A DNA stretch of 64,000 nucleotides, taken from Alopecurus myosuroides (taxonomy: Eukaryota > Streptophyta > Magnoliopsida > Poales > Poaceae). Each line of letters opens with the position of its first letter. Position 1 is the first letter of the stretch. The DNA lies in NCBI GenBank assembly GCA_028641055.1, contig CM054061.1:117034212-117098211 (forward strand), in the 5' to 3' direction. Positions 1 to 64,000 of the stretch are shown here, one piece after another. A program made the translations under genes and the position numbers. The notes beneath the pieces were generated by a model that did no database searches, was not told the origin of the DNA, and saw nothing but the letters and a program-made list of their open reading frames with translations.

Positions 1-1050
1 AACACACACGGCTTATAGGTGGATGGCAATGGGTTAGAAATGTGGTGAGAAAACGACAAATCCAAATAAAATTATGTTGTAAAACGTGGAGAAGAAACAA
101 AGAAAAGTTAGCACGAAAACCAAACCTAGTGGAGGAAAATGGTATGGTGGAAACTAAAAACACACACACACACACAAATGATAAATGGGGTAGTGCGGCC
201 AATGGACGAGCGGAGACGAAATGTACCTATCGAAGACTAAGCTCAATGCCACACCAATGCAAGGAGGACGCTAGCTCAAACCGCAATCAATTAGAGGCAA
301 CAAGATTCGCAATGTGGCAACCGGTCACTCTCTTCTCTCTTGCGACACGAAGCTATGCAAGGAGGATGCTTATTTTCGCTCTTTTTGCTTCTTGTGCTCT
401 TTCTCCTTTCTCTTTTTTTTTTGCTTTTTGATGATGATGATGTGGAGATGATTCCCAAATGCCAATGCCTACTCGAAGCTATTCTCTCACAAGCGCAAAA
501 ACTCGCACTCTCGGTGCCACAAATGCGATGCCAAGCGATGTAAAAGAGCTAGTCCGAATGGGCAAGGTACACAATGAGAGGGGTTAGTTCAAGCGGAAGC
601 AAGTTATACCTATGCGGTGGATGATCTCGGACTTGCGGCCGGTGGATGTCGATGTCGTGTGGATCCGTTGATGTAGTGGCGTAGGCGATGTCGATGCCGA
701 CGCGTAGGAAGTTGCCTCACTCAAATCGGAGCAACGACGACAAAGAAAAACAAGATACAAAATCTGTCCAAGAATCGAAGAGCAGGATTTTTCTGAAATT
801 TTTGCTCAATTTCGAAATTTCTCCCAAATCAAGAAAATTTTTGGACAAATTCGAGAAAAGTGGCTGAATAGAAACGTGAGGAATGGTCTTTGGCAACAAA
901 TCTATGGATCAAAACCACGAAAAACTTAACAAATCGAGAGATTGGTCGAAATCCCTTTTGGCTAATTTTGGTCAATTTTTCAAATTTATGGTGGATAGAA
1001 GAAAAATTGGTGGTAGGGGAGGGGTTGGGGTGTCGGATTCGTGTCAATCT
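1..1050. other. Unclassified repeat-like DNA at left edge
   Basis: No convincing gene is seen here. The short open frames have no recognisable domain and the composition drifts from A-rich to purine-rich with repeated AAATTT-type words. Its position next to a primer-binding-site-like motif at 1051-1064 suggests the internal region of a decayed minus-strand retroelement, but this is inference only. Confidence 0.3.
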
Positions 1051-1064
1051 AGCTCTAGATACCA
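1051..1064 (-). other. Possible initiator-Met-tRNA type primer binding site
   Basis: Read on the minus strand the motif is TGGTATCTAGAGCT, close to the TGGTATCAGAGC site used by many plant Copia elements but with an inserted T. If real, the LTR of a minus-strand Copia element would lie to the right (from about 1066) and its internal DNA to the left. No matching LTR pair was found. Confidence 0.25.
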
Positions 1065-2111
1065 GATGATGAGGTGTTGACCTCTAAGTTGGCCCGATCT
1101 TCACGAATCGACAAGAACGAACAAAGAACGCACGAAGAACACGATGAACTCGAGAGGGGGGGATCGAGGGGAAATCGGGGGCAAACGCGAGGAAACACAA
1201 AAAGGGGAAGATAACTCATGAAGCCTACGAGGGATCGCAAACCCAAGTCAACAACACGCTAATTGAAACCGATTCCTCTCACCGGTCGGTCCACCGATCC
1301 AACAGAAGCCACAAGGGGAAGGTTGGCAAGCACTACTAGAATCACAAGGTGAAAGAGTAGCTCCTTGGAGAGATCTTGATACGGTCCTAGATACACATCA
1401 TAGGAGTAGCCTCGTAAGAGGAGTCACCTCACAAGAGGGATACAAGGGCATAGCCCGAAGTTCTCAAATCATCCCTCAACCCTAGATCTAGCCACCGGAG
1501 TCCCTTGTATAGCCTAGGGGGTAGGTGGGTGAAAATGGGGCCAAAACAGTGTATTTCCGCACAAAACAGGTGAGGCCGGCCTGGGAGGACGGGGTGGGGG
1601 CAGCGCCCTGCCTGAGGCCGGGGTGGGGGCCGGCGCCCTCGGCCTGGTGCCCGACCTGAGGAGGAGCCTGGCCGGCCTGAGGCCGGGGTGGGGAAGAGGG
1701 AGGCCGGCCTGCTCGGGGGGTTGGCCGGCCTGGAGTGGGGGGAGGCCGGCCTGGCCGGGGGTGAGGCCGGGAGCCCCCTTTTCCCTCCGTTCTTCCACCT
1801 CGGAGCTCCGATCTTGACGCCGTCTTCACCCGCTTCCTTCCTAGCTTCTTGTGCACCTTCTTGCATGTGTTATTGAGCATCTTGGGCACCATCTTGGGTC
1901 TCCATGTGGTGATCCCACCTATGCATGTAGAGGGGTATTTCATGAGGTAGAGCACCGTTCACCAAGTCACCGGAAACATATGGAGATAGGAGTGAGTTCA
2001 CCTTGTTGTGTGTCGATGTTGTGCTTGGTTGAATATGGTGGGCTACATCACATGATGAATGGCTTGCAGCAAACAATATCACGATCAAGTGATCAAATAA
2101 ATAAAGCTATG
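1065..2111 (-). other. Retroelement-derived non-coding DNA with GC-rich repeat block
   Basis: This stretch has no supported gene. It runs from the Copia-like primer site to the Athila-like primer site at 2112-2130 and includes a GC-rich repeat block at 1572-1775. The proline-rich minus-strand frames across 1488-1955 are by-products of that block. It is probably LTR or leader sequence of decayed retroelements. Confidence 0.35.
1572..1775. repeat. Degenerate GC-rich repeat built on GGCCGGCCTG
   Basis: The words GAGGCCGGCCTG, GAGGCCGGGGTGGGG and close variants recur about ten times in roughly 200 bases, in an irregular spacing. The block is far more GC-rich than its surroundings. It generates artefactual Pro/Arg/Gly-rich frames in all reading frames. 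It looks like a decayed minisatellite inside a retroelement LTR or leader. Confidence 0.6.
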
Positions 2112-2130
2112 CTCCCCGACAACGATGCCA
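2112..2130 (-). other. Asp-tRNA-like primer binding site (decayed)
   Basis: On the minus strand this reads TGGCATCGTTGTCGGGGAG, differing from the usual Athila/Gypsy site TGGCGCCGTTGCCGGGGA mainly by changes expected from methylated-C decay. It lies 11 bases outside the end of the LTR that begins at 2142, so the LTR at 2142-13548 would be a 5' LTR in minus orientation with internal DNA to its left. Confidence 0.5.
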
Positions 2131-2343
2131 GAACATAGTCTTGATGACCCACAAGTATAGGGGATCGCAACAGTCTTCGAGGGAAGTAAAAAACCAAATT
2201 TATTGATTCTACACAAGGGGAACCAAAGAATATTTATGTGCCTTAACAACTGAGTTGTCAATTCAGCTGCACCTGAAAGTAGACTTTCTCTCAACAATTT
2301 ATCAGTTGTAACGGTTTTATAGCAGCAGTAGAAATAAAATAAC

Positions 2344-2823
2344 TGTCGTGGGATAAACACGGCAGACGTTACCGGGGGTAACTGATCTTGGGGCAAGACG
2401 ACACAGGCGTTTGGGAGAGGGTTTAGCTCAGAGGAAAACATGATGATGAACTTTGATCTGGAAGCCGGCAATCAAGTCGCCGAATCTCCGATCTCAAGAT
2501 AACAACTCAAATTGCACGCTACACTAGATACTCGATATTAGGCGAGATTGCTAGAACTCTTGGATCTTCTTTATACTAGACCTAGGGGTTGGTTTATAAA
2601 GCACCGTACCCCCCTGGCTTGCCCTCCAAGGCGCACCCTGAATCCTACCCGGACACCGCTTACAAACCCTAGCTTTCCTTACCGCAACCCACAATCCGGG
2701 TTACGAGGCTTGCAAACTTTGGGCCTTCCAGAAGTTTCGTCATCCTTAGCCGGATCCTGCGCCGTGTCCCTTGGGCCGGGTTACACCTTGGAGTTGGCCT
2801 ACCGGGTTATTATCCCTCCGTCA
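2344..2823 (-). repeat. 3' LTR of Gypsy-1
   Basis: Begins TGTCGTGGG and ends CCCTCCGTCA in plus-strand reading; matches 11873-12351 almost base for base. The internal side carries a purine tract on the minus strand (GGGGACTA) immediately before the LTR start, as expected for plus-strand priming. Confidence 0.95.
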
Positions 2824-3187
2824 GTAGTCCCCAGAATAGCTTGGGCTTCACGGATTCTTCCCTGAAGCACTGGCTATTCCCTGCAAAAATATCAAACGCA
2901 CAAGTGTAGGGAGGCCGGGTTAAAGTGCTTTGTTATATAGCTAGGCTTAACTCCATGGCAGCCATATAGTAACCCGACTTTTTCTCCAGATACTTTGCTT
3001 AACTTTCCCGGTTTAAGCTTTGATAAAATGCCAAAACTCCATACTTTGCTCGATAGTTGATCCTGATACCCCGGAGAGGATCTCTTGCTCAGTATTTGTA
3101 GCATATCTCGCAAACTTCGAACAAGTAGCCGTTACCCCGTAATTTCCGGGTCCCACTCGTTGGACTGAGTTTTTCCACCCGTGCCAT

Positions 3188-3195
3188 TATAAATA
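3188..3195 (+). promoter_or_regulatory. TATA box of the Gypsy-1 antisense gene
   Basis: TATAAATA sits about 0.8 kb upstream of the antisense gene ATG (3996). It is followed by a pyrimidine-rich leader (CTTTCCCCCATTCCTCTTCC). A plausible leader intron runs from a GTAAGT donor at about 3462 to the CTGCAG acceptor ending at 3986. This implies a promoter separate from the LTR and facing the opposite way. Confidence 0.6.
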
Positions 3196-3995
3196 GGCCC
3201 CTAGGGGTAACCCTAACCCCAACGGCTCACTTTCCCCCATTCCTCTTCCTTCCTTCCTCCGTGCTCAAGCCCACAGAGCGCCATTACGGAAACCTCGCGC
3301 GCATCGCCGGAGCCCATCTGTCGCCGGCTGCGCTCCGCCACAGTGCGTTCCGCCCCGCCGCCAAGATCCGCCACCAGACCCCCGACCTGCCCGCCAGGAA
3401 TCGCGAAGGGACACCAGGCTTGTGCCATTTGCCTCCGCAGGGCTTCACTTCGATCTCCTCCGGTAAGTCCCTCGCACCCATTAATTTTGCCCTTGCAATT
3501 TCAGGATCTTACCTTAGACCAGATCTGAATCGACCCGCCTATCATTTCTCGGGTCACGCCAAATTAGGAGGCTTGTATTCGTTCCAGCTCATCCAATGGA
3601 TAGGATATAGACTTCAGTTCACTCTCCTACTACCTGTAATCATTAATTTCTCCACAAATCTAGAAATGGGAATTCCAATCTGGGATCGGGCCACCCAAAT
3701 TTTCCACCCTTGTCCCTGTCACCCGGAAAATCCTCATTTTTCCAGTTATTTTGCTTTGCGATAGATACACGGGCAACCCTTCATCATTCCCGAACACTTA
3801 TTAACACATAAGCCTCTATAATTTTTATAGCAATGCATGACACCCGGATAATTTGAACCTTGCTCCGCAAAATGATACCCGGATAATATTTAACTTTCAT
3901 GTTGTCTCGATACCGCTCGTCAATACTCGACCAACTGACAGTTCCCGAGTCTTATTCCTCATGTCCTTCTACCTGGTACTCTGCAGGTTGACCCC

Positions 3996-6900
3996 ATGGC
4001 GCCCAAGAAGCAGGGGAAGCAGCCGACCAAGGCCAAGACTACCAACTCCATATCCGCCAACTGGGCGCGATCTTCGGTCACCAAGGCCAAGTTAGAAGAA
4101 TTGGTCGAGTTAGGGGTTCTTCCCCCTCAAGAAAATATTCACTGGAGGGTGCCGGGTAACGAGACCCGACCTACACCAGCAGAAAATGAGGTAATATGCT
4201 TTGTGGAGCACGTGACCCGGGGCTTCCGTCCTCCGGGTCACCCTTTCTTTCGTGATGTTTTGAGCCATTATGGCCTTCGCATATTTGACATAGGGCCTAA
4301 CTCTATGTTAAATATCTCTCACTTCATCGTCCTCTCCGAGTCATACTTGTGCACTCCGCCAAGTTTGGCTCTTTTCGTTGAACTTTTCCAGTGCAAACCG
4401 TGCCGCGAAAGCGGCGACGGGGCACTTCTCGCTTGCGGTGGGGTTTCTATCCAGCGCCGCAAGAACTCTCTAATGCCACCTCTTACCCTCAACTCCCACG
4501 TCAAACATTGGCAGCTTTCTTATTTTTACTGCCGGGACACCTCCCCACCCGGTGAAAAGAAATCACCGGGTTACTCGGAAGGCCTGCTTGACATCTCCGA
4601 GACCTTTAGCGCCTTCGCCCCTGACTCGGACAGGGAAGCAATCCTGCCTTTATTGGCTAAAATCTCCATTCTTTCGGCCCAAGGTCTCATCGGGCTTAAC
4701 CTGGTGAAAACTTGGGTCGATTTCCGTATCCAGCCCAACTCCATCCGCACAAAATTAATGTGCGAATACTCGGGGCAAACCACGGACCCGATCCGGTACT
4801 CCACCAACAGTTTCGCACCTGGTGATACCAATAAAACTATCAAAGGCTTTTTAACAGAAAAGCTGGAGGTAATCCGGAATATAGCCGGATTAGAGCCCTT
4901 CACCCGCGAGAACCCGGCCCCCGCGGTAAAGACCTGGTTTTCACATCTTCAACTTCATCCTTTCCACTTATTACAGCTAATAACCCTTGTTCTTATGCCT
5001 TCACTTCAGGCCGATGACGATTTCTGGAAGATTGACACTCCTCCTAACTCCGGAAACCCGGAGGAGAAAGAGGATGTCGTTAACTCGGATGAGGGTACAT
5101 TCTAAATTTCACTTAGTTCTTTTGAGTTCATCGTGTCCTGTTTTGCATTTCCCAACTGTAACCTTGATAACTTCCAGAACAAGAAGACAAGGACGAGGAA
5201 GAAGAAGCTGACGGCAAGGTGGAGTCCGCCAGCGACGAAGACGAAGCGGAGCCGATAATCAAGATCGGATCTAAGAGAAAACCTCAAGGGGTCGTCTTCA
5301 AGGTTCTATATCATTTCCTTGCGTTCAATTTGCATTCCTGTGATAACATGCATGAGCTAACCCTGATGTTATCCCTTTGACCGTATCTGAAGGAGTCGCC
5401 TATGACCAAGCGCAGGGCGACTCGGAATTACCCGGGTAATGATGCTCTTAACCCGGGTATTCCATCATCTCCAGCTCAGCGCGCTGGTATTCACCATACC
5501 CCTCTTTAAACATAAAAATCTTTCCAAACCATTCCCTCACAGGGTAATCTCATGTTTTGTTTGGTATTCTTCAGTTTCATCCGGGTCCAGCAGCGAATTC
5601 CCTGTGGACTTTGCGGTGAACCCCGGGTAAAGTTCTTTTCCTGATGTTATATCACACTTGCATCGCCCTTTCTTAATTATACGCTAACTGCCCACTCATA
5701 CCTTCTTTAGGGCCACGGTCATTGTTAGCGACCAGGAAGACATGGAGACCGATGACCCGGGTAAAGGGAAGCCGACTGATGATGTGTTAGCCACATCTGG
5801 CGACGAACTAGCGTCACCAACAAACCCGGCCAGGCAAGAAGCCGGGTATCCGATAGCCTCGCACGCAAGCGAGAAGGAAAAAGCCGCGACTTTGGGCGTA
5901 GGAGGAGGACCAGACTCCGACATTCGGATGACCCGGGTGCCGTCTCCTGCTAAGAAGAAAACTTCTTCTCCGAGTTTCCACGACCCCGGGTCTTCTAACT
6001 CGGGTAACGATAATTTTGATCAGCTGATGAGCGCTCTCCTCACCATGAAGGCCTCAGAGAGCAGTGTCCTAGAGCGCATGGCTGCAGCGCATCAGGTAAT
6101 AATACTTGATATCTCTTAGTATACGCCTAGTCCCCAAGTTCCGAGCATAGCTTGTTAAAGTTGTGCTTGGTACTTTGTGCAACATTCGGCTTGCTATGAT
6201 GCCCGACTGACACTTTCGCTCTCTGTTTCTTACAGGCGGAGGTGACCCGGTCCGATGAGATTTTACTCAAGACGGAACGACTCCTGCTTGCCGAGGTAAA
6301 ACGAAGAGAGGACCTTGAAGCTGACGTGGAAACCTTGAAGAAAGACGTTTCCAAATACAAGAAGAAGTGCAGTACTGCCCAAACCGCGCTGAAAAGATTA
6401 TCGGACCAGATTGCCGATACTTATCGCATCTTGCTTAGTGAGTTTTCGCTGCCGACTGACTTCGTGCCTTTACTTTGTCATATGATACTCTGGATTACTG
6501 ATATGCCCTTCCTTTGCTTCAACTGCAGGTGCCAACCTTGCGGCCCCAGAAGAAGATGTTGTTGCCAAGGCTAAAACCTTGAAGACTGTGCTCCAGACCT
6601 TTTTTGCCGGTATAAAGCTTATATTGGATGCCATGAAATGGCCTACCGAGGTATACCCGGGTGAGGAAAACCTTATTCAAGCCTGCTCCACAGTGCCTGG
6701 GTGGATCGAGATATGGAAACGCTCGGCCTGCCGGATTGGTATGACCCGAGCCTTTACACTAGCTAAAGCTTATTTTCCGAAGCTTGACCCGGCAAAGGTA
6801 ATATCCGGGTTTCCCGAATTCAAAGCTGATGGCTCCAGGTTTGTACCCAAGGATTTTAAGGCCATACAATCCTCGGTGCGCCACTCGGCAACCGCTTTGG

Positions 6901-7196
6901 CCGATAAGATGGATCTGGGCATGATTATGAGTTCATACGATGCTGAAGGCAACATCATACAGGAGAACGCACCCCCTCCCTTTGATATTTTGGAGAGATG
7001 GGCGGTTGATTTGGCCAGGAAGAAGGAAGAAACCGCTAAGAGAGAGGCCGAGTTAGGATCAGGGCCAACCACCTCTACACCAGCTGTCCCTCCGCCTGTC
7101 CGTCCTGATGCGGGGAGTCCGTGCGACGCCGCCGGGAAAGCTAAGGAGCAAGCCCAAAACCAAGACCCGGAGGGCCCTACTCAGGAGGCCGAATAG
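3996..7196 (+). CDS. Antisense spliced gene of Gypsy-1 (Transposase_28-like)
   Basis: Encodes a protein of the plant family annotated as 'putative gypsy-type transposon domain' (Transposase_28), known from antisense frames of Tat-like elements; biochemical function unknown. Exons seen: 3996-4925 (310 codons, conserved globular N-terminal region ending in ENPAPA), 5010-5094, 5178-5302 (acidic E/D run then basic KRK), 5393 to about 5434, a short exon near 5575-5629, about 5711-6094, 6237-6440 (coiled coil rich in Lys/Glu/Leu) and about 6530-7196 (helical C-terminal domain, stop TAG at 7194-7196). Most junctions have GT/AG ends and keep frame; the middle small exons are tentative. It lies opposite to gag, between the residual pol and the 3' LTR. 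No stop interrupts the large exons, which fits the young age of the element. Confidence 0.75.
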
Positions 7197-8250
7197 GGCA
7201 ACGCCATCATAATACCTCGATAACTTGATGTTGTGTATTCGAAACTAGTGTACTTTTGATCGTGCGCCTGTGCACCCTTGATATTGGTATCGTAATTTGT
7301 AACGTACTTTTACTCCGTGATGCACTTGTGCCTTTCCTGGCCTTTTGATAATCTTGATACTTGTCTATTCTTGAACTTATTCTCGATACCCGACTCTCTT
7401 TTTGGTTCCCCTTGTGGGACTCGGTTTTCCGAGTACCACGGGTTTTGATAAGCGGACTTTTCTTTAAGTCCCCAAGACTCGGATGCTAGGGTCTTTCGAG
7501 CTTTGATAGCCAAGCAGTTTGTTTCTGTTTCGAAGTCCCCAGTCCCCATGACCCAAAGTCCGAGTCAGGGGGGTGTGGCCTTTCTCAGAGAACAAATTGT
7601 TTTCTACCGAGCCGAAAACCTATAGCCGTCCCGTGTAGGTACTGAAGTTATGCTTGATAATCGTTGAGTTTTTGGCTATCAGCCTTGTACTCTGCATAAC
7701 TTGTGGTTTAGATGACCCTTTTGACTATCTTGTACTGTAAGCCGGTTTTCGCGTGGATACCATGTTGTTACATCTATACGAAAAACAGGGTCAGGCAAGT
7801 CCCATTGGGCTGCACGGCTGATTGTAATCGTAAGCGAACAGATCATGCCACTTTAGTGCGAGTCACATCGAGCTTAAGTAAGAATAGTCAAGAAAATTTG
7901 GCTCCTTTGTCCGGTTATAAGATTGCAGCCGTACTCGTCTTGCGAGTAGTCGGCCCTTATAACTCATAGGCATCAAGGCCGGGCCTTTGGGTTTGTGACT
8001 GTGCTATTCAAGCAACCAGCCCCCAAGACCTATTTATATGCGACATACTTGATGATACTGATGTACTGATAGCAGTGAATACTACTTACTTGTAATCGAA
8101 GCAAAGACCGTAATAAGACTTGATAACCATCTCTTTTACTGATACGAAAAAGTTTGGGTCAGCAGGACGCCTCATTAAAAACCTTCCAGTCCCCTTAGGT
8201 ACCCCGGGTAGGAAAAGAGCGCGTCTGAAACCTGCTGCCCGTTACATTGT
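7197..8250. other. Non-coding spacer between antisense gene and gag-pol remnant
   Basis: This kilobase is T-rich on the plus strand and has no domain-bearing frame. It separates the two convergent transcription units of Gypsy-1 and probably holds both 3' untranslated regions. The words GACGCCTCATTAAAAACC near 8169 lie close to the point where pol sequence has been lost (about 8290). No terminator could be identified. Confidence 0.5.
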
Positions 8251-11200
8251 TTAGTTCTTCTTGGGAATCGGTCCTGGGCTGACGCGACCGATGCACATTC
8301 TCCATTTGTTAGACTTTTTCATGATGAGTACCGGGTTTGCTAGCCAATCCGGGTGAGGTGTTCCCATAACGTGGCTAGCTGTGAACGGCGGTGTGATTTC
8401 TTCTCCTATGCCAGATTGTTTAGAGGAATCGTTCTTGATGAAAGCCACCATCTTAGCATCTTGTTCTGACCTGGGTTTTGCTTTTTCTCCTTCAGTGCTC
8501 GGCCTTTTTGAGGTGGTCCTGTCCTCCGGGTCTGCTTGAGACCGGTAATGTTTGAGTTCCTCTTTTCTACAGGCTTGCTCGGCCATTGCCGCGTCTCCTT
8601 CATCGCATTCAGCTGCTATATCTTGATTTCCATGTATGGTAATGGTCTGCTTAGGACCCGGAATTTTTAATTGTAGATACACATAACATGGCCTCGCCAT
8701 GAATTTAGCATAAGCCGGCCTTCCAAATAGCGCGTGATACGGACTGCGCAACTTAACCACCTCGAAAGTAAGCCACTCAACTCGATAATTGTCCTTTGAT
8801 TCCCCAAAAGCTACTTCCAATGCGATTTTTCCCTCGGGGCATGCTGAATGACCCGGTACTATGCCATGGAAAACTGTCGTACTTTTTTGGAGCTGAGATT
8901 CCTTGAGACCCATGCGTAGAAAGGTTTCCCAGTACAGGATATTGATGCTGCTTCCTCCATCCATCAAGACCTTTTTCAGTTCGTACCCATTGACCTGTGG
9001 TGCAACTACCAATGCTAAGACTCCCGGGTGTTCTACTCTTTCCGAGTTATCTCTTCTGCTCCACGTTACATCTTGTTCTGACCACCTCAAATATCTCGGG
9101 ATAGCCGAAGAGATTGAGTTGACCGCTTTCTTCAGTATCTTTTTATCCTTGTTAGAGCCTCCGGTAGTATGCACGTGATATTGACCCAACTGTTTGGGGT
9201 TGGCCTGGAAACCTCCAGCTCCCCCTTGATTGTTGCCCTGATTTCCGGCTGCCGGGTTACCGGCTGGGGGTGGGCTGTTGCCCGGGTTTCCACCCTGACC
9301 CGGTCCTCCTCCCCGACCCGCACCTCGCATGGCTCTGTTCACTTCCTCGTTCTTCCACCTCTGTAAGTCGGCGCATTGCTCCAAGGAGTGATTAGCCGGC
9401 TTGCCGTTCCTGCTGTGCTTTGGGCATGCCATTCTAAAGATGTCCCAACTGTTACCCGGCCTCGGAGGCCCTTGATAGTGTCCTCCATTGTGATTTCCAG
9501 TGTTAAAATTCCCCTCAGATCTGGGTCTCGAAGACCCGGCCTCTGTGTTGGCGACAAACTCGGAGCCTCCTTCAAACGGGCGCTTGTTCTGGCTATTTTC
9601 GTTATTACCCGGTGCTGATCCATTGCCGGTTCTTCCGCTATTACTTGTGTTTGCTTTTGCCTTTTTGTCATCAACTTCCTCCTCTGTAGTATCTGTTGCA
9701 GCGTGTTTGTTGCACGCATCCATTAATTCTCCCATTGTAACCTCCGACGCATTCCGACTGGATTTCATGCGAGTTAACTTTTGCACTAAAGGTATATACT
9801 TGCATGTTTTTGCCATAGCTTGTAGTGCATCCTTGGGCTGAATATCTGTGGATGAGTGAAGTATCTCCATAACCCGGCGCACCCAACTGCGCGCCGACTC
9901 TCCCTTCTTCTGAACGCATCGCTCTAGATCATCTATAGTGAACAATTTTCTGCACGTCCCATGAAAGTGCTTGACAAACGCAGTCTTCAGTTCTTCCCAG
10001 GACTTGATCGACCCTTCTGGCAGATTGGTGAACCATAACTTCGCTGCTCCCTCTGACATCATCAGGTACATGAACTTGGCTTGAAGATTCTCGGATGCAT
10101 TGCGAATAGACATTGCCATCTCATAGCTGCTCAACCATGTTTTTGGGTCCATAGTCGGCTCATAATTCACTACCTTTCCTGGTTCTTTGAATTTTTCCGG
10201 GTAAGGTTCAGCCCTGATGTTGTCCGAGAGACACTTAGGTCCTGCGAGAATGGTAGAAGCTGGCCTTACTCGGGAAACATGTGATCCGGCGGGGGGCACA
10301 GCCGGACGTGGTGCTGCTGGTAATTCCTGTACTAAAGACCCGGCCCCGGCTCTCCTGGCCCTGGAGCTATCCACAACCGCTTGCGCTGCTGATGCCGCCG
10401 GTACCGCCTGAATGTGGGGAGGAGGCGGCATTTGCTGGTGCTCTTCCCTCCGCCGCGCTAAACTTGCTGGGATATTGCCGGTATTTCCTCGTTGCTGGCT
10501 GACGTATGGCGTCCCATGCATCCCACTTCTATGATCCGGATAATTGGCTTGCTGTGCCACCGCAGTGTGTAACATATCGATCGCTTGCCGGGTCTGCTCC
10601 GCGTGGGGCGACTCTCTCACGGGGATTTGATTCAAAGCAAGAGTCGCTGCGTACACGTTATCCATAGGATTGTTGTAGTGACCTGCAGGTGTGCGAAAAC
10701 GCGACGGTGGTGGCAGTGGCAATGCGTTGCCGGTTGTAACCCCAGTCTGCGGCAAGGGTAACCCGGCCTGTTCGTTCGCCGGCTGTGCTCCCGTGGTTGC
10801 TGGCCGAGGTGCAGTTCCTTGGTTCGCCGCTGGGATCGGTTGGTCCTGAGGCGTGATAAACAATGTAGCCGGATTTATAACTCCACCCAACGCTGGTAAC
10901 CTGGTTTGGTGCATTTGATGTATTCTGGTTGTTTCCTCTCGGAGCCGGGTTTCCAATGCGTCCAGCTCACGTTGGCGCGTGGCCATCCCTTGTCTTTCTG
11001 CTTCTACTTGCCTTCTCTGTTGCTCCAACGCACGGCGGGCTACATCTAGATCCCTAGCACGCTCTGCAGCGTTCTCTGGGGTGATAACCGTGGCAAGAAC
11101 TGTGGGATCTAGGATCAGGTTGTTATCGAACAGAGCCGGGTGTCGTGGGTTTGAAGGCCCCGCCCCTGGTGTCCGATTTGCTAGGAATCCGAACGTATTT

Positions 11201-11970
11201 GCCTGCAACTCCTCGTCTGGCGCGCGACTGGTAACCGATGCCGATTCTCCGTCAACCCGGATCAGAACAGGGTTTCCGTTAGCCGCACCCTGCTGCTGGG
11301 CCAACGCTTGGGCTGCTCCGACTGCGGCCGTAGTCACGTTCTCTTGATTGAGGTTGGCCGCGGGTGCCGTGTAGACCGCAACTCGGCGTATGATGCTTGA
11401 CGTAAATTCGTGTTGTTCCTCTTCGCTATTATTCTCCTCGTACCGGTTCTCCAGCAGATCCAGGATGGACTCAGTATCATCTTTTCTCTCAACCAGGTCA
11501 CGCGGGGTCCATGCCGGCTCCCCCGGCTGTTCCCACTTCGTCACGGGTTCTTCTGCCGGATCTGCCGTTCCAACTGATTCTTCTCCATCTTGCTGGATAC
11601 AAGCGGCCTCCCCTGACATAGAATCAGATCCAAAATTGTCAGGGATCGAACCCGAAGTACATACCATACCGACGAAGACGCTAATCCGGCCGATTGTCAC
11701 GACGGATCCGGATTCGAGGTGATCCGACTCTGGCCCCCAGCCGGAATCGTCCACCATCTTGTCTCCTTTGTGGTCGATGTAGATCTCGCCGATGACGAGA
11801 TTCTCCATGTTCTTCCGAGCTTCTCCCGTGACGTAAACACCTTTGGACGCAGGCCCCACGGTGGGCGCCAACTGTCGTGGGATAAACACGGCAGACGTTA
11901 CTGGGGGTAACTGATCTTGGGGCAAGACGACACAGGCGTTTGGGAGAGGGTTTAGCTCAGAGGAAAACAT
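8251..11970 (-). CDS. Gag-protease polyprotein of Gypsy-1, with RT stub
   Basis: An uninterrupted 1239-codon frame. The first ATG (11968-11970) lies inside the 5' LTR and the frame crosses the primer site, giving RQLAPTVGP. Order: unique N-terminal region with Gln/Ala-rich coiled coil (about 11060-10940), Gag capsid-type domain (about 10170-9750; motifs PKTWLSSYE, WEELKTAFVKHFHG), a Gly/Asn-rich linker (about 9400-9200), then aspartic protease with VLMDGGSSINI near 8965 (DGG in place of DTG, as usual in this lineage). The frame ends in DWLANPVLIMKKSNKWRMCI, the start of reverse transcriptase, followed by 12 unrelated residues. Gag packages element RNA and protease cleaves the polyprotein. Loss of RT, RNase H and integrase makes the element dependent on a helper. 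Confidence 0.85.
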   Translation of the reverse strand: MFSSELNPLPNACVVLPQDQLPPVTSAVFIPRQLAPTVGPASKGVYVTGEARKNMENLVIGEIYIDHKGDKMVDDSGWGPESDHLESGSVVTIGRISVFVGMVCTSGSIPDNFGSDSMSGEAACIQQDGEESVGTADPAEEPVTKWEQPGEPAWTPRDLVERKDDTESILDLLENRYEENNSEEEQHEFTSSIIRRVAVYTAPAANLNQENVTTAAVGAAQALAQQQGAANGNPVLIRVDGESASVTSRAPDEELQANTFGFLANRTPGAGPSNPRHPALFDNNLILDPTVLATVITPENAAERARDLDVARRALEQQRRQVEAERQGMATRQRELDALETRLREETTRIHQMHQTRLPALGGVINPATLFITPQDQPIPAANQGTAPRPATTGAQPANEQAGLPLPQTGVTTGNALPLPPPSRFRTPAGHYNNPMDNVYAATLALNQIPVRESPHAEQTRQAIDMLHTAVAQQANYPDHRSGMHGTPYVSQQRGNTGNIPASLARRREEHQQMPPPPHIQAVPAASAAQAVVDSSRARRAGAGSLVQELPAAPRPAVPPAGSHVSRVRPASTILAGPKCLSDNIRAEPYPEKFKEPGKVVNYEPTMDPKTWLSSYEMAMSIRNASENLQAKFMYLMMSEGAAKLWFTNLPEGSIKSWEELKTAFVKHFHGTCRKLFTIDDLERCVQKKGESARSWVRRVMEILHSSTDIQPKDALQAMAKTCKYIPLVQKLTRMKSSRNASEVTMGELMDACNKHAATDTTEEEVDDKKAKANTSNSGRTGNGSAPGNNENSQNKRPFEGGSEFVANTEAGSSRPRSEGNFNTGNHNGGHYQGPPRPGNSWDIFRMACPKHSRNGKPANHSLEQCADLQRWKNEEVNRAMRGAGRGGGPGQGGNPGNSPPPAGNPAAGNQGNNQGGAGGFQANPKQLGQYHVHTTGGSNKDKKILKKAVNSISSAIPRYLRWSEQDVTWSRRDNSERVEHPGVLALVVAPQVNGYELKKVLMDGGSSINILYWETFLRMGLKESQLQKSTTVFHGIVPGHSACPEGKIALEVAFGESKDNYRVEWLTFEVVKLRSPYHALFGRPAYAKFMARPCYVYLQLKIPGPKQTITIHGNQDIAAECDEGDAAMAEQACRKEELKHYRSQADPEDRTTSKRPSTEGEKAKPRSEQDAKMVAFIKNDSSKQSGIGEEITPPFTASHVMGTPHPDWLANPVLIMKKSNKWRMCIGRVSPGPIPKKN
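11852..11871 (-). other. Primer binding site of Gypsy-1
   Basis: Minus-strand TTGGCGCCCACCGTGGGGCC, immediately internal to the 5' LTR. It is identical to the site in Gypsy-2 at 18006-18025 although the LTRs of the two elements are unrelated. The first bases TGGCGCCC fit a tRNA 3' end; the exact tRNA was not assigned. Confidence 0.8.
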
Positions 11971-12351
11971 GATGATGAACTTTGATATGGAAGCCGGCAA
12001 TCAAGTCGCCGAATCTCCGATCTCAAGATAACAACTCAAATTGCACGCTACACTAGATACTCGATATTAGGCGAGATTGCTAGAACTCTTGGATCTTCTT
12101 TAAACTAGACCTAGGGGTTGGTTTATAAAGCACCGTACCCCCTGGCTTGCCCTCCAAGGCGCACCCTGAATCCTACCCGGACACCGCTTACAAACCCTAG
12201 CTTTCCTTACCGCAACCCACAATCCGGGTTACGAGGCTTGCAAACTTTGGGCCTTCCAGAAGTTTCGTCATCCTTAGCCGGATCCTGCGCCGTGTCCCTT
12301 GGGCCGGGTTACACCTTGGAGTTGGCCTACCGGGTTATTATCCCTCCATCA
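11873..12351 (-). repeat. 5' LTR of Gypsy-1
   Basis: Near-identical partner of 2344-2823. A TATAAA motif at 12122-12129 (palindromic TTTATAAA) is a candidate core promoter for the minus-strand transcript. The gag start codon at 11968-11970 lies within this LTR. Confidence 0.95.
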
Positions 12352-13548
12352 ATAACAGCAGTAGCAAAATAATAACAACAGTAGCAATCGCGGAAAACAG
12401 CAGGATGAGTACCGTAGGCATAGAGGGAATGGATGAACGGGCGTTGCATGGATAACAAGGGTCATGTAATAATAGTAACGTGGCCATTACAGATAATAAT
12501 AATAAAGTATCAAACATGTAGGCAAACCATAGGCATGTGTTCCAATATAGTCGTACGTGCTCGCAATTAGAAACTTGCACAACATCTTTTGTCCTACGAG
12601 CCCGTGGGAGCGGGGCCTCTAGGGAAACTACTAGTAATTAAGGTGCTCCTTTTAACAAAGCACTGGAGCAAAGCATTAACACTCCATGAACACATGTTAT
12701 CCTCACATCACATCCATCCCTTCCGGTTGTCCCAATTTCTGTCACTTTGGGGCCTCGAGTTCTGGACAACAATGTGTGTAAACAACTTGCGGATATGATC
12801 AAGAAACATAATTATACTCATGAAACAATAGCATGTTCAGATCTGAAATCATGGTACTCGGGCCCTAGTGACAAGCATTAAGCATAACAAGTTGCAACAA
12901 CGGTAGAAAACACTAACAATGGATAATAGGCACTATGCCCTGACAATCTCGCATTATTACATGATCAATCTCATCCAATCCCTTCCATCCCTCTCAGCCT
13001 ACAACGGGGTTTACTCACTCATGGACGGGGGAAACATGGATGGTTGATGGAGAAGGAGTGGCGGTGTCGATGGCGATGATCTCCTTTCAAAACCCCGTCC
13101 CGGCAGGGTGCCAAAACAGGAACTTCTGATCCCCGAATTGAGTTTCTAGGTGGCAGCGGCGCTTTGTTGTGTTTCTGTGGAATATGACGAACCCCCTCGC
13201 ATTTTAGGGTTGAAGGCAATATGTAGTCGAATGGGGAGTCCGAGGGGGTGCCTAGGTGGCCCACACCACCCCGCGACATGGCCAAGGGGGGCACCATGGG
13301 TGGTGTGGCCCCCTCCTGGCCCCTCTCCGGGTCTCCTTCTGGCTTCCGGGGTCTTCTGGTGTTTTAGGGCCAATGGAGTCTTTTCTAGGCAATTTCCCGA
13401 AAGTTGATTTTTCTGCACAAAGACGAGACACCAAGGTAATTCTGCTGAAAACAACGTTAGTTCGTGTTAGTGGTATCCAAAACTCACAAGTTTAGAGGAA
13501 AACAATAAGAAAAGTGTTCGGGAAAGGAGATACGTTTTCGACGTATCA

Positions 13549-13992
13549 GGCCTCGGGTGTTTTTCGTGGAAAAGTGGGATCTAATTAGGATTTAATATCT
13601 GAGGGGGTTATATAGGCGAAAGGGCAACATCGGTGGGCGGCCAGGAGGCCCAAACCACCTCCATTGTGCGGCCAGGGGTGCCCCGCCCTATGGTGTGGTG
13701 CCCCTGTGGCCCCCCTCTAGGTCTCCTCCGGACTCCGTGTGCTCGATAAATTTCTAAGACTTCCGGGCTTCGGATTTTCCAATTCCGAGAATATTTTCAG
13801 AACAACTTTTCTGAAACCAAAAACAGCAGAAAACAGGAACTGGCTCGGTGGCATCTTGTCAATAGGTTAGTCCCTAGAAATGGACAAAAATGATATAAAG
13901 TGTATAGCAAATATGTAGCAAATAACATGAAAACAACATGGAACATCAAAAATTATGGATACGTTTATGACGTATCAACATCCCCAAGCTTA
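13549..13992 (-). mobile_element. Start of a second Athila-like LTR plus polypurine tract
   Basis: On the minus strand 13977 reads TGATACGTCATAAACGTATC, the classic start of this LTR family, and is directly preceded by AAGCTTGGGGATGT, the typical polypurine tract before a 3' LTR. Only about 430 bp of this LTR are present before another LTR start of the same type (13548). It is therefore a truncated 3' LTR next to a second, related LTR. Confidence 0.55.
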
Positions 13993-14780
13993 GTTCCTAC
14001 TCGTCCTCGAGTAGGAAAACGACAAACAAATAATTTCCGAGGTGACATGCTACCAACAAAAACTTGATCATCAAAATTGTAAAAGCATATTTAAGCTGAG
14101 ATCATAGTACTTTAAACACAAGCATGGTAGATATAATTCTAACAATGAAACATAGCAATCACTTTGCATCATGAAAAATAAAACAAATAGAAGAACATGA
14201 ATAACAATGCACTAAAAGTTATATGTTTGATTCTAGCATCTAGAAAACATAGCAAAGTGATATTTCGCTTGTCCTTACGAGTGAGGCAAAACATAAATTT
14301 CATGACACCTTCAAAGTTTAACACGATGACTAGAACAAATAATTTGAGAGCAAGTAATAACAAAGTATGAATCAATCAATAATATTTTTGTGACAAATGC
14401 ACATTAAACTCAGAATGACAACTATGCTCTCTCAATTGTGCATAAAGTTAGAAGATGGAGACTCAACATAAAAGTAAAATAAAGTCCCTTCGTAGAGGGA
14501 AGAAGAGATCACTCATGTGCTAGAGCTTTTTATTTTCTTAAACAGAGGCATTGAAAACATTTTTTTAGAGAGGTGTGTATGTTTATGTCAATGAATGGTA
14601 AACAGAAAATACAGTACGTCACAAGCCAACTAGACTTCACAAGAGCGGCTCCCATAGAAGGACGCAACTGGGTAGAAGGTCATCCCTCTTTCTATTTTGT
14701 TTACACAATTATTCTTTGACTGATAAATCAAGGTTAAAAATAGTGAAGAGAAATTGTTGTACGGACCTCCTCGGATTTTG
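13993..14780 (-). other. 3' internal (non-coding) region of Athila-like element
   Basis: AT-rich sequence without long frames, directly upstream (minus strand) of the polypurine tract. The TCCTCGAGTAGG segment and the AGAGCGGCTCCCAT segment resemble untranslated 3' internal DNA of Triticeae Athila-like elements. No env-like frame is preserved. Confidence 0.4.
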
Positions 14781-14795
14781 AAGGAGTTTCGCCCG

Positions 14796-14880
14796 ACCGG
14801 ATATTCCGGTTCAAGTATGTACCGGATATTCCGGGTCGAACAGGAAATTCCGGTACAAGAATGTACGAGAAATTCCGGCT
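14796..14880. repeat. Short tandem array of a CCGGATATTCCGG-type unit
   Basis: About four copies of a roughly 25-bp unit: ACCGGATATTCCGGTTC..., ACCGGATATTCCGGGTC..., then two decayed AAATTCCGG copies, spaced by CAAGTATGT / CAAGAATGT words. It lies between Athila-like and Copia-derived DNA and may belong to the Copia 3' untranslated region or LTR. Confidence 0.55.
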
Positions 14881-15384
14881 GCCTGCTGTCCCAAAACTTT
14901 GAGGTTTCAAATCAAACAACTTGTGTTCTAGATGGAAGTTGACTTTAGACAAGGAAGTTTTGGTTTAGATTGCCAAACTGAAAATGATACTTCTCCCTTA
15001 TACTTGCAAGAAGAAAACATGGAAACTCCAAGAAAAAGGAAGTTTCCCATGAAAAACACTTAGCTAGGAAAACAAAAGAGAAGCGATGAAATCCAAATAA
15101 AACCCCAACTAAAATCCAACTCTTCGTAACGAAGAGGTTGGTGTCCCAAGCCACCATGTAAGAGATAATGGTATGACACCAAGAAGATATATCTTTGGTG
15201 CATTGCCAATTATCGACATTTTAGCTCACAATTCAATATTAGAAATAGAGAGATAACAACGAATATTTGCTTTGGGCATAATGAAGGGGGGGGAGAACCC
15301 AATGTGTTAGGATAACACTCCCCTATGTCCATGCCTACACCTAAACCCAACACATAGTCAACTATAGGCATGAGTGCAAGATCC
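14881..15384 (-). other. Probable Copia 3' untranslated region / LTR remnant
   Basis: Non-coding DNA downstream (minus strand) of the Copia RNase H remnant. A homopolymer run of G lies near 15285. No LTR partner is present in the window, so the LTR boundary cannot be placed. Confidence 0.3.
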
Positions 15385-15596
15385 TCAAGTCAAGCTACTT
15401 GAATTAATGATATTTAGCTCATTCCTCAAAAACATGAATCTTGAATTATCTAGAGCCTTCGTGAATATGTCCGCGAGATTATCCTTGATTGGGACATATG
15501 CTAGCTCAATATCACCTCTTTCCACATGATACCGGATGAAATGATGACGAATCTTAATATGCTTCGTCCTTGTGTGTTGCACGGGGTTGTAGGTGA
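15385..15596 (-). pseudogene. Copia RNase H, C-terminal half
   Basis: The frame contains NPVQHTRTKHIKIRHHFIR and IKDNLADIFTKALD, the hallmark C-terminal RNase H motifs of Copia polyproteins, and ends shortly after. Its N-terminal half lies at 33703-33997, 18 kb away. The join falls between the NESAIKI and NPVQH motifs, and GGTGA is duplicated at both edges (15592-15596, 33698-33702). The gene was therefore split by insertion of the 15597-33697 unit. The element is otherwise mostly lost. Confidence 0.88.
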
Positions 15597-17463
15597 TGTC
15601 ACACCCCAGTTTTTGGAATCTTGTACTGTGTTCAAGAAGACAAAAAATTAGGGCCAACAATTTTTTTTCTAACAACATGATTGTTTTAACTAACATGTGT
15701 TTATGATCTTACTCATATTTGCAACACAAGTTTTGTTTCTTGATAAAACCAATACCAAATTTTTCCTGAAAAAAGACTTCTATTATTTTTCCTGGTATTT
15801 TTCCCTGATGTTGTGTGAGTGGTTTTTATTCCAAGACTTGGATTATTCTTGGTTGCATCTTAAGATAAAATTTTAACTTTGTTGGATCCAAGGAAACAAA
15901 ATTTCAAAATGATTTATGGAAGTTTTCTTTTAAGTTTTCTATAGAAACTATTTCCTGAAAATATAGCCAAGTACCTGTTTTCTACCTTTGTTTTCACTAG
16001 GCTATAAAATGTTATTTTATGTTTTCTTGACTTTTATTTGTTCCTTGATATTTGTACAAAAAATCCATAAGCTTGGTTTTGTTTTTGTATTAATAAAAAT
16101 TATATTTTGCTTGTTGTTTTTCTGGTATAAAATTAAGACAGAAAAGGGCTTTTTTTGGAAAACAGAGAAAAACAAAAAGTACACATTTTCACACATTGTT
16201 TTCATGGCCGTAAACTATTTCAAATTTGTTTCCAAAAGATGTTTCTGAAAGTTTATAACATGGTTAACAAGTTCCCACTTTGAAAACAAATTTTGGAAAC
16301 CATTTGACCCTTGAAAACAAATCCAACTTTTTGATTATTCCATCTGTTTTCAACGCTTAGAAAAATTCTCTAAGTCTTAAGACTGAATTTTCTGAATTTT
16401 TGAACAGTGTGAGATACATTTTTGGACAGATGTTTTCTTTGTTTTTCTTTGCAAGTTTTGAGGTGTAACCTTGTCAAGTGTGTTGACCTTAGTACCGACT
16501 CGAACCAGGATGTGCCCTTTTGTTACTAGAAGCCTTGTGAGTGAAGAAAACTTGAGAGAGAAGGTGATGATGTGGCATTGGTATGGGCACCCATAACTTG
16601 CCCTTTGCCACCTTAACCTTGACCCATTATGCATCCAAAGGCCAGGCATTGACTTGCCCTTTCGTGGTCTTGCCCTGGGCCAGCCTTGCCTCGAGGTGGA
16701 AAGACCAAAACCGCCCCTGGACGCCCTCATGCCATCAAATGGCATCCAATCGAGACCTAGCCATGCCATTTCCCTTATCCCCACGGCTACAAGCCATTAC
16801 TCCCATGTCCCTCTCGCCACTAGGCTCCCACACCTCCCCACTCTCACCTCGAGCTGAAGGAAGCAACCCCAGGATCTCCTGCGAGCTCCATGAGCCAGAA
16901 CCTCGCCGCCGGCCACCGCGAACACCCCGAGGTGGTATCGCACAATCCAGGCCCTCCCACCCCACCTCACTGCCCTGGACGAACTCCCCATCTCTCTCTG
17001 ACCCGCGCTGACCTTTTTCCTTGGCCTCTGCCCCGCAGGAAACGCCGCCGCCGTCCATGGTCGCCGCCATGGGCACCTGCCGCGCGCCGCCGCCTGGAGC
17101 CGCGCTCGACGCCACCAACTGCGCCCCTCGACGCCCCTCAACCCCTGGACCTTCCTCGACACCGTGCCGCCCCTTTTTCATTGCCCCACGATGAACCTCG
17201 CCGTTGCCCATTTCTCCGTCGCGTCGGAAGAGAGAGAGGAGAGGGAGGTGGAAGAACGCAGCGCAACCGCCCGATCTAAGATCGATGACCACGCTTGAAC
17301 GGTCGTAGTTCCCGTGCTGGCCGCATGCGCACAGCTTGTTTGGGCCTCGCCGCTAGTTAGCTGGGCCGCGCCCGCGAGAAACCCCAGCCCGTCTTTGTTT
17401 TCTTTTTTCCTTTTATAATTTGTGCAGATTTGACATGTTTGCTTTGGCTCTGTGAAAAATAAC

Positions 17464-18004
17464 TGTCGGATATATACCAAATAGGGGTATATCTGATGGT
17501 AGTCTAAAGTGCCGGATTGCCCGGGTGGCCCGAATGGTAGTGGGCTACGGTCCATTGGGCGGCCCAGTAAGCTGACGCACAGAAGCCGGATTCTAGAAGA
17601 ACCCGGATCACGGCCCACGTGATCTGGCTTGGAGTAGAAGGCGGATTCCTTACTTTCCAAGTTAATAGTTGTCGTAGTCTTCTATGTTTTCTACTCTGTA
17701 TGCCCTAACCCGGCTATTATATAAAGCCGGGCGGGAGATATGATAGATAGAGAAGAAGATATAGGCTAACTCGCCGGGAAGTTGATCCTCAGCGAATAGC
17801 TAAACAGAACCTCACGTTGTACTTGTATACACAGGCTTTAGTCCTGATTAGTGAGATTGCAGGAGTAGGAACGCCGCATTGTTGCGACGTGCCGAACCTG
17901 GGTAAACGCTGTGTTTTTCTTCTTCGCCCAACCACGTCTCCCCACGTCTCTACCCGTAGTCTCATGGCACCCCCGTCTATGAAAACTACTACGATGTCTC
18001 GACA
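17464..18004 (+). repeat. 5' LTR of Gypsy-2
   Basis: Begins TGTCGGATATATACC and ends GATGTCTCGACA; matches 28941-29481 at all but about 14 positions. It contains a TATA box (17718-17725) and the gag start codon (17964). Confidence 0.95.
17718..17725 (+). promoter_or_regulatory. TATA box in Gypsy-2 LTR
   Basis: TATATAAA in the context GGCTATTATATAAAGCCGGG, repeated at the equivalent place in the 3' LTR (about 29195). A CACGTG G-box core lies upstream at about 17616 in GGCCCACGTGATC, a common plant promoter element. Confidence 0.65.
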
Positions 18005-20834
18005 GTTGGCGCCCACCGTGGGGCCGACGGCGTCAGGCGTTAAATTCCGATTTGGGATACTTGGCGGAATCAGCAGTTCCATAACCGTCGGAAGCCTGGA
18101 GTTCGACGGCGATGTCAGATGCTTCCTCGACAATGGATCTTACATACCGGCGCAAAATCACCTGGTAAGTGCCTGCGTGTTACCGATTGGATCTACAAAT
18201 ATCTTTATCGGACTAACTGCAGAGGCCATGGGGTTTTGCGGTGGAAGCAAATTTTTCCCGCCCGCCCTATACCCAGTCGAAGACGACTATGACACCGGAT
18301 TTTGCTCAGATCACCGACAAAAAAGTGATTCACACTTTATCGGTATGGTGCAATCCGAGGTCGCCGAAAACACGGATGAAAGTAATCCCGTGCAAGAGGA
18401 AGAAAACAGCAAACCCACTACAGAGGTGGAAGATCCGACATCCGCCAATCCAGCGATGAACTCGGAAGCTGACTCTGTGCTAGCCGCCATTGAGGCGAGA
18501 TTAGAGTCAGAAACCGGATCAGATGACTTTGATTCCGAAGACGAAGACGTGGACGCCTTCGAAAGAAAAGTTAAATCTTTTCAGGAGGGATTCCATGAAG
18601 TACTAATGGGGAAACCGGTTGAAAACACGGACGCCGGCAGTCAGGAAAGCCCTAGAACTCCTCCGCCAGAGGAAGAGAGAGAAGATGGAGAAACTTCTCC
18701 AATATTCCCCAATGTCAAAGAATTGACAGAGGATGAACCTGCTAAAAAGCCTCCCTCTTCCAAGAAAAAGCACAAGGCCGCTAAAAAACTCCAGTACAAA
18801 CTCCGGAAGAAGAAATTGGCTGACCCAGCTGATGAAAGCCCGGAAGTAGGAGATGCAAGCGGAACAAAACTTGTGGAGAAGAAAATAAAAGAAATCCTTG
18901 TTCCACCAATGACAGAGCAAGAAGAACATGAATTGTTACAAACACCAGTGGGATTGCATGAACCCCCTGAAGTGCTAGAAGCCAGGAGACAAGCTCTCCA
19001 ACGGCAATAGCAACATCTATTCAGAACTCGTGAACACCTCCAAAAAACCCAGGATGACATCAAGCTCATGAAGGAAGAAATCGAGGAGTACGAGAAAAAG
19101 AATAGATCTGCCATTAAACTTACAAGGTTACCTGGAATCGTAAGACTGGAAGTACTGCCGCCAAAAGAAAGGTTTCACAACCCATCTTGGCAAAAGCAGG
19201 TAAACGACAAAGATGCTAGAGGCGAACCAATATACAAAACCGCAGCAGAAATCGCGGAAGCAGTGTTCGCCATCCTCAACAACGATATGTACTCAAACGG
19301 TGAAAAACTTCAAGGGGTGTATGCTTTCCTCGGAAAGGCATTGCAGCAACAGCACCGGGGGAAAGAGCGATCAGGGAGGCTGCATGACGACTCCGCCCTA
19401 TGCAAAACAGCTACTTGCGCCGCTGGAGCACCCGGACCGGAGGAACCAAATGAGAAGAAAACAGATCCGAGAAAAGACAAGAAAAATCCCGATAATAGGG
19501 ATGAAGCGTCTAGAACCGGATCCCATCTCCCAAAAGGTGGATTTAACACCCACGATCAGGAAGAAAAATACCGGAATGACGGCAAAGCAATGCCACCTCC
19601 GAGAAGCCCAGCTGAAAAGGCTGGAAGACAGGGTATACCTCACAGGCGTGAGAGATCTCAGACACCCCCCAAGGACAAGGAAAGATACAGGAGTAGAACT
19701 CCACCTCATCCAAAGGGACGTGATATCGGAAGAAATAGAGACGATCCCGGAAAAGCGCGTCCGCGCAACAATGGAAAAGAAAGGAGTAGATCCCCTTCTG
19801 TCCATTCAGCTGGCAGGTACTCCGCACACATGGATAGGGCGGAAAGAGACGGCTTATACTTTGGACCTAAATGCTTCACAGATAGGATCCGAAGGATAAC
19901 CCTTCATTCTGGCTTTGCCAAAGTTGGTCCAACGTACCAAAAGCACACCGGTAGTACAAACCCGGATACCTGGCTCTTAGACTACTATACAGCCATCCAG
20001 ATTAACAATGGGACAGACCTGGAAGCTGTAAAGTTTCTTCCCCTAATGTTACTGGATGGAGATAGAGATTGGATTAACGGATTACCTTCCAGAACTGTTG
20101 ACAGCTGGGATGATATGGCTCGGGTATTCACTCAGCATTTCCGGGGAACCTACAAACGCCCGAATAGCATCAACCAGCTAAACCGTTGCACCCAGTTTGA
20201 AGACGAACCATACGTGGATTTTATCTCAAGATGGACTGCAATGAAGAATAGCTCCTCTGGAGTAACTGACGTTCAAGCAATGCATGCTTTCGTCAATGGC
20301 CTAAAACCCGGACTTGTACCGTCCATGGTCGGTTCCAAACAGCACAAAGATCTCAGATCTATGCTTACAACCGCCAATGAACATGCTGTAGCCGAAGACG
20401 ACATCAGAGCTAGGGGAGGCAGTATCGACACACTGATACAGGCCAAAAAGAATCCTCGCCCTGAGAAAAAAGGAGCTCCAGATGCAACACAAAAGCCCAA
20501 AGAAGTTAACATAGCCTTTGGAAGTGAAAAAGCGAATAGGTGGAAAGGACGCAGTTCGGAACCAATTAATTATACCAAAGAAGAATGGGAAAAGATTAAG
20601 TCAGAACCCTGCGTCCACCATTCGCAATTTGGAAAACCCACCCATACGAACGCACAATGCCGGCTGAACAAGCATATGAAAGGCAGTGCAGGATCCGGAA
20701 ACAAGGGAAAGAATTCCAAAAGGAAATTTTCCAAGCAAAAGCCAGAAGCTGAGAAAGAAGACAGTGAATCGGACACTGACGAAAAAAATCCAAGAACAAC
20801 AGCGAAAAGACGAACCCAAGTTTCCGAGGGTTGA
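17964..20834 (+). pseudogene. Gag of Gypsy-2, one in-frame stop
   Basis: The first in-frame ATG (17964) lies in the 5' LTR; translation crosses the primer site as RQLAPTVGP. The frame is open to a TAG at 19008-19010 and continues in the same frame to a TGA at 20832-20834. The first part is acidic and Glu/Ser-rich with a Lys-rich KKHKAAKK tract. The second holds a coiled coil, an Arg/Pro/Ser-rich basic region (about 19600-19810) and the Gag capsid-type domain (about 19910-20450; motifs PDTWLLDYYTA, WDDMARVFTQHFRGTY). The stop context is CAA TAG CAA, so it is either a simple Gln-codon decay or a read-through site. Gag forms the cytoplasmic particle that packages element RNA. Confidence 0.8.
18006..18025 (+). 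other. Primer binding site of Gypsy-2
   Basis: TTGGCGCCCACCGTGGGGCC one base inside the 5' LTR, identical to that of Gypsy-1. It is translated in the gag frame as LAPTVGP after the LTR-encoded residues. Confidence 0.8.
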
Positions 20835-21636
20835 TGGAGAGTGTGCCCTAACTTTCCTGGCAACTCCATCAGCAAAGGTGGCAAAAAGAACGATTCGAGA
20901 GATAAACGCGGTTGTTCCGGCAACCCCGAAATTCTTGAAGTATTCAAATACACCAATTACCTGGGATCAGTCTGATCATCCCGGGAATATCCCTGAACCC
21001 GGCACGCAAGCCCTTGTTGTAAACCCTATTGTCCAGAACACTAGGCTAAGAAGAGTGTTGATAGATGGAGGATCCAGCATTAACATAATGTACCTGGATA
21101 CACTGAGGCATCTGAAAATCTCCGAGACTCAGCTCAACCACAGCAACATACGTTTTCACGGCATTGTTCCTGGCAGGCAAGCACGATCCCTAGGAGAAAT
21201 TTCCCTAGATGTCACTTTCGGAGAAAAAGATCACTTCCGTCAGGAAAAAATATCATTCGAAGTGGTGCCGTTCGAAAGCGTGTATCACGCGATACTCGGA
21301 CGTCCAGCTTTCGCCAAATTCATGGCAAGATCATGTTATATCTATAACAAGCTGAAGATGCCAGGGCCAAAAGGAGGAGTAATCACCATATCGGGAGACT
21401 TCAAGTTGGCAAACAAGCTGGAAAAAGAAAACGCCCTTTGCGCTGAGAAAATCATAGCAATGGAAGAGTTGAAGGAGCTGGCCAAAGAGGTATCGCCGAC
21501 AGAAATGCCGGCAGGAAAAGAAACCCAGAAGCCAACAGATAGCTTCAAGGCCTCCGAGAACACAAGACAGGTAATCCTAGATCCCAACAATCCGACAAAA
21601 TTTGTCGTGGTGGGAACTGGGATGACCGACAAATAG
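20789..21636 (+). pseudogene. Protease region of Gypsy-2, out of frame with gag
   Basis: This frame is +1 relative to gag and overlaps its end; the switch is best placed at or near an A7 run (20782-20788). It encodes the aspartic protease: the catalytic site VLIDGGSSINI at about 21057, a flap-like segment, and HAILGRPAFAKFMA at about 21287. The frame ends at TAG 21634-21636, and pol resumes in the same frame directly after, so this stop also interrupts the polyprotein. Homologous residues in Gypsy-1 are continuous with gag, so the frame change is probably decay. Confidence 0.75.
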
Positions 21637-24600
21637 GAAAACGAGCTCATCAAGTTCCTCCGTGAGAACTGGGATATTTTTGCCTGGTGTCCAGCTGACA
21701 TGCCAGGCGTACCCAGGGAACTGGCTGAGCATCAACTTAAGGTGATTTCAGGCTCCAAACCCGTCAAACAAGGTCTCCGTCGATTTGACGGAAGAAGACG
21801 GAAGGCTATCGGCAAGGAAATTATCAGGCTTTTAGCAGCAGACTTTATCGAGGAAGTTATACACACCGATTGGTCCGCAAATCCGGTGTTAGTACCGAAG
21901 AAAGATACCACTGCCCTTAGAATATGTATAGATTACACCGATTTAAACAAACTGTGTCCAAAAGATAGGCTTGCTTTACCGCGAATCGATCAAATAATAG
22001 ATGCCACTGCAGGCTCTGAGCTCTTATGCTTTTTGGATGCATATTCCGGGTACCATCAAATACGCATGAAAAAAGAAGATCAAATTCAGACTTCTTTTAT
22101 AACCCCCTATGGGACGTACTATTACATAACCATGCCATTTGGCCTGAAGAACGCAGGTGCCACCTACCAGCGTTGCATGCAACATTGTTTGCATAGTCAG
22201 ATTGGCAAAAACGTCCATGTTTACGTGGACGACATTGCTGTCGTAACCAAGGAAAGAGACACACTCCTTGAGGATTTACGAGAAACCTTCGAAAATTTGC
22301 GCACTTACAAGATGAAGTTAAATCCATTAAAGTGCGTATTCGGGGTTCCCTCAGGAAAACTTCTGGGTTTCATCATTTCTCACAGAGGAATAGAAGTTAA
22401 CCCAGAAAAGATCAAAGCAATCTTAAACATCTCCAAACCTACGTGTGTAAAAGATGTCCAAAGATTCACGGGTTCCGCCACAGCCGTCAGCAGATTTATT
22501 AGTCGGCTGGGGGACAAAGCTTTACCACTCTACAAGTTGCTGAAAAAATCCGACAAATTCGAGTGGACAGAAGAGGCAGATGCGGCGTTAACCCAGTTAA
22601 AGGTAACTTTGATGAAAGCTCCGATTTTGGCATCGCCAAAAGACGAAGAACCTATGTTATTGTACCTAACGGCTACAAACCGGGTTATCAGTGCAGTAAT
22701 TGTTGTGGAGCGGAAGAAAGACGAACAGAGCATACCAGACCAACATCCGGTATATTATATAAGCGAAGTCTTCTCCGAATCCAAACAAAGGTATCCACAT
22801 TATCAAAAACTGGCATATGGCGTATTTTTCGCGTCCAGAAAACTTCGCCATTACTTCCAAGGACATTCCATAACGGTGGTATGTAAAGCACCACTAGGGG
22901 ATATAATAAACAATGCGGAGGCGACTGGCCGAGTAGCCAAATGGGGCATCGAGTTAACAGCCTTCGACATTAAGTATCAGCCCAGGACGACAATAAAATC
23001 CCAGGTTTTGGCAGATTTTATCGCCGACTGGACTGAAGCAATGGAGAAAACACCAATGCCGGAGTCCGAGTATTGGATCATGCATTTTGATGGATCCAAG
23101 ATGAAGGAGGGCGCTGGAGCTGGTGTAGTTTTAAAATCCCCTAAAGAAGACACAATAGAGTATGTATTACAAATACACTTCAACGCCAGCAACAACGTGG
23201 CAGAATACGAAGGTTTGCTTCATGGCTTGCATATTGCAAAAGAAATAGGGGTCAAGCACATTTTGTGCTATGGTGATTCAGATTTGGTACAGCATCAGCT
23301 CAACCAAACGTGGGACGCAAAAAACCCCATAATGGCCGAATATCGGAGAACGGTGGACGAGTTCGCCATTTGTTTCTTCGGATTCGAAGTACTCCATGTT
23401 AAACGGAAGGAGAATTGGAACGCAGATGCGTTAGCCCGCATGAGATCAGAAAGGATAAAAATCCTACCACCAGGTGTTTTCGTCCAACATTTGTACGAAC
23501 CATCGATAAAAGGCGGAGATGTTGACTATCCTCTGGCTTCCGAGTCAATTGAAGTCATGCTCGTCAACCCGGATTGGACAATCCCATATATAAACTTCTT
23601 AGTTAATCATAAGTACCCGGAAGGAGCAGATGAAGTCTTGCAAAGACAAATCCAGCGTCGATGCAAAGGATTTACGGTAATTAACAATTGCATGTATAAA
23701 CGCAGTACTTCCGGAATTTTTCTGCGATGTATTTCACCAGAAGAAGGACAAGAAATCCATGCCGGAGATTGCGGACATCATGCTCAATCAAAAAGCATAG
23801 TTAAAAAAGCATTCCGTGCCGGGTTTTTCTGCCTAACAACCAAGACAGATGCTGAGTACATAGTAAACACATGTGAAGGATGTCAGTATTACGCCAAGCA
23901 GACTAATATGCCAGCCCAAGCACTCAAAACTATCCCCATTACATGGCCCTTCGCGGTCTGGGGGCTAGATATGATGGGACCATTCAAAACTGCACGAGGC
24001 GGACTTACACATCTACTTGTAGCTGTGGACAAATATACCAAGTGGGTGGAGGCTAAACCCATCAAAAAACTTAACGGTGTAACTGCCAGAAATTTCATCA
24101 TTGACATAGTCATGAGATACGGCGTTCCACACAGCATAATAACCGACAATGGGACAAACTTTTCCATTGGAGAGTTGGCAAAATATTACCGACAAAGGGG
24201 AATTCGCCTAGATCTCGCATCTGTGGCACACCCGCAATCCAACGGACAGGTTGAAAGAATGAATAGCTCAATCCTGCAAGGAATACGTCCAAGACTCGAA
24301 TCTCCTCTTCATAGAGCAGCTGGAACATGGGTAGAAGAGTTACCTTCCGTGCTTTGGAGTATTCGAACAACACCGAACAGGTCAACAGGGCAAACCCCGT
24401 TTTTCCTAGTTTACGGTGCAGAGGCAATTCTTCCAACGGACATGATCCATGACAGCCCAAGAGTGCAAAATTTCGATGACTCGGATGCCGAAAAAGCACG
24501 ACAGGATGCCGTCGATCTCTTAGAAGAGGAACGAGAACTTGTGCTCCAAAGATCCGCCATCTATCAGCAAGGTTTACAATGTTATCATAGTCGGAAAATC

Positions 24601-24858
24601 AGGCATCGTTCTTTTAAAGAAGGTGACCTAGTGCTAAGATTGGTGCAGCAAAGAAAGCACAAACTGGCCCCAGTATGGAAAGAACCATTTGTCATCAGTA
24701 AAGCCATGAAGAATGGATCATATTATCTTGTTGACATTCGCGATACGGAAGATGATCCCGAAAAGCCGAATCGCAAAAGAAAGAGAAAGATAGATGATGA
24801 ACTAGGAGAGACAAAGAGGCCCTGGAGTATCCAACAGTTACGTTCCTTCTATACTTAG
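21637..24858 (+). CDS. Pol of Gypsy-2: RT, two RNase H domains, integrase
   Basis: Open from the TAG at 21634 to the TAG at 24856-24858; the first ATG is at 21700. Reverse transcriptase spans about 21850-22400 with YVDD at 22222-22233. The Gypsy-type RNase H (about 22640-23010) has TAT where the catalytic DAS normally stands and lacks the usual TDH motif. A second, archaeal-type RNase H (about 23080-23430) has HFDGS, AEYEGL, GDSDLV and NADALA. Integrase follows: zinc-binding H-H-C-C about 23760-23890 and the catalytic Asp at 23968, Asp at 24145 and Glu at 24253. The C-terminal part has a GPY-like region but no chromodomain. The enzymes copy element RNA and integrate the cDNA. This frame is intact although its upstream partners are broken. 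Confidence 0.9.
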   Translation, partial: ENELIKFLRENWDIFAWCPADMPGVPRELAEHQLKVISGSKPVKQGLRRFDGRRRKAIGKEIIRLLAADFIEEVIHTDWSANPVLVPKKDTTALRICIDYTDLNKLCPKDRLALPRIDQIIDATAGSELLCFLDAYSGYHQIRMKKEDQIQTSFITPYGTYYYITMPFGLKNAGATYQRCMQHCLHSQIGKNVHVYVDDIAVVTKERDTLLEDLRETFENLRTYKMKLNPLKCVFGVPSGKLLGFIISHRGIEVNPEKIKAILNISKPTCVKDVQRFTGSATAVSRFISRLGDKALPLYKLLKKSDKFEWTEEADAALTQLKVTLMKAPILASPKDEEPMLLYLTATNRVISAVIVVERKKDEQSIPDQHPVYYISEVFSESKQRYPHYQKLAYGVFFASRKLRHYFQGHSITVVCKAPLGDIINNAEATGRVAKWGIELTAFDIKYQPRTTIKSQVLADFIADWTEAMEKTPMPESEYWIMHFDGSKMKEGAGAGVVLKSPKEDTIEYVLQIHFNASNNVAEYEGLLHGLHIAKEIGVKHILCYGDSDLVQHQLNQTWDAKNPIMAEYRRTVDEFAICFFGFEVLHVKRKENWNADALARMRSERIKILPPGVFVQHLYEPSIKGGDVDYPLASESIEVMLVNPDWTIPYINFLVNHKYPEGADEVLQRQIQRRCKGFTVINNCMYKRSTSGIFLRCISPEEGQEIHAGDCGHHAQSKSIVKKAFRAGFFCLTTKTDAEYIVNTCEGCQYYAKQTNMPAQALKTIPITWPFAVWGLDMMGPFKTARGGLTHLLVAVDKYTKWVEAKPIKKLNGVTARNFIIDIVMRYGVPHSIITDNGTNFSIGELAKYYRQRGIRLDLASVAHPQSNGQVERMNSSILQGIRPRLESPLHRAAGTWVEELPSVLWSIRTTPNRSTGQTPFFLVYGAEAILPTDMIHDSPRVQNFDDSDAEKARQDAVDLLEEERELVLQRSAIYQQGLQCYHSRKIRHRSFKEGDLVLRLVQQRKHKLAPVWKEPFVISKAMKNGSYYLVDIRDTEDDPEKPNRKRKRKIDDELGETKRPWSIQQLRSFYT

Positions 24859-25487
24859 TTCAATTCTATGTAAACATCTTTGAGATCATGAAATAAAGTT
24901 GTCGGAATTCTTATATCCATGTTTTTTACAAGTTTATTATAGTTCAAAACATGATTCCACCTTATCTATTTCCCAATGATCTTACAAAATACTCAATATT
25001 AACCCGAATTGTGCCTGCGTGCTCGGCGTTTAAAAACTGAATGATTTTCAGCCTGCCAAAGGCTAAAGGAAACTCGGATTGTGCCTACGTGCCCAAGTTT
25101 CATTCAAAAAATTCCTTACTGTTCTCTAAGCATTATCTGATTGTTTGTGTGTTGGGTCACTGGAGCTAGTTAGTAAAAATGCCTTTAGTATGATCCATGT
25201 TTCCGAGTTTGAACTGATTGGTTTCACCCAGTAACTCGGCATGACGATTCACAATACTATTGAGCCATTTCAAACACTAAGGACAGTTAAAACACATAAG
25301 CCAGAGAACTTAGAAGATAAAGGAATATAAAAACCCGGAAAACTTGCAAAGGATTTCATAATTAAACTGCAAAAGGCGGAGTACTTGTTTATACAAAAGG
25401 ATAGAAGCATTACAATATAAGTTTACATTGTAAAGTGCAGTAATGCTCCTATTTTATACTTCCACCATCTAGGTTAAGGACAACCCT
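24859..25487. other. Spacer between pol and antisense gene in Gypsy-2
   Basis: Non-coding, AT-rich. It separates convergent pol and antisense-gene units and contains the paired words AATTGTGCCTGCGTGC and GATTGTGCCTACGTGCCC near 25010 and 25080. AATAAA at 24893-24898 is a possible poly(A) signal for the plus-strand transcript. Confidence 0.5.
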
Positions 25488-28443
25488 TCAAGGATCCGAG
25501 TCTTCTTCGCTGTTGTCATTCTCGGGGGCTTCGGGGATCTCCTCTTCTGGATAGGTGATGGAGATGTTCACCATAGAGGCGATCTTGGTGGCGTGACCTT
25601 TGATTTCATCAAAGATGGTGGTTCGCTGGGTTTCCGTGTATCCTTGAGGGATACCGGATGCCACGCGCCAAGATTTGGCACCAGGGTAATGCATACGCAT
25701 AAGGCCGAGAGCCATGCGTGCACCACCCCGTGCTGCGGAGCGCAAGGTGGACTCCTTGGACTCCGCCACCTCCAGGATAGCTCCCGGAAGTTTCTCAACT
25801 TCCGAGAATTCCTCAGTCCTGGTGGGAAGGAACTTGTTGACCAGCTGCATGCCAGCAGCTCTGATCGCAGTCCACACCTTCCCAAAGGCTCGGATTCTTT
25901 CAATCCGAGTAAGATCTGGGTTATCTCCTGTTTTTTCAGACAAACAACCAAAAGGTTAAGCGAAAAAGCAGAGAAAGAAAGCAAGGCATGGAAAAACCGG
26001 TAAATGAAAATAAACTTACCGAGAATCTTGTCGATTTCGGAGCCTTCCTCCAGGCGAAGATTTAAGGCACTTTCCAAGTCCTGGATAGTGGACTTGTCCT
26101 TTTCCGCCTGTTCGGAAGCTTTGGAGTGAGCAATTCCAAGGGCCAGATTGCTGGCTTCCAGATCTTTTTGAGCCTTCATAAGATCCTTATGAAGGTCCAA
26201 ATTCTCCTTTCGGAGAAACTCGGCATTGCCGGCATCTTCAGCTATTTCCTTGGCCTTAGCCAAAGCAGCTGGAAAGCAAGTAAAAAATTCCGAGTTTAGA
26301 AAAATTCGAGAAATTACTTAGACAAAAAATTGGATAAAGAAACTTGAGAGAATAAAGCGTACATGTTGTATCTAATAGTTGTAATTGAGATGATGCCAGC
26401 TCTGCTTCTTTCACTTCAAGAATAGAAAGAAGGTTTCTAACCTCTTTATTCTTGACGGAAAGTTTATTGAAAACTTCCATGTTAATGGTTTCAGCGGTTT
26501 GCTGGAACATGGAAATGAAAAAATCATGATATTGAAAAGCATCAAGCGAAAAGTAGACATTTTACTTAATGCTTGCGGGCTGAGGACAATACCTGGCTCA
26601 TCCGCTATAACCCTGTTAAGTTTTCAGTGAACTCTTTTGCGTACTCCGCAAAAAGAGTCCCGGCCGCGCTAAGGCCATCGCTGATATTCTTGAAATCCTT
26701 GTCAAAGGTGGGGATCTCCTCCTCAGTTATCCGAGAAGGACCTCCCACCTCGGGAGCCGCCCTTTCCCTCGTGTCCGTTTCCGGCACAATAGGCTGGCTG
26801 GGCTCCAAAGACTCGGGGGTAGGGGCTGCAGCATGCTCTTCTGTCATCGTGGACGGTGTGTCCGGCGCGGTGGCAGGAGAAGGGTGATGGCCTCTGCTGG
26901 ACACAACCTTGTGCCTCTTCAGCTTTTTTGGCTTTAGAGTGGAAGGAGGCAGGCTAAAAGCAAAAAGTCAGAAAAGTTAAAACTCCGAAAGCAAAAGAAA
27001 AACTCCGACAAACGAAAGTAACCCAGATATTCAAACCTGGAGGTGGCGACGGGAACCCCGTCAAGGTCGATGATTTCCTGGGAAGAGGAGATCTTCTTGC
27101 GCTTTCGCCCACCGGAAAAGGTGGCACGCAACATTTCCATATCAGCATCGGAAGCAAGATCCCACTCGGGAAGATCAGCGATCTGTTAAAAAGAAAAAGT
27201 TAAGTCAAAGGTACAAAACCCGAGTAAACAAGAAAGAATTCAAATCCCAAAAGGCGAAGAATTTTACCTTGGGAGCCGGATTTTCGGCCGTGTACATTGG
27301 CCGGCTTTCTTCGTATTGGTCGCGTGATGCAACCAATTGATTCACGCGCCGCCGCAAATCTTTTGCGGACCAGTCCTTGTCGGATGGCCGCATTTCGTCA
27401 TTGGCTCCCTTGTACTCGCAGAGAAGGCGAGCGTCGTGGTTGGCCAAGGGCTGGATCCGCCTATTTAACCAGCAAAGGACCGTGTCCATGCCGGTTAAAG
27501 GCGGATCGGAAGTGACGAGTTTGGCGATGCGCCGCTTGATCCTTAGGAGATCCGGCGACAGGGTTTGAACTGCCTCAGTTCCCCAATTCTCTTGGGGAAC
27601 AACGGCGGTGTTCGAAAAAGGTGGAACCCCGAACGTTTTCCCGGGAAAGGAAATGTCGGGATGATAAAAGAAGGAACCCGTCCAAAACTTGACGAATTCC
27701 GATGTTTTAATCTTGGGGAACCAATCTTCTCGGAATCTCCGAAGAGTGGAAGAGATGGTTCCGCAAGTTGGGAGTGCGCCCTCCGAAGAGTTCCTCTTAA
27801 CCCCGAAACAGTACAACCAGAAATCCAGCCTAGGAGCTATACCTAGATAACCCTCAAAAAGGGCCTGGAATCCGGCTAAGTACAGGATGGAATTAGGTGG
27901 GAGGTTGTGTGGCTGGATGTTGTAGTGGGAGAGGATCTGGAGGAAGAAGGCAGAAGGTGGAATACCCATACCTCTAAGGAGGTGGGAGGAGAGAAGAACC
28001 CGTTCACCGTCATTCGGCGTGGGTTCAGTCTCATCCTCCGGAAGCCGCCACTTCCCCTTCAGTACTAATCCCTCCTTCTCCATTGTCGGGAGGAGGGATG
28101 ACGGGATACTGCAGGCACTCCAATTGCCGGCAGTTTCCATTTCTTCTTCGGCTCCGGCGGCGGCGGATGCCGCGGCTTCCGCGGCCGCGAGTTCGTCGCC
28201 GACGAGTTTGATCTTCTCCTCCACCGTCTCTGGAGCAAACGGCGGAGTGGGCGCGGAGCTGGAACCCGCAAGATCCACGGCGGCGGAAAGATTTCCTCCG
28301 TCTGCCGCGGTGCACGTGGTCTTCGCCGACTCGTCGCTGGCGGCGTGCACTGGGGAGTCTAGTTGAGGATCCATCGTGTTGATGATGTCCTCGATTTCTT
28401 GGGCGACGGTGCGGGCTGGCGAGGACGACGGAGAAGCCATCAT
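25488..28443 (-). CDS. Antisense spliced gene of Gypsy-2 (Transposase_28-like)
   Basis: Homologue in layout of the antisense gene in Gypsy-1, on the strand opposite to gag-pol. Exon 1 is 28443-27268: an Ala/Ser-rich N-terminus, then the conserved globular region (GIPPSAFFLQILSHYNIQPH), ending in AENPAPK at the donor. Exon 2 is 27182-27037 (basic KRKK). Exon 3 starts at 26953 (Lys/Arg-rich then acidic). Further exons cover about 26500-26365 and 26270-26022 (coiled coil) and about 25935-25488 (helical domain, acidic tail, stop). In exon 3 a TAG at 26605-26607 comes just before a possible donor at about 26590, so the copy may be truncated. Function is unknown. Confidence 0.7.
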
Positions 28444-28576
28444 GGAGTGGCGCTTGGGCGTCTCCGGTGAGGACTTGGACGCGGTGGCGTTTGGGAGCTT
28501 TTCTCTGCTGTGAGCTTAGGCGCTGGAGTGGCGTGCGAAGTGAGAGCGGAAGTTTTTCGTTGAGGACGAAGAAGGC

Positions 28577-28584
28577 TATTTATA
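28577..28584 (-). promoter_or_regulatory. TATA box of the Gypsy-2 antisense gene
   Basis: Minus-strand TATAAATA in the context GGCTATAAATAGCC, about 135 bases upstream of the ATG at 28443. It lies in the internal region, outside the 3' LTR that starts at 28941, so the antisense gene has its own core promoter. Confidence 0.6.
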
Positions 28585-28940
28585 GCCAAAATCTCGTCGC
28601 GATACGTGCTAACGGCTCTTTTGACCGTTGGATGTTCAACGCGTGTAATTATGGTTATCTCCTCGTTTCCCGCGAGAATCTGTCAGAAAGATGTTGGTGG
28701 GTTTTCTCGCCTGTAACCCAAACGACCCTTGCGTCAGCAAGTTTTAAGCGCTGACGTAGGAAGTTCCTTCTCTGCGAAGGATCGTGTGAGAAAAGCCGGA
28801 TTTTCTGGATTCTGAGTTTTACGTTACCATCTCCTTTAAAGGAAGAAAAGAAGAATCAAGATTACAGGCCGGTATTTCTCGGAAGGATGCGTTTAACGAA
28901 AGACGGCGAAAACGGAGTCTCGATCCTTCTTGGGGGCTAC

Positions 28941-29481
28941 TGTCGGATATATACCAAATAGGGGTATATCTGATGGTAGTCTAAAGTGTCGGATTGCCCG
29001 GGTGGCCCGAATGGTAGTGGGCTACGGTCCATTGGGCGGCCCAGTAAGCTGACGCACAGAAGCCGGATTCTAGAAGAACCCGGATCACGGCCCACGTGAT
29101 CTGGCTTGGAGTAGAAGGCGGATTCCTTATTTTCCAAGTTAATAGTTGCCGTAGTCTTCTAGGTTTCCTACTTTGTATGCCCTAACCCGGCTATTATATA
29201 AAGCCGGGCGGGAGATATGATAGATAGAGAAGAATATATAGGCTAACTCGCCGGGAAGTTGATCCTCAGCGAATAGCTAAACAGAACCTCACGTTGTACT
29301 TGTATACACAGGCTTTAGTACTGATTCGTGAGATTGCAGGAGTAGGAACACCGCATTGTTGCGACGTGCCGAACCTGGGTAAACCCAATGTTTTTGTTCT
29401 TCGCCCAACCACGTCTCCCCACGTCTCTACCCGTAGTCTCATGGCACCCCCGTCTATGAAAACTACTACGATGTCTCGACA
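28941..29481 (+). repeat. 3' LTR of Gypsy-2
   Basis: Partner of 17464-18004. The internal side ends CTTCTTGGGGGCTAC, a short polypurine tract like that of Gypsy-1, just before TGTCGG. Confidence 0.95.
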
Positions 29482-31639
29482 ATACCAATAGTGCAAATTA
29501 AAATCCACCAAAAATCTTGAACCTAGTAATATGTTTTCCTAACCATTTAAAAATTGTAGATCTAAGTTTTGGCTGGTAGTTTGATCACAAGACCAGTTTT
29601 GCCACAGAGTGTATGTGAGTTTGTTTTGAGATTAAGTTTTTGAATCTGTAACCATTTTGGTCAAACCAAATTGTTTTGGGTAGCTGTTGAATAGATATAT
29701 CACTAGGATTTTGCCTCGCATCAAGGTGAGTTACCAAATGGAAATGACATCCACTTTGGAAAAAGGCCAGTAGGCTTTTCTAGGATTTTTAGAGTGAGTT
29801 TAAAAATGCTTTTTGAGGAAAATCCAATTGGATAAGTTTTCTTATGACTAGATATTTCTAATCCTAGCTTGGATTAATTTTTGGAGCCCTAGATTTTTTT
29901 TGGTGAGCAAAACTAGAAACAACACTTTTCTGTTTTTGTTTGTATGTGTGTATTTGTTTGAAATAAAATGTGTGATTGTTTGAACCTTGTTTCCTAGCAT
30001 GTATAGATGTGTTGGATCTGGTTATTAGGTTGTTTACTTTTATTATGTCTACCTTAGAAAGTGTGTTCATGTTTAGAAAGTCAAATAGCAATAGAAATAG
30101 CATTTGCTATTTTCTAGTTTTATTACTTGATTTTTGTGTGAACCAAACCTTGGCAGAGTTGTTTTGCCTAGGTTTGTGATATGTTTGAGTGGAGGCCAGT
30201 ACCATTTTGGTACTGTTATCTTGATGTTTTCATCTCTGTTAGCTTGCAACTTATTTTATAGAGATGCATGTGTAACATTTGTTATTTGTTTTCACTAGTA
30301 TTATTTTCACTAGTATGAATAGCCTTGTATTGATTGATTTGTTATATTAATTTTGTCATAAGTAACCAGAGGCTTTGTACCTCTTTTGCCTTGGTATTAG
30401 TGGGCCCATAACCCACTGGTCCCATTGCAATTAGGATAGGGATGCAAGTCCCCAACTTTACACTTGTGTGAAAATAGCAGGTAGTACTATATGTTTGAGT
30501 TTTATTTTCCACCAAGGAAAATAGATTGTTTGTTTCACTTATGTAAGTGAAGAGGTTAGTACTTCTTTGAGAACACTAGTATGTTTAGTGTGATTCATTT
30601 GTTAGCATAATATTCCTTAGGAGTATCATGTTAAGAAATGCTTCACTATTATTGCTTAAATTTAATTGTTTGCTAATAGAATAATTCCTTGTGATTGATA
30701 GATTATTTGTGAATGATTTTTATTGAGTGTTTGGATTTTTGAAAGTGTTTAGTTAGTCTTTTATTGAGTGCATAGCTACTGGTTGTGTGGTTTATACTTT
30801 GTTTGCTTGCTATCTAATTGAGAAGAAGAGCATGTGTTACTAGAATGAATTGATGCTTGCTTAGTAGATGTTCTCATAGAATTATTTTATTATATTGCTT
30901 ACTAGCATGTGTAAGGTTTGTGTGTTGTTAGTATGTATATTTATATTCAAGACTTGCTTGTTTAGAGTTAAGCAGCCTTGTATCATTGTTTGCTTCTCTA
31001 GTGTTGAACTAGTGTCACCACTAGAAATTATGGCTTTGCTCTAGTATTGTTGTCTTTTATTTTATGAGTGTATGCTTTATTCTAGCATGTTTAGGAAGTT
31101 ATTACTTCTGTTATGATTTCATGACATCTTGTTTTGTTTGTGTATAGTTGTAGAATACAATTATTTCTTATAGCATGCTTGTGTAGGATTCTCTTACTAG
31201 AATGCTATTAGTGCACTCCTGTTTTATGCTATTTTGTTAGGAGCTTTGTCTTTTATGATGATTGTGTTTTAGTTTAGGATTTGTGACTTGTTACTATTTA
31301 TTGAGCTACTGGTTTGTTGGTTTAATTTTCATGATTGATGGATTCCATAACTTTGAGTAGACATAAGCATATTCTATAACTAGCCTATTTCATTTGTGGT
31401 GTGTCTGCTTGCTGTTTGGAAATTGTCTGAGTGATTGCCTTAGCATGAGTATTATACTTATGCTATTTCGTTGCTAGTGTTGTTGTTGTGCTTAGTAGTA
31501 TCTTGTTACCTATGCATTAGTTTAATCATGAACTTGTTTGGTGATGATTGCTTGTGTGTTGTTAATACCCACTGCCATGGGTATTGCTTTGATTGATTGT
31601 TATTATTTTAGTAGCCTCACCTTTTGCACCCACAAGGTA

Positions 31640-31763
31640 CTCCCTCCGTTCAACAATAGATGACTTGCATTTGTCTATATATGGATGTATCTAGACACTA
31701 AAACATGTCTAGATACATCCATATATAGATAAGTGGAAGTCATCTATTGTTGAATGAAGGGAG
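31640..31763. mobile_element. Stowaway MITE in the long solo LTR
   Basis: A 124-bp palindromic element with TIR CTCCCTCCGTTCAACAATAG, flanked by TA dinucleotides (31638-31639, 31764-31765). The two arms pair almost end to end, so its RNA would form one long hairpin. It belongs to the Tc1/mariner-related Stowaway group. Confidence 0.85.
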
Positions 31764-33702
31764 TATATTTTTAGCTTCTTGAATATCTTATTATGAGAGT
31801 GTCACACCCACTCCATATATGGTATGTAAGATGTGGGATATGGTTTTCTAAACCATATGTTTATCTGGCGATAGTTTTGTACCTTGAGAGCTTGTGAGGT
31901 AGTTTTCTCGATATCATTTTGAGAGATTGCGCTAGTACAAATTTGCTTGTTGTATGTGTTGTTTAGTTTAGCTGTTTGTCTTTTAGTTCTGAGTGTGTGT
32001 CTTTTAGTCGTTTACGACTCTAGAAAACAAAGAAGAAGAAGAAACAGTTGTGGAGCTGTGCGTCAAGTTCAAGTTACTTCAAGGCCAGGGACACTAAGAG
32101 TTTTAAGACAAGCCATACTGATGCTTGCTGTTACTACACTTATCATTATCTATCATGCGTATTTTACCGCTGAAAGTTTTACAAAAACTTTGATTTCCAA
32201 AAAAAAACAATTTTTTGAGTGACTTCTATTATTATATATACTATATACTATGCCAGTAGTTGATACTTGGTGTTACCAAGCCCATAGCCACCTTATGGTA
32301 TTTATTACCATCACAAGTATTAGTCCCTAAGTGGACACCTTAAATTTTTTTTTTGCAAAACAAAGGCTTTATGGAAAACTCGGTGGAAAGGTGAAGCCTT
32401 ATTCACCGGAGGAATGTTGGAGTGGTCATTTTTGAGAAAAAGGTGTTTTTACAAAAATGACACATAACCTAGTCTTCGTCGGACAACCTTTACCGTACTG
32501 CCACTTTACCCCAACATGGGAACGGGGCTTAACTTGAAGTTTGTTTTTGTTAGTGTGTGTTCTATCTCAATTTGCTATAAGGGGACAGACTCCCTCGAAC
32601 CAAATTGTCGCCAAGTTATGAAACGTGTGACATACCCAGTGAGGGATTAAGATCTCCTCCGGGTGCATCAGTTGGGGCTCCTGTCTTGGCGAGGTGGGAC
32701 CTGATGCCGGGGAGCACATACTCCACTGAAGAGATAGACATATTCTAGTTTGGACATAGTGGATGGTTAGGATCAGTTATCGGATGTTTACATACTGTTG
32801 TTACAGTCCGTGGTTGTTCACGGCGGATGTACTGGATCTGGTGGATTGTGTACACCTCTGCAGAGTAGAACTATTTCAGAATAGCCGCGTCCTCGGATAT
32901 GGACAGTTGAATGACCATATAGCTAGCATTGTGTCAATGTTTTCAAAAAGTAGTTGGACTTGTGAAGTTCTGAAAGGGGGAAAATCTTGAACCGTGGAGG
33001 TACCTTTGATGAAAAGCCAGAATTTGTTTTACAAGAATTTTTGCAAAGAGAAAACCTTCTTTTACAAAATGAGTTTTATAAAACCTCTTGTACATGTGAT
33101 ATCTATAAGAGAAAGAAAAACTATATTATTTTCTTTTGAAGTATCTTCTTCAACAAAGATACAGAGATTTTCAAAATCAACTATGATATGTCTTACATAT
33201 ATCATTGCTAGTGAACCCTATGTATAGCCTACCTACTCCACTATATAAGCATACTTGCATTTTGGGTAAGCTACATCATGGATGTCTTGCTGAGTACATT
33301 CAAATGTACTCATATTGGTTTCGCACTTGATATTTACTTGCCAGACATCGAGAAGGAGTCTCAGAAGGAGATCTACGAAGAGGAGTACGGAGCTGATGGC
33401 TTTGCGAACTAGGATCGTCTCCCGGTTAGCAGCCTGTAGGTTAAGGCGTGACTTGGGCTCTACTACATTTGTGTGTGTTTAGTCTTCCGCTGTGTGTGTT
33501 GTGTGTTTGCCCTGCGTGGCAGTTGTGTTAGACTTGGTCATGTGACCATGCCCCTTTGTAAGTGTTTTATGCAATCGTGTAAGGGATATTGTATCTGTGT
33601 ACCAACCTGATATGTTGTTCACGACTGGTGTGATCTGGGATCGTGAATGTATGCATATTGGTGATGTCCTTGAACAGTGGTTCTGGGGGACCTTACAGGT
33701 GA

Positions 33703-34137
33703 TCTTGATGGCACTCTCATTGTCACATAAGAGGGACACCTTATCCCAGTGAACATCATACCCTTTAAGGGTTTTCCTCATCCATAGCAATTGGATGCAA
33801 GCACTAGCAATCGTCACATGCTCGGCTTCGGCGGTGGAGAGAGATATACAATTTTGCTTCTTAGAAGACCAACTCACCAAAGACCTACCAAGGAATTGGC
33901 AAGCCTCAAAAGTTGATTTCCTATCATCTTGATTATCGGTCCAATCCGAGTCCGTGTAGCCCTTGAGAGAAAATTGTGCCCCCTCTGGGTACCACAAACC
34001 AAATCACTATTCCTACACATTTTTCGCCACATTTGGAGGCTAGGGGAAGTAGAGGGTTTGGGTTCCAACCGAAAATGAAAGACCATGAAGAACCGCTCGA
34101 TATCAGGCCTGGTCATGGTGGCCCTAGGGAGATTCAA
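33703..34137 (-). pseudogene. Copia RT/RNase H, N-terminal RNase H half
   Basis: Contains LKGYTDSDWTD, GRSLVSWSSKKQN, LSTAEAEHV and LLCDNESAIKIT, the N-terminal half of Copia RNase H, abruptly cut at the GGTGA target duplication. The upstream 34000-34137 part keeps only traces of the RT-RNase H linker (TRPDIERF) and is probably shifted in frame. Homology stops at about 34137, so the 5' part of the Copia element is missing. Confidence 0.85.
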
Positions 34138-34871
34138 AATAAAAGATTATTTATACTTGTTCATAACTCATTTTTAGATCATAATATAGCTTATAGGTGT
34201 GCATCTTTTGAAATTTACATTAGTTTTCGAAATACACTTTGACTTAAGATATCTAAGGAAAACCCTCGCAGGAGTGAGCATGTAATAAAATAAAAAAATC
34301 ACTTGTGTTTTCAAATTAATTTATGTCACTTGCATCAATATAATGTATATATTTGTTTGTGTATCCTCGTATCTCTATATTGTATTGATAATGAATATTT
34401 TGATGGAGGTTTCTAGTTTATAATTAGGTATGCTAAAACAAAACAAAAACTCTAAATTTATGTACGACATTTAGGAGGATTTTGTTATAGAATCACTGTC
34501 ATGGACTCATGTCTTTGTCATGTTTGGGGTCAAATGTGTCTTATCTATAAGAGTAGGATGACTGCCTGCTCTACAAACTTGGTGCTAAAAGTCACATCAT
34601 CTAACTAACATATAGACTTTAGTACAATTCATAGAGTGTTCACCGGAGAGATACTAACAACCCTAACAACCTAAATGAACTAGCCACCGATCAGTTTGAT
34701 TTGTTTCCATGTGGTGCACTCCGTTAGTTTTTAGTGTGGACTTACTCCTGGATACCAGATCTTTTTGTTTTTATTATTCTGAAAATCAAATATTTTGTTA
34801 TTTCTGGAAATTGTATTTTGTTTGGCTTTCTACATATTCGCTAGGCCCATAGTTAGAACAATTATTTACCA
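34138..34871. other. AT-rich intergenic DNA, no feature seen
   Basis: No domain, tRNA or clear TIR/LTR boundary was recognised between the truncated Copia remnant and the 34888-36105 insertion. Confidence 0.4.
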
Positions 34872-34887
34872 ATAAACACTATGTTTT

Positions 34888-36105
34888 CTGACGAAACAGG
34901 CCGAAGCCCCGCTATATTAATATAGCAACAACCTATACAACCAACGACAACCACGAAACGAAAATGCTGGGGCAGCAGCAACACACGCCCAAAAAAACAA
35001 GAAAAGAAGAAAACAAATGAAGACAAAGACATATTGACTAAACGAGGATGACCTGCCACCGCTGCACCCACCGAGGAAGTACCACCACGCTCCTATCCCC
35101 GGATCGCTGAGTACCAAGCAGCACCTTCAAGAAGGAAATAATTCCTGCCCGGACCAGCGGACTGGACCTAGGGTTTCCCCCGATACACGGGAGGAAGTGA
35201 ACAAAGGATAGCCATGACGCCCTTCAGGAAGGGAAATGCCACCCGCACGCAACACCGCGTCGGTGTCAGACGATCCGACAAGGATTTATCCCAAAAACCT
35301 TGTTCACAACCCCCGAGTGATCCGTAGAATAGGAGCCATGCCAGGGCGAGGCCTCAACACCACCCACCACGCTGCCCACCAACATGTGCCACCACGGTCA
35401 CCAAGTCGTCATCGTCGTATCACCGAAGCAAACGACACGAGGGCTGCAAGATGGAGGGAAGAGTAGCTCCACACGGGTTAACAGAACCGTGGCCGAGCGG
35501 GAGGGAACTTCCTCCACCACCGGAAGCGGTAGTCGACCGGACACGACATCAGGCACACCAATCCCCGTCAAATCCGGACACCTGCCAGTCCCAAGAGGGT
35601 CCGGTCGGGTCCAAATTGGACCGGTAAAGCCTGCCGCTATGCTGCAACAAGGTCAGCCACCGTCAGGACTGCGCACCGGAGAGCACGACCACCTCCATCC
35701 GCAGATCGGGTCACCCAGGGCAGTCCAATCCGCCCCAACCCAGATGGCCCCCGTAGGGCCCAGATCTGGGCCGACAGGCCAAGCCGGCGCCGCCCCTCCG
35801 ATCCTCGCCACCCACCAAGCTGCGCCGCCCCACAACACTGGCGAGGCGCCGTCGCGCCGCTACCCCTCATCCACGGCCGAACCAGAGCCTCCCTAGGCCG
35901 CACCACCGCCAGCGGACAGGGGCCCCGACCCTGCCTCCCAGCGTGTGTGAAAACCTTCCGCCGGCGCCGGCGCCAACTGGGGCTAGCCCGGCGGACCCTG
36001 CCGACGGCGGCGACGAGAACGGGAGGAGGGAGAGGCGCTCTCGGAGCGGAGGCAGGGACGCGCTCCGTCGCCTCGGGGAGCGACGGGAGCGTGGAGCGTT
36101 TCTCC
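34888..36105 (-). mobile_element. Probable non-LTR (LINE-derived) insertion, 1.2 kb
   Basis: Flanked by a perfect 16-bp direct repeat ATAAACACTATGTTTT (34872-34887 and 36106-36121), the size typical of target-primed LINE or SINE insertion. On the minus strand it begins GGAGAAACGCTCCACGCTCC, GC-rich like grass LINE 5' leaders, and ends near a GCGGGGCTTCGGCC tail sequence. No reverse transcriptase or endonuclease domain is present and there is no long poly(A). It therefore looks like an internally deleted LINE or a LINE-mobilised non-autonomous element. The Pro/Arg-rich frames within it are not convincing genes. Confidence 0.65.
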
Positions 36106-36121
36106 ATAAACACTATGTTTT

Positions 36122-37404
36122 AGGCAGACTCGATATGATTTATCGGCAATCAAAATATTCAAATGTACATTGGTAGGATTTTAGGGGATGCCTAGCCAAA
36201 CATGACGACGACCCACTCCCAAAGAGGTAGGAAACTTAGCCTAAGTCCCACGAGCTCGCTCTAGATAACTTCAAGGCATATCTTGAGCTGGGAGACTAAC
36301 GGTCGAGGTGTCTACATGAAGTTTGGCCACAATAACATGACATATGAGAGTGGATTGGTCTCGTGTTTACCAATCCATTTTCAGATTCGTGACTGTTGAT
36401 GTTAAATTAGCAAATTTCACGACCCCAGAAGTGAGAAGTGTGATAGAGTGTGTTTTATGCTGTAAAGGTATTTCTTCATCCTGCAAGTACACTTGTTGTT
36501 TAGTTCATGCACATTGTCATCCTATTGCAATGATTCTGATCGTTGTTTCAAGCAGATTTTTTCTTTAATCCAAATGGTGTGCTTGTTCTTTGGTCTGCAT
36601 TGTTTACAACCACCCGTTGTGTAGGTTGGCTTTCATGTTATGGTCAAATTTCTCTCTGTTTTGTTACGTTTAATGGGATATGTTGTATATTATGGAACTC
36701 GAGAAAACTGTTGCCGTGGTATTTGCATCCGTGCATAACAAATTAGCGAGGGGAGCTTTCGTGTTCCATTTGACGTTTAAGTAAAAATCTCAGAACTCGG
36801 GAGGGTCTCATCAGTAAATTAGTTCAACGAACTGATGTCGACCTATATACATTTTAATGCGAGTTTTGATGCCGTCGCATAAAATCCCGTATATGATAAC
36901 ACTTCTGACAGAATCTTTGCCGATTAAATTCCTATGAACAATGGCTCATGCGGGCGCCTTGTTTTATATACCGCCGGATTCCCTGATTCCTTTGTCTACC
37001 ACTCCACGCCTCCACGGCCGTCCAAACTCCGGTCGCCGAACCCGGTCAAACTCGCCGACGACCACGGTCCCACCGTCCCCGAACTCCCCGCAAGAACCCA
37101 CCTCCACTCTCGGGGCCCACGCCGCAGTGACCCATCGAGCTCCCCAAACAACGCCACGTGGGAATGTTCCCCACCTTGTCCTCCCCCACAACCTCGCCGC
37201 TACGCGTCCCCCGAAACGCATCCCCCAACACTATCTTTACCGTTATACCCGACATAGGTCTCGTCTCTACTCTCCCTAGCTCCAGCTCTAGCCCACCTTC
37301 TCCCTCACAGTCCCCTCTCCTCTCTCCCCCCGACCCCCACCCTGCCCGCGCGGCGTCCAATGCCGTACGAACCCTAGTGGCCCCACCCCTGATCTCGCGC
37401 GGCC
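36122..37404 (+). promoter_or_regulatory. Upstream region of the CDPK gene
   Basis: No gene. TTTTATATACC at 36962-36972 is a TATA-like candidate about 435 bp before the ATG. From about 37000 the DNA becomes C-rich, and 37262-37335 is a strong CT-rich tract, usual for cereal 5' leaders. The frames overlapping here (for example 37158-38090) are shadows of the GC-rich first exon. Confidence 0.35.
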
Positions 37405-40400
37405 ATGGGCAACTGCTGCCGCTCGCCGGCGGCCGCGGCGCGGGAGGACGTCGCGTCCTCGCACTTCCCCGCCTCCACCGGGAAGAAGAAGCCCCACCAG
37501 GCGCGCAACGGCGGCGCGGCGGGAGGGGCAGCCGCCGGTGGCGCCGGCGGACCGGAGAAGAAGCGGCTGTCGGTGCTCGGGGAGGAAGGCCGCGACGTCA
37601 GCGGCGGGATCGACGAGAAGTACGCGCTGGACCGGGAGCTGGGCCGCGGCGAGTTCGGGGTGACGTACCTCTGCATGGATCGGGGCTCCAAGGAGCTGCT
37701 CGCCTGCAAGTCCATCTCCAAGCGGAAGCTGCGCACGCCCGTGGACGTGGAGGACGTGCGGCGGGAGGTGGCCATCATGCGGCATCTGCCCAAGAGCGCC
37801 AGCATCGTCACGCTGCGGGAGGCCTGCGAGGACGAGGGCGCCGTGCACCTCGTCATGGAGCTCTGCGAGGGCGGGGAGCTCTTCGACCGCATCGTCGCGC
37901 GGGGCCATTACACGGAGCGCGCCGCCGCCGCCGTCACGCGCACCATCGTCGAGGTCGTGCAGCTCTGCCACCACCACGGCGTCATCCACCGGGACCTCAA
38001 GCCAGAGAACTTCCTCTTCGCCAACAAGAAGGAGAACTCCCCGCTCAAGGCCATCGACTTCGGCCTCTCCATCTTCTTCAAGCCCGGTAAGCCGCCGAGA
38101 TCCGCCCGCGATTTGGACAAACTGCTTCACGCGCTTTTGGACCTTTTCGGCCCCGGCGTGATCCGTGGGTTGGTGGCCAGTTCTCGGTGGAATTTTCGGT
38201 AGTGCTCGTAGCTGGAGCTGAGTGCTATTTTCGTGCTTGCGTAATCGGACGAGAATTTAGCGGTTCTCTTTTTGTAGCACTTTTTAGCTGTGTCTTTATT
38301 TTTTCTTACAAATTATTAGTGGTACTATTAGGCATGTCAGTACTCGGTAGCTCAATGTAGCTTCGTGCTTTTGCTTCGACAGGGCTCGAATCTCCTGAAA
38401 GATGGCTGTTGCTGCTAGTCCGGATATTAGAATCTTATAGGTGCTAGGTTGACTTTTGGTCACTGCTATTTTGAGAATTTGGGAATCATTAGTACGAAAC
38501 AGACGACGTCACATAGCTGTTGCCAAATATAGTGTAGTGTAGTGTTCTTTCCCTTCTAGTCCATACCAACTCTTGTTATCTCGTATGCTGATCCCATGCT
38601 CAACCTGATCCATGTTCAACCTGAGCTGGTTATTTTGGGAAATAAGGTTCAGGGCAGCAGTTGTTGGGGATCAGGTACTTGGATATATGTTTCAACATTC
38701 AAGCAACTGTTAGTAGACTTAGCATTATCTATAAGATCCTCATTTGGCGACAATAGTGTTTGGTTATTATTTATAAGAATTCATACCGATCATGAACAAT
38801 ACGCTGCATGAGACTTACAGCAATACTGATAACAGGTGCACACACTTATGCTCCTTTATGTTGCTTAACTCAATAGGCACAATTCGGCCACTTCAGTTCT
38901 GTACCTCTTGGTTGAAAGTTAATAAGTTTGAGGACATCCAGTAAATCTATGATTGGTTCTATGCCATATTTCTCTTCTTGATTTCCTTTTATGTAACATT
39001 TCACATTACGCAGCATGAACCTTACTGAGTTTATTATGGCATTCTCCCCTTGTTCTTGTACCATGTGGCTTTCCTACTATCAGTACGAGAACCTAGTTTT
39101 CTTTGCCGTACTGACCTTGCTTGGCTGGTTAGTTTCTTTTCATCACTTAAAACTGGGTCCAATTTACTTTAATGTATGTATGGAGCAACCAAACTGGCAT
39201 AAATTGTGGACTTATATCTTGCAGTACCCTGACACATTTAACCTCCTACCAAAAGGAAGTAGGTGCCTGTTTTTTCGTTTATTTGCTCGCTGTGGATTAT
39301 AGGCATCCCATGTTTTTAGGAAGCACCTCTTTAAAGCCAAATCTGGCCTTTGGTATATAGAAATATGCCATCTTTATAAGACTGAAAACAGATGTTCAAA
39401 TTCTCAAAAAAAAAAAAAGGATGTTCTTACCATCGTGCTTGTAGGAAAAATGGAATAGCTAAGTCATCTCAAATATGTAATTTCCTTTTCTGTATATGGT
39501 ACTGTTCGATTTGTAATGGCTCTATATGACAGGAAAGTCCTCAAATATCACTTTATTATTTTTGGTTCAGTGTATTATTCAAATCATTTGGAACATTGAT
39601 GGTTGATGATCTACTTTACTTACCGTCACACACCCCAATTGTTCCCTGTGAAATGTATGTATGTTATGTATTTAAACATTATGTATCGTACATAATATGA
39701 TGCCACTATGTGATATTTAGGCGAGAAGTTTTCTGAAATTGTGGGGAGTCCCTACTACATGGCTCCTGAAGTGCTCAAGAGAAACTATGGACCTGAAATA
39801 GACATATGGAGTGCTGGTGTTATCTTATATATATTGTTATGCGGTGTTCCTCCATTTTGGGCTGGTACTTTACCTTTTCTCTATGATAATATTTTATCCT
39901 TTAGCTTTGCTCTCGTGCAAATGGTCTTACCAGTCTATATTGCAGAGACTGAACAAGGAGTTGCACAAGCTATCCTTCGTGGAAATATAGATTTTAAGAG
40001 AGAACCCTGGCCCCATGTTTCCGATAATGCGAAAGATCTGGTTCGACAGATGCTTCAGCCTGATCCAAAAATCAGGCTAACGGCAAAGCAAGTTCTTGGT
40101 AAGATCTACCCTCAGTATCCTCAAGTTTTAAATATGGCACAGTACTATGCTACTTTCGATATCCTTAAAGTTATGAAAATTCGTCATCTGCCTTAGTTCC
40201 TAATTTTTAGTGCTGCTTTAAATCTCAGCATGTCCCTCTCTCACTTCAGTCTGCCTTGTTTTAATGGTTTCCTTTTACGCAAGTACACATAACAATTATT
40301 TCTTGAAGTCATAGTATGTAGTTTGTTTCGGCTATTTGATAGGTCTGTGTCGCATTGGCTCTAATACTCAAATCAATTGGTACTTGGTAGTAGAAGTTAC

Positions 40401-42612
40401 GTAGGACCCCGTTTGAATCCTTGTTCAAGTACTCCCTCTGTTCCAAAATATAAGACGTTTTGGTAGCTTAATTTAAACTACCAAAATGGCTTACATTTAG
40501 GAACAGAGGTAGTAGTTGGCAAGCGTACTAGTATACGCTATGTCTCTATGGTTGTATATTATTTACTTCTGTAAACTGGTACTGTGTAGTGCTGAAGCCA
40601 AATGTGAGAACAAGTTAAAATTTGATGGATGAAGGCAATGAATGCTGAGAGTAAAATGAGAAAGTATATTTTACGTGTTGCTGTAAACTCGACGTTGAGC
40701 TTTGGTATGAAACAAAGTGTTGCTGTAAGCACCAGATGGCAGTTACATGGAGTGTGTGCTGATTGTCCAAAAAAATGCAATTAAAAAGAAGCTTGTTGAT
40801 TATCCAAGACATGAACATTATAGTATTCGTGTTGCACTATGCTTAATTAGTAAATTAGATAAAGCCAAGTTTCTTCATTTTGCTGCTTCATGTTCTAATA
40901 GTTAAGCTACGTGTATTCTTTCTTACAGTCTCCATATGCAAAAATGAGCATCAGACTTTCGCATGCCATATACCAAATAACGCACACATTTAATCGGCCA
41001 TATGTTCATGGCATTTCGTCTTTTCTTAATTCCTTTTGAGATATAATCATATTCATTAGGGCTCTTCTTGATTTCTGTGGTTGCAGAGCATACATGGCTT
41101 CAAAATGCCAAGAAAGCTCCAAATGTTCCTCTTGGAGACATTGTAAAGTCAAGGCTGAAACAGTTTTCAAGGATGAACAGATTCAAAAGAAGAGCTCTAA
41201 GGGTTTGAATCTCCTTTTCTCATTAGTCGGATTTAGTGTCCTTTGATATTAATATTTTTCTCAATTCTACATGGAAAATATGTTGTACTTATGGAAATTA
41301 TTTGACTAGGTTATTGCTGACCACTTGTCAGCTGAAGAAGTTGAGGATATAAAGGAAATGTTCAAGGTGATGGATACTGATAATGATGGTATAGTCTCAT
41401 ATGAAGAGTTGAAGAGCGGGATCGCAAAGTTTGGTTCTCACCTTGCAGAATCTGAAGTACAAATGTTGATAGAAGCTGTAAGTAATGTAAAAGAGTTTCC
41501 TTGGTTGTTAAAATGTTCAGTCAGATTAAGGGAGTCCCTATTGTTTATCACTGTCCCTACTGAATCATTTTATTTGTTTCCGAACTTTATGTCTGATATA
41601 TTTTTATTTTTTTTAAATGATGCACTCCCTCCGTTCCAAAATATAAGTTGTTTTAGGTATTTCAATATAGACTACATACTGAGTAAAATGCAGTAAAGAT
41701 ATATTGACATTTTTTGTGTACCATATGGTAGAAGTATTGTACACCCTGGGCCCCTCTTGTTGCATTAGTTTGGTTCTTGGGAGTTGGGACCTTGATAAAT
41801 AACATTAAGGGATAATAAATGATCTAAAGAAAATTTTCTCTCATTTCCATTAACGGCTTGTCTATTCTACATTTATATTTTCTTCATATGTTGTTATATG
41901 ATCGATAAGATCTACTGTAGAACCTTAACGTTAACAATTGTCTGAAGTTTCGATTTATACAGATCGACCAAATAGAGAGCAATGAACTTGCTAGTTATTT
42001 GTTACTGGCCTTTTTTTGTTGGTTGACTCCTTGTATTGAAACTAGGTAGTCCAAATTGCTTCGACTTGTGAAATGTCCTCTAGTATTTAGTGAGAAAACA
42101 TTGTTGAAGATTTTTAATATCTTGTCTTTGTGGTTGGAAATTAGGTGGATACAAATGGTAGAGGAGCACTAGATTATGGTGAATTTTTGGCTGTCTCACT
42201 TCATTTACAAAGGATGGCGAATGATGAGCACCTTCGGCGGGCCTTCCTGTTCTTCGATAAGGATGGCGACGGTTTTATTGAGCCCGGGGAGCTTCAGGAG
42301 GCCCTGGTGGAGGAGGGGGCAGGTGATATCACGGAAGTGGTGAAGGACATATTGCAAGAAGTTGACACCGACAAGGTGGATGTTCATTTGCAAGAAGTAG
42401 TACAACCTTTCGGATAGTATCCCTCTCCTTACTAAACATCTAGTTTTGATTTGTTTCTGCAGGATGGCAAAATTAGCTTCGAAGAGTTCGTAGCAATGAT
42501 GAAAACCGGCACGGACTGGAGAAAGGCGTCGCGGCATTACTCGAGAGGACGTTTCAACAGCCTTAGCATACGGCTTATCAAGGATGGATCTGTAAAGCTG
42601 GGAAATGAGTGA
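37405..42612 (+). CDS. CPK: Calcium-dependent protein kinase, subgroup III (CPK7/8/32-like)
   Basis: Seven exons: 37405-38086, 39721-39864, 39946-40098, 41087-41202, 41310-41477, 42145-42375, 42463-42612; 547 aa, normal for the family. A Ser/Thr kinase activated by Ca2+ through its own calmodulin-like domain. The N-terminus MGNCC predicts Gly2 myristoylation and Cys4/Cys5 palmitoylation, hence membrane attachment. Kinase about 73-330: G-loop GRGEFG 80-85, Lys102, HRD 195-197, DFG 218-220, APE 242-244. The autoinhibitory junction is about 331-370. EF-hand loops are at 387-398, 423-434, 459-470 and 495-506; loop 2 ([12 protein letters not shown]) has Arg at position 5, so weak Ca2+ binding there is likely. 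All junctions are GT-AG and keep frame. The start ATG follows a CT-rich leader. Intron 3 holds a MITE and intron 5 a MITE fragment. Confidence 0.95.
40432..40512. mobile_element. Short Stowaway MITE in CDPK intron 3
   Basis: An 81-bp near-palindrome with ends CTCCCTCTGTTCC and GGAACAGAGGTAG, flanked by TA (40430-40431, 40513-40514). It is intronic (40099-41086) and leaves the splice sites untouched. Confidence 0.8.
41625..41696. mobile_element. Truncated Stowaway-like MITE in CDPK intron 5
   Basis: The left end CTCCCTCCGTTCCAAAATATAAG and the following GTATTTCAATATAGACTACATAC segment match a common cereal MITE, but no opposite terminal repeat follows. It lies wholly inside intron 5 (41478-42144). 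Confidence 0.6.
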
Positions 42613-44245
42613 AATCGCACACCTGCAGCAGCTGGTGCTCTTACTCCGGTCATGCAAGTTTGGCCCTCGGGCCCACTAAGCAGAGACCCTCCTTCCTTCC
42701 TCTAATGATTATTTTGGCCGAAAATTAGATAGGCTTCCACCCTGATTGGCTTACTCTCGTGTAAGTAGCTTTCCCGGTATCGCAGGGGAGCACGCACCGA
42801 ATGATGCACCAACCGATGCTGCTTGCCCCCTGCCTGGTACCTCCTTTTGCTGTACCTGATGCTAAGTGTTGTGTACAATATTTTGTTGTTTACCTCAGAT
42901 TCACTTTGTTGGCTTGATGGATTCACTAGATATGCCTAATACTACTAGCTGAGTGACAGTTAGTGCAGCATCGCTTTCAGCTATACCGAAACAGCATATT
43001 GCCATGAGAAAAAGAACAAGAGGCGCCATGTAGCTGCAACTTGTGTCTTTCTCAAAAAAAGGCTACAAGTTATGTACTACAGTGCTACAATATGTATGCC
43101 GTTCTAGTTGCAGTCTTGCACCAGATTGTATGTGAAGGGACGCTGCTGTGTTCCGGTAGTCTGATACTGGAAGTTTCAACTAAATGCCAGAGCGGGAGCA
43201 GCGTCGTAATCTGCAGTTCGTCACAGTAGAATTCAGAGAAGTTTGCCTTGTTTCGTGGACTTGCAGCGATCCCATGTTCTGTGGGTCTAAACCTCGGTGC
43301 TTTACGGCCATGATTCGGAAATCATTGTACATCGGGTGCCATTTCCCCTATTTGGCCGGCTAATCATGCAATCTTTACACTTAAGCTTCTCCAGCTAGTC
43401 AGCTACCACTGTTTTCAAGCGGAAAATAAATCAAAAGGGAAAGCGGGCTCGTTTATCTTTACCTTTTGGCTTTATCACCCAAAACTAATAAAGATGAAAG
43501 AGTGTCAAGAACGGGCTAGAGACGTAGCAGGTATTTTGTTTGATCTAATTCAAGGTAACCACGATTTGGGTGAGCCTAAAAAATGTACTGCTACTGAACT
43601 GTAATATCAAGCCTCGTGAATCCTGCCAAGCTTTATCAGGTGGAGCTGAGTTTTCAGTGCAGATAACATCCTGAAGTGAGTGGTTCAAAGCCACGCAAAG
43701 AGAGATGGTCAAACGAACGTACAATACCTTCTCCCCTTTTTACTGCAAAGAAACAAAAAGCAGATGGAGTCAGTATCCGTCTTATCACCGAACCTTGAAC
43801 CGAAGATGAAATGCTTGCTTGAACGGTCTTCTTCAGTAAACCGCTTTTCCAGCACATTTACCACCGAAACCATAAATTTCCACCATCAATTAAGATACAT
43901 CTGCTCGATGTAACCAATCATTAAACGTAGGAGTACAAAACAACACAACCTTCTCATCTACCAACTTTGAGCTCACGCTTTTCACCCCGTAGCCCGCCGC
44001 AACTGCCGTGACAACTCCAGTGCGACGTCGTTTTTACAGGATGGTACGCCCAACCAGCCGGGATAAACAAAAACCGACACGTTTTCTCATCAGATTGTAA
44101 ACAAGTGCGACATAATCCCATGCAGTCGCTGAGCTTCGCTCACGGGCTCCAAGGGCATATACGCAACGGCTCAAAAAAAAAACGGCTCCAAAAGTGACCA
44201 AAATCGATCCTTTTTTAGTCCGTTTAGAGTGGTCCATGGACTCGT
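42613..44245 (+). other. CDPK 3' region and intergenic DNA
   Basis: The 3' untranslated region of the CDPK gene must lie in the first few hundred bases. No clear AATAAA was found near the stop; the first good one is at about 43424. The small frames here (for example 43654-43857) show no domain. Nothing else was recognised. Confidence 0.4.
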
Positions 44246-44250
44246 GTTGT

Positions 44251-44721
44251 GCGGACTGAGATCCAGTGACTTCACTAAGAGAAGTCACCATGTGACTTTA
44301 CCCATCTTATTATTCTCAGATCTTCATCCAACGGCCAAGACTGGCCCAAATTTGGAACACAAAATTAAAAAATTCGAAAAAAATCTGGAAACATTCCAGT
44401 ATGTCATATATGGTATGTTTGATATTCTGTGAAAGTTTCGCTTTATTTGGATAATTGGTATGCCATTAAATAGATTTTCATACTTTCAACTTAAAACACT
44501 ATTAAATCACAAATAATTGATTGAAATGTAACACAAATTTCTCAGAATACAAAACGTAACACATACTATTTATTAGAATTTTTTCAAAATTTTGTGAAGA
44601 ATTTTAATTTTGTGTTCAAAATTTGGATCAAGTCTAACCGTTGGATGGAGATCTGAGGGCAAAGAGTTGAGTAAAGTCACATGGTGACTTCTCTTAGTGA
44701 AGTCACTGGATCTCAGTCCGC
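44251..44721. mobile_element. 471-bp TIR element with long arms, 5-bp TSD
   Basis: The terminal inverted repeats begin GCGGACTGAGATCC and end GGATCTCAGTCCGC and are perfect for about 50 bp; similarity of the arms continues for about 150 bp. GTTGT is repeated directly outside (44246-44250, 44722-44726). No frame is inside. The 5-bp duplication does not fit Stowaway (TA), Harbinger (TWA), CACTA (3 bp), hAT (8 bp) or Mutator (9 bp), so the superfamily is left open. Confidence 0.8.
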
Positions 44722-44906
44722 GTTGTGCCGGTCCCCCGATTTGGGACCAAACCATCCCAACGTTCCCTCCTAATTTTTTTTTGATTGAACTGAAATTTAC
44801 TAAATTCAGTTCAAATATTTACAAAAAGGGCATATTCGCGTATTTTCAGAAGGGCCCTTTTACATAGTTTTTAACAAAAAAAGCCCCGCTTCGCCGTCTT
44901 CCTCGA

Positions 44907-45580
44907 CTACTCCAGGATGACGTAGTCCGATGCCACGTAGAGGTGCGTCGGGGGCCCTCCGTCGTGCGTTGGCGGCTGCAGCGTCACCCTTGACTGTGCC
45001 GTCATCACCGGTTGCGCTGGCGGGCGGCGCCGGCGGCGGCGTGGGGCGGAGTCGTGGAGGGCCCCTCCCACTGCCCAAGCTCGTGCAACTCGGACGCCTC
45101 CTCCACTGCGGGCGACGCCATCACCCTCCTCCTCCTCCATCTCCATCCCCATCTCCCCCATGCCCTCATCGGGCGCTTCGGCGGGTGGGGGCACCCCTCG
45201 CGAGGCGAGGAGGGCGCAAATGCGCGCGTTCGGGACCTCGTCGGGGATGAACCAACAGTCCTAGAGACCGCCGTCATCCGCGAACCGCGGGTCCGCGCGG
45301 AGGTGGAGAGGGATGAGGGAGCGCCGCCGTGCGATCTTCTTTCGCCGCGCAGGTCCATACGCGGGCAAGGGGGGACGGGGACGCGTCGGGGGCTCATATG
45401 CCATTGCTCCGGGAGCTTCACGTCCGGCCATGGCACCGACTTGTTCCGCGCCAGAGGTACTGGGCGTAGTCCCAGCTCACCCTCTTGCGGTCGCGGACGC
45501 TTTTGCGGTCGCCGGACGGCCCCGCCTCGTGGTCGTGGCGCTCCTTCTTCACCATTCCCCCTCCCCCCCTCCCCCCCAAG
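44907..45580 (-). pseudogene. Broken ORF of probable transposon-carried small protein
   Basis: Reading minus, the pieces RDRKRVSWDYAQYLWRGTS (about 45530-45440), WPDVKLPEQWHMSPRRVPVPP (next frame) and an acidic MGEMGMEMEEEEGDG segment ending in DYVILE (45194-44907) appear to be one former protein split by frame changes. Similar short proteins occur inside non-autonomous DNA transposons of cereals, from memory and unverified. The flanks (44727-44770 and 45740-45850) share inverted CGATTTGGG / CATCCCAACG words, suggesting an old TIR element. No function is assigned. Confidence 0.35.
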
Positions 45581-45859
45581 ACTGATGGGCGCCGTGCGAC
45601 TGCTGTATGGGCCAGGGAGAACGTGGCGCGCGTCCGCGGACCACTCAAACGTGGACTAAACTTGAACCACGTTTGGCGCAAACTCGGTCTGTTCTCTGAG
45701 CCCGTTTTGAGGGGCCGTTGGAATGAGTTTTTAATCCAAATCGGTCCCTCTGAATCCGTTTTAGGGGCGTTGGGATGAGTTTTTAACCCAAATCGGGCCG
45801 GAGGGGTTCGTTGGTGTGGGGGTGAGGGGAGTGGCCTTGGGTTTGCTCTAACCTTTTTC

Positions 45860-46558
45860 CCTCTCAAAAAAGGACATGCCCCACTGACGAAACGAGCTGT
45901 CCCGTAACTCTCATCATCTACCAAACAGAAAACAATTATCACTCGGCCACCAGTGCAGCACAATTGCACGGCCGCTCGACTGGAGTGTGTACAATCGCGC
46001 AGCCGCCTGTACGCGAACGCAATCATGCTTCAGCTGCTCGCTAAAGCCGGGGCAGGTGCGGCTCGAACGGGTAGGGTCGCGATTCGGGAAAGGTGCCACG
46101 CCAGATCTGGCGTCCGCTGCTGGGTAGATCCATCCGCCGTGTCCGTCACGATCGATCGGTTCGATTCGTGCGTAGAGAATCCCCCAGGACGTCCAGCGCA
46201 ACAGCGACTGACAATAATGACGGCTGCGTCCGCTCCGCTCTCCCTCCACATCGGATCGCGGCAGGCAGCCCTGACCAGACCAACCACCGCGTCGCCCGGC
46301 GACAGCGACCCGGAGGCCAACGCCGACATCGACACGCTGGCAGCCGGGCCCCGCCTGTCGGTGGGACGACGTCGCCACTCAGACCCAGCGCCCGCGCCCG
46401 CGCCGAGGAGAAGAAGAAGATGCCCTGTGTGTCTGTGTGCGGGCGCGTGTTGTTTGGGTTGGATCCCGTGCGCCCGCTGCTTCTCCGCTTTTGCTAGTGC
46501 TCCGCTCTCGCTCTCGCTCTCGGCACGGACGGTTGCCCACTCGCTTCCCTCGCTTCAA
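45860..46558 (+). promoter_or_regulatory. Upstream region of the DYRK-type kinase
   Basis: A GC-rich stretch without a gene; open frames in several phases are composition artefacts. A CTCTCGCTCTCGCTCTCGG microsatellite-like tract at about 46505-46522 suggests a transcribed leader. No TATA box was identified, so the promoter may be TATA-less. Confidence 0.35.
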
Positions 46559-46600
46559 ATGGTGACGGCGGCCAAGGCTGGGCGGCGGAGGCACGCGTGA
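46559..46600 (+). CDS. Upstream ORF (13 aa) before the DYRK-type kinase
   Basis: ATG at 46559 starts the 13-residue frame MVTAAKAGRRRHA, stopping at TGA 46598-46600, only five bases before the kinase ATG at 46606. If it is in the transcript, ribosomes would have to leak past it or reinitiate, giving translational control. Its peptide has no recognised homologue. Confidence 0.45.
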   Translation: MVTAAKAGRRRHA

Positions 46601-46605
46601 GTCCG

Positions 46606-49600
46606 ATGGCTATGTCGACGGCTCCTGGCGCGGAGGAGGTCGTCGTCGGCGGCGGCGTCATGCGGTTCCCGCCCGGCGCCGGGCACGGCCTCGCGCTCCG
46701 GGAAGGCGTCCTCGCGGCGCGCTCCGCCGCTGCCGATGACGAATCCGCCGACCTCGATGACCCCCGGCTCCCGCCGCTGCGGCTGGGCGCCTCCTACGCC
46801 GATTCCGGGCGCGCGCTCGCGAGCCCCGCCTCCAGCTCTTCCTCCGACGCCTTCCTCAGCACGAGCTCCACGCCTTCAGGTACCGCGACACCGAAATTCT
46901 ATCCCCCCAATGTGTCGGACGAAACCTCCAAGCGCGCGCGCGCAGGCTCCCCACAGCGGAGGACTGCGTGTGACTGACTGGTGCTGTAAATCTCGATCTC
47001 CGCGCGTGCGTGCGTGACTGATTTCAAGCCTGTCTGCCTGTGTATGTGCATTTGATCGAATTCTGATCCGATTTTCTGCTGGCTCTGTTTCGGGTTTGGC
47101 TGTTTTGCCTGGAGATCAGGGCTGCTGAATCCGCACGGGCCGTGGTCGCCGCAGCGCGCGCCGTCGGAGGCGTCGTCGTCCTCGGAGACGGAGTTCCGCT
47201 CGGCGCGGGAGTACGACACCAGCGACCTCTTCTTCGGGGAGAACTGGCTCTACGACGACCACCTGTTCCACCGCAAGCCGGAGAGCGGCGACGGCGACGA
47301 GGAGGACAAGTTCATCATTGGTCCCGACGCCGGCTCGCGGCACAGCGAAACATGCCACGTTAGCGACGCCAGCAGCCGGCGGCGCGCGGGTAGCAAGGGC
47401 AATGCGGACTCTGAAGGGTGCGCGGAGGTGTACACGTCGCCGCCCTGCGATTGCTGCCATGGGGAAAGGGAGAAGAATGGTGGTCAGGAGTTTGTGATGG
47501 ATTCTTGGTCTGCTGTGTACGGGAGGTATCAGATCATGGATGACCTGACGGAGGTGCTGGATGAGTACGGCGCGGATACGCTTCAGCTCAGGCGCGTTGT
47601 GGATGGCGATGCCACGTTCAAGGGCACTCCGTTGGTGGATTCCAGGATTGGAGATGGCCAGGAGTTTGATCTGAGTGCGCTGGAGAAGGAGCTTCAGATG
47701 CTCAGTCCGTACTTGGTTGAAGAGGCAGATGATCTTAACAGTAAGTGCTTCTGGCCTCTTTCATATTCCTCGCGATCATTTGTCCTTTTTTAGCAGAATT
47801 CTTTCATAAGCTCAGAAGGATCCACTTTCTGACTTTGCAATTGGCTTGTTTTTTGTTTGAAGAGATTCAGACTATCTAGTGCCCGACTGTCGCAATTCTA
47901 GAACCTTGGTATATGCTTGAATTAGGAACCCATAGCAAACTTGAATTCACTATTCGCATGTGTAGTCAAATATCTTTGTTATGCTTGTGGGTTAGGTGTT
48001 TCCATTCTGACTTTACTTCTCTCTATCAGACCGTAGGTTTGACCATGACTTCAGAGTAAATGATGGACTAGATATTGACATTGTAACAGATGAAAAAACT
48101 GTCGACGACAAAGAATTTCTAAAGAATAGTTACAGTGTGCATCCTTTTCCTGAGATTGGCAATCATGAAGATGTTTATGAGCTGGAGGACTTTGGGTCAG
48201 CAGATACGAATGTTCAAAATACTACTAATCATAAAATTGACGAAGGTCCAAAATCGGAAATTGATCTTGCAAGCTCTATTTTTCATCAAGAATATGAGGA
48301 ATTTGAGATGAAAATTTTCCACAGGAAGAACAGGTTCATTATCCAATATTTATTTCTGCTGCCTAATACTCCCTCCGTATCAAAATATAAGATGTTTTAG
48401 CATTTTCTAGACAAAACGTATCTAGACATGTTTTAGTATATAGGTTCATATGCATCTTACACCAAAACATGTCTAGATACATGTTATCCAAGAAATGCTA
48501 AAACATCTTACATTTCGATACGGAGGGAGTAGTTATCTAAATATACTCATATGTTAGGCTTCTCCTGCAGGACTGGCTTTGAAGAAACCAAAGAATTCCC
48601 TATTGTGGTAGATTCAGTTGTTGCAGGAAGATATCGCATCACTGAATATCTTGGTTCAGCTGCATTCAGCAGGGTCGTTCAGGCACGCGATCTTTGCACA
48701 GGAATGGATGTCTGCCTTAAAATAATAAAAAACGACAAGGATTTCTTTGATCAGAGCTTGGATGAGATAAAGCTCCTTAAGTTTGTAAATAAACATGATC
48801 CGGCAGATACACATCATGTACTGCGCCTGTATGATTTTTTCTACTATCAGGTATTGATATGAAGATACATTCGGTTATACACATTGGTTTGCTTTCAAAT
48901 TTGAAGAGTCAACTTTATATTATAAAATAAATATTATATTCACTCCAAGTCTTAAGGTTTATTGGTTACATCAGCTGTTTTTTTAATACAAGATGTATGA
49001 TTCTGTTCTTATAACATCAGGTGTTCATTTAATACAAGATGTATGATTCAGTTTGCCTTATCTCTCTGTGAAGTATTAATTCCAGAATTTATTTTTATGT
49101 TTACGTCGGATAATGCTGACAGCTGAAACAATCAACAGGAACATCTTTTCATTGTCACAGAATTACTACGGGCAAATCTATATGAATTTCAAAAGTATAA
49201 CCAGGAGTCTAGTGATGAGGTCTACTTTTCATTGCCCAGAATACAGGTATCCGGCTGTTATTTTCTTTTTCCTGAGAGTATCTCCGTCTATTCTGCTGCC
49301 GAAGCACCTTTTGTGACCTTCTTGTATACATTTTGATTGTATTAATTATTGGCGCCGTATCAATTCATTCACAGCTGACCTTGTACGCTGTAGCTTTAAA
49401 GGAGATACGTTTTTTTTTGGCCCTTCTGTTCCATTTTTCTCTCTGAGTGATGATTTTGGAAGTATGGAATATACACTAAGAATAATAGTTTATTCATTGA
49501 AAATGTAAAAATCTGAAACATGGGACCTTCCATTTGTTTTCAGGCTATAGCTCGACAGTGCTTAGAAGCTTTGGTGTATTTGCATCATCTAAATATAGTT

Positions 49601-51986
49601 CATTGTGACCTGAAACCAGAGAATATCCTTATGAAGAGCTACAGCAGATGTGAAATCAAGGTTATCGATCTTGGAAGCAGTTGCTTCTTAACAGACAACT
49701 TAAGCCTATATGTTCAGTCACGTTCTTACCGAGCTCCTGAGATTATTCTGGGTCTTCCATATGACCAGAGGATTGACATTTGGTCTCTTGGCTGCATCTT
49801 CGCTGAGCTGTACACTGGTGAAGTAAGTTTACATGTTGATTTACTAATCTCCATTTTTGTTTGGTTTACATCCATTCTCAAGGAACATCGACCCTTTATC
49901 CACAATAACACTGTTTTATCCACTCACAATCAAAGATACACCAGAGTTAACCTACGCCAAATGAATATTTGTAGGATTTTAAACTTATCTCTCTAAGTCT
50001 CTGGCAGTTAGGTTGGGTCTGGTGTTTGTGCCTATTTAACCACTCACTTCATCCCAAGAAAACTGTAACATACTTGAATTATATAGATTCTCCACCCTTC
50101 ACAGCTTCACAAGTTGAGTTAGACCTCCGTTTGTGGGCTTAAGGATGTTAAACGGAACTGTGCAGAAACTAGTTGACTGAATTCAAAAGCCTATGACTAT
50201 TTCTGCAAAATACTACAATCTAAGCAAAGAAGGATCTTCTAGTAACATTATCTGTTACTACCTCTGTCCACAAATATATGATGGTTCAAATATATGTCTA
50301 TTAAGAGCACCATGCCATCGTGTGCTGGTCAAGTGATACAACCGTGTATCCACGCTAAGTGATACGTTGCATAATTTTTTTTCTGGGCAAGGGGGTGTAT
50401 TAGGTCACGGGTTCAAGTCCTGGAAAACAGCCTCTTGCAGAAATGCAGGGAAAGGCTGCGTACTATAGACCCAAAGTGGTCGGACCCTGTGCAAGCGGGA
50501 GCTACTGCACCGGGGTGCCCTTTTATTTTAAGGGGGTGCATTATTTGTGCAAACTATTACCACTAAGCAATGTAGGACCTTATGGTAAAATTGCATATAC
50601 AACAGAACCATCTGTCGATCTAGTATGAGTTGAAGATAATGTGTCTAGAATCTTTGTTCCAAACACTTGAAAATTAAAATCAGAGGATCAGTTTACCCTC
50701 AAAGTAATAGCTGACGAGCTAATATGGTACTGGTAGAACTACATCAGTCTGTATCAAATAGCCATGTTCTTCTGTTTCTCAAAGAAGTAGAACTCCTTGT
50801 GACTGAGGACGCTGGCTACATGTCACAGGTGCTCTTTCCTAATGAATCAGTGTCAACGATTCTTGCTCGAATAATCGGAATAATTGGCCCAATTGACACC
50901 AAGATGCTTGCATTGGGACAGGAGACTCAGAAGTACTTTACAGAAGACTATGACCTTTTCCACAAGAACGAGGTACAGGCTCTTGTTTACTTCTTTCAGT
51001 TTGTGCCGGTCTCTTCAAACATTATAAATTCCAGCAGGAGCACTTTTGATTGTAACTAAAAAAACGAATATTATTTTGTTACTTTCGTATCCAATCTTTG
51101 TTTGTCAGCGATGTGCATGCATGACGTTTTCAACCTAATTTAGATTGCAATGCACACTTTAGTTGAAGCAAAATTATAAGCAATTTTTCATTTTAGTTGG
51201 ATGTCTGCATGTCATGTGGAAAATACTAGTCTTAGTTCTGTCTTCGGGACCTCTTTGTGCCCCACATGGTTGGCATGGTGAATGCCACTCACATTATTGT
51301 TCACAAATACGCTGCCATATTAGGTTATTTACAGTGCAGCTTTAATTCTAAATTTTGTTGTGCCGTATACCTAAAAGAAATTGTTATGCCGTGCCCGTGT
51401 ACAACATCTTGAGTAGTGAAGAAATGCAAGTCAACAACTGTAATGCTTTCCATAAGTAACATTACCAATAACACGATACTAGTTGAAAAAACTGTTGGCT
51501 TCTGTTATTGGAGGACTTCCGTCATGGTTTTGCCAGAGGTGTTCTTTGCAGTTGGTCTCATGGCATACCCATGTTGGTCTTTACTTCTTTGGGATCTGGC
51601 TCACTCCTCAGTTGCATCTAGTATACCACTTAGGTGGACAGCATGCTTGCACATAATCTTGAGAAACAAACTTGTTTGTCATCACTATAAACATCTTTGA
51701 CACAAGGATTTCAGTTGTTCTATGGCATTTCCACTGGTATTATCACCACACAAGTGTTATTTAGAACATGTCACTTAGTCTTCCAACTTCATTTCTCTTC
51801 CCATTCTAGGAGACAGATCAGCTGGAATATTTGGTACCAGAGAAATCCTCCTTGCGGCGCCACTTGCGATGCTCCGATTCCAAGTTTGTTGATTTTCTGT
51901 CCTGCCTTCTGCAAATTAACCCCAAGAAGCGACCTACAGCCAAGGAAGCGTTGCGGCATCGATGGTTTTCACACACATATCGATGA
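46606..51986 (+). CDS. Plant DYRK-family dual-specificity protein kinase
   Basis: Eight exons: 46606-46879, 47120-47740, 48030-48333, 48571-48850, 49139-49246, 49544-49822, 50829-50972, 51810-51986; 728 aa. Resembles Arabidopsis At1g73460-type plant DYRKs. About 400 N-terminal residues are Ser-rich then acidic and probably disordered. The kinase domain is about 421-722: G-loop LGSAAFSRV about 427-435, Lys450, HCD 549-551 instead of HRD, DLG 571-573 instead of DFG, activation-loop Tyr585 in [11 protein letters not shown], and a CMGC insert. HCD, DLG and the loop Tyr are normal for DYRKs, which autophosphorylate that Tyr and then act on Ser/Thr. Every exon join is GT-AG and in phase. The first in-frame ATG is chosen; a 13-codon uORF ends five bases upstream. 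Substrates and localisation cannot be told. Confidence 0.92.
48369..48529. mobile_element. Stowaway MITE filling most of DYRK intron 3
   Basis: A 161-bp palindromic element with ends CTCCCTCCGTATC and GATACGGAGGGAG, flanked by TA (48367-48368, 48530-48531). Intron 3 is 237 bp, so the MITE with one TA makes up about two thirds of it; the original intron would be near 74 bp. Confidence 0.88.
50385..50532 (+). mobile_element. Au-type SINE remnant in DYRK intron 6
   Basis: Has a pol III B box GGTTCAAGTCC (50410-50420), then CAGCCTCTTGCAGAAATGCAGG and GGCTGCGTACTATAGACCC, ending GGGGTGCCC plus a T-rich tail (from 50520), the recognised order of grass Au SINEs. The 5' end and target duplication are not clear. 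A decayed Stowaway-like left end (CTACCTCTGTCCACAAATATATG) lies just upstream at about 50257. Confidence 0.65.
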
Positions 51987-52251
51987 GCTTCCGGACCAAG
52001 ACCATTCCTCACACGGAGGGACATTTTCGATGTTCCTCAGCTCATGAAACGACACATTTTTTCTTTTGCAGCTGGATTTTGTCCTAGTGTTTTTTTTTTC
52101 AGGCAACCCTTGGCCTGTTTTCCTCGGTGAATACATACCTGCTCATGAATGTAGATATGAGAAAAGGTTCCTATCTGTACAGCAGGCGTTTACTCTGATG
52201 GACCTTTCTTTAATAGTGCTCTGATGTACTTCTAATTCACAATATAGCAAA

Positions 52252-52257
52252 AATAAA
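52252..52257 (+). terminator. Poly(A) signal candidate of the DYRK-type kinase
   Basis: AATAAA, 266 bases after the kinase stop codon, in an AT-rich context followed by GTTTGGTTT, a GT-rich element as expected near a cleavage site. Confidence 0.55.
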
Positions 52258-52460
52258 GTTTGGTTTAAGCTGCCCTAAGTTTATCTTTAGCAGTTGTGTT
52301 TGTTTGGATGGGGGTATGTCTTTGGATAGTTTAAATATTCAGTTCAAATTTGAACTAAATACTGAATTCTGTTGACTTATCTTACCCAATTCATCAAAAG
52401 GTAAACCCAGTGGCTGAGTTCAAGTTTCAAACCTTGATCGAACTTTGCAGATCTTTAACC

Positions 52461-52570
52461 CCTCAAACTTGTAAACAGTCATCTAGCGACAGAAAGAAGT
52501 TCTATACAACAACAACCTCAAACTTGTAAACAGTCATCTAGCGACAGAAAGAAGTTCTATACGACAACAA
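52461..52570. repeat. 55-bp tandem duplication
   Basis: Two adjacent copies of a 55-bp unit starting CCTCAAACTTGTAAACAGTC (52461-52515 and 52516-52570), differing at one position (ACAACAAC/ACGACAAC). It lies in non-coding DNA downstream of the kinase and must be a recent local duplication. Confidence 0.9.
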
Positions 52571-53805
52571 AATAAGGTTCATGACATAAACATGTCTGCC
52601 TAACCTAAATTACATTTTGTTCTTCTCTTCGGGCATGGTCGCCCCTTCTTCAACAGGGGCTTGTATGGAACTACTTGTCTACTTGAATGAATGTACTATG
52701 TAAAAGTATACTCCCGAGAAGAGCAGATAGCCCTTGAGCTTTCACCCAATAAACGAGTTCAGTTGCTGCAAGACTTAATCGCTTGGTCAACTTGTGGGGT
52801 CCCATTTCTTGGGAGACAATTGGCACACGAAGTTCATGTAGTACCGGTCTAACATTCTTGTGCCTTTTATTGTGCTTGAGAAACGGATATCACTCCCATA
52901 AGCTAAAATGTTGGGAGCATAATTGGACAGTAACACTGAAATTATTAATTCAGAACCAAATTACGATTTTATCTTCAGTACCATTTTGCCTGATCATCCA
53001 TGGGTTGTTCAGCTGTACATGCAAGACGAGGTATCCCATTTGGTGGCTGCAGCAGGAAACTACGTGCTAGTTTGGCAGCAAAGTTTTTTCAAAACCAAAG
53101 TAGAAGTATTTGAGTGCCCTGCTCATGAATACTTCAGTTTGTTGTGTTTCTCTGTTTTGGAAAAAAGAGGTCCGGACTGAAGTATACAATACGGCAAAAA
53201 AACGGAAGTTTTAGAGAATATTTCAGTTTCTAAAGTACAGTTTTTATTTGACCCAAACGCCTTGAAGTATTCCATACTGCAGTATTTCAGAAAACTGAAG
53301 TATTCTCAGAAAACTTCAGAATTATGGTGCTTCCAAACGGACCCTACACGGATTTTTATATACGAAATACGATGATATTGTACTGAAATCTTTGGACAGA
53401 TAAGAAAGGTCCTTTACCTGATCTGTGTATCCCCTAAAAATGAGAGCATGACAGCATTAAAAAAAATGAACCAGCTCAATTAACCTATCAGAAAGCTTTG
53501 TTTCGAGAGGAACAGATACTTTGTGCCATCAGGCTGGGACAAAATCAGGAGTACATGAAAATACACTACCATCAGTATCATATACGCAAGGTAGAAAGAG
53601 ATGATGGCTGGGTAACTAGTCATGAAGAGAAGGAATCTATTGTTCACGACTGTTCCGGTTACACCCTCCACCATGCACGCCTTTCTCAACCTCAGCTCGG
53701 ACAGCCCTGCACTTTAACGAATTTGATCTCTCGGGCATCGATGCCACCATCACCGAGGCTCAGATTCTCGTTGCGATCTCTCAGAGGCCGTGCTGATGTT
53801 CTTAC
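52571..53805. other. Intergenic DNA without a recognised gene
   Basis: Short frames (for example 52783-53070, 53498-53905) have no recognisable domain and no supporting splice pattern. Words such as GAAGTATT / AATACTTC recur in both orientations around 53120-53310, which may mark a decayed MITE, but no terminal repeat was confirmed. Confidence 0.4.
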
Positions 53806-53808
53806 TAA

Positions 53809-54826
53809 GAGCATGTCTAACAGAACCCTTACATTTTCGCCCCCTAAATCGCGTGTAGAGAGCCCTGCACACGAAATCGATGAATTTTTTTGCGCGTTCA
53901 TCTAGCAGACCCCCTATCGCCGCCCTGTATGTTTGAATTAAAACTTCGCGGGAGAATCCGATGAACTCGATTTTATTGATCACCATTGCTGGTACACTGC
54001 TCGAGCTCGAGCTCGTCCATCTACTAGCCTAACTAGCCTAATCTAATCTATGAAGACGACGTCGCCGGCAGCCTCCATCGCCTTGAAGGCCTCGACGTCG
54101 GCGAGGGCGCGCGCCTCCTCCTCCGCTTCCGCGCGCGCCGCTGCCTCGGCTTCTTTCTTGGACAGCTCGACGGCCTCCGCGAACACGGCCTCCTCCTCCT
54201 CCGCTGTCGCCGGCAACGCTTGCACCGCCGCGGCCCCGCTTGCACTGCTGCAGCATCTCCCATTCGGCGCGCCATTTCTCGAATTGGGGGCCGCGCATCG
54301 GCCTCGGCGGCGGGTCGGCCGAGTAGTAGCGGCCGCCCTCCGCGAAGTCGACCAGCGACGGCGGCATGCTCGCCGGCCACGCCGCGTACTTCCAGGCGGC
54401 GCGGCGGCTCCCTGCGATCGAATGCTTGCAGTGGAGCCGCCACGCCTCCTCGAGCGTCTCCGGCTCGTGGCGGCGCTTGGAGCGGCCGGTGGAGGAGCTC
54501 GATTCGTTGGGGGAGTTCATCGCCGGGAGGCGGAGGTGTTAGGGGCGGTGGAAGAAGAAATGGGGCGGCGGGGGACGCGGAATTGCTCACCGGAGCTGCG
54601 GCGGCGCGTGGCAGAGCTAGGGTTGCGGGTGGGGGGTTGGACCCCCACCCCGACCCTCACCCACTACTTGTAGGGGGCGGCGGGGGCTATTTCGCAGGCC
54701 CCCTAAATTTTGCGTAAGGGCCGGGCCGCATACGGGGGCTGCTAGACGGCCGTTTTGGCCCGCACCCCGTATGCCGCCGGAATTTTACGGGGTGCCCGCG
54801 CTATAGGGGGCCTGTTAGACAAGCTC
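53809..54826. mobile_element. PIF/Harbinger-type non-autonomous element carrying an ORF
   Basis: The ends GAGCATGTCTAACAG and CTGTTAGACAAGCTC form a 15-bp inverted repeat with one mismatch, flanked by TAA (53806-53808, 54827-54829), the TWA duplication of PIF/Harbinger elements. At 1018 bp it has no transposase domain, but carries a GC-rich minus-strand coding-like segment. It lies between the DYRK and B12D-type genes. Confidence 0.82.
54043..54520 (-). pseudogene. Frameshifted acidic coiled-coil ORF in the Harbinger-type element
   Basis: Starting at ATG 54518-54520, the frame gives a Ser/Arg-rich start (RSKRRHEPETLEEAWRLHCK), then PPRPMRGPQFEKWRAEWEML. A second frame from about 54225 continues with an Ala/Glu-rich helical stretch (EEEEAVFAEAVELSKKEAEA) and ends DVVFID at 54043. 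A single small indel near 54230 would explain the split. The lack of stops in each part and the codon-like composition argue it was once translated. No family function is known to me. Confidence 0.45.
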
Positions 54827-54829
54827 TAA

Positions 54830-55536
54830 GTACAGTACGATTTTCAGGCCTGGTTTGATGGTTTCCCGTATAAAATGCCACTTTCTTCCTGAATATCAGA
54901 GCATTGTCTGCCTTTCGTCAAAGAGGACCGTGTCAGTGTTTGGTCGTTACGTCACGAGTAGGGGGTAACATGTTCAACGTGAAATAGTGTACTTGACCAA
55001 GGGTGTTTTCCTTCGACCGCTCCCGTGTGTGCGCGCGCGTGTGGCGTTTGGGCCAACGATGAATTCAAAGGCTTATGGATATTATATTTGTGCGAACTAC
55101 TTTCCATCTTGTATGGACCGAAAGATAATTTGTCTATTCAAAACTATTGAGAAATAATATCAGAGCGTTACTGCTCCGTCAAGAGTAATAAAAGGAGCTT
55201 GCCATGTCAAGCACCAATAGAGGTTGACAGTAATGGGCCAGATTTAGTTCAAATCGATCAATAGAAAGTATAAAGCACTAAACGACAATTACAAGTAGAT
55301 CACATAGCTGAATTGAGTATAATAGGGAAAGGCACATAATCCTTCAAAACGTTGCGGATTATTCAGATCAATGTTTGTATATGATCAAAACGATCAAATA
55401 ATAGTGTACAGCCCAACAATCATCATGGACTTAAGAATTCGAGGAAAATAATGGCAATTTTAGTCTTCAGAAGGAAAAAACATGCACGCTGCTCTGAATT
55501 ACGTTCTGTGAGACCGAAGAGCACGTCTCTGCGTGT
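54830..55536. other. Intergenic DNA, 3' side of the B12D-type gene
   Basis: No gene seen. It includes the (GC)n-like GTGTGCGCGCGCGTGTG tract at about 55026-55042 and should contain the 3' untranslated region of the minus-strand B12D-type gene. Confidence 0.4.
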
Positions 55537-56020
55537 CTACTTTGACGGGTCCGTGAAGAAGTTGTTGATGCCGGGCATTATCTCGGCGGACTTGCCGTCG
55601 ATGAACCTCCTGAAGGGGTGGCGCGAGTAGCGGCGGCCCTCGTCGTGGTTGTCGAGGATCCCGGCCGCCCTGTTCTCCTTGGTGACCCTGACCTCGGGGT
55701 TGGTGGTGATGTTGCGCACCAGCTGCATCACGCAGATGCTGACGGCGACGCCCGTCGCCGCGAAGATCGGGTAGGCCTGCACGCACACCAACCGGAGCGA
55801 GATCGTCGTCAAGATCCAGCGATCGGGACAAAGGGATACGCAACAGATCGAGTTCATGGGCGGTTTATATACATCATAATCATGATCCTAGGGAAATTAC
55901 GCGTATCTTTGGCATGAACTAGAAAGGATCGGATCAGTAGTGCAAAGAGATGGAGGAAGGATACGTTACCTCGGGCCGGAGCCACCTGGTCTTCCACGCG
56001 CTGGACGCTGCAGCCGCCAT
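55537..56020 (-). CDS. B12D-like / complex I MLRQ-type small mitochondrial protein
   Basis: Two exons on the minus strand: 56020-55970 (17 codons, MAAAASSAWKTRWLRPE) and 55776-55537 (79 residues and stop), with a 193-bp GT-AG intron at 55969-55777 in phase 0; 96 aa. A single hydrophobic helix at about residues 18-38 (AYPIFAATGVAVSICVMQLV) and the NPEVR...RHPFR...FF pattern match B12D family proteins (NADH-ubiquinone reductase MLRQ-subunit-like, NDUFA4-related), small inner-membrane proteins tied to respiration and first found in barley seed tissue. The start is supported by the basic N-terminus joining in frame to the helix and by a TATA box 110 bp upstream. The exact role in this copy is inferred from family only. 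Confidence 0.9.
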
Positions 56021-56130
56021 TGATTGGTCGGTGCGTTGGCTTGCTTCCTCCGGCTAGGAATCGATCTGCGAGAACTAGGCTGGCTGCCAACTAGCTAGCA
56101 CGGGATTGCTTTCTCGGCGAATCCTCCGGC

Positions 56131-56140
56131 CTTTTATATA
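56131..56140 (-). promoter_or_regulatory. TATA box of the B12D-type gene
   Basis: Minus-strand TATATAAAAG, about 110 bases upstream of the ATG at 56020, the expected spacing for a short 5' leader. Confidence 0.7.
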
Positions 56141-56437
56141 GGAGCCGGAAAGAGAGGTAGGCGGCGCGTTCGGGCGGCTGACGGTGGGTAGGGTTGGAAA
56201 GTTTTCTAATCGGGCTACCAACGCGGGGTCGAGGGGGAGACGCGCATGTGGTTGGCTGGCTGGCACGATTCCGGCGTGGGTTGCTTTTTCACATGCCCAA
56301 TTGGCCAAATTCCGACTCTAGAAACGCGAAAAGCCAGCGTGCCGGTGCGCTCGCTGGCGAAACGAGACTTGGCGACTTCGCAAAGGTCCAGGACTCCAGG
56401 ATGGTTCGTCGATCGTGAGGTGCGCGTACATTTGGGC

Positions 56438-56441
<4 letters not shown>

Positions 56442-56468
<27 letters not shown>
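56442..56468. repeat. T27 homopolymer
   Basis: A run of 27 T. It could be the A-tail of a minus-strand retroposed sequence, but no matching element or target duplication was recognised next to it. Length may be unreliable through sequencing. Confidence 0.85.
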
Positions 56469-56639
56469 GCTTTCGGTTCTCAAGTGAGGTCTGACTTCTG
56501 CTCGAGAGAAAAAAAGATTGTGAGGTCTGACGACACTTGGGGTGTTTTGCCGCAGAGACAGAATTGATGTTTGCAAGTGCTGAGCTAGTTGTGCTACTTT
56601 ATATTTAGGCTTGAGCTTGACTACATAGCTCACAGGATT

Positions 56640-57369
56640 GTGGTCTTACTTCCTCCTTCTCATATTAATTTTTTCGTGAATTTGTTAAAACATTTTTTCC
56701 CGAAATAGTGGTTTTACTCTCTGCATCAAAATGATGCACACAACCCGGTTTTTGTTAACAATAAAACAAAGATCATCATATCTTACAAGTAAACACATTA
56801 ATCAACTAAATCTGAAGATAAAGGGGGTGGCCAAGCAAAGGGCTGATGCTCTTACAACCCAGCAACGCATCATCTAAAAACCCGAAGACCTCACCAACCC
56901 CTGTCAGAGAGCAAGGTGCACAACCAGTTCAGCACACCGCAGCGCACGCCAACGTACACGCTCCAGAAGTTGCTACCGCCATCTTCCGCTCACCTGTCTC
57001 TGGGACATGGATCAAGGCATTCACCATGTCAGAACTGCCATCGGTGCCACCATGGCACCAGACTGCGCCTCCAACCTGCGCGAGTCCGTACGGCCGCGAC
57101 CGTCGTCGAGTCGCCTCTGCACCACGCCGCCATGACCCGCCGTCTTCGTCAACAAAGATGAAACTCCGCTCCACCAACAGACCCCTCGAGGCAGCCCACG
57201 TTCCAAAAACGATGCCCCCAGGGGGAAATGACACTGAAGGTGTCGCCATCATCCGATCGGGTAAAACCAGATCTAGGGTTTTTGTAGTAGTACAACCCAT
57301 CACAAGCCGTACTTTTATGTGTAGTACTGGCCCCTGGACCGTTCACCAGCACACACAACACAGATAGTA
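56640..57369 (-). other. Unclassified repeat-derived DNA
   Basis: Frames on both strands (56846-57367 plus; 56929-57303 minus) are open but lack a recognisable domain. Minus-strand words such as AAAACCCTAGATCTGG and the GGATGATGGCGACACC region resemble leaders of grass LINE-like elements seen in cereal DNA, from memory. No boundaries were found. Confidence 0.25.
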
Positions 57370-60109
57370 ATCAAAGGAAACAAATGTATTGAAAACTATC
57401 GAATTATCCAGAGCAAACTAATTTATTATAAACTGCATAGCGAAAGGCTAGCTCAAATAATTATTAATAACTCAGCAAAGCAGCGGTAGACCTCCATCTT
57501 CTTGTTTGCAAGCTACAGGCAAACAAAGGTTGATGTGAAGCCTCGAAAACCTACGAAAAGCTAATCCGAATCCGAAAAACCTGCACGTTGGAATATGCAG
57601 CCCCCAAAAGGAGGTCAGATCATTCTGAGCAATGATGGCAGGTGACACTATGGTGGTATATAAATGGCAAGTGCTAATCTACATGCATATTTGGCTGGTG
57701 GAGTCTCGAGGCTATTTTGCATAAATGCATTTGACCTATCATTTATTAGAATTTAGATGTTTCACATAATTGGACACTTTGGTTGATAGCAAAGTGCTCC
57801 TACCCTTTGGATTAGCACACTGAAACACCATCAGGCACTTCTCCAAATAACCCATAGCCAATTGTTAGTAATTAATAAAATAAAGATGAACGAGATATGT
57901 CATGTTTCCCATCTAGTTGTTGAATTGTTCCTAACCAATGGAACACGGATAAGATCTTAGTTTTAACCCTCGCGAGGTTTGTGCCCTTTACCCATGTTGC
58001 CTAATCGACCCCAAACACCATGGTACACTACTAGTACCACGGAAGGAAAGAAGATCAAGCCATAAACCACAAGAAGTAGATCCCCAAACCTACCACGAGC
58101 CCGACCAACCTACCACTAATCTATATCTCTGGACACGTTGGGTTCGAGTCACCACAACTTACAATCTATGTCTAGCCCATACTAATATGAAACATGGTTG
58201 CACGGAATAACAACTACATAAAGAAAGTAAACAATATCTCAAAATACTGGGCGGCGGTCCCCACCAAACTTTGTACTCTGATGACTCTCTAGCAATCCGC
58301 CCAGTGGTTAATTAATTATCATGTTGTTTTCATAAGCAATTAAAATAACAATTTTCATCATAACATGATAATAATCCCAACCACGAACAGCTAGAGCATG
58401 GCTAAGCAATCTACAACTACGATGTTGTCTACCATATGGATGCTACATCTGGAGTAACATGTGATTACTTCACTTGGGTGTTAGTGAAGCAATCTCTAAT
58501 AATAACTAGCATAGCGATAACACTCAACTCCTACTCATGCAAAACTACTATAAAACTCTAATGCATATAGTAAAATAGTAGGTTTATGTGTGTCACTTGC
58601 CTTGACAACACGAGCAGCTGTTCAAACAGTCCTCGCAACCACACTCGTTGTAATCGTTGTAATCTACACGTTGCAATCGACATACATAAGCAACAAGACA
58701 TAACAATATGTAATACATGCATGCATGAAAGTTTAGTGATACAAAAATAGATCTACTATTATCCTCTGATTATTAATGACATGTATGATGAAAGGAAAGT
58801 GTTTTTGTTGCACGGAAAATAATTAAAGCAATTGTAATGAATTAATAGTGCTAGATTAAGAACATACAAGATTTAATTTGAATTATGCATCTACCCAAGT
58901 TAATGATATTTTTCTTGAATAGATTCTAATCAAAACAAGATCGTACAAAAAGGATTTGGTGAATTTCGAGCTACGGTTGATTTTATATGATTTAAATAGC
59001 CCAAAAAGAATAATTAAAAACAGAAAATAATTATAGATCAAAACATAAATTTTATTGCGTATATGGATAGATCTCGATTTTCTCTTTCGTTTGGTATATT
59101 TCATGCGCAAAACGGAGTTACGGATCTAAAGATATTGAATTTACAAAATTTAAACAAATTCTGGAATTTTTAAAACGAAAATAAAACGAATTGACCGGGT
59201 GACGTCAGCGCAACGTCATCCCGCGTTGACGCGGTCAGATCCGATCTGTGCCGTCGGATCGAGATCCGACGGCCCAGATCCAATCTCGCGGATGCTCACC
59301 GGAGATGGGCGGCCAGCGACTCGGGCGTGGATGGCGGCGGCGTTCGGGACCTCCTCCGGCGACAGCATGGACACGGGCGTGTCCGGCTCCTCCTCACGAG
59401 CTCGGGGGTGGTGGCGGCGCTAGCTCCCGAGGCGGAAATCGCCGGCGGCGGCGGCGGTCGGTTTTCGAGGGGTGGCGGCGGTGCTCGTGGGTGCGGACGT
59501 CGAGGGCGGGGCCCGGGGTTTATATAGGGGGCGGGGTGGCGTGCGGGAGGGGCTGGCCGGGCCGGATTCGGCGCGGAATCCGCGCCGCGGCGGTTGCCGG
59601 CTCCGATCCGGACGGAAATCCGGCGAGGTGACGTCACCGCTGACGTCGTGGGGCGGGGCCACGCGTCAGTGGGCGCGACTGCTGTGTTTTTTTTGATCGA
59701 ATTCTTCCGCGACGGGGCGTTGCGGGCTGGCTGGGCTGGGCTGGCCCACTGCGCTGCGCGCGCGTTGGGCTGGCTCGGCCGGCCCGCTCGGAACTTTTTT
59801 TTTTAAACCAAAAACCAAAATATTCATAACTTTTAAAATACAACTCCAAAAAGGTTCAAACAAATATTAAAAATTTTAAAATTTAAAAACCTATCAACCT
59901 AGTTTATTTTGAAGGGGATTTTTGGGAAAGATAAAAATAATAAAATAGGTTTGGCTTATAATGCCTTATAGAAGCAAATGATTTCTTTTTAAACATGATT
60001 AAATTTGGGGTTTCAAATGCAGCAAACAAAATGCAGTTTTTGAAACATGCCATGCTATGCATATACTCTAAATGCAAAACATTCCAAATGTAGGATTTGG
60101 GATGTTACA
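57370..60109 (-). mobile_element. 3' LTR of Tekay/Del-type chromovirus (left end uncertain)
   Basis: The minus-strand LTR start TGTAACATCCCAAATCC is at 60109, directly after the polypurine tract. The LTR continues leftwards through a GC-rich block (59200-59760) and AT-rich DNA. The left end is set only approximately, because no second LTR or target duplication is available in the window. It contains a TATA box (59519-59526). It has no coding capacity; the Gly/Arg-rich frames at 59248-59696 are composition artefacts. Confidence 0.5.
59519..59526 (-). promoter_or_regulatory. TATA box inside chromovirus LTR
   Basis: Minus-strand TATATAAA in the context CCCCCTATATAAACCCC, about 590 bp into the LTR. 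It fits the LTR promoter of a long Tekay-type LTR. Confidence 0.55.
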
Positions 60110-60125
60110 GACTAACCCCCTTAAG
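60110..60125 (-). other. Polypurine tract of chromovirus
   Basis: The minus strand reads CTTAAGGGGGTTAGTC immediately before the LTR start, between the pol stop codon and the LTR, as expected for second-strand priming. Confidence 0.6.
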
Positions 60126-63100
60126 ATGAAGCTCGCCCTCGAGCTTCGGAATGGCTAGCAAATAGGTGTGGGTGGTCTTCTCGAAGATCCTCCTCTCGTT
60201 CCCACGTAGCCTCCTCTTCGGTGTGATGGTTCCACTGAACCTTGCAGAATTTGATCGTCTTGGTCCGTGTCATTCTCTCCGCTGTATCCAAAATCCTTAT
60301 AGGCTTTTCCTCATACGTGAGATCACTCTCCAATTGGACCTCCTCTAACGGAATGGTATCCCTCAATGGTGTATCTGCCATTTCTGGGTGACACTTCTTC
60401 AATTGCGAGACATGGAACACGTCATGGACGTTAGACAATCCTTCTGGCAATTCCAACTGATAGGATACTTCTCCCTTGCGTGACAGAACCTTATATGGTC
60501 CAATGAAACGCGGTGCTAGCTTTCCCTTAATTCCAAAGCGCTTAACTCCGCGCAGTGGCGATACTCTTAGATATGCCCTATCACCAATATCATAGGTCAC
60601 TTCCCTACGCTTTGAATCAGCATAACTCTTCTGTCTTGACTGGGCTACCTTCAACCTATCGCGAATCAGTCTAACCTTCTCCTCAGCGTCCTTGATAAGG
60701 TCGGGACCAAAGAAACTACGCTCTCCTACTCCATCCCATAACAAAGGAGTCCTGCACTTCTTGCCATATAGTGCTTCGAATGGAGCCATCTCTATGCTAG
60801 ACTGATAGCTATTGTTGTAGGAAAACTCCCCGTAAGGCAAACTCTCGTCCCAGCTAGAGCCATAATCTAGAGCGCAAGCTCTCAGCATATCCTCTAGAAT
60901 CTGATTCACTCTCTCTGTCTGACCATCCGTCTGAGGGTGAAACGCTGTGCTGAATTCTAGCCTTGTTCCCAATGTCTCGTGCAACTGACGCCAGAAATGA
61001 GATGTGAACTGTGTTCCTCTATCAGACACAATTCCCTTTGGTACTCCATGTGCACAGACGATCCTACTCATGTATAGCTTAGCCAATGCTAGTGTAGGTG
61101 GTCTTCACTGGTATGAAATGATCCACCTTAGTCAAGTGATCGACCACTACCCAAATGGAATCATAGCCAGACCTAGTTCTAGGCAATCCGGTGATAAAAT
61201 CTATCCCAATCTTATCCCACTTCCAATCTGGTATGGGTAATGGCTGCAGTAATCCTGCCGGCTTCTGATGCTCAGATTTCACTCTACTGCACACATCACA
61301 CAACGCAATGTACTCCGCGATGTCCTTCTTCAAGTTATTCCACCAAAATCTTTCCTTCAGATCCATGTACATCTTGGTATTCCCTGGGTGAATGGAATAC
61401 GGTGAGTCATGAGCTTCTTGGAGTATCAGCTTTCTAATATCAGGATCCTGCGGTACACAAATACGCTTCCCGAACCATAATGTACCATCGGCATCTTCAT
61501 GAAACTCTTTCATCTTTCCTTCACTCATTTTCTCTTTTATTTCCTTTATTCCTTCATCATCCTTCTGGGCTCCCTTGATCCTGTCCATCAGTGTCGGCAT
61601 TACCTCCATGGCTGCCAAATACCCTTCATTCACTAATTCCAAACGGAGAGACTTGAATTGTTCACACAATTCATCTGGTAACTCCCCTGCAGTGAGGCCA
61701 TTCACATATCCCTTGCGACTTAATGCGTCTGCCACGACATTAGCCTTCCCTAGGTGATATTGGAGATTCAAATTGTAGTCCTTTATCAACTCCAACCATC
61801 TCCTCTGCCTCATATTCATCTCCTTTTGAGTGAATATATATTTCAAACTCTTGTGATCCGTAAAGATGTCACATTTCTTGCCCATGAGATAATGCCTCCA
61901 TGTCCTAAGGGCATGTACAACTGAAGCTTGAGATGTCGTGATGCATAGGCAACTAATCTTCCATCCTGCCGCAATACACTACCCAGTCCTCGACGTGAAG
62001 CGTCGCAGTATACTTGGAAATCCTTCTGGAGATCCGGTAAGCATAGAACTGGTGCTGTTACTAATCGTTGCTTCAGATCTTGGAAACTATTCTCACAGTC
62101 CTCACTCCATAAGAACTTCTTTTCCTTCTTCAGCAACTCTGTCATTGGTTTAGCTATCTTGGAGAAATTCTCAATGAACCTACGGTAATATCCCGCAAGT
62201 CCTAAGAAACTCCGGATATCCTTCGCATTCTTTGGCGATCCCCACTCAGTTACAGCTGATACCTTGGCTTGGTCTACTGCAATACCATCTCCTGACACCA
62301 CGTGTCCCAGGAATCCTACCGTATTTAACCAAAACTCACATTTTCCGAACTTAGCATATAACTTATGTTCCCTTAGCTTCCCAAGAATCAAACTTAGGTG
62401 TCCTCCATGCTCCTCTTCATTCTTGGAGTACACTAGAATATCATCTATGAATACCACCACAAACTTACCCAAGAACTCCATGAATACATTGTTCATCATG
62501 CTCATAAAGTATGCCGGGGCATTGGTCAGTCCAAAAGACATGACGGTGTATTCATATAGACCATACCTTGTTGTAAAGGCGGTCTTTGGGATATCCTCCT
62601 TCCTAATCTTCAGCTGGTGATATCCAGATCGCAAATCGATCTTAGAGAACACACTAGATCCCTTCAGCTGATCAAACAAGTCATTGATGTTGGGGAGTGG
62701 ATATTTGTTCTTTATCGTCACCTCATTCAGTGAACGATAGTCCATAACTAGACGTTGTGTCTTATCCTTCTTCTCCACAAACAAAACTGGTTCTCCCCAT
62801 GACGAGGAACTCCGCTGAATGAACCCTTTATCCAACTGCTCTCTAAGTTGTTTCTTGAGTTCCTTCAGTTCATCCACATCCATCTTATATGGCCTCTTAG
62901 CTATAGGTCCTGTTCCCGGTATCAAGTCAATGACAAACTCGATGTCCCTATCAGGTGGCATTCCTGGTAGTTCTTCCGGAAACACGTCTGGGTATTCCTT
63001 CACTATAGGTACATCTTCTAGGCTAACCCCCTTAAGAGAATTCAGCTTGATATCGTTAAGATCGTGAGTGGACCTATATCTGATTCTTCTTCCTTCAGGT

Positions 63101-63996
63101 GTCGTGAGTGTGATTGTTCTCTTGGCACAGTCTATCTGACCTTCATACTTTGCCATCCAATCCATTCCAATAATCACATCTAAACCTTGTGAATCCAACA
63201 CTATGAGGTATGTGGGGAAAGTGTGTGTTCCTATAGATAAGGCTAGTAGGCGACACCCCTGGGTTGATAGCACTTCCCCACCTGGAGAACTAATTCTAAT
63301 GGACCTCTTAAGAACCTCAGTAGCTAGCTTATTTCTATCCACAAATGCCCTTGATATGAATGAATGCGATGCTCCAGTATCAAATAGTACGAGTGAGAGG
63401 TAAGTATTAACCAAGAACTTACCGAGCACGAGGTCTGGTTCAGCTTGCACCTCCTCCACGTTCACGTGGTTAATTGTTGCTTTCTGGGACATGTTGGCCT
63501 TGGTTCCATCTACGGCCTTCTCCTCCGTGCACCTGTCAGCGAAGTGTCCCGTTTTCTTGCATTTGAAGAATTGCACCTGGCTGAGGTCCTTCTTGAAGGG
63601 GTGGTTGTGGTTGTGGTTGCGGTTCTGTCCGTTGCCTCCCTGGTACTGGCTGTTGCCTCTGTAGCCACCATTGTTGTGACCATTCCCTCAATTGTGCTGG
63701 TGACCTCCACGATGGTTGTGCCCATTTCCTCCAGTCCCGTGCTGCCCAGAATTTCCACCGTTGTCATGGTGGGTGCGTATCCTCTGGTGTGTGCCTGAGC
63801 TGTGGTTTCCTCCCATGTGTTTCCTCTTGCGCTTCTCAGCTTGCTTATGTTTGCCCTCCAGTATGATGGCCTTGTCAATGAGTGACTGGAAGTTAGTGAT
63901 GTGAACCACTGACAGTTGAATGGCCATCTCATCATTGAGTCCATCGAGGAAATTCTCACGCCTCTTAGCATCGGTGTCCACATCCTGTGGTGCATA
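60121..63996 (-). pseudogene. Decayed Tekay/Del-type chromovirus gag-pol (5' end off window)
   Basis: Minus-strand order: Gag C-terminus (LDGLNDEMAIQ), a His/Asn/Gly-rich linker, zinc knuckle ([14 protein letters not shown], first Cys lost), protease ([10 protein letters not shown]), RT with FIDD ([12 protein letters not shown]), RNase H, integrase (HHCC; D, D, E in IDFITG, SDRGTQF, TDGQTERVN) and a C-terminal chromodomain (EATWEREEDL region) ending at 60121. Four breaks are seen: a TGA at 63688-63690 in the linker (same frame on both sides), a frame-changing deletion in RNase H near 61925 where about 15 family residues are missing, a one-base frame change near 61085, and the lost knuckle Cys. 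Chromodomains steer integration to heterochromatin. This copy cannot encode a full polyprotein. Confidence 0.9.
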
Positions 63997-64000
63997 GCGA

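Follow-up and report, generated by a model that had tools for sequence, protein, structure and literature searches.

Why should a retrotransposon that has lost pol keep a long, multi-exon gene on its antisense strand, and is it the protein that is being kept? The question is raised by a Ty3/gypsy element in the window analysed here, a 64,000-nt stretch of Alopecurus myosuroides contig CM054061.1. Reports of antisense ORFs in such elements go back to the late 1990s (papers cited in PMC7264820), and ORFs with a Transposase_28 (TRP28) domain, predicted to be DNA-binding, mark Retand elements, occurring in 97% of the Retand clusters with recent activity, those of A. myosuroides included (Vicient, 2025; PMC11963269). 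The class itself is therefore known, as an earlier sequence-only reading of the window had noted for Tat-like elements; what is new here is evidence for a spliced TRP28 gene under selection after the loss of pol.

The element and its loss of pol

The element (window positions 2344-12351; Table 1) is young, its LTRs being 98.8% identical over 486 aligned columns, and its internal region measures 9,049 bp despite the loss of pol, which is missing beyond the first reverse transcriptase (RT) residues. That pol is gone had been claimed before and is borne out: the pol-less junction is common to 35 of 36 further copies (the 36th ends before it) and is found at 471 genomic places (control, 0). This is a non-autonomous LTR retrotransposon, with an internal enzyme deletion common to copies amplified after it. 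The minus strand had been read as gag-protease, of which the gag part stands (PF03732, E 1.1e-9, in a single open frame); the same Pfam profile search of the gag frame found no protease match, and the protease-like part is recognized by a DGGSS motif picked by eye and by similarity to a pol-bearing relative, L080 (81% identity over 625 nt of this part).

By its antisense TRP28 ORF between pol and the 3' LTR and its long internal region the element is of Retand type, a placement drawn from these features rather than from an RT tree, the RT being deleted; another Retand feature, an extra RNase H between RH and INT (PMC6317226), belongs to the pol absent here. Domain, antisense strand and position are as in the Retand TRP28 ORFs of PMC11963269. 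Clusters 2 and 3b of A. myosuroides in that survey are likewise non-autonomous, keeping GAG, AP and TRP28 and losing RH and INT; they were found via RT and have LTRs of 564-577 bp, whereas the LTRs of the present element measure 480 bp and its RT breaks off within the first residues. Because elements were mined there by intact RT, an RT-less family would have been out of reach.

Table 1. Features of the element and its antisense gene (window positions).
Feature	Position	Strand	Remarks
Target site duplication ATAAC, left	2339..2343	.	sequence
LTR, 3' in gag sense	2344..2823	-	98.8% identity with right LTR
TATA box of antisense gene	3188..3195	+	TATAAATA; 37/37 copies
Leader exon	3215..3462	+	start site inferred from TATA spacing; donor CCG/GTAAGT
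Leader intron	3463..3986	+	GT-AG
First coding exon	3987..4925	+	ATG at 3996; omega-like 0.17, variants in at least 2 copies
TRP28 (PF04195) domain	4194..4397	+	residues 67-134
Probable in-frame intron, 84 nt	4926..5009	+	GTAAAG..TTCAG
Coding exon 2, acidic	5010..5094	+	
Coding exon 3, acidic	5178..5302	+	KRK basic patch near end
Coding exon 4, basic	5393..5435	+	end possibly 5456 or 5486
Coding exon 5	5575..5626	+	
Coding exon 6	5711..6095	+	
Coding exon 7, coiled-coil-like	6236..6437	+	weak family matches below cut-off
Coding exon 8, C-terminal domain	6529..7196	+	stop TAG; 47% identity to P0005
Spacer, antisense gene to pol deletion point	7197..8289	.	sequence
Gag frame with protease-like part	8251..11640	-	open frame, PF03732; upper coding limit approximate
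Pol deletion junction	8289..8290	-	after WRMCI of RT; also in further copies
LTR, 5' in gag sense	11873..12351	-	pairs with left LTR
Target site duplication ATAAC, right	12352..12356	.	sequence

Structure of the antisense gene

A TATA box opens the plus-strand gene (3188-7196). Behind it, one leader exon and eight coding exons, separated by GT-AG introns and with splice sites picked by eye, yield one 829-aa frame; the TATA box of its own and the intact multi-exon structure with a leader intron that had been proposed for this gene are thus confirmed. The longest frame (388 codons) exceeds that of all 1000 dinucleotide shuffles of the same region (maximum 264), and G+C is 0.49-0.66 in exons vs 0.36-0.45 in introns. 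The intron between coding exons 2 and 3 is kept in all 36 further copies aligned. Coding exon 4 has three candidate donors, GT at 5436, 5457 and 5487, all of which would preserve the frame and are present in 37 of 37 copies.

The first coding exon had been described as long and intact. Its long open frame is real, but it probably hides an 84-nt in-frame intron and so would not be a single exon. The stretch in question is absent from the A. aequalis protein P0005, four other protein relatives part from the antisense product directly after an NPAP-like motif, and element 2 of the window has GTAAAA at the place matching the donor. P0005 supports this intron less strongly than it might, being a gene model from which much of the TRP28 domain is missing too. 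From the gene structure we infer that the antisense gene is transcribed and spliced. One junction was searched for spliced retrocopies: a 40-mer joining exons 5010-5094 and 5178-5302, with up to 3 mismatches, had no match in the genome. Retrocopies are not necessarily to be expected of an mRNA that lacks LTR ends.

Predicted protein and its relatives

The protein belongs to the Transposase_28 family (PF04195, E 1.2e-21; 77.1 bits vs a cut-off of 26.2). Acidic, basic and coiled-coil sections had been read from the sequence; the acidic (5010-5302) and basic (5393-5435) ones are evident, while the coiled coil of exon 7 (15 K/R and 13 D/E in 67 aa) is weak, its Pfam family matches all falling under their cut-offs. 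The C-terminal domain in coding exon 8 has no Pfam match and, besides its identity to P0005, is 34% and 22% identical to two other families. A protein search with the first frame returned six relatives, one with the last exon alone returned none, and one with the joined product, which scored the 7994 candidates sharing most words, also returned none, missing P0005 too. No relatives of the antisense product were seen in a scan of viral contigs, and a structure-based comparison found no fold match for it that would back DNA binding. A similar antisense gene lies in element 2 of the window, which carries pol, and a similar layout is found in a third family.

Selection among copies

Selection was assessed in 37 copies (that of the window and 36 further ones), being those scored of 16,622 first-look candidates, a sample that favours window-like copies; variant counts cover biallelic sites, 583 of them in coding exons. 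The variants support purifying selection on the antisense protein in a lineage already without pol. Variants in at least 3 copies comprise 26 nonsynonymous and 41 synonymous changes, vs 43.4 and 22.4 expected (omega-like 0.33); the corresponding values are 0.37 for at least 2 copies and 0.26 for at least 6 (0.42 for exactly 2, 0.49 for 3-5). Singletons, which mostly postdate insertions, gave 0.70, an excess of synonymous changes, and differ from variants in at least 3 copies (Fisher P 0.0008). A dN/dS comparison among copies had been suggested along with the idea that selection maintains the antisense product, or that mobilisation may require it; it has given values well under 1 for common variants and supports the former. 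That selection continued after the loss of pol is supported by the presence of the pol-less junction in 35 of 36 copies, together with low omega-like values in common variants and on the internal branches of the tree (0.38).

For variants in at least 2 copies, constraint is clear in the TRP28 exon (omega-like 0.17, P 3.7e-5) and weak in the middle (0.59, P 0.09), the coiled coil (0.48, P 0.22) and the C-terminus (0.54, P 0.05); the gag side (8254-9796) gave 0.25, with four of the 36 further copies left out by a 1,300-nt length filter. Three stop variants occur, each in two copies, and 11 of 13 singleton exon indels break the frame. Splice dinucleotides show 3 changes in 1152 vs 54.3 expected (polymorphic sites 3/32 vs 401/1131, P 0.002), and the TATA box shows none in 288 copy-sites vs 6.6 expected.

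An enriched hexamer

The element holds 60 copies of ACCCGG, vs a mean of 5.5 and a maximum of 13 in 300 shuffles. They are dispersed and on both strands; the two coding regions account for 42 (22 and 20, where synonymous-codon shuffles give 5.1 and 4.7), and another 12 (vs 1.4) come from those non-coding pieces that were examined. In another TRP28 family, three loci were examined: ACCCGG is the top-ranking hexamer in one and the fourth in a second, with a weaker signal in the third, as in element 2. No enrichment was seen in six control segments of the window (0-2 each), and the 42 kb of window outside the two elements hold 7. Two arbitrary 3-kb pieces of the genome contain 2 and 3 copies, 5.6 kb adjoining L076 contain 6, and 3 kb of the pol-bearing L080 contain 8. 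Judged by these few stretches and the control segments, the motif may be specific to TRP28 elements.

CGs within ACCCGG are less often polymorphic than other CGs (13/48 vs 191/386, P 0.003). As a sign of a selected site this was rejected: singletons trend alike (11/48 vs 130/386), and among variants in at least 3 copies the deficit does not reach significance (P 0.22). Local methylation, or some other mutational process, may lie behind the trend.

Possible explanations

The gene is probably an antisense accessory gene of a Retand-type Ty3/gypsy element, multi-exon and with its own Pol II promoter, that has been under selection since the loss of pol. Its 829-aa protein would consist of the TRP28 domain, an acidic and basic linker, a probable coiled coil and a conserved C-terminal domain. 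Assuming that it is transcribed and spliced, its introns could survive in this orientation: reverse transcription acts on the sense genomic RNA, in which they are present as a complement that cannot be spliced. Reverse transcriptase and integrase would be supplied in trans by pol-bearing relatives, and Gag and the antisense protein would be retained since both favour the element that encodes them. As to biochemistry, the best guess is that the protein binds DNA in the nucleus as an oligomer and so regulates the expression or chromatin of its own element. The maize Grande gene23, with a nuclear product and its own promoter (Gomez-Orte, 2013, as given in PMC7264820), is, as described there, similarly an antisense accessory gene in the 3' internal region.

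Another possibility, which seems improbable, is that selection on the gene ended when the lineage lost pol and left it a passive relic, exchange with pol-bearing elements mimicking constraint. A stop, frameshift or lost splice site in 21 of 37 copies would fit this, as would singleton transversions near neutrality (omega-like 1.08) and the existence of L080. Yet, with the junction in nearly all copies, common variants (at least 3 copies) still give 0.32 when L036 and L037 are left out (singletons 0.86), and the long branch of L037, pol-less too, gives 0.22. A pattern for the same RT start continuing into RT matched 3 places, with 3 mismatches each, vs 471 for the pol-less junction (the 3 is a lower bound, the pattern having demanded D where the three matches have N), and L080 differs by 19% in the 625 nt compared.

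Alternatively, what counts could be the antisense transcript, or the region's DNA itself, through packaging or double-stranded RNA, and not the protein; the TATA box and the leader-intron splice sites are conserved, and antisense RNA has been raised as a possible regulator in a review (PMC7264820). This is very unlikely, however, as constraint tracks codons: indels common to copies are of 3 and 6 nt in exons and of 1, 1, 1 and 1 nt in introns, the right frame gives 0.33 vs 1.87-2.48 in four of the five others (the minus-strand mirror frame gives 0.39 because its third positions coincide), and common variants in the leader intron, read as codons, are neutral (1.05). That the long frame and splice sites are a chance artefact of annotation is hardly credible, even for a model made from sequence with splice sites chosen by eye: no shuffle reached the frame length, PF04195 matches, the splice sites are conserved and two other families have a similar layout.

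Within the favoured reading of a selected accessory gene, a more specific and rather doubtful proposal is that the TRP28 protein is a self-recognition factor that would bind ACCCGG (ANCCGG variants in relatives), sown across LTRs, introns, gag and its own exons, and so protect or activate the copies that carry it. If true, this would explain the loss of the enzymes with retention of the TRP28 protein: with a partner's protein preferring a different variant of the motif, the pol-less family could not do without a TRP28 gene of its own. The anti-silencing VANC proteins of VANDAL transposons (Hosaka, 2017; PMC5735166) offer a parallel in working only, a plant-element accessory protein with an enriched short motif. 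VANDALs are a different kind of element, and VANC21 motifs are mainly non-coding, often in tandem repeats and in one orientation, unlike the putative ACCCGG sites, which are dispersed, in both orientations and in coding DNA too, and so lack the VANC-type arrangement.

Implications

These observations suggest that the TRP28 ORF represents no more than the opening coding exon of a spliced gene, which encodes a further conserved domain and whose later exons ORF-based surveys would overlook. ORFs in Vicient (2025) were called by ORF Finder, unlike the spliced structure proposed here, and in the main text of that paper "intron", "purifying" and "selection" do not occur, "splic" appearing in the references only (PMC11963269). 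A pol-less family that keeps Gag and TRP28 under selection separates functions that can be borrowed from those that an element must make for itself, and the question of what antisense TRP28 genes do thereby becomes testable, with ACCCGG as a concrete DNA motif for testing it.

Structure and conservation of the antisense gene

The putatively spliced plus-strand gene with TATA box and leader intron, which the sequence-only reading placed inside the element, is borne out by the gene model (Table), whose eight coding exons give a product of 829 aa with no internal stops. Its supposedly intact long first exon probably does not hold up: the 388-codon frame contains a probable 84-nt intron, 4926-5009, open by chance. 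The sequences flanking this intron are directly joined in the A. aequalis protein P0005 (a gene model itself missing a large part of the TRP28 domain). In four other relatives similarity is lost shortly past the NPAP-like motif, a fifth ends there, and element 2 of the window has GTAAAA at the matching position; the intron's shared variants (1 nonsynonymous, 2 synonymous) are too few for a coding test. A Pfam search gave no match for the C-terminal exon.

Features of the element and of related sequences in the window and in locus L077
Feature	Position	Strand	Details
Element	2344-12351		LTRs 480 and 479 bp; flanked by 5-bp duplication ATAAC
TATA box TATAAATA of antisense gene	3188	plus	
Leader exon of antisense gene	ends 3462	plus	
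ATG of antisense gene	3996	plus	
Coding exons of antisense gene	end 7196	plus	eight
Introns of antisense gene	3463-3986, 5095-5177, 5436-5574, 6096-6235, 6438-6528		length not a multiple of three
Element 2	17462-29481		pol-bearing, Retand-type, open pol frame; RVT_1 7.1e-29, rve 1.8e-8, gag 8.1e-11
Element 2 LTRs			543 bp, 97.4% identical
Antisense TRP28 gene of element 2	TATA 28584, ATG 28443	minus	six coding exons
C-terminal domain common to three TRP28 families	6529-7196; L077:4976-5599; 25488-25927		16 invariant columns

Thirty-seven copies were compared, the window's and 36 others (L002-L037), scored out of 16,622 first-look candidates and chosen with a bias toward similarity to the window. 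ATG and TATA are kept in all 37, and 16 are fully open with all GT-AG intact. Splice dinucleotides changed in 3 of 1152 copy-sites, where intron interiors predict 54.3 changes; by site, 3/32 are polymorphic versus 401/1131 in the comparison (P 0.002), and 13/16 used dinucleotides are invariant versus 173/348 unused GT or AG of the region. Among indels common to at least two copies, those in exons are 3 and 6 nt long and the four in introns 1 nt each; 11 of 13 singleton exon indels break the frame.

Evidence for selection on the antisense protein

That the antisense product is kept by selection, as had been proposed, is supported by 583 biallelic coding variants, each set against what results when its base change is placed at random within its methylation context, sites being taken as independent. 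Singletons (277 nonsynonymous, 178 synonymous, 8 stops; expected 308.1, 139.1, 15.8) give an observed-to-expected (omega-like) ratio of 0.70, or 1.08 for transversions. The ratio is 0.37 at minor count ≥2 (48, 69, 3 stops), 0.33 at ≥3 (26, 41, 0; expected 43.4, 22.4, 1.2), not near 1, and 0.26 at ≥6; it is 0.42 at exactly 2 and 0.49 at 3-5. Shared (≥3) and singleton variants differ over the whole CDS (Fisher, P 0.0008).

The signal is strongest in the TRP28 exon (0.17 at ≥2; shared versus singleton P 3.7e-5). Middle, coiled coil and C-terminal exon give 0.59, 0.48 and 0.54 at ≥2, none significant at 0.05 (shared versus singleton: C-terminal exon P 0.16, middle P 0.68). Internal tree branches give 0.38 overall, and 0.12, 0.74, 0.50 and 0.54 for TRP28 exon, middle, coiled coil and C-terminal exon; the L037 branch gives 0.22, terminal branches without it 0.72. 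With the copies L036 and L037 removed, shared variants (≥3) give 0.32 and singletons 0.86. Wrong reading frames yield 1.87-2.48, except the mirror frame, at 0.39 because its third positions coincide with those of the gene frame; the leader intron translated as codons gives 1.05. On the gag side (8254-9796; 33 sequences, the window and 32 of the 36 further copies) the ratio is 0.25 at ≥2 and 0.66 for singletons.

Related antisense genes and the ACCCGG motif

Judged by comparison of sequences, the layout of the antisense gene is a general architecture, seen in three TRP28 families. The gene of element 2 has 837 codons if its last stop is counted, and the window's copy is interrupted by one premature stop; its first exon is 29% identical to that of the Gypsy-1 gene, and the last exons align weakly (hhalign probability 52, E 1.4e-4). 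In the third family, represented by L076 and L077, TRP28, acidic segment, coiled-coil-like segment and C-terminal domain follow one another in the Gypsy-1 order, the last 34% identical to its Gypsy-1 counterpart. TRP28 relatives are very abundant in the genome: a search with one relative yielded 69,430 first-look candidates, 121 of them scored.

No hexamer is more over-represented in the element than ACCCGG: it occurs 60 times, about ten times the average of 5.5 in 300 dinucleotide shuffles, none of which exceeds 13. Sites lie in both orientations in LTRs, introns, gag and antisense exons: 20 in gag and 22 in the antisense CDS (4.7 and 5.1 in synonymous-codon shuffles), and 12 versus 1.4 in non-coding DNA. 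The 4-kb region holds 27-31 per copy; six control segments of the window, with 0-2 each, show no enrichment. In three loci of another TRP28 family, L075, L076 and L074, AACCGG ranks first, second and sixth among hexamers and ACCCGG fourth, first and ninth, respectively; in element 2 ACCCGG is twelfth. VANC is the closest precedent for an accessory protein reading an element-wide motif, although the motif layout differs here (PMC5735166, accessible text).

Antisense TRP28 ORFs, near universal in Retand, and the predicted DNA-binding capacity of TRP28 are already published (accessible text of PMC11963269), and Grande gene23 is reported in PMC7264820, in the portion available, to have own-promoter transcription and a nuclear product. 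Literature searches, not all aimed at every point and covering partial texts but not the primary papers on Grande, RIRE2 and Retand, found no account of a spliced TRP28 gene, selection on it, its C-terminal domain or the ACCCGG motif.

A lineage without pol

The two LTRs of the element are 98.8% identical (486 aligned columns). Grass DNA evolves at 1.3e-8 substitutions per site and year, so insertion would date to about 0.5 million years ago. Of the minus-strand gag-protease claimed earlier, gag stands as a single open frame; a protease-like part with a DGGSS motif was spotted by eye, and a Pfam search gave no protease match. The claimed loss of pol is confirmed: the frame reaches the initial reverse transcriptase (RT) residues (..NKWRMCI) and passes into unrelated sequence at 8289/8290. 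Tandem arrays were not found inside the element; just outside, at 1666-1770, lies a short GGCCGG-rich 21/42-bp tandem repeat. A minus-strand fragment at 15385-15708 resembles, by eye, a copia polyprotein end.

The junction recurs in 35 of 36 further copies, the adjoining sequence being missing from L036, and a separate search found it spanned by 40/40 scored matches. In the 3.57-Gb assembly (3227 contigs; long contigs C1-C7 of 352-782 Mb), a 40-letter junction pattern (≤3 mismatches) occurs at 471 places, its reversed control at 0. The same RT start running on into RT occurs at at least three places, each with 3 mismatches, a lower bound since the pattern demanded D where these matches have N. 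L080, one of the three, is a pol-bearing relative: within the 3 kb covered, its frame continues unbroken from the protease-like part to RT, and 625 nt show 81% identity to the element. It is a candidate for the type of helper family.

Because the junction recurs so widely among copies and across the genome, the pol-less lineage is large; it has retained two genes under selection, and its enzymes must have an outside source. On a simple reading, Gag and the TRP28 protein would favour the copy that encodes them, and the enzymes could be borrowed.
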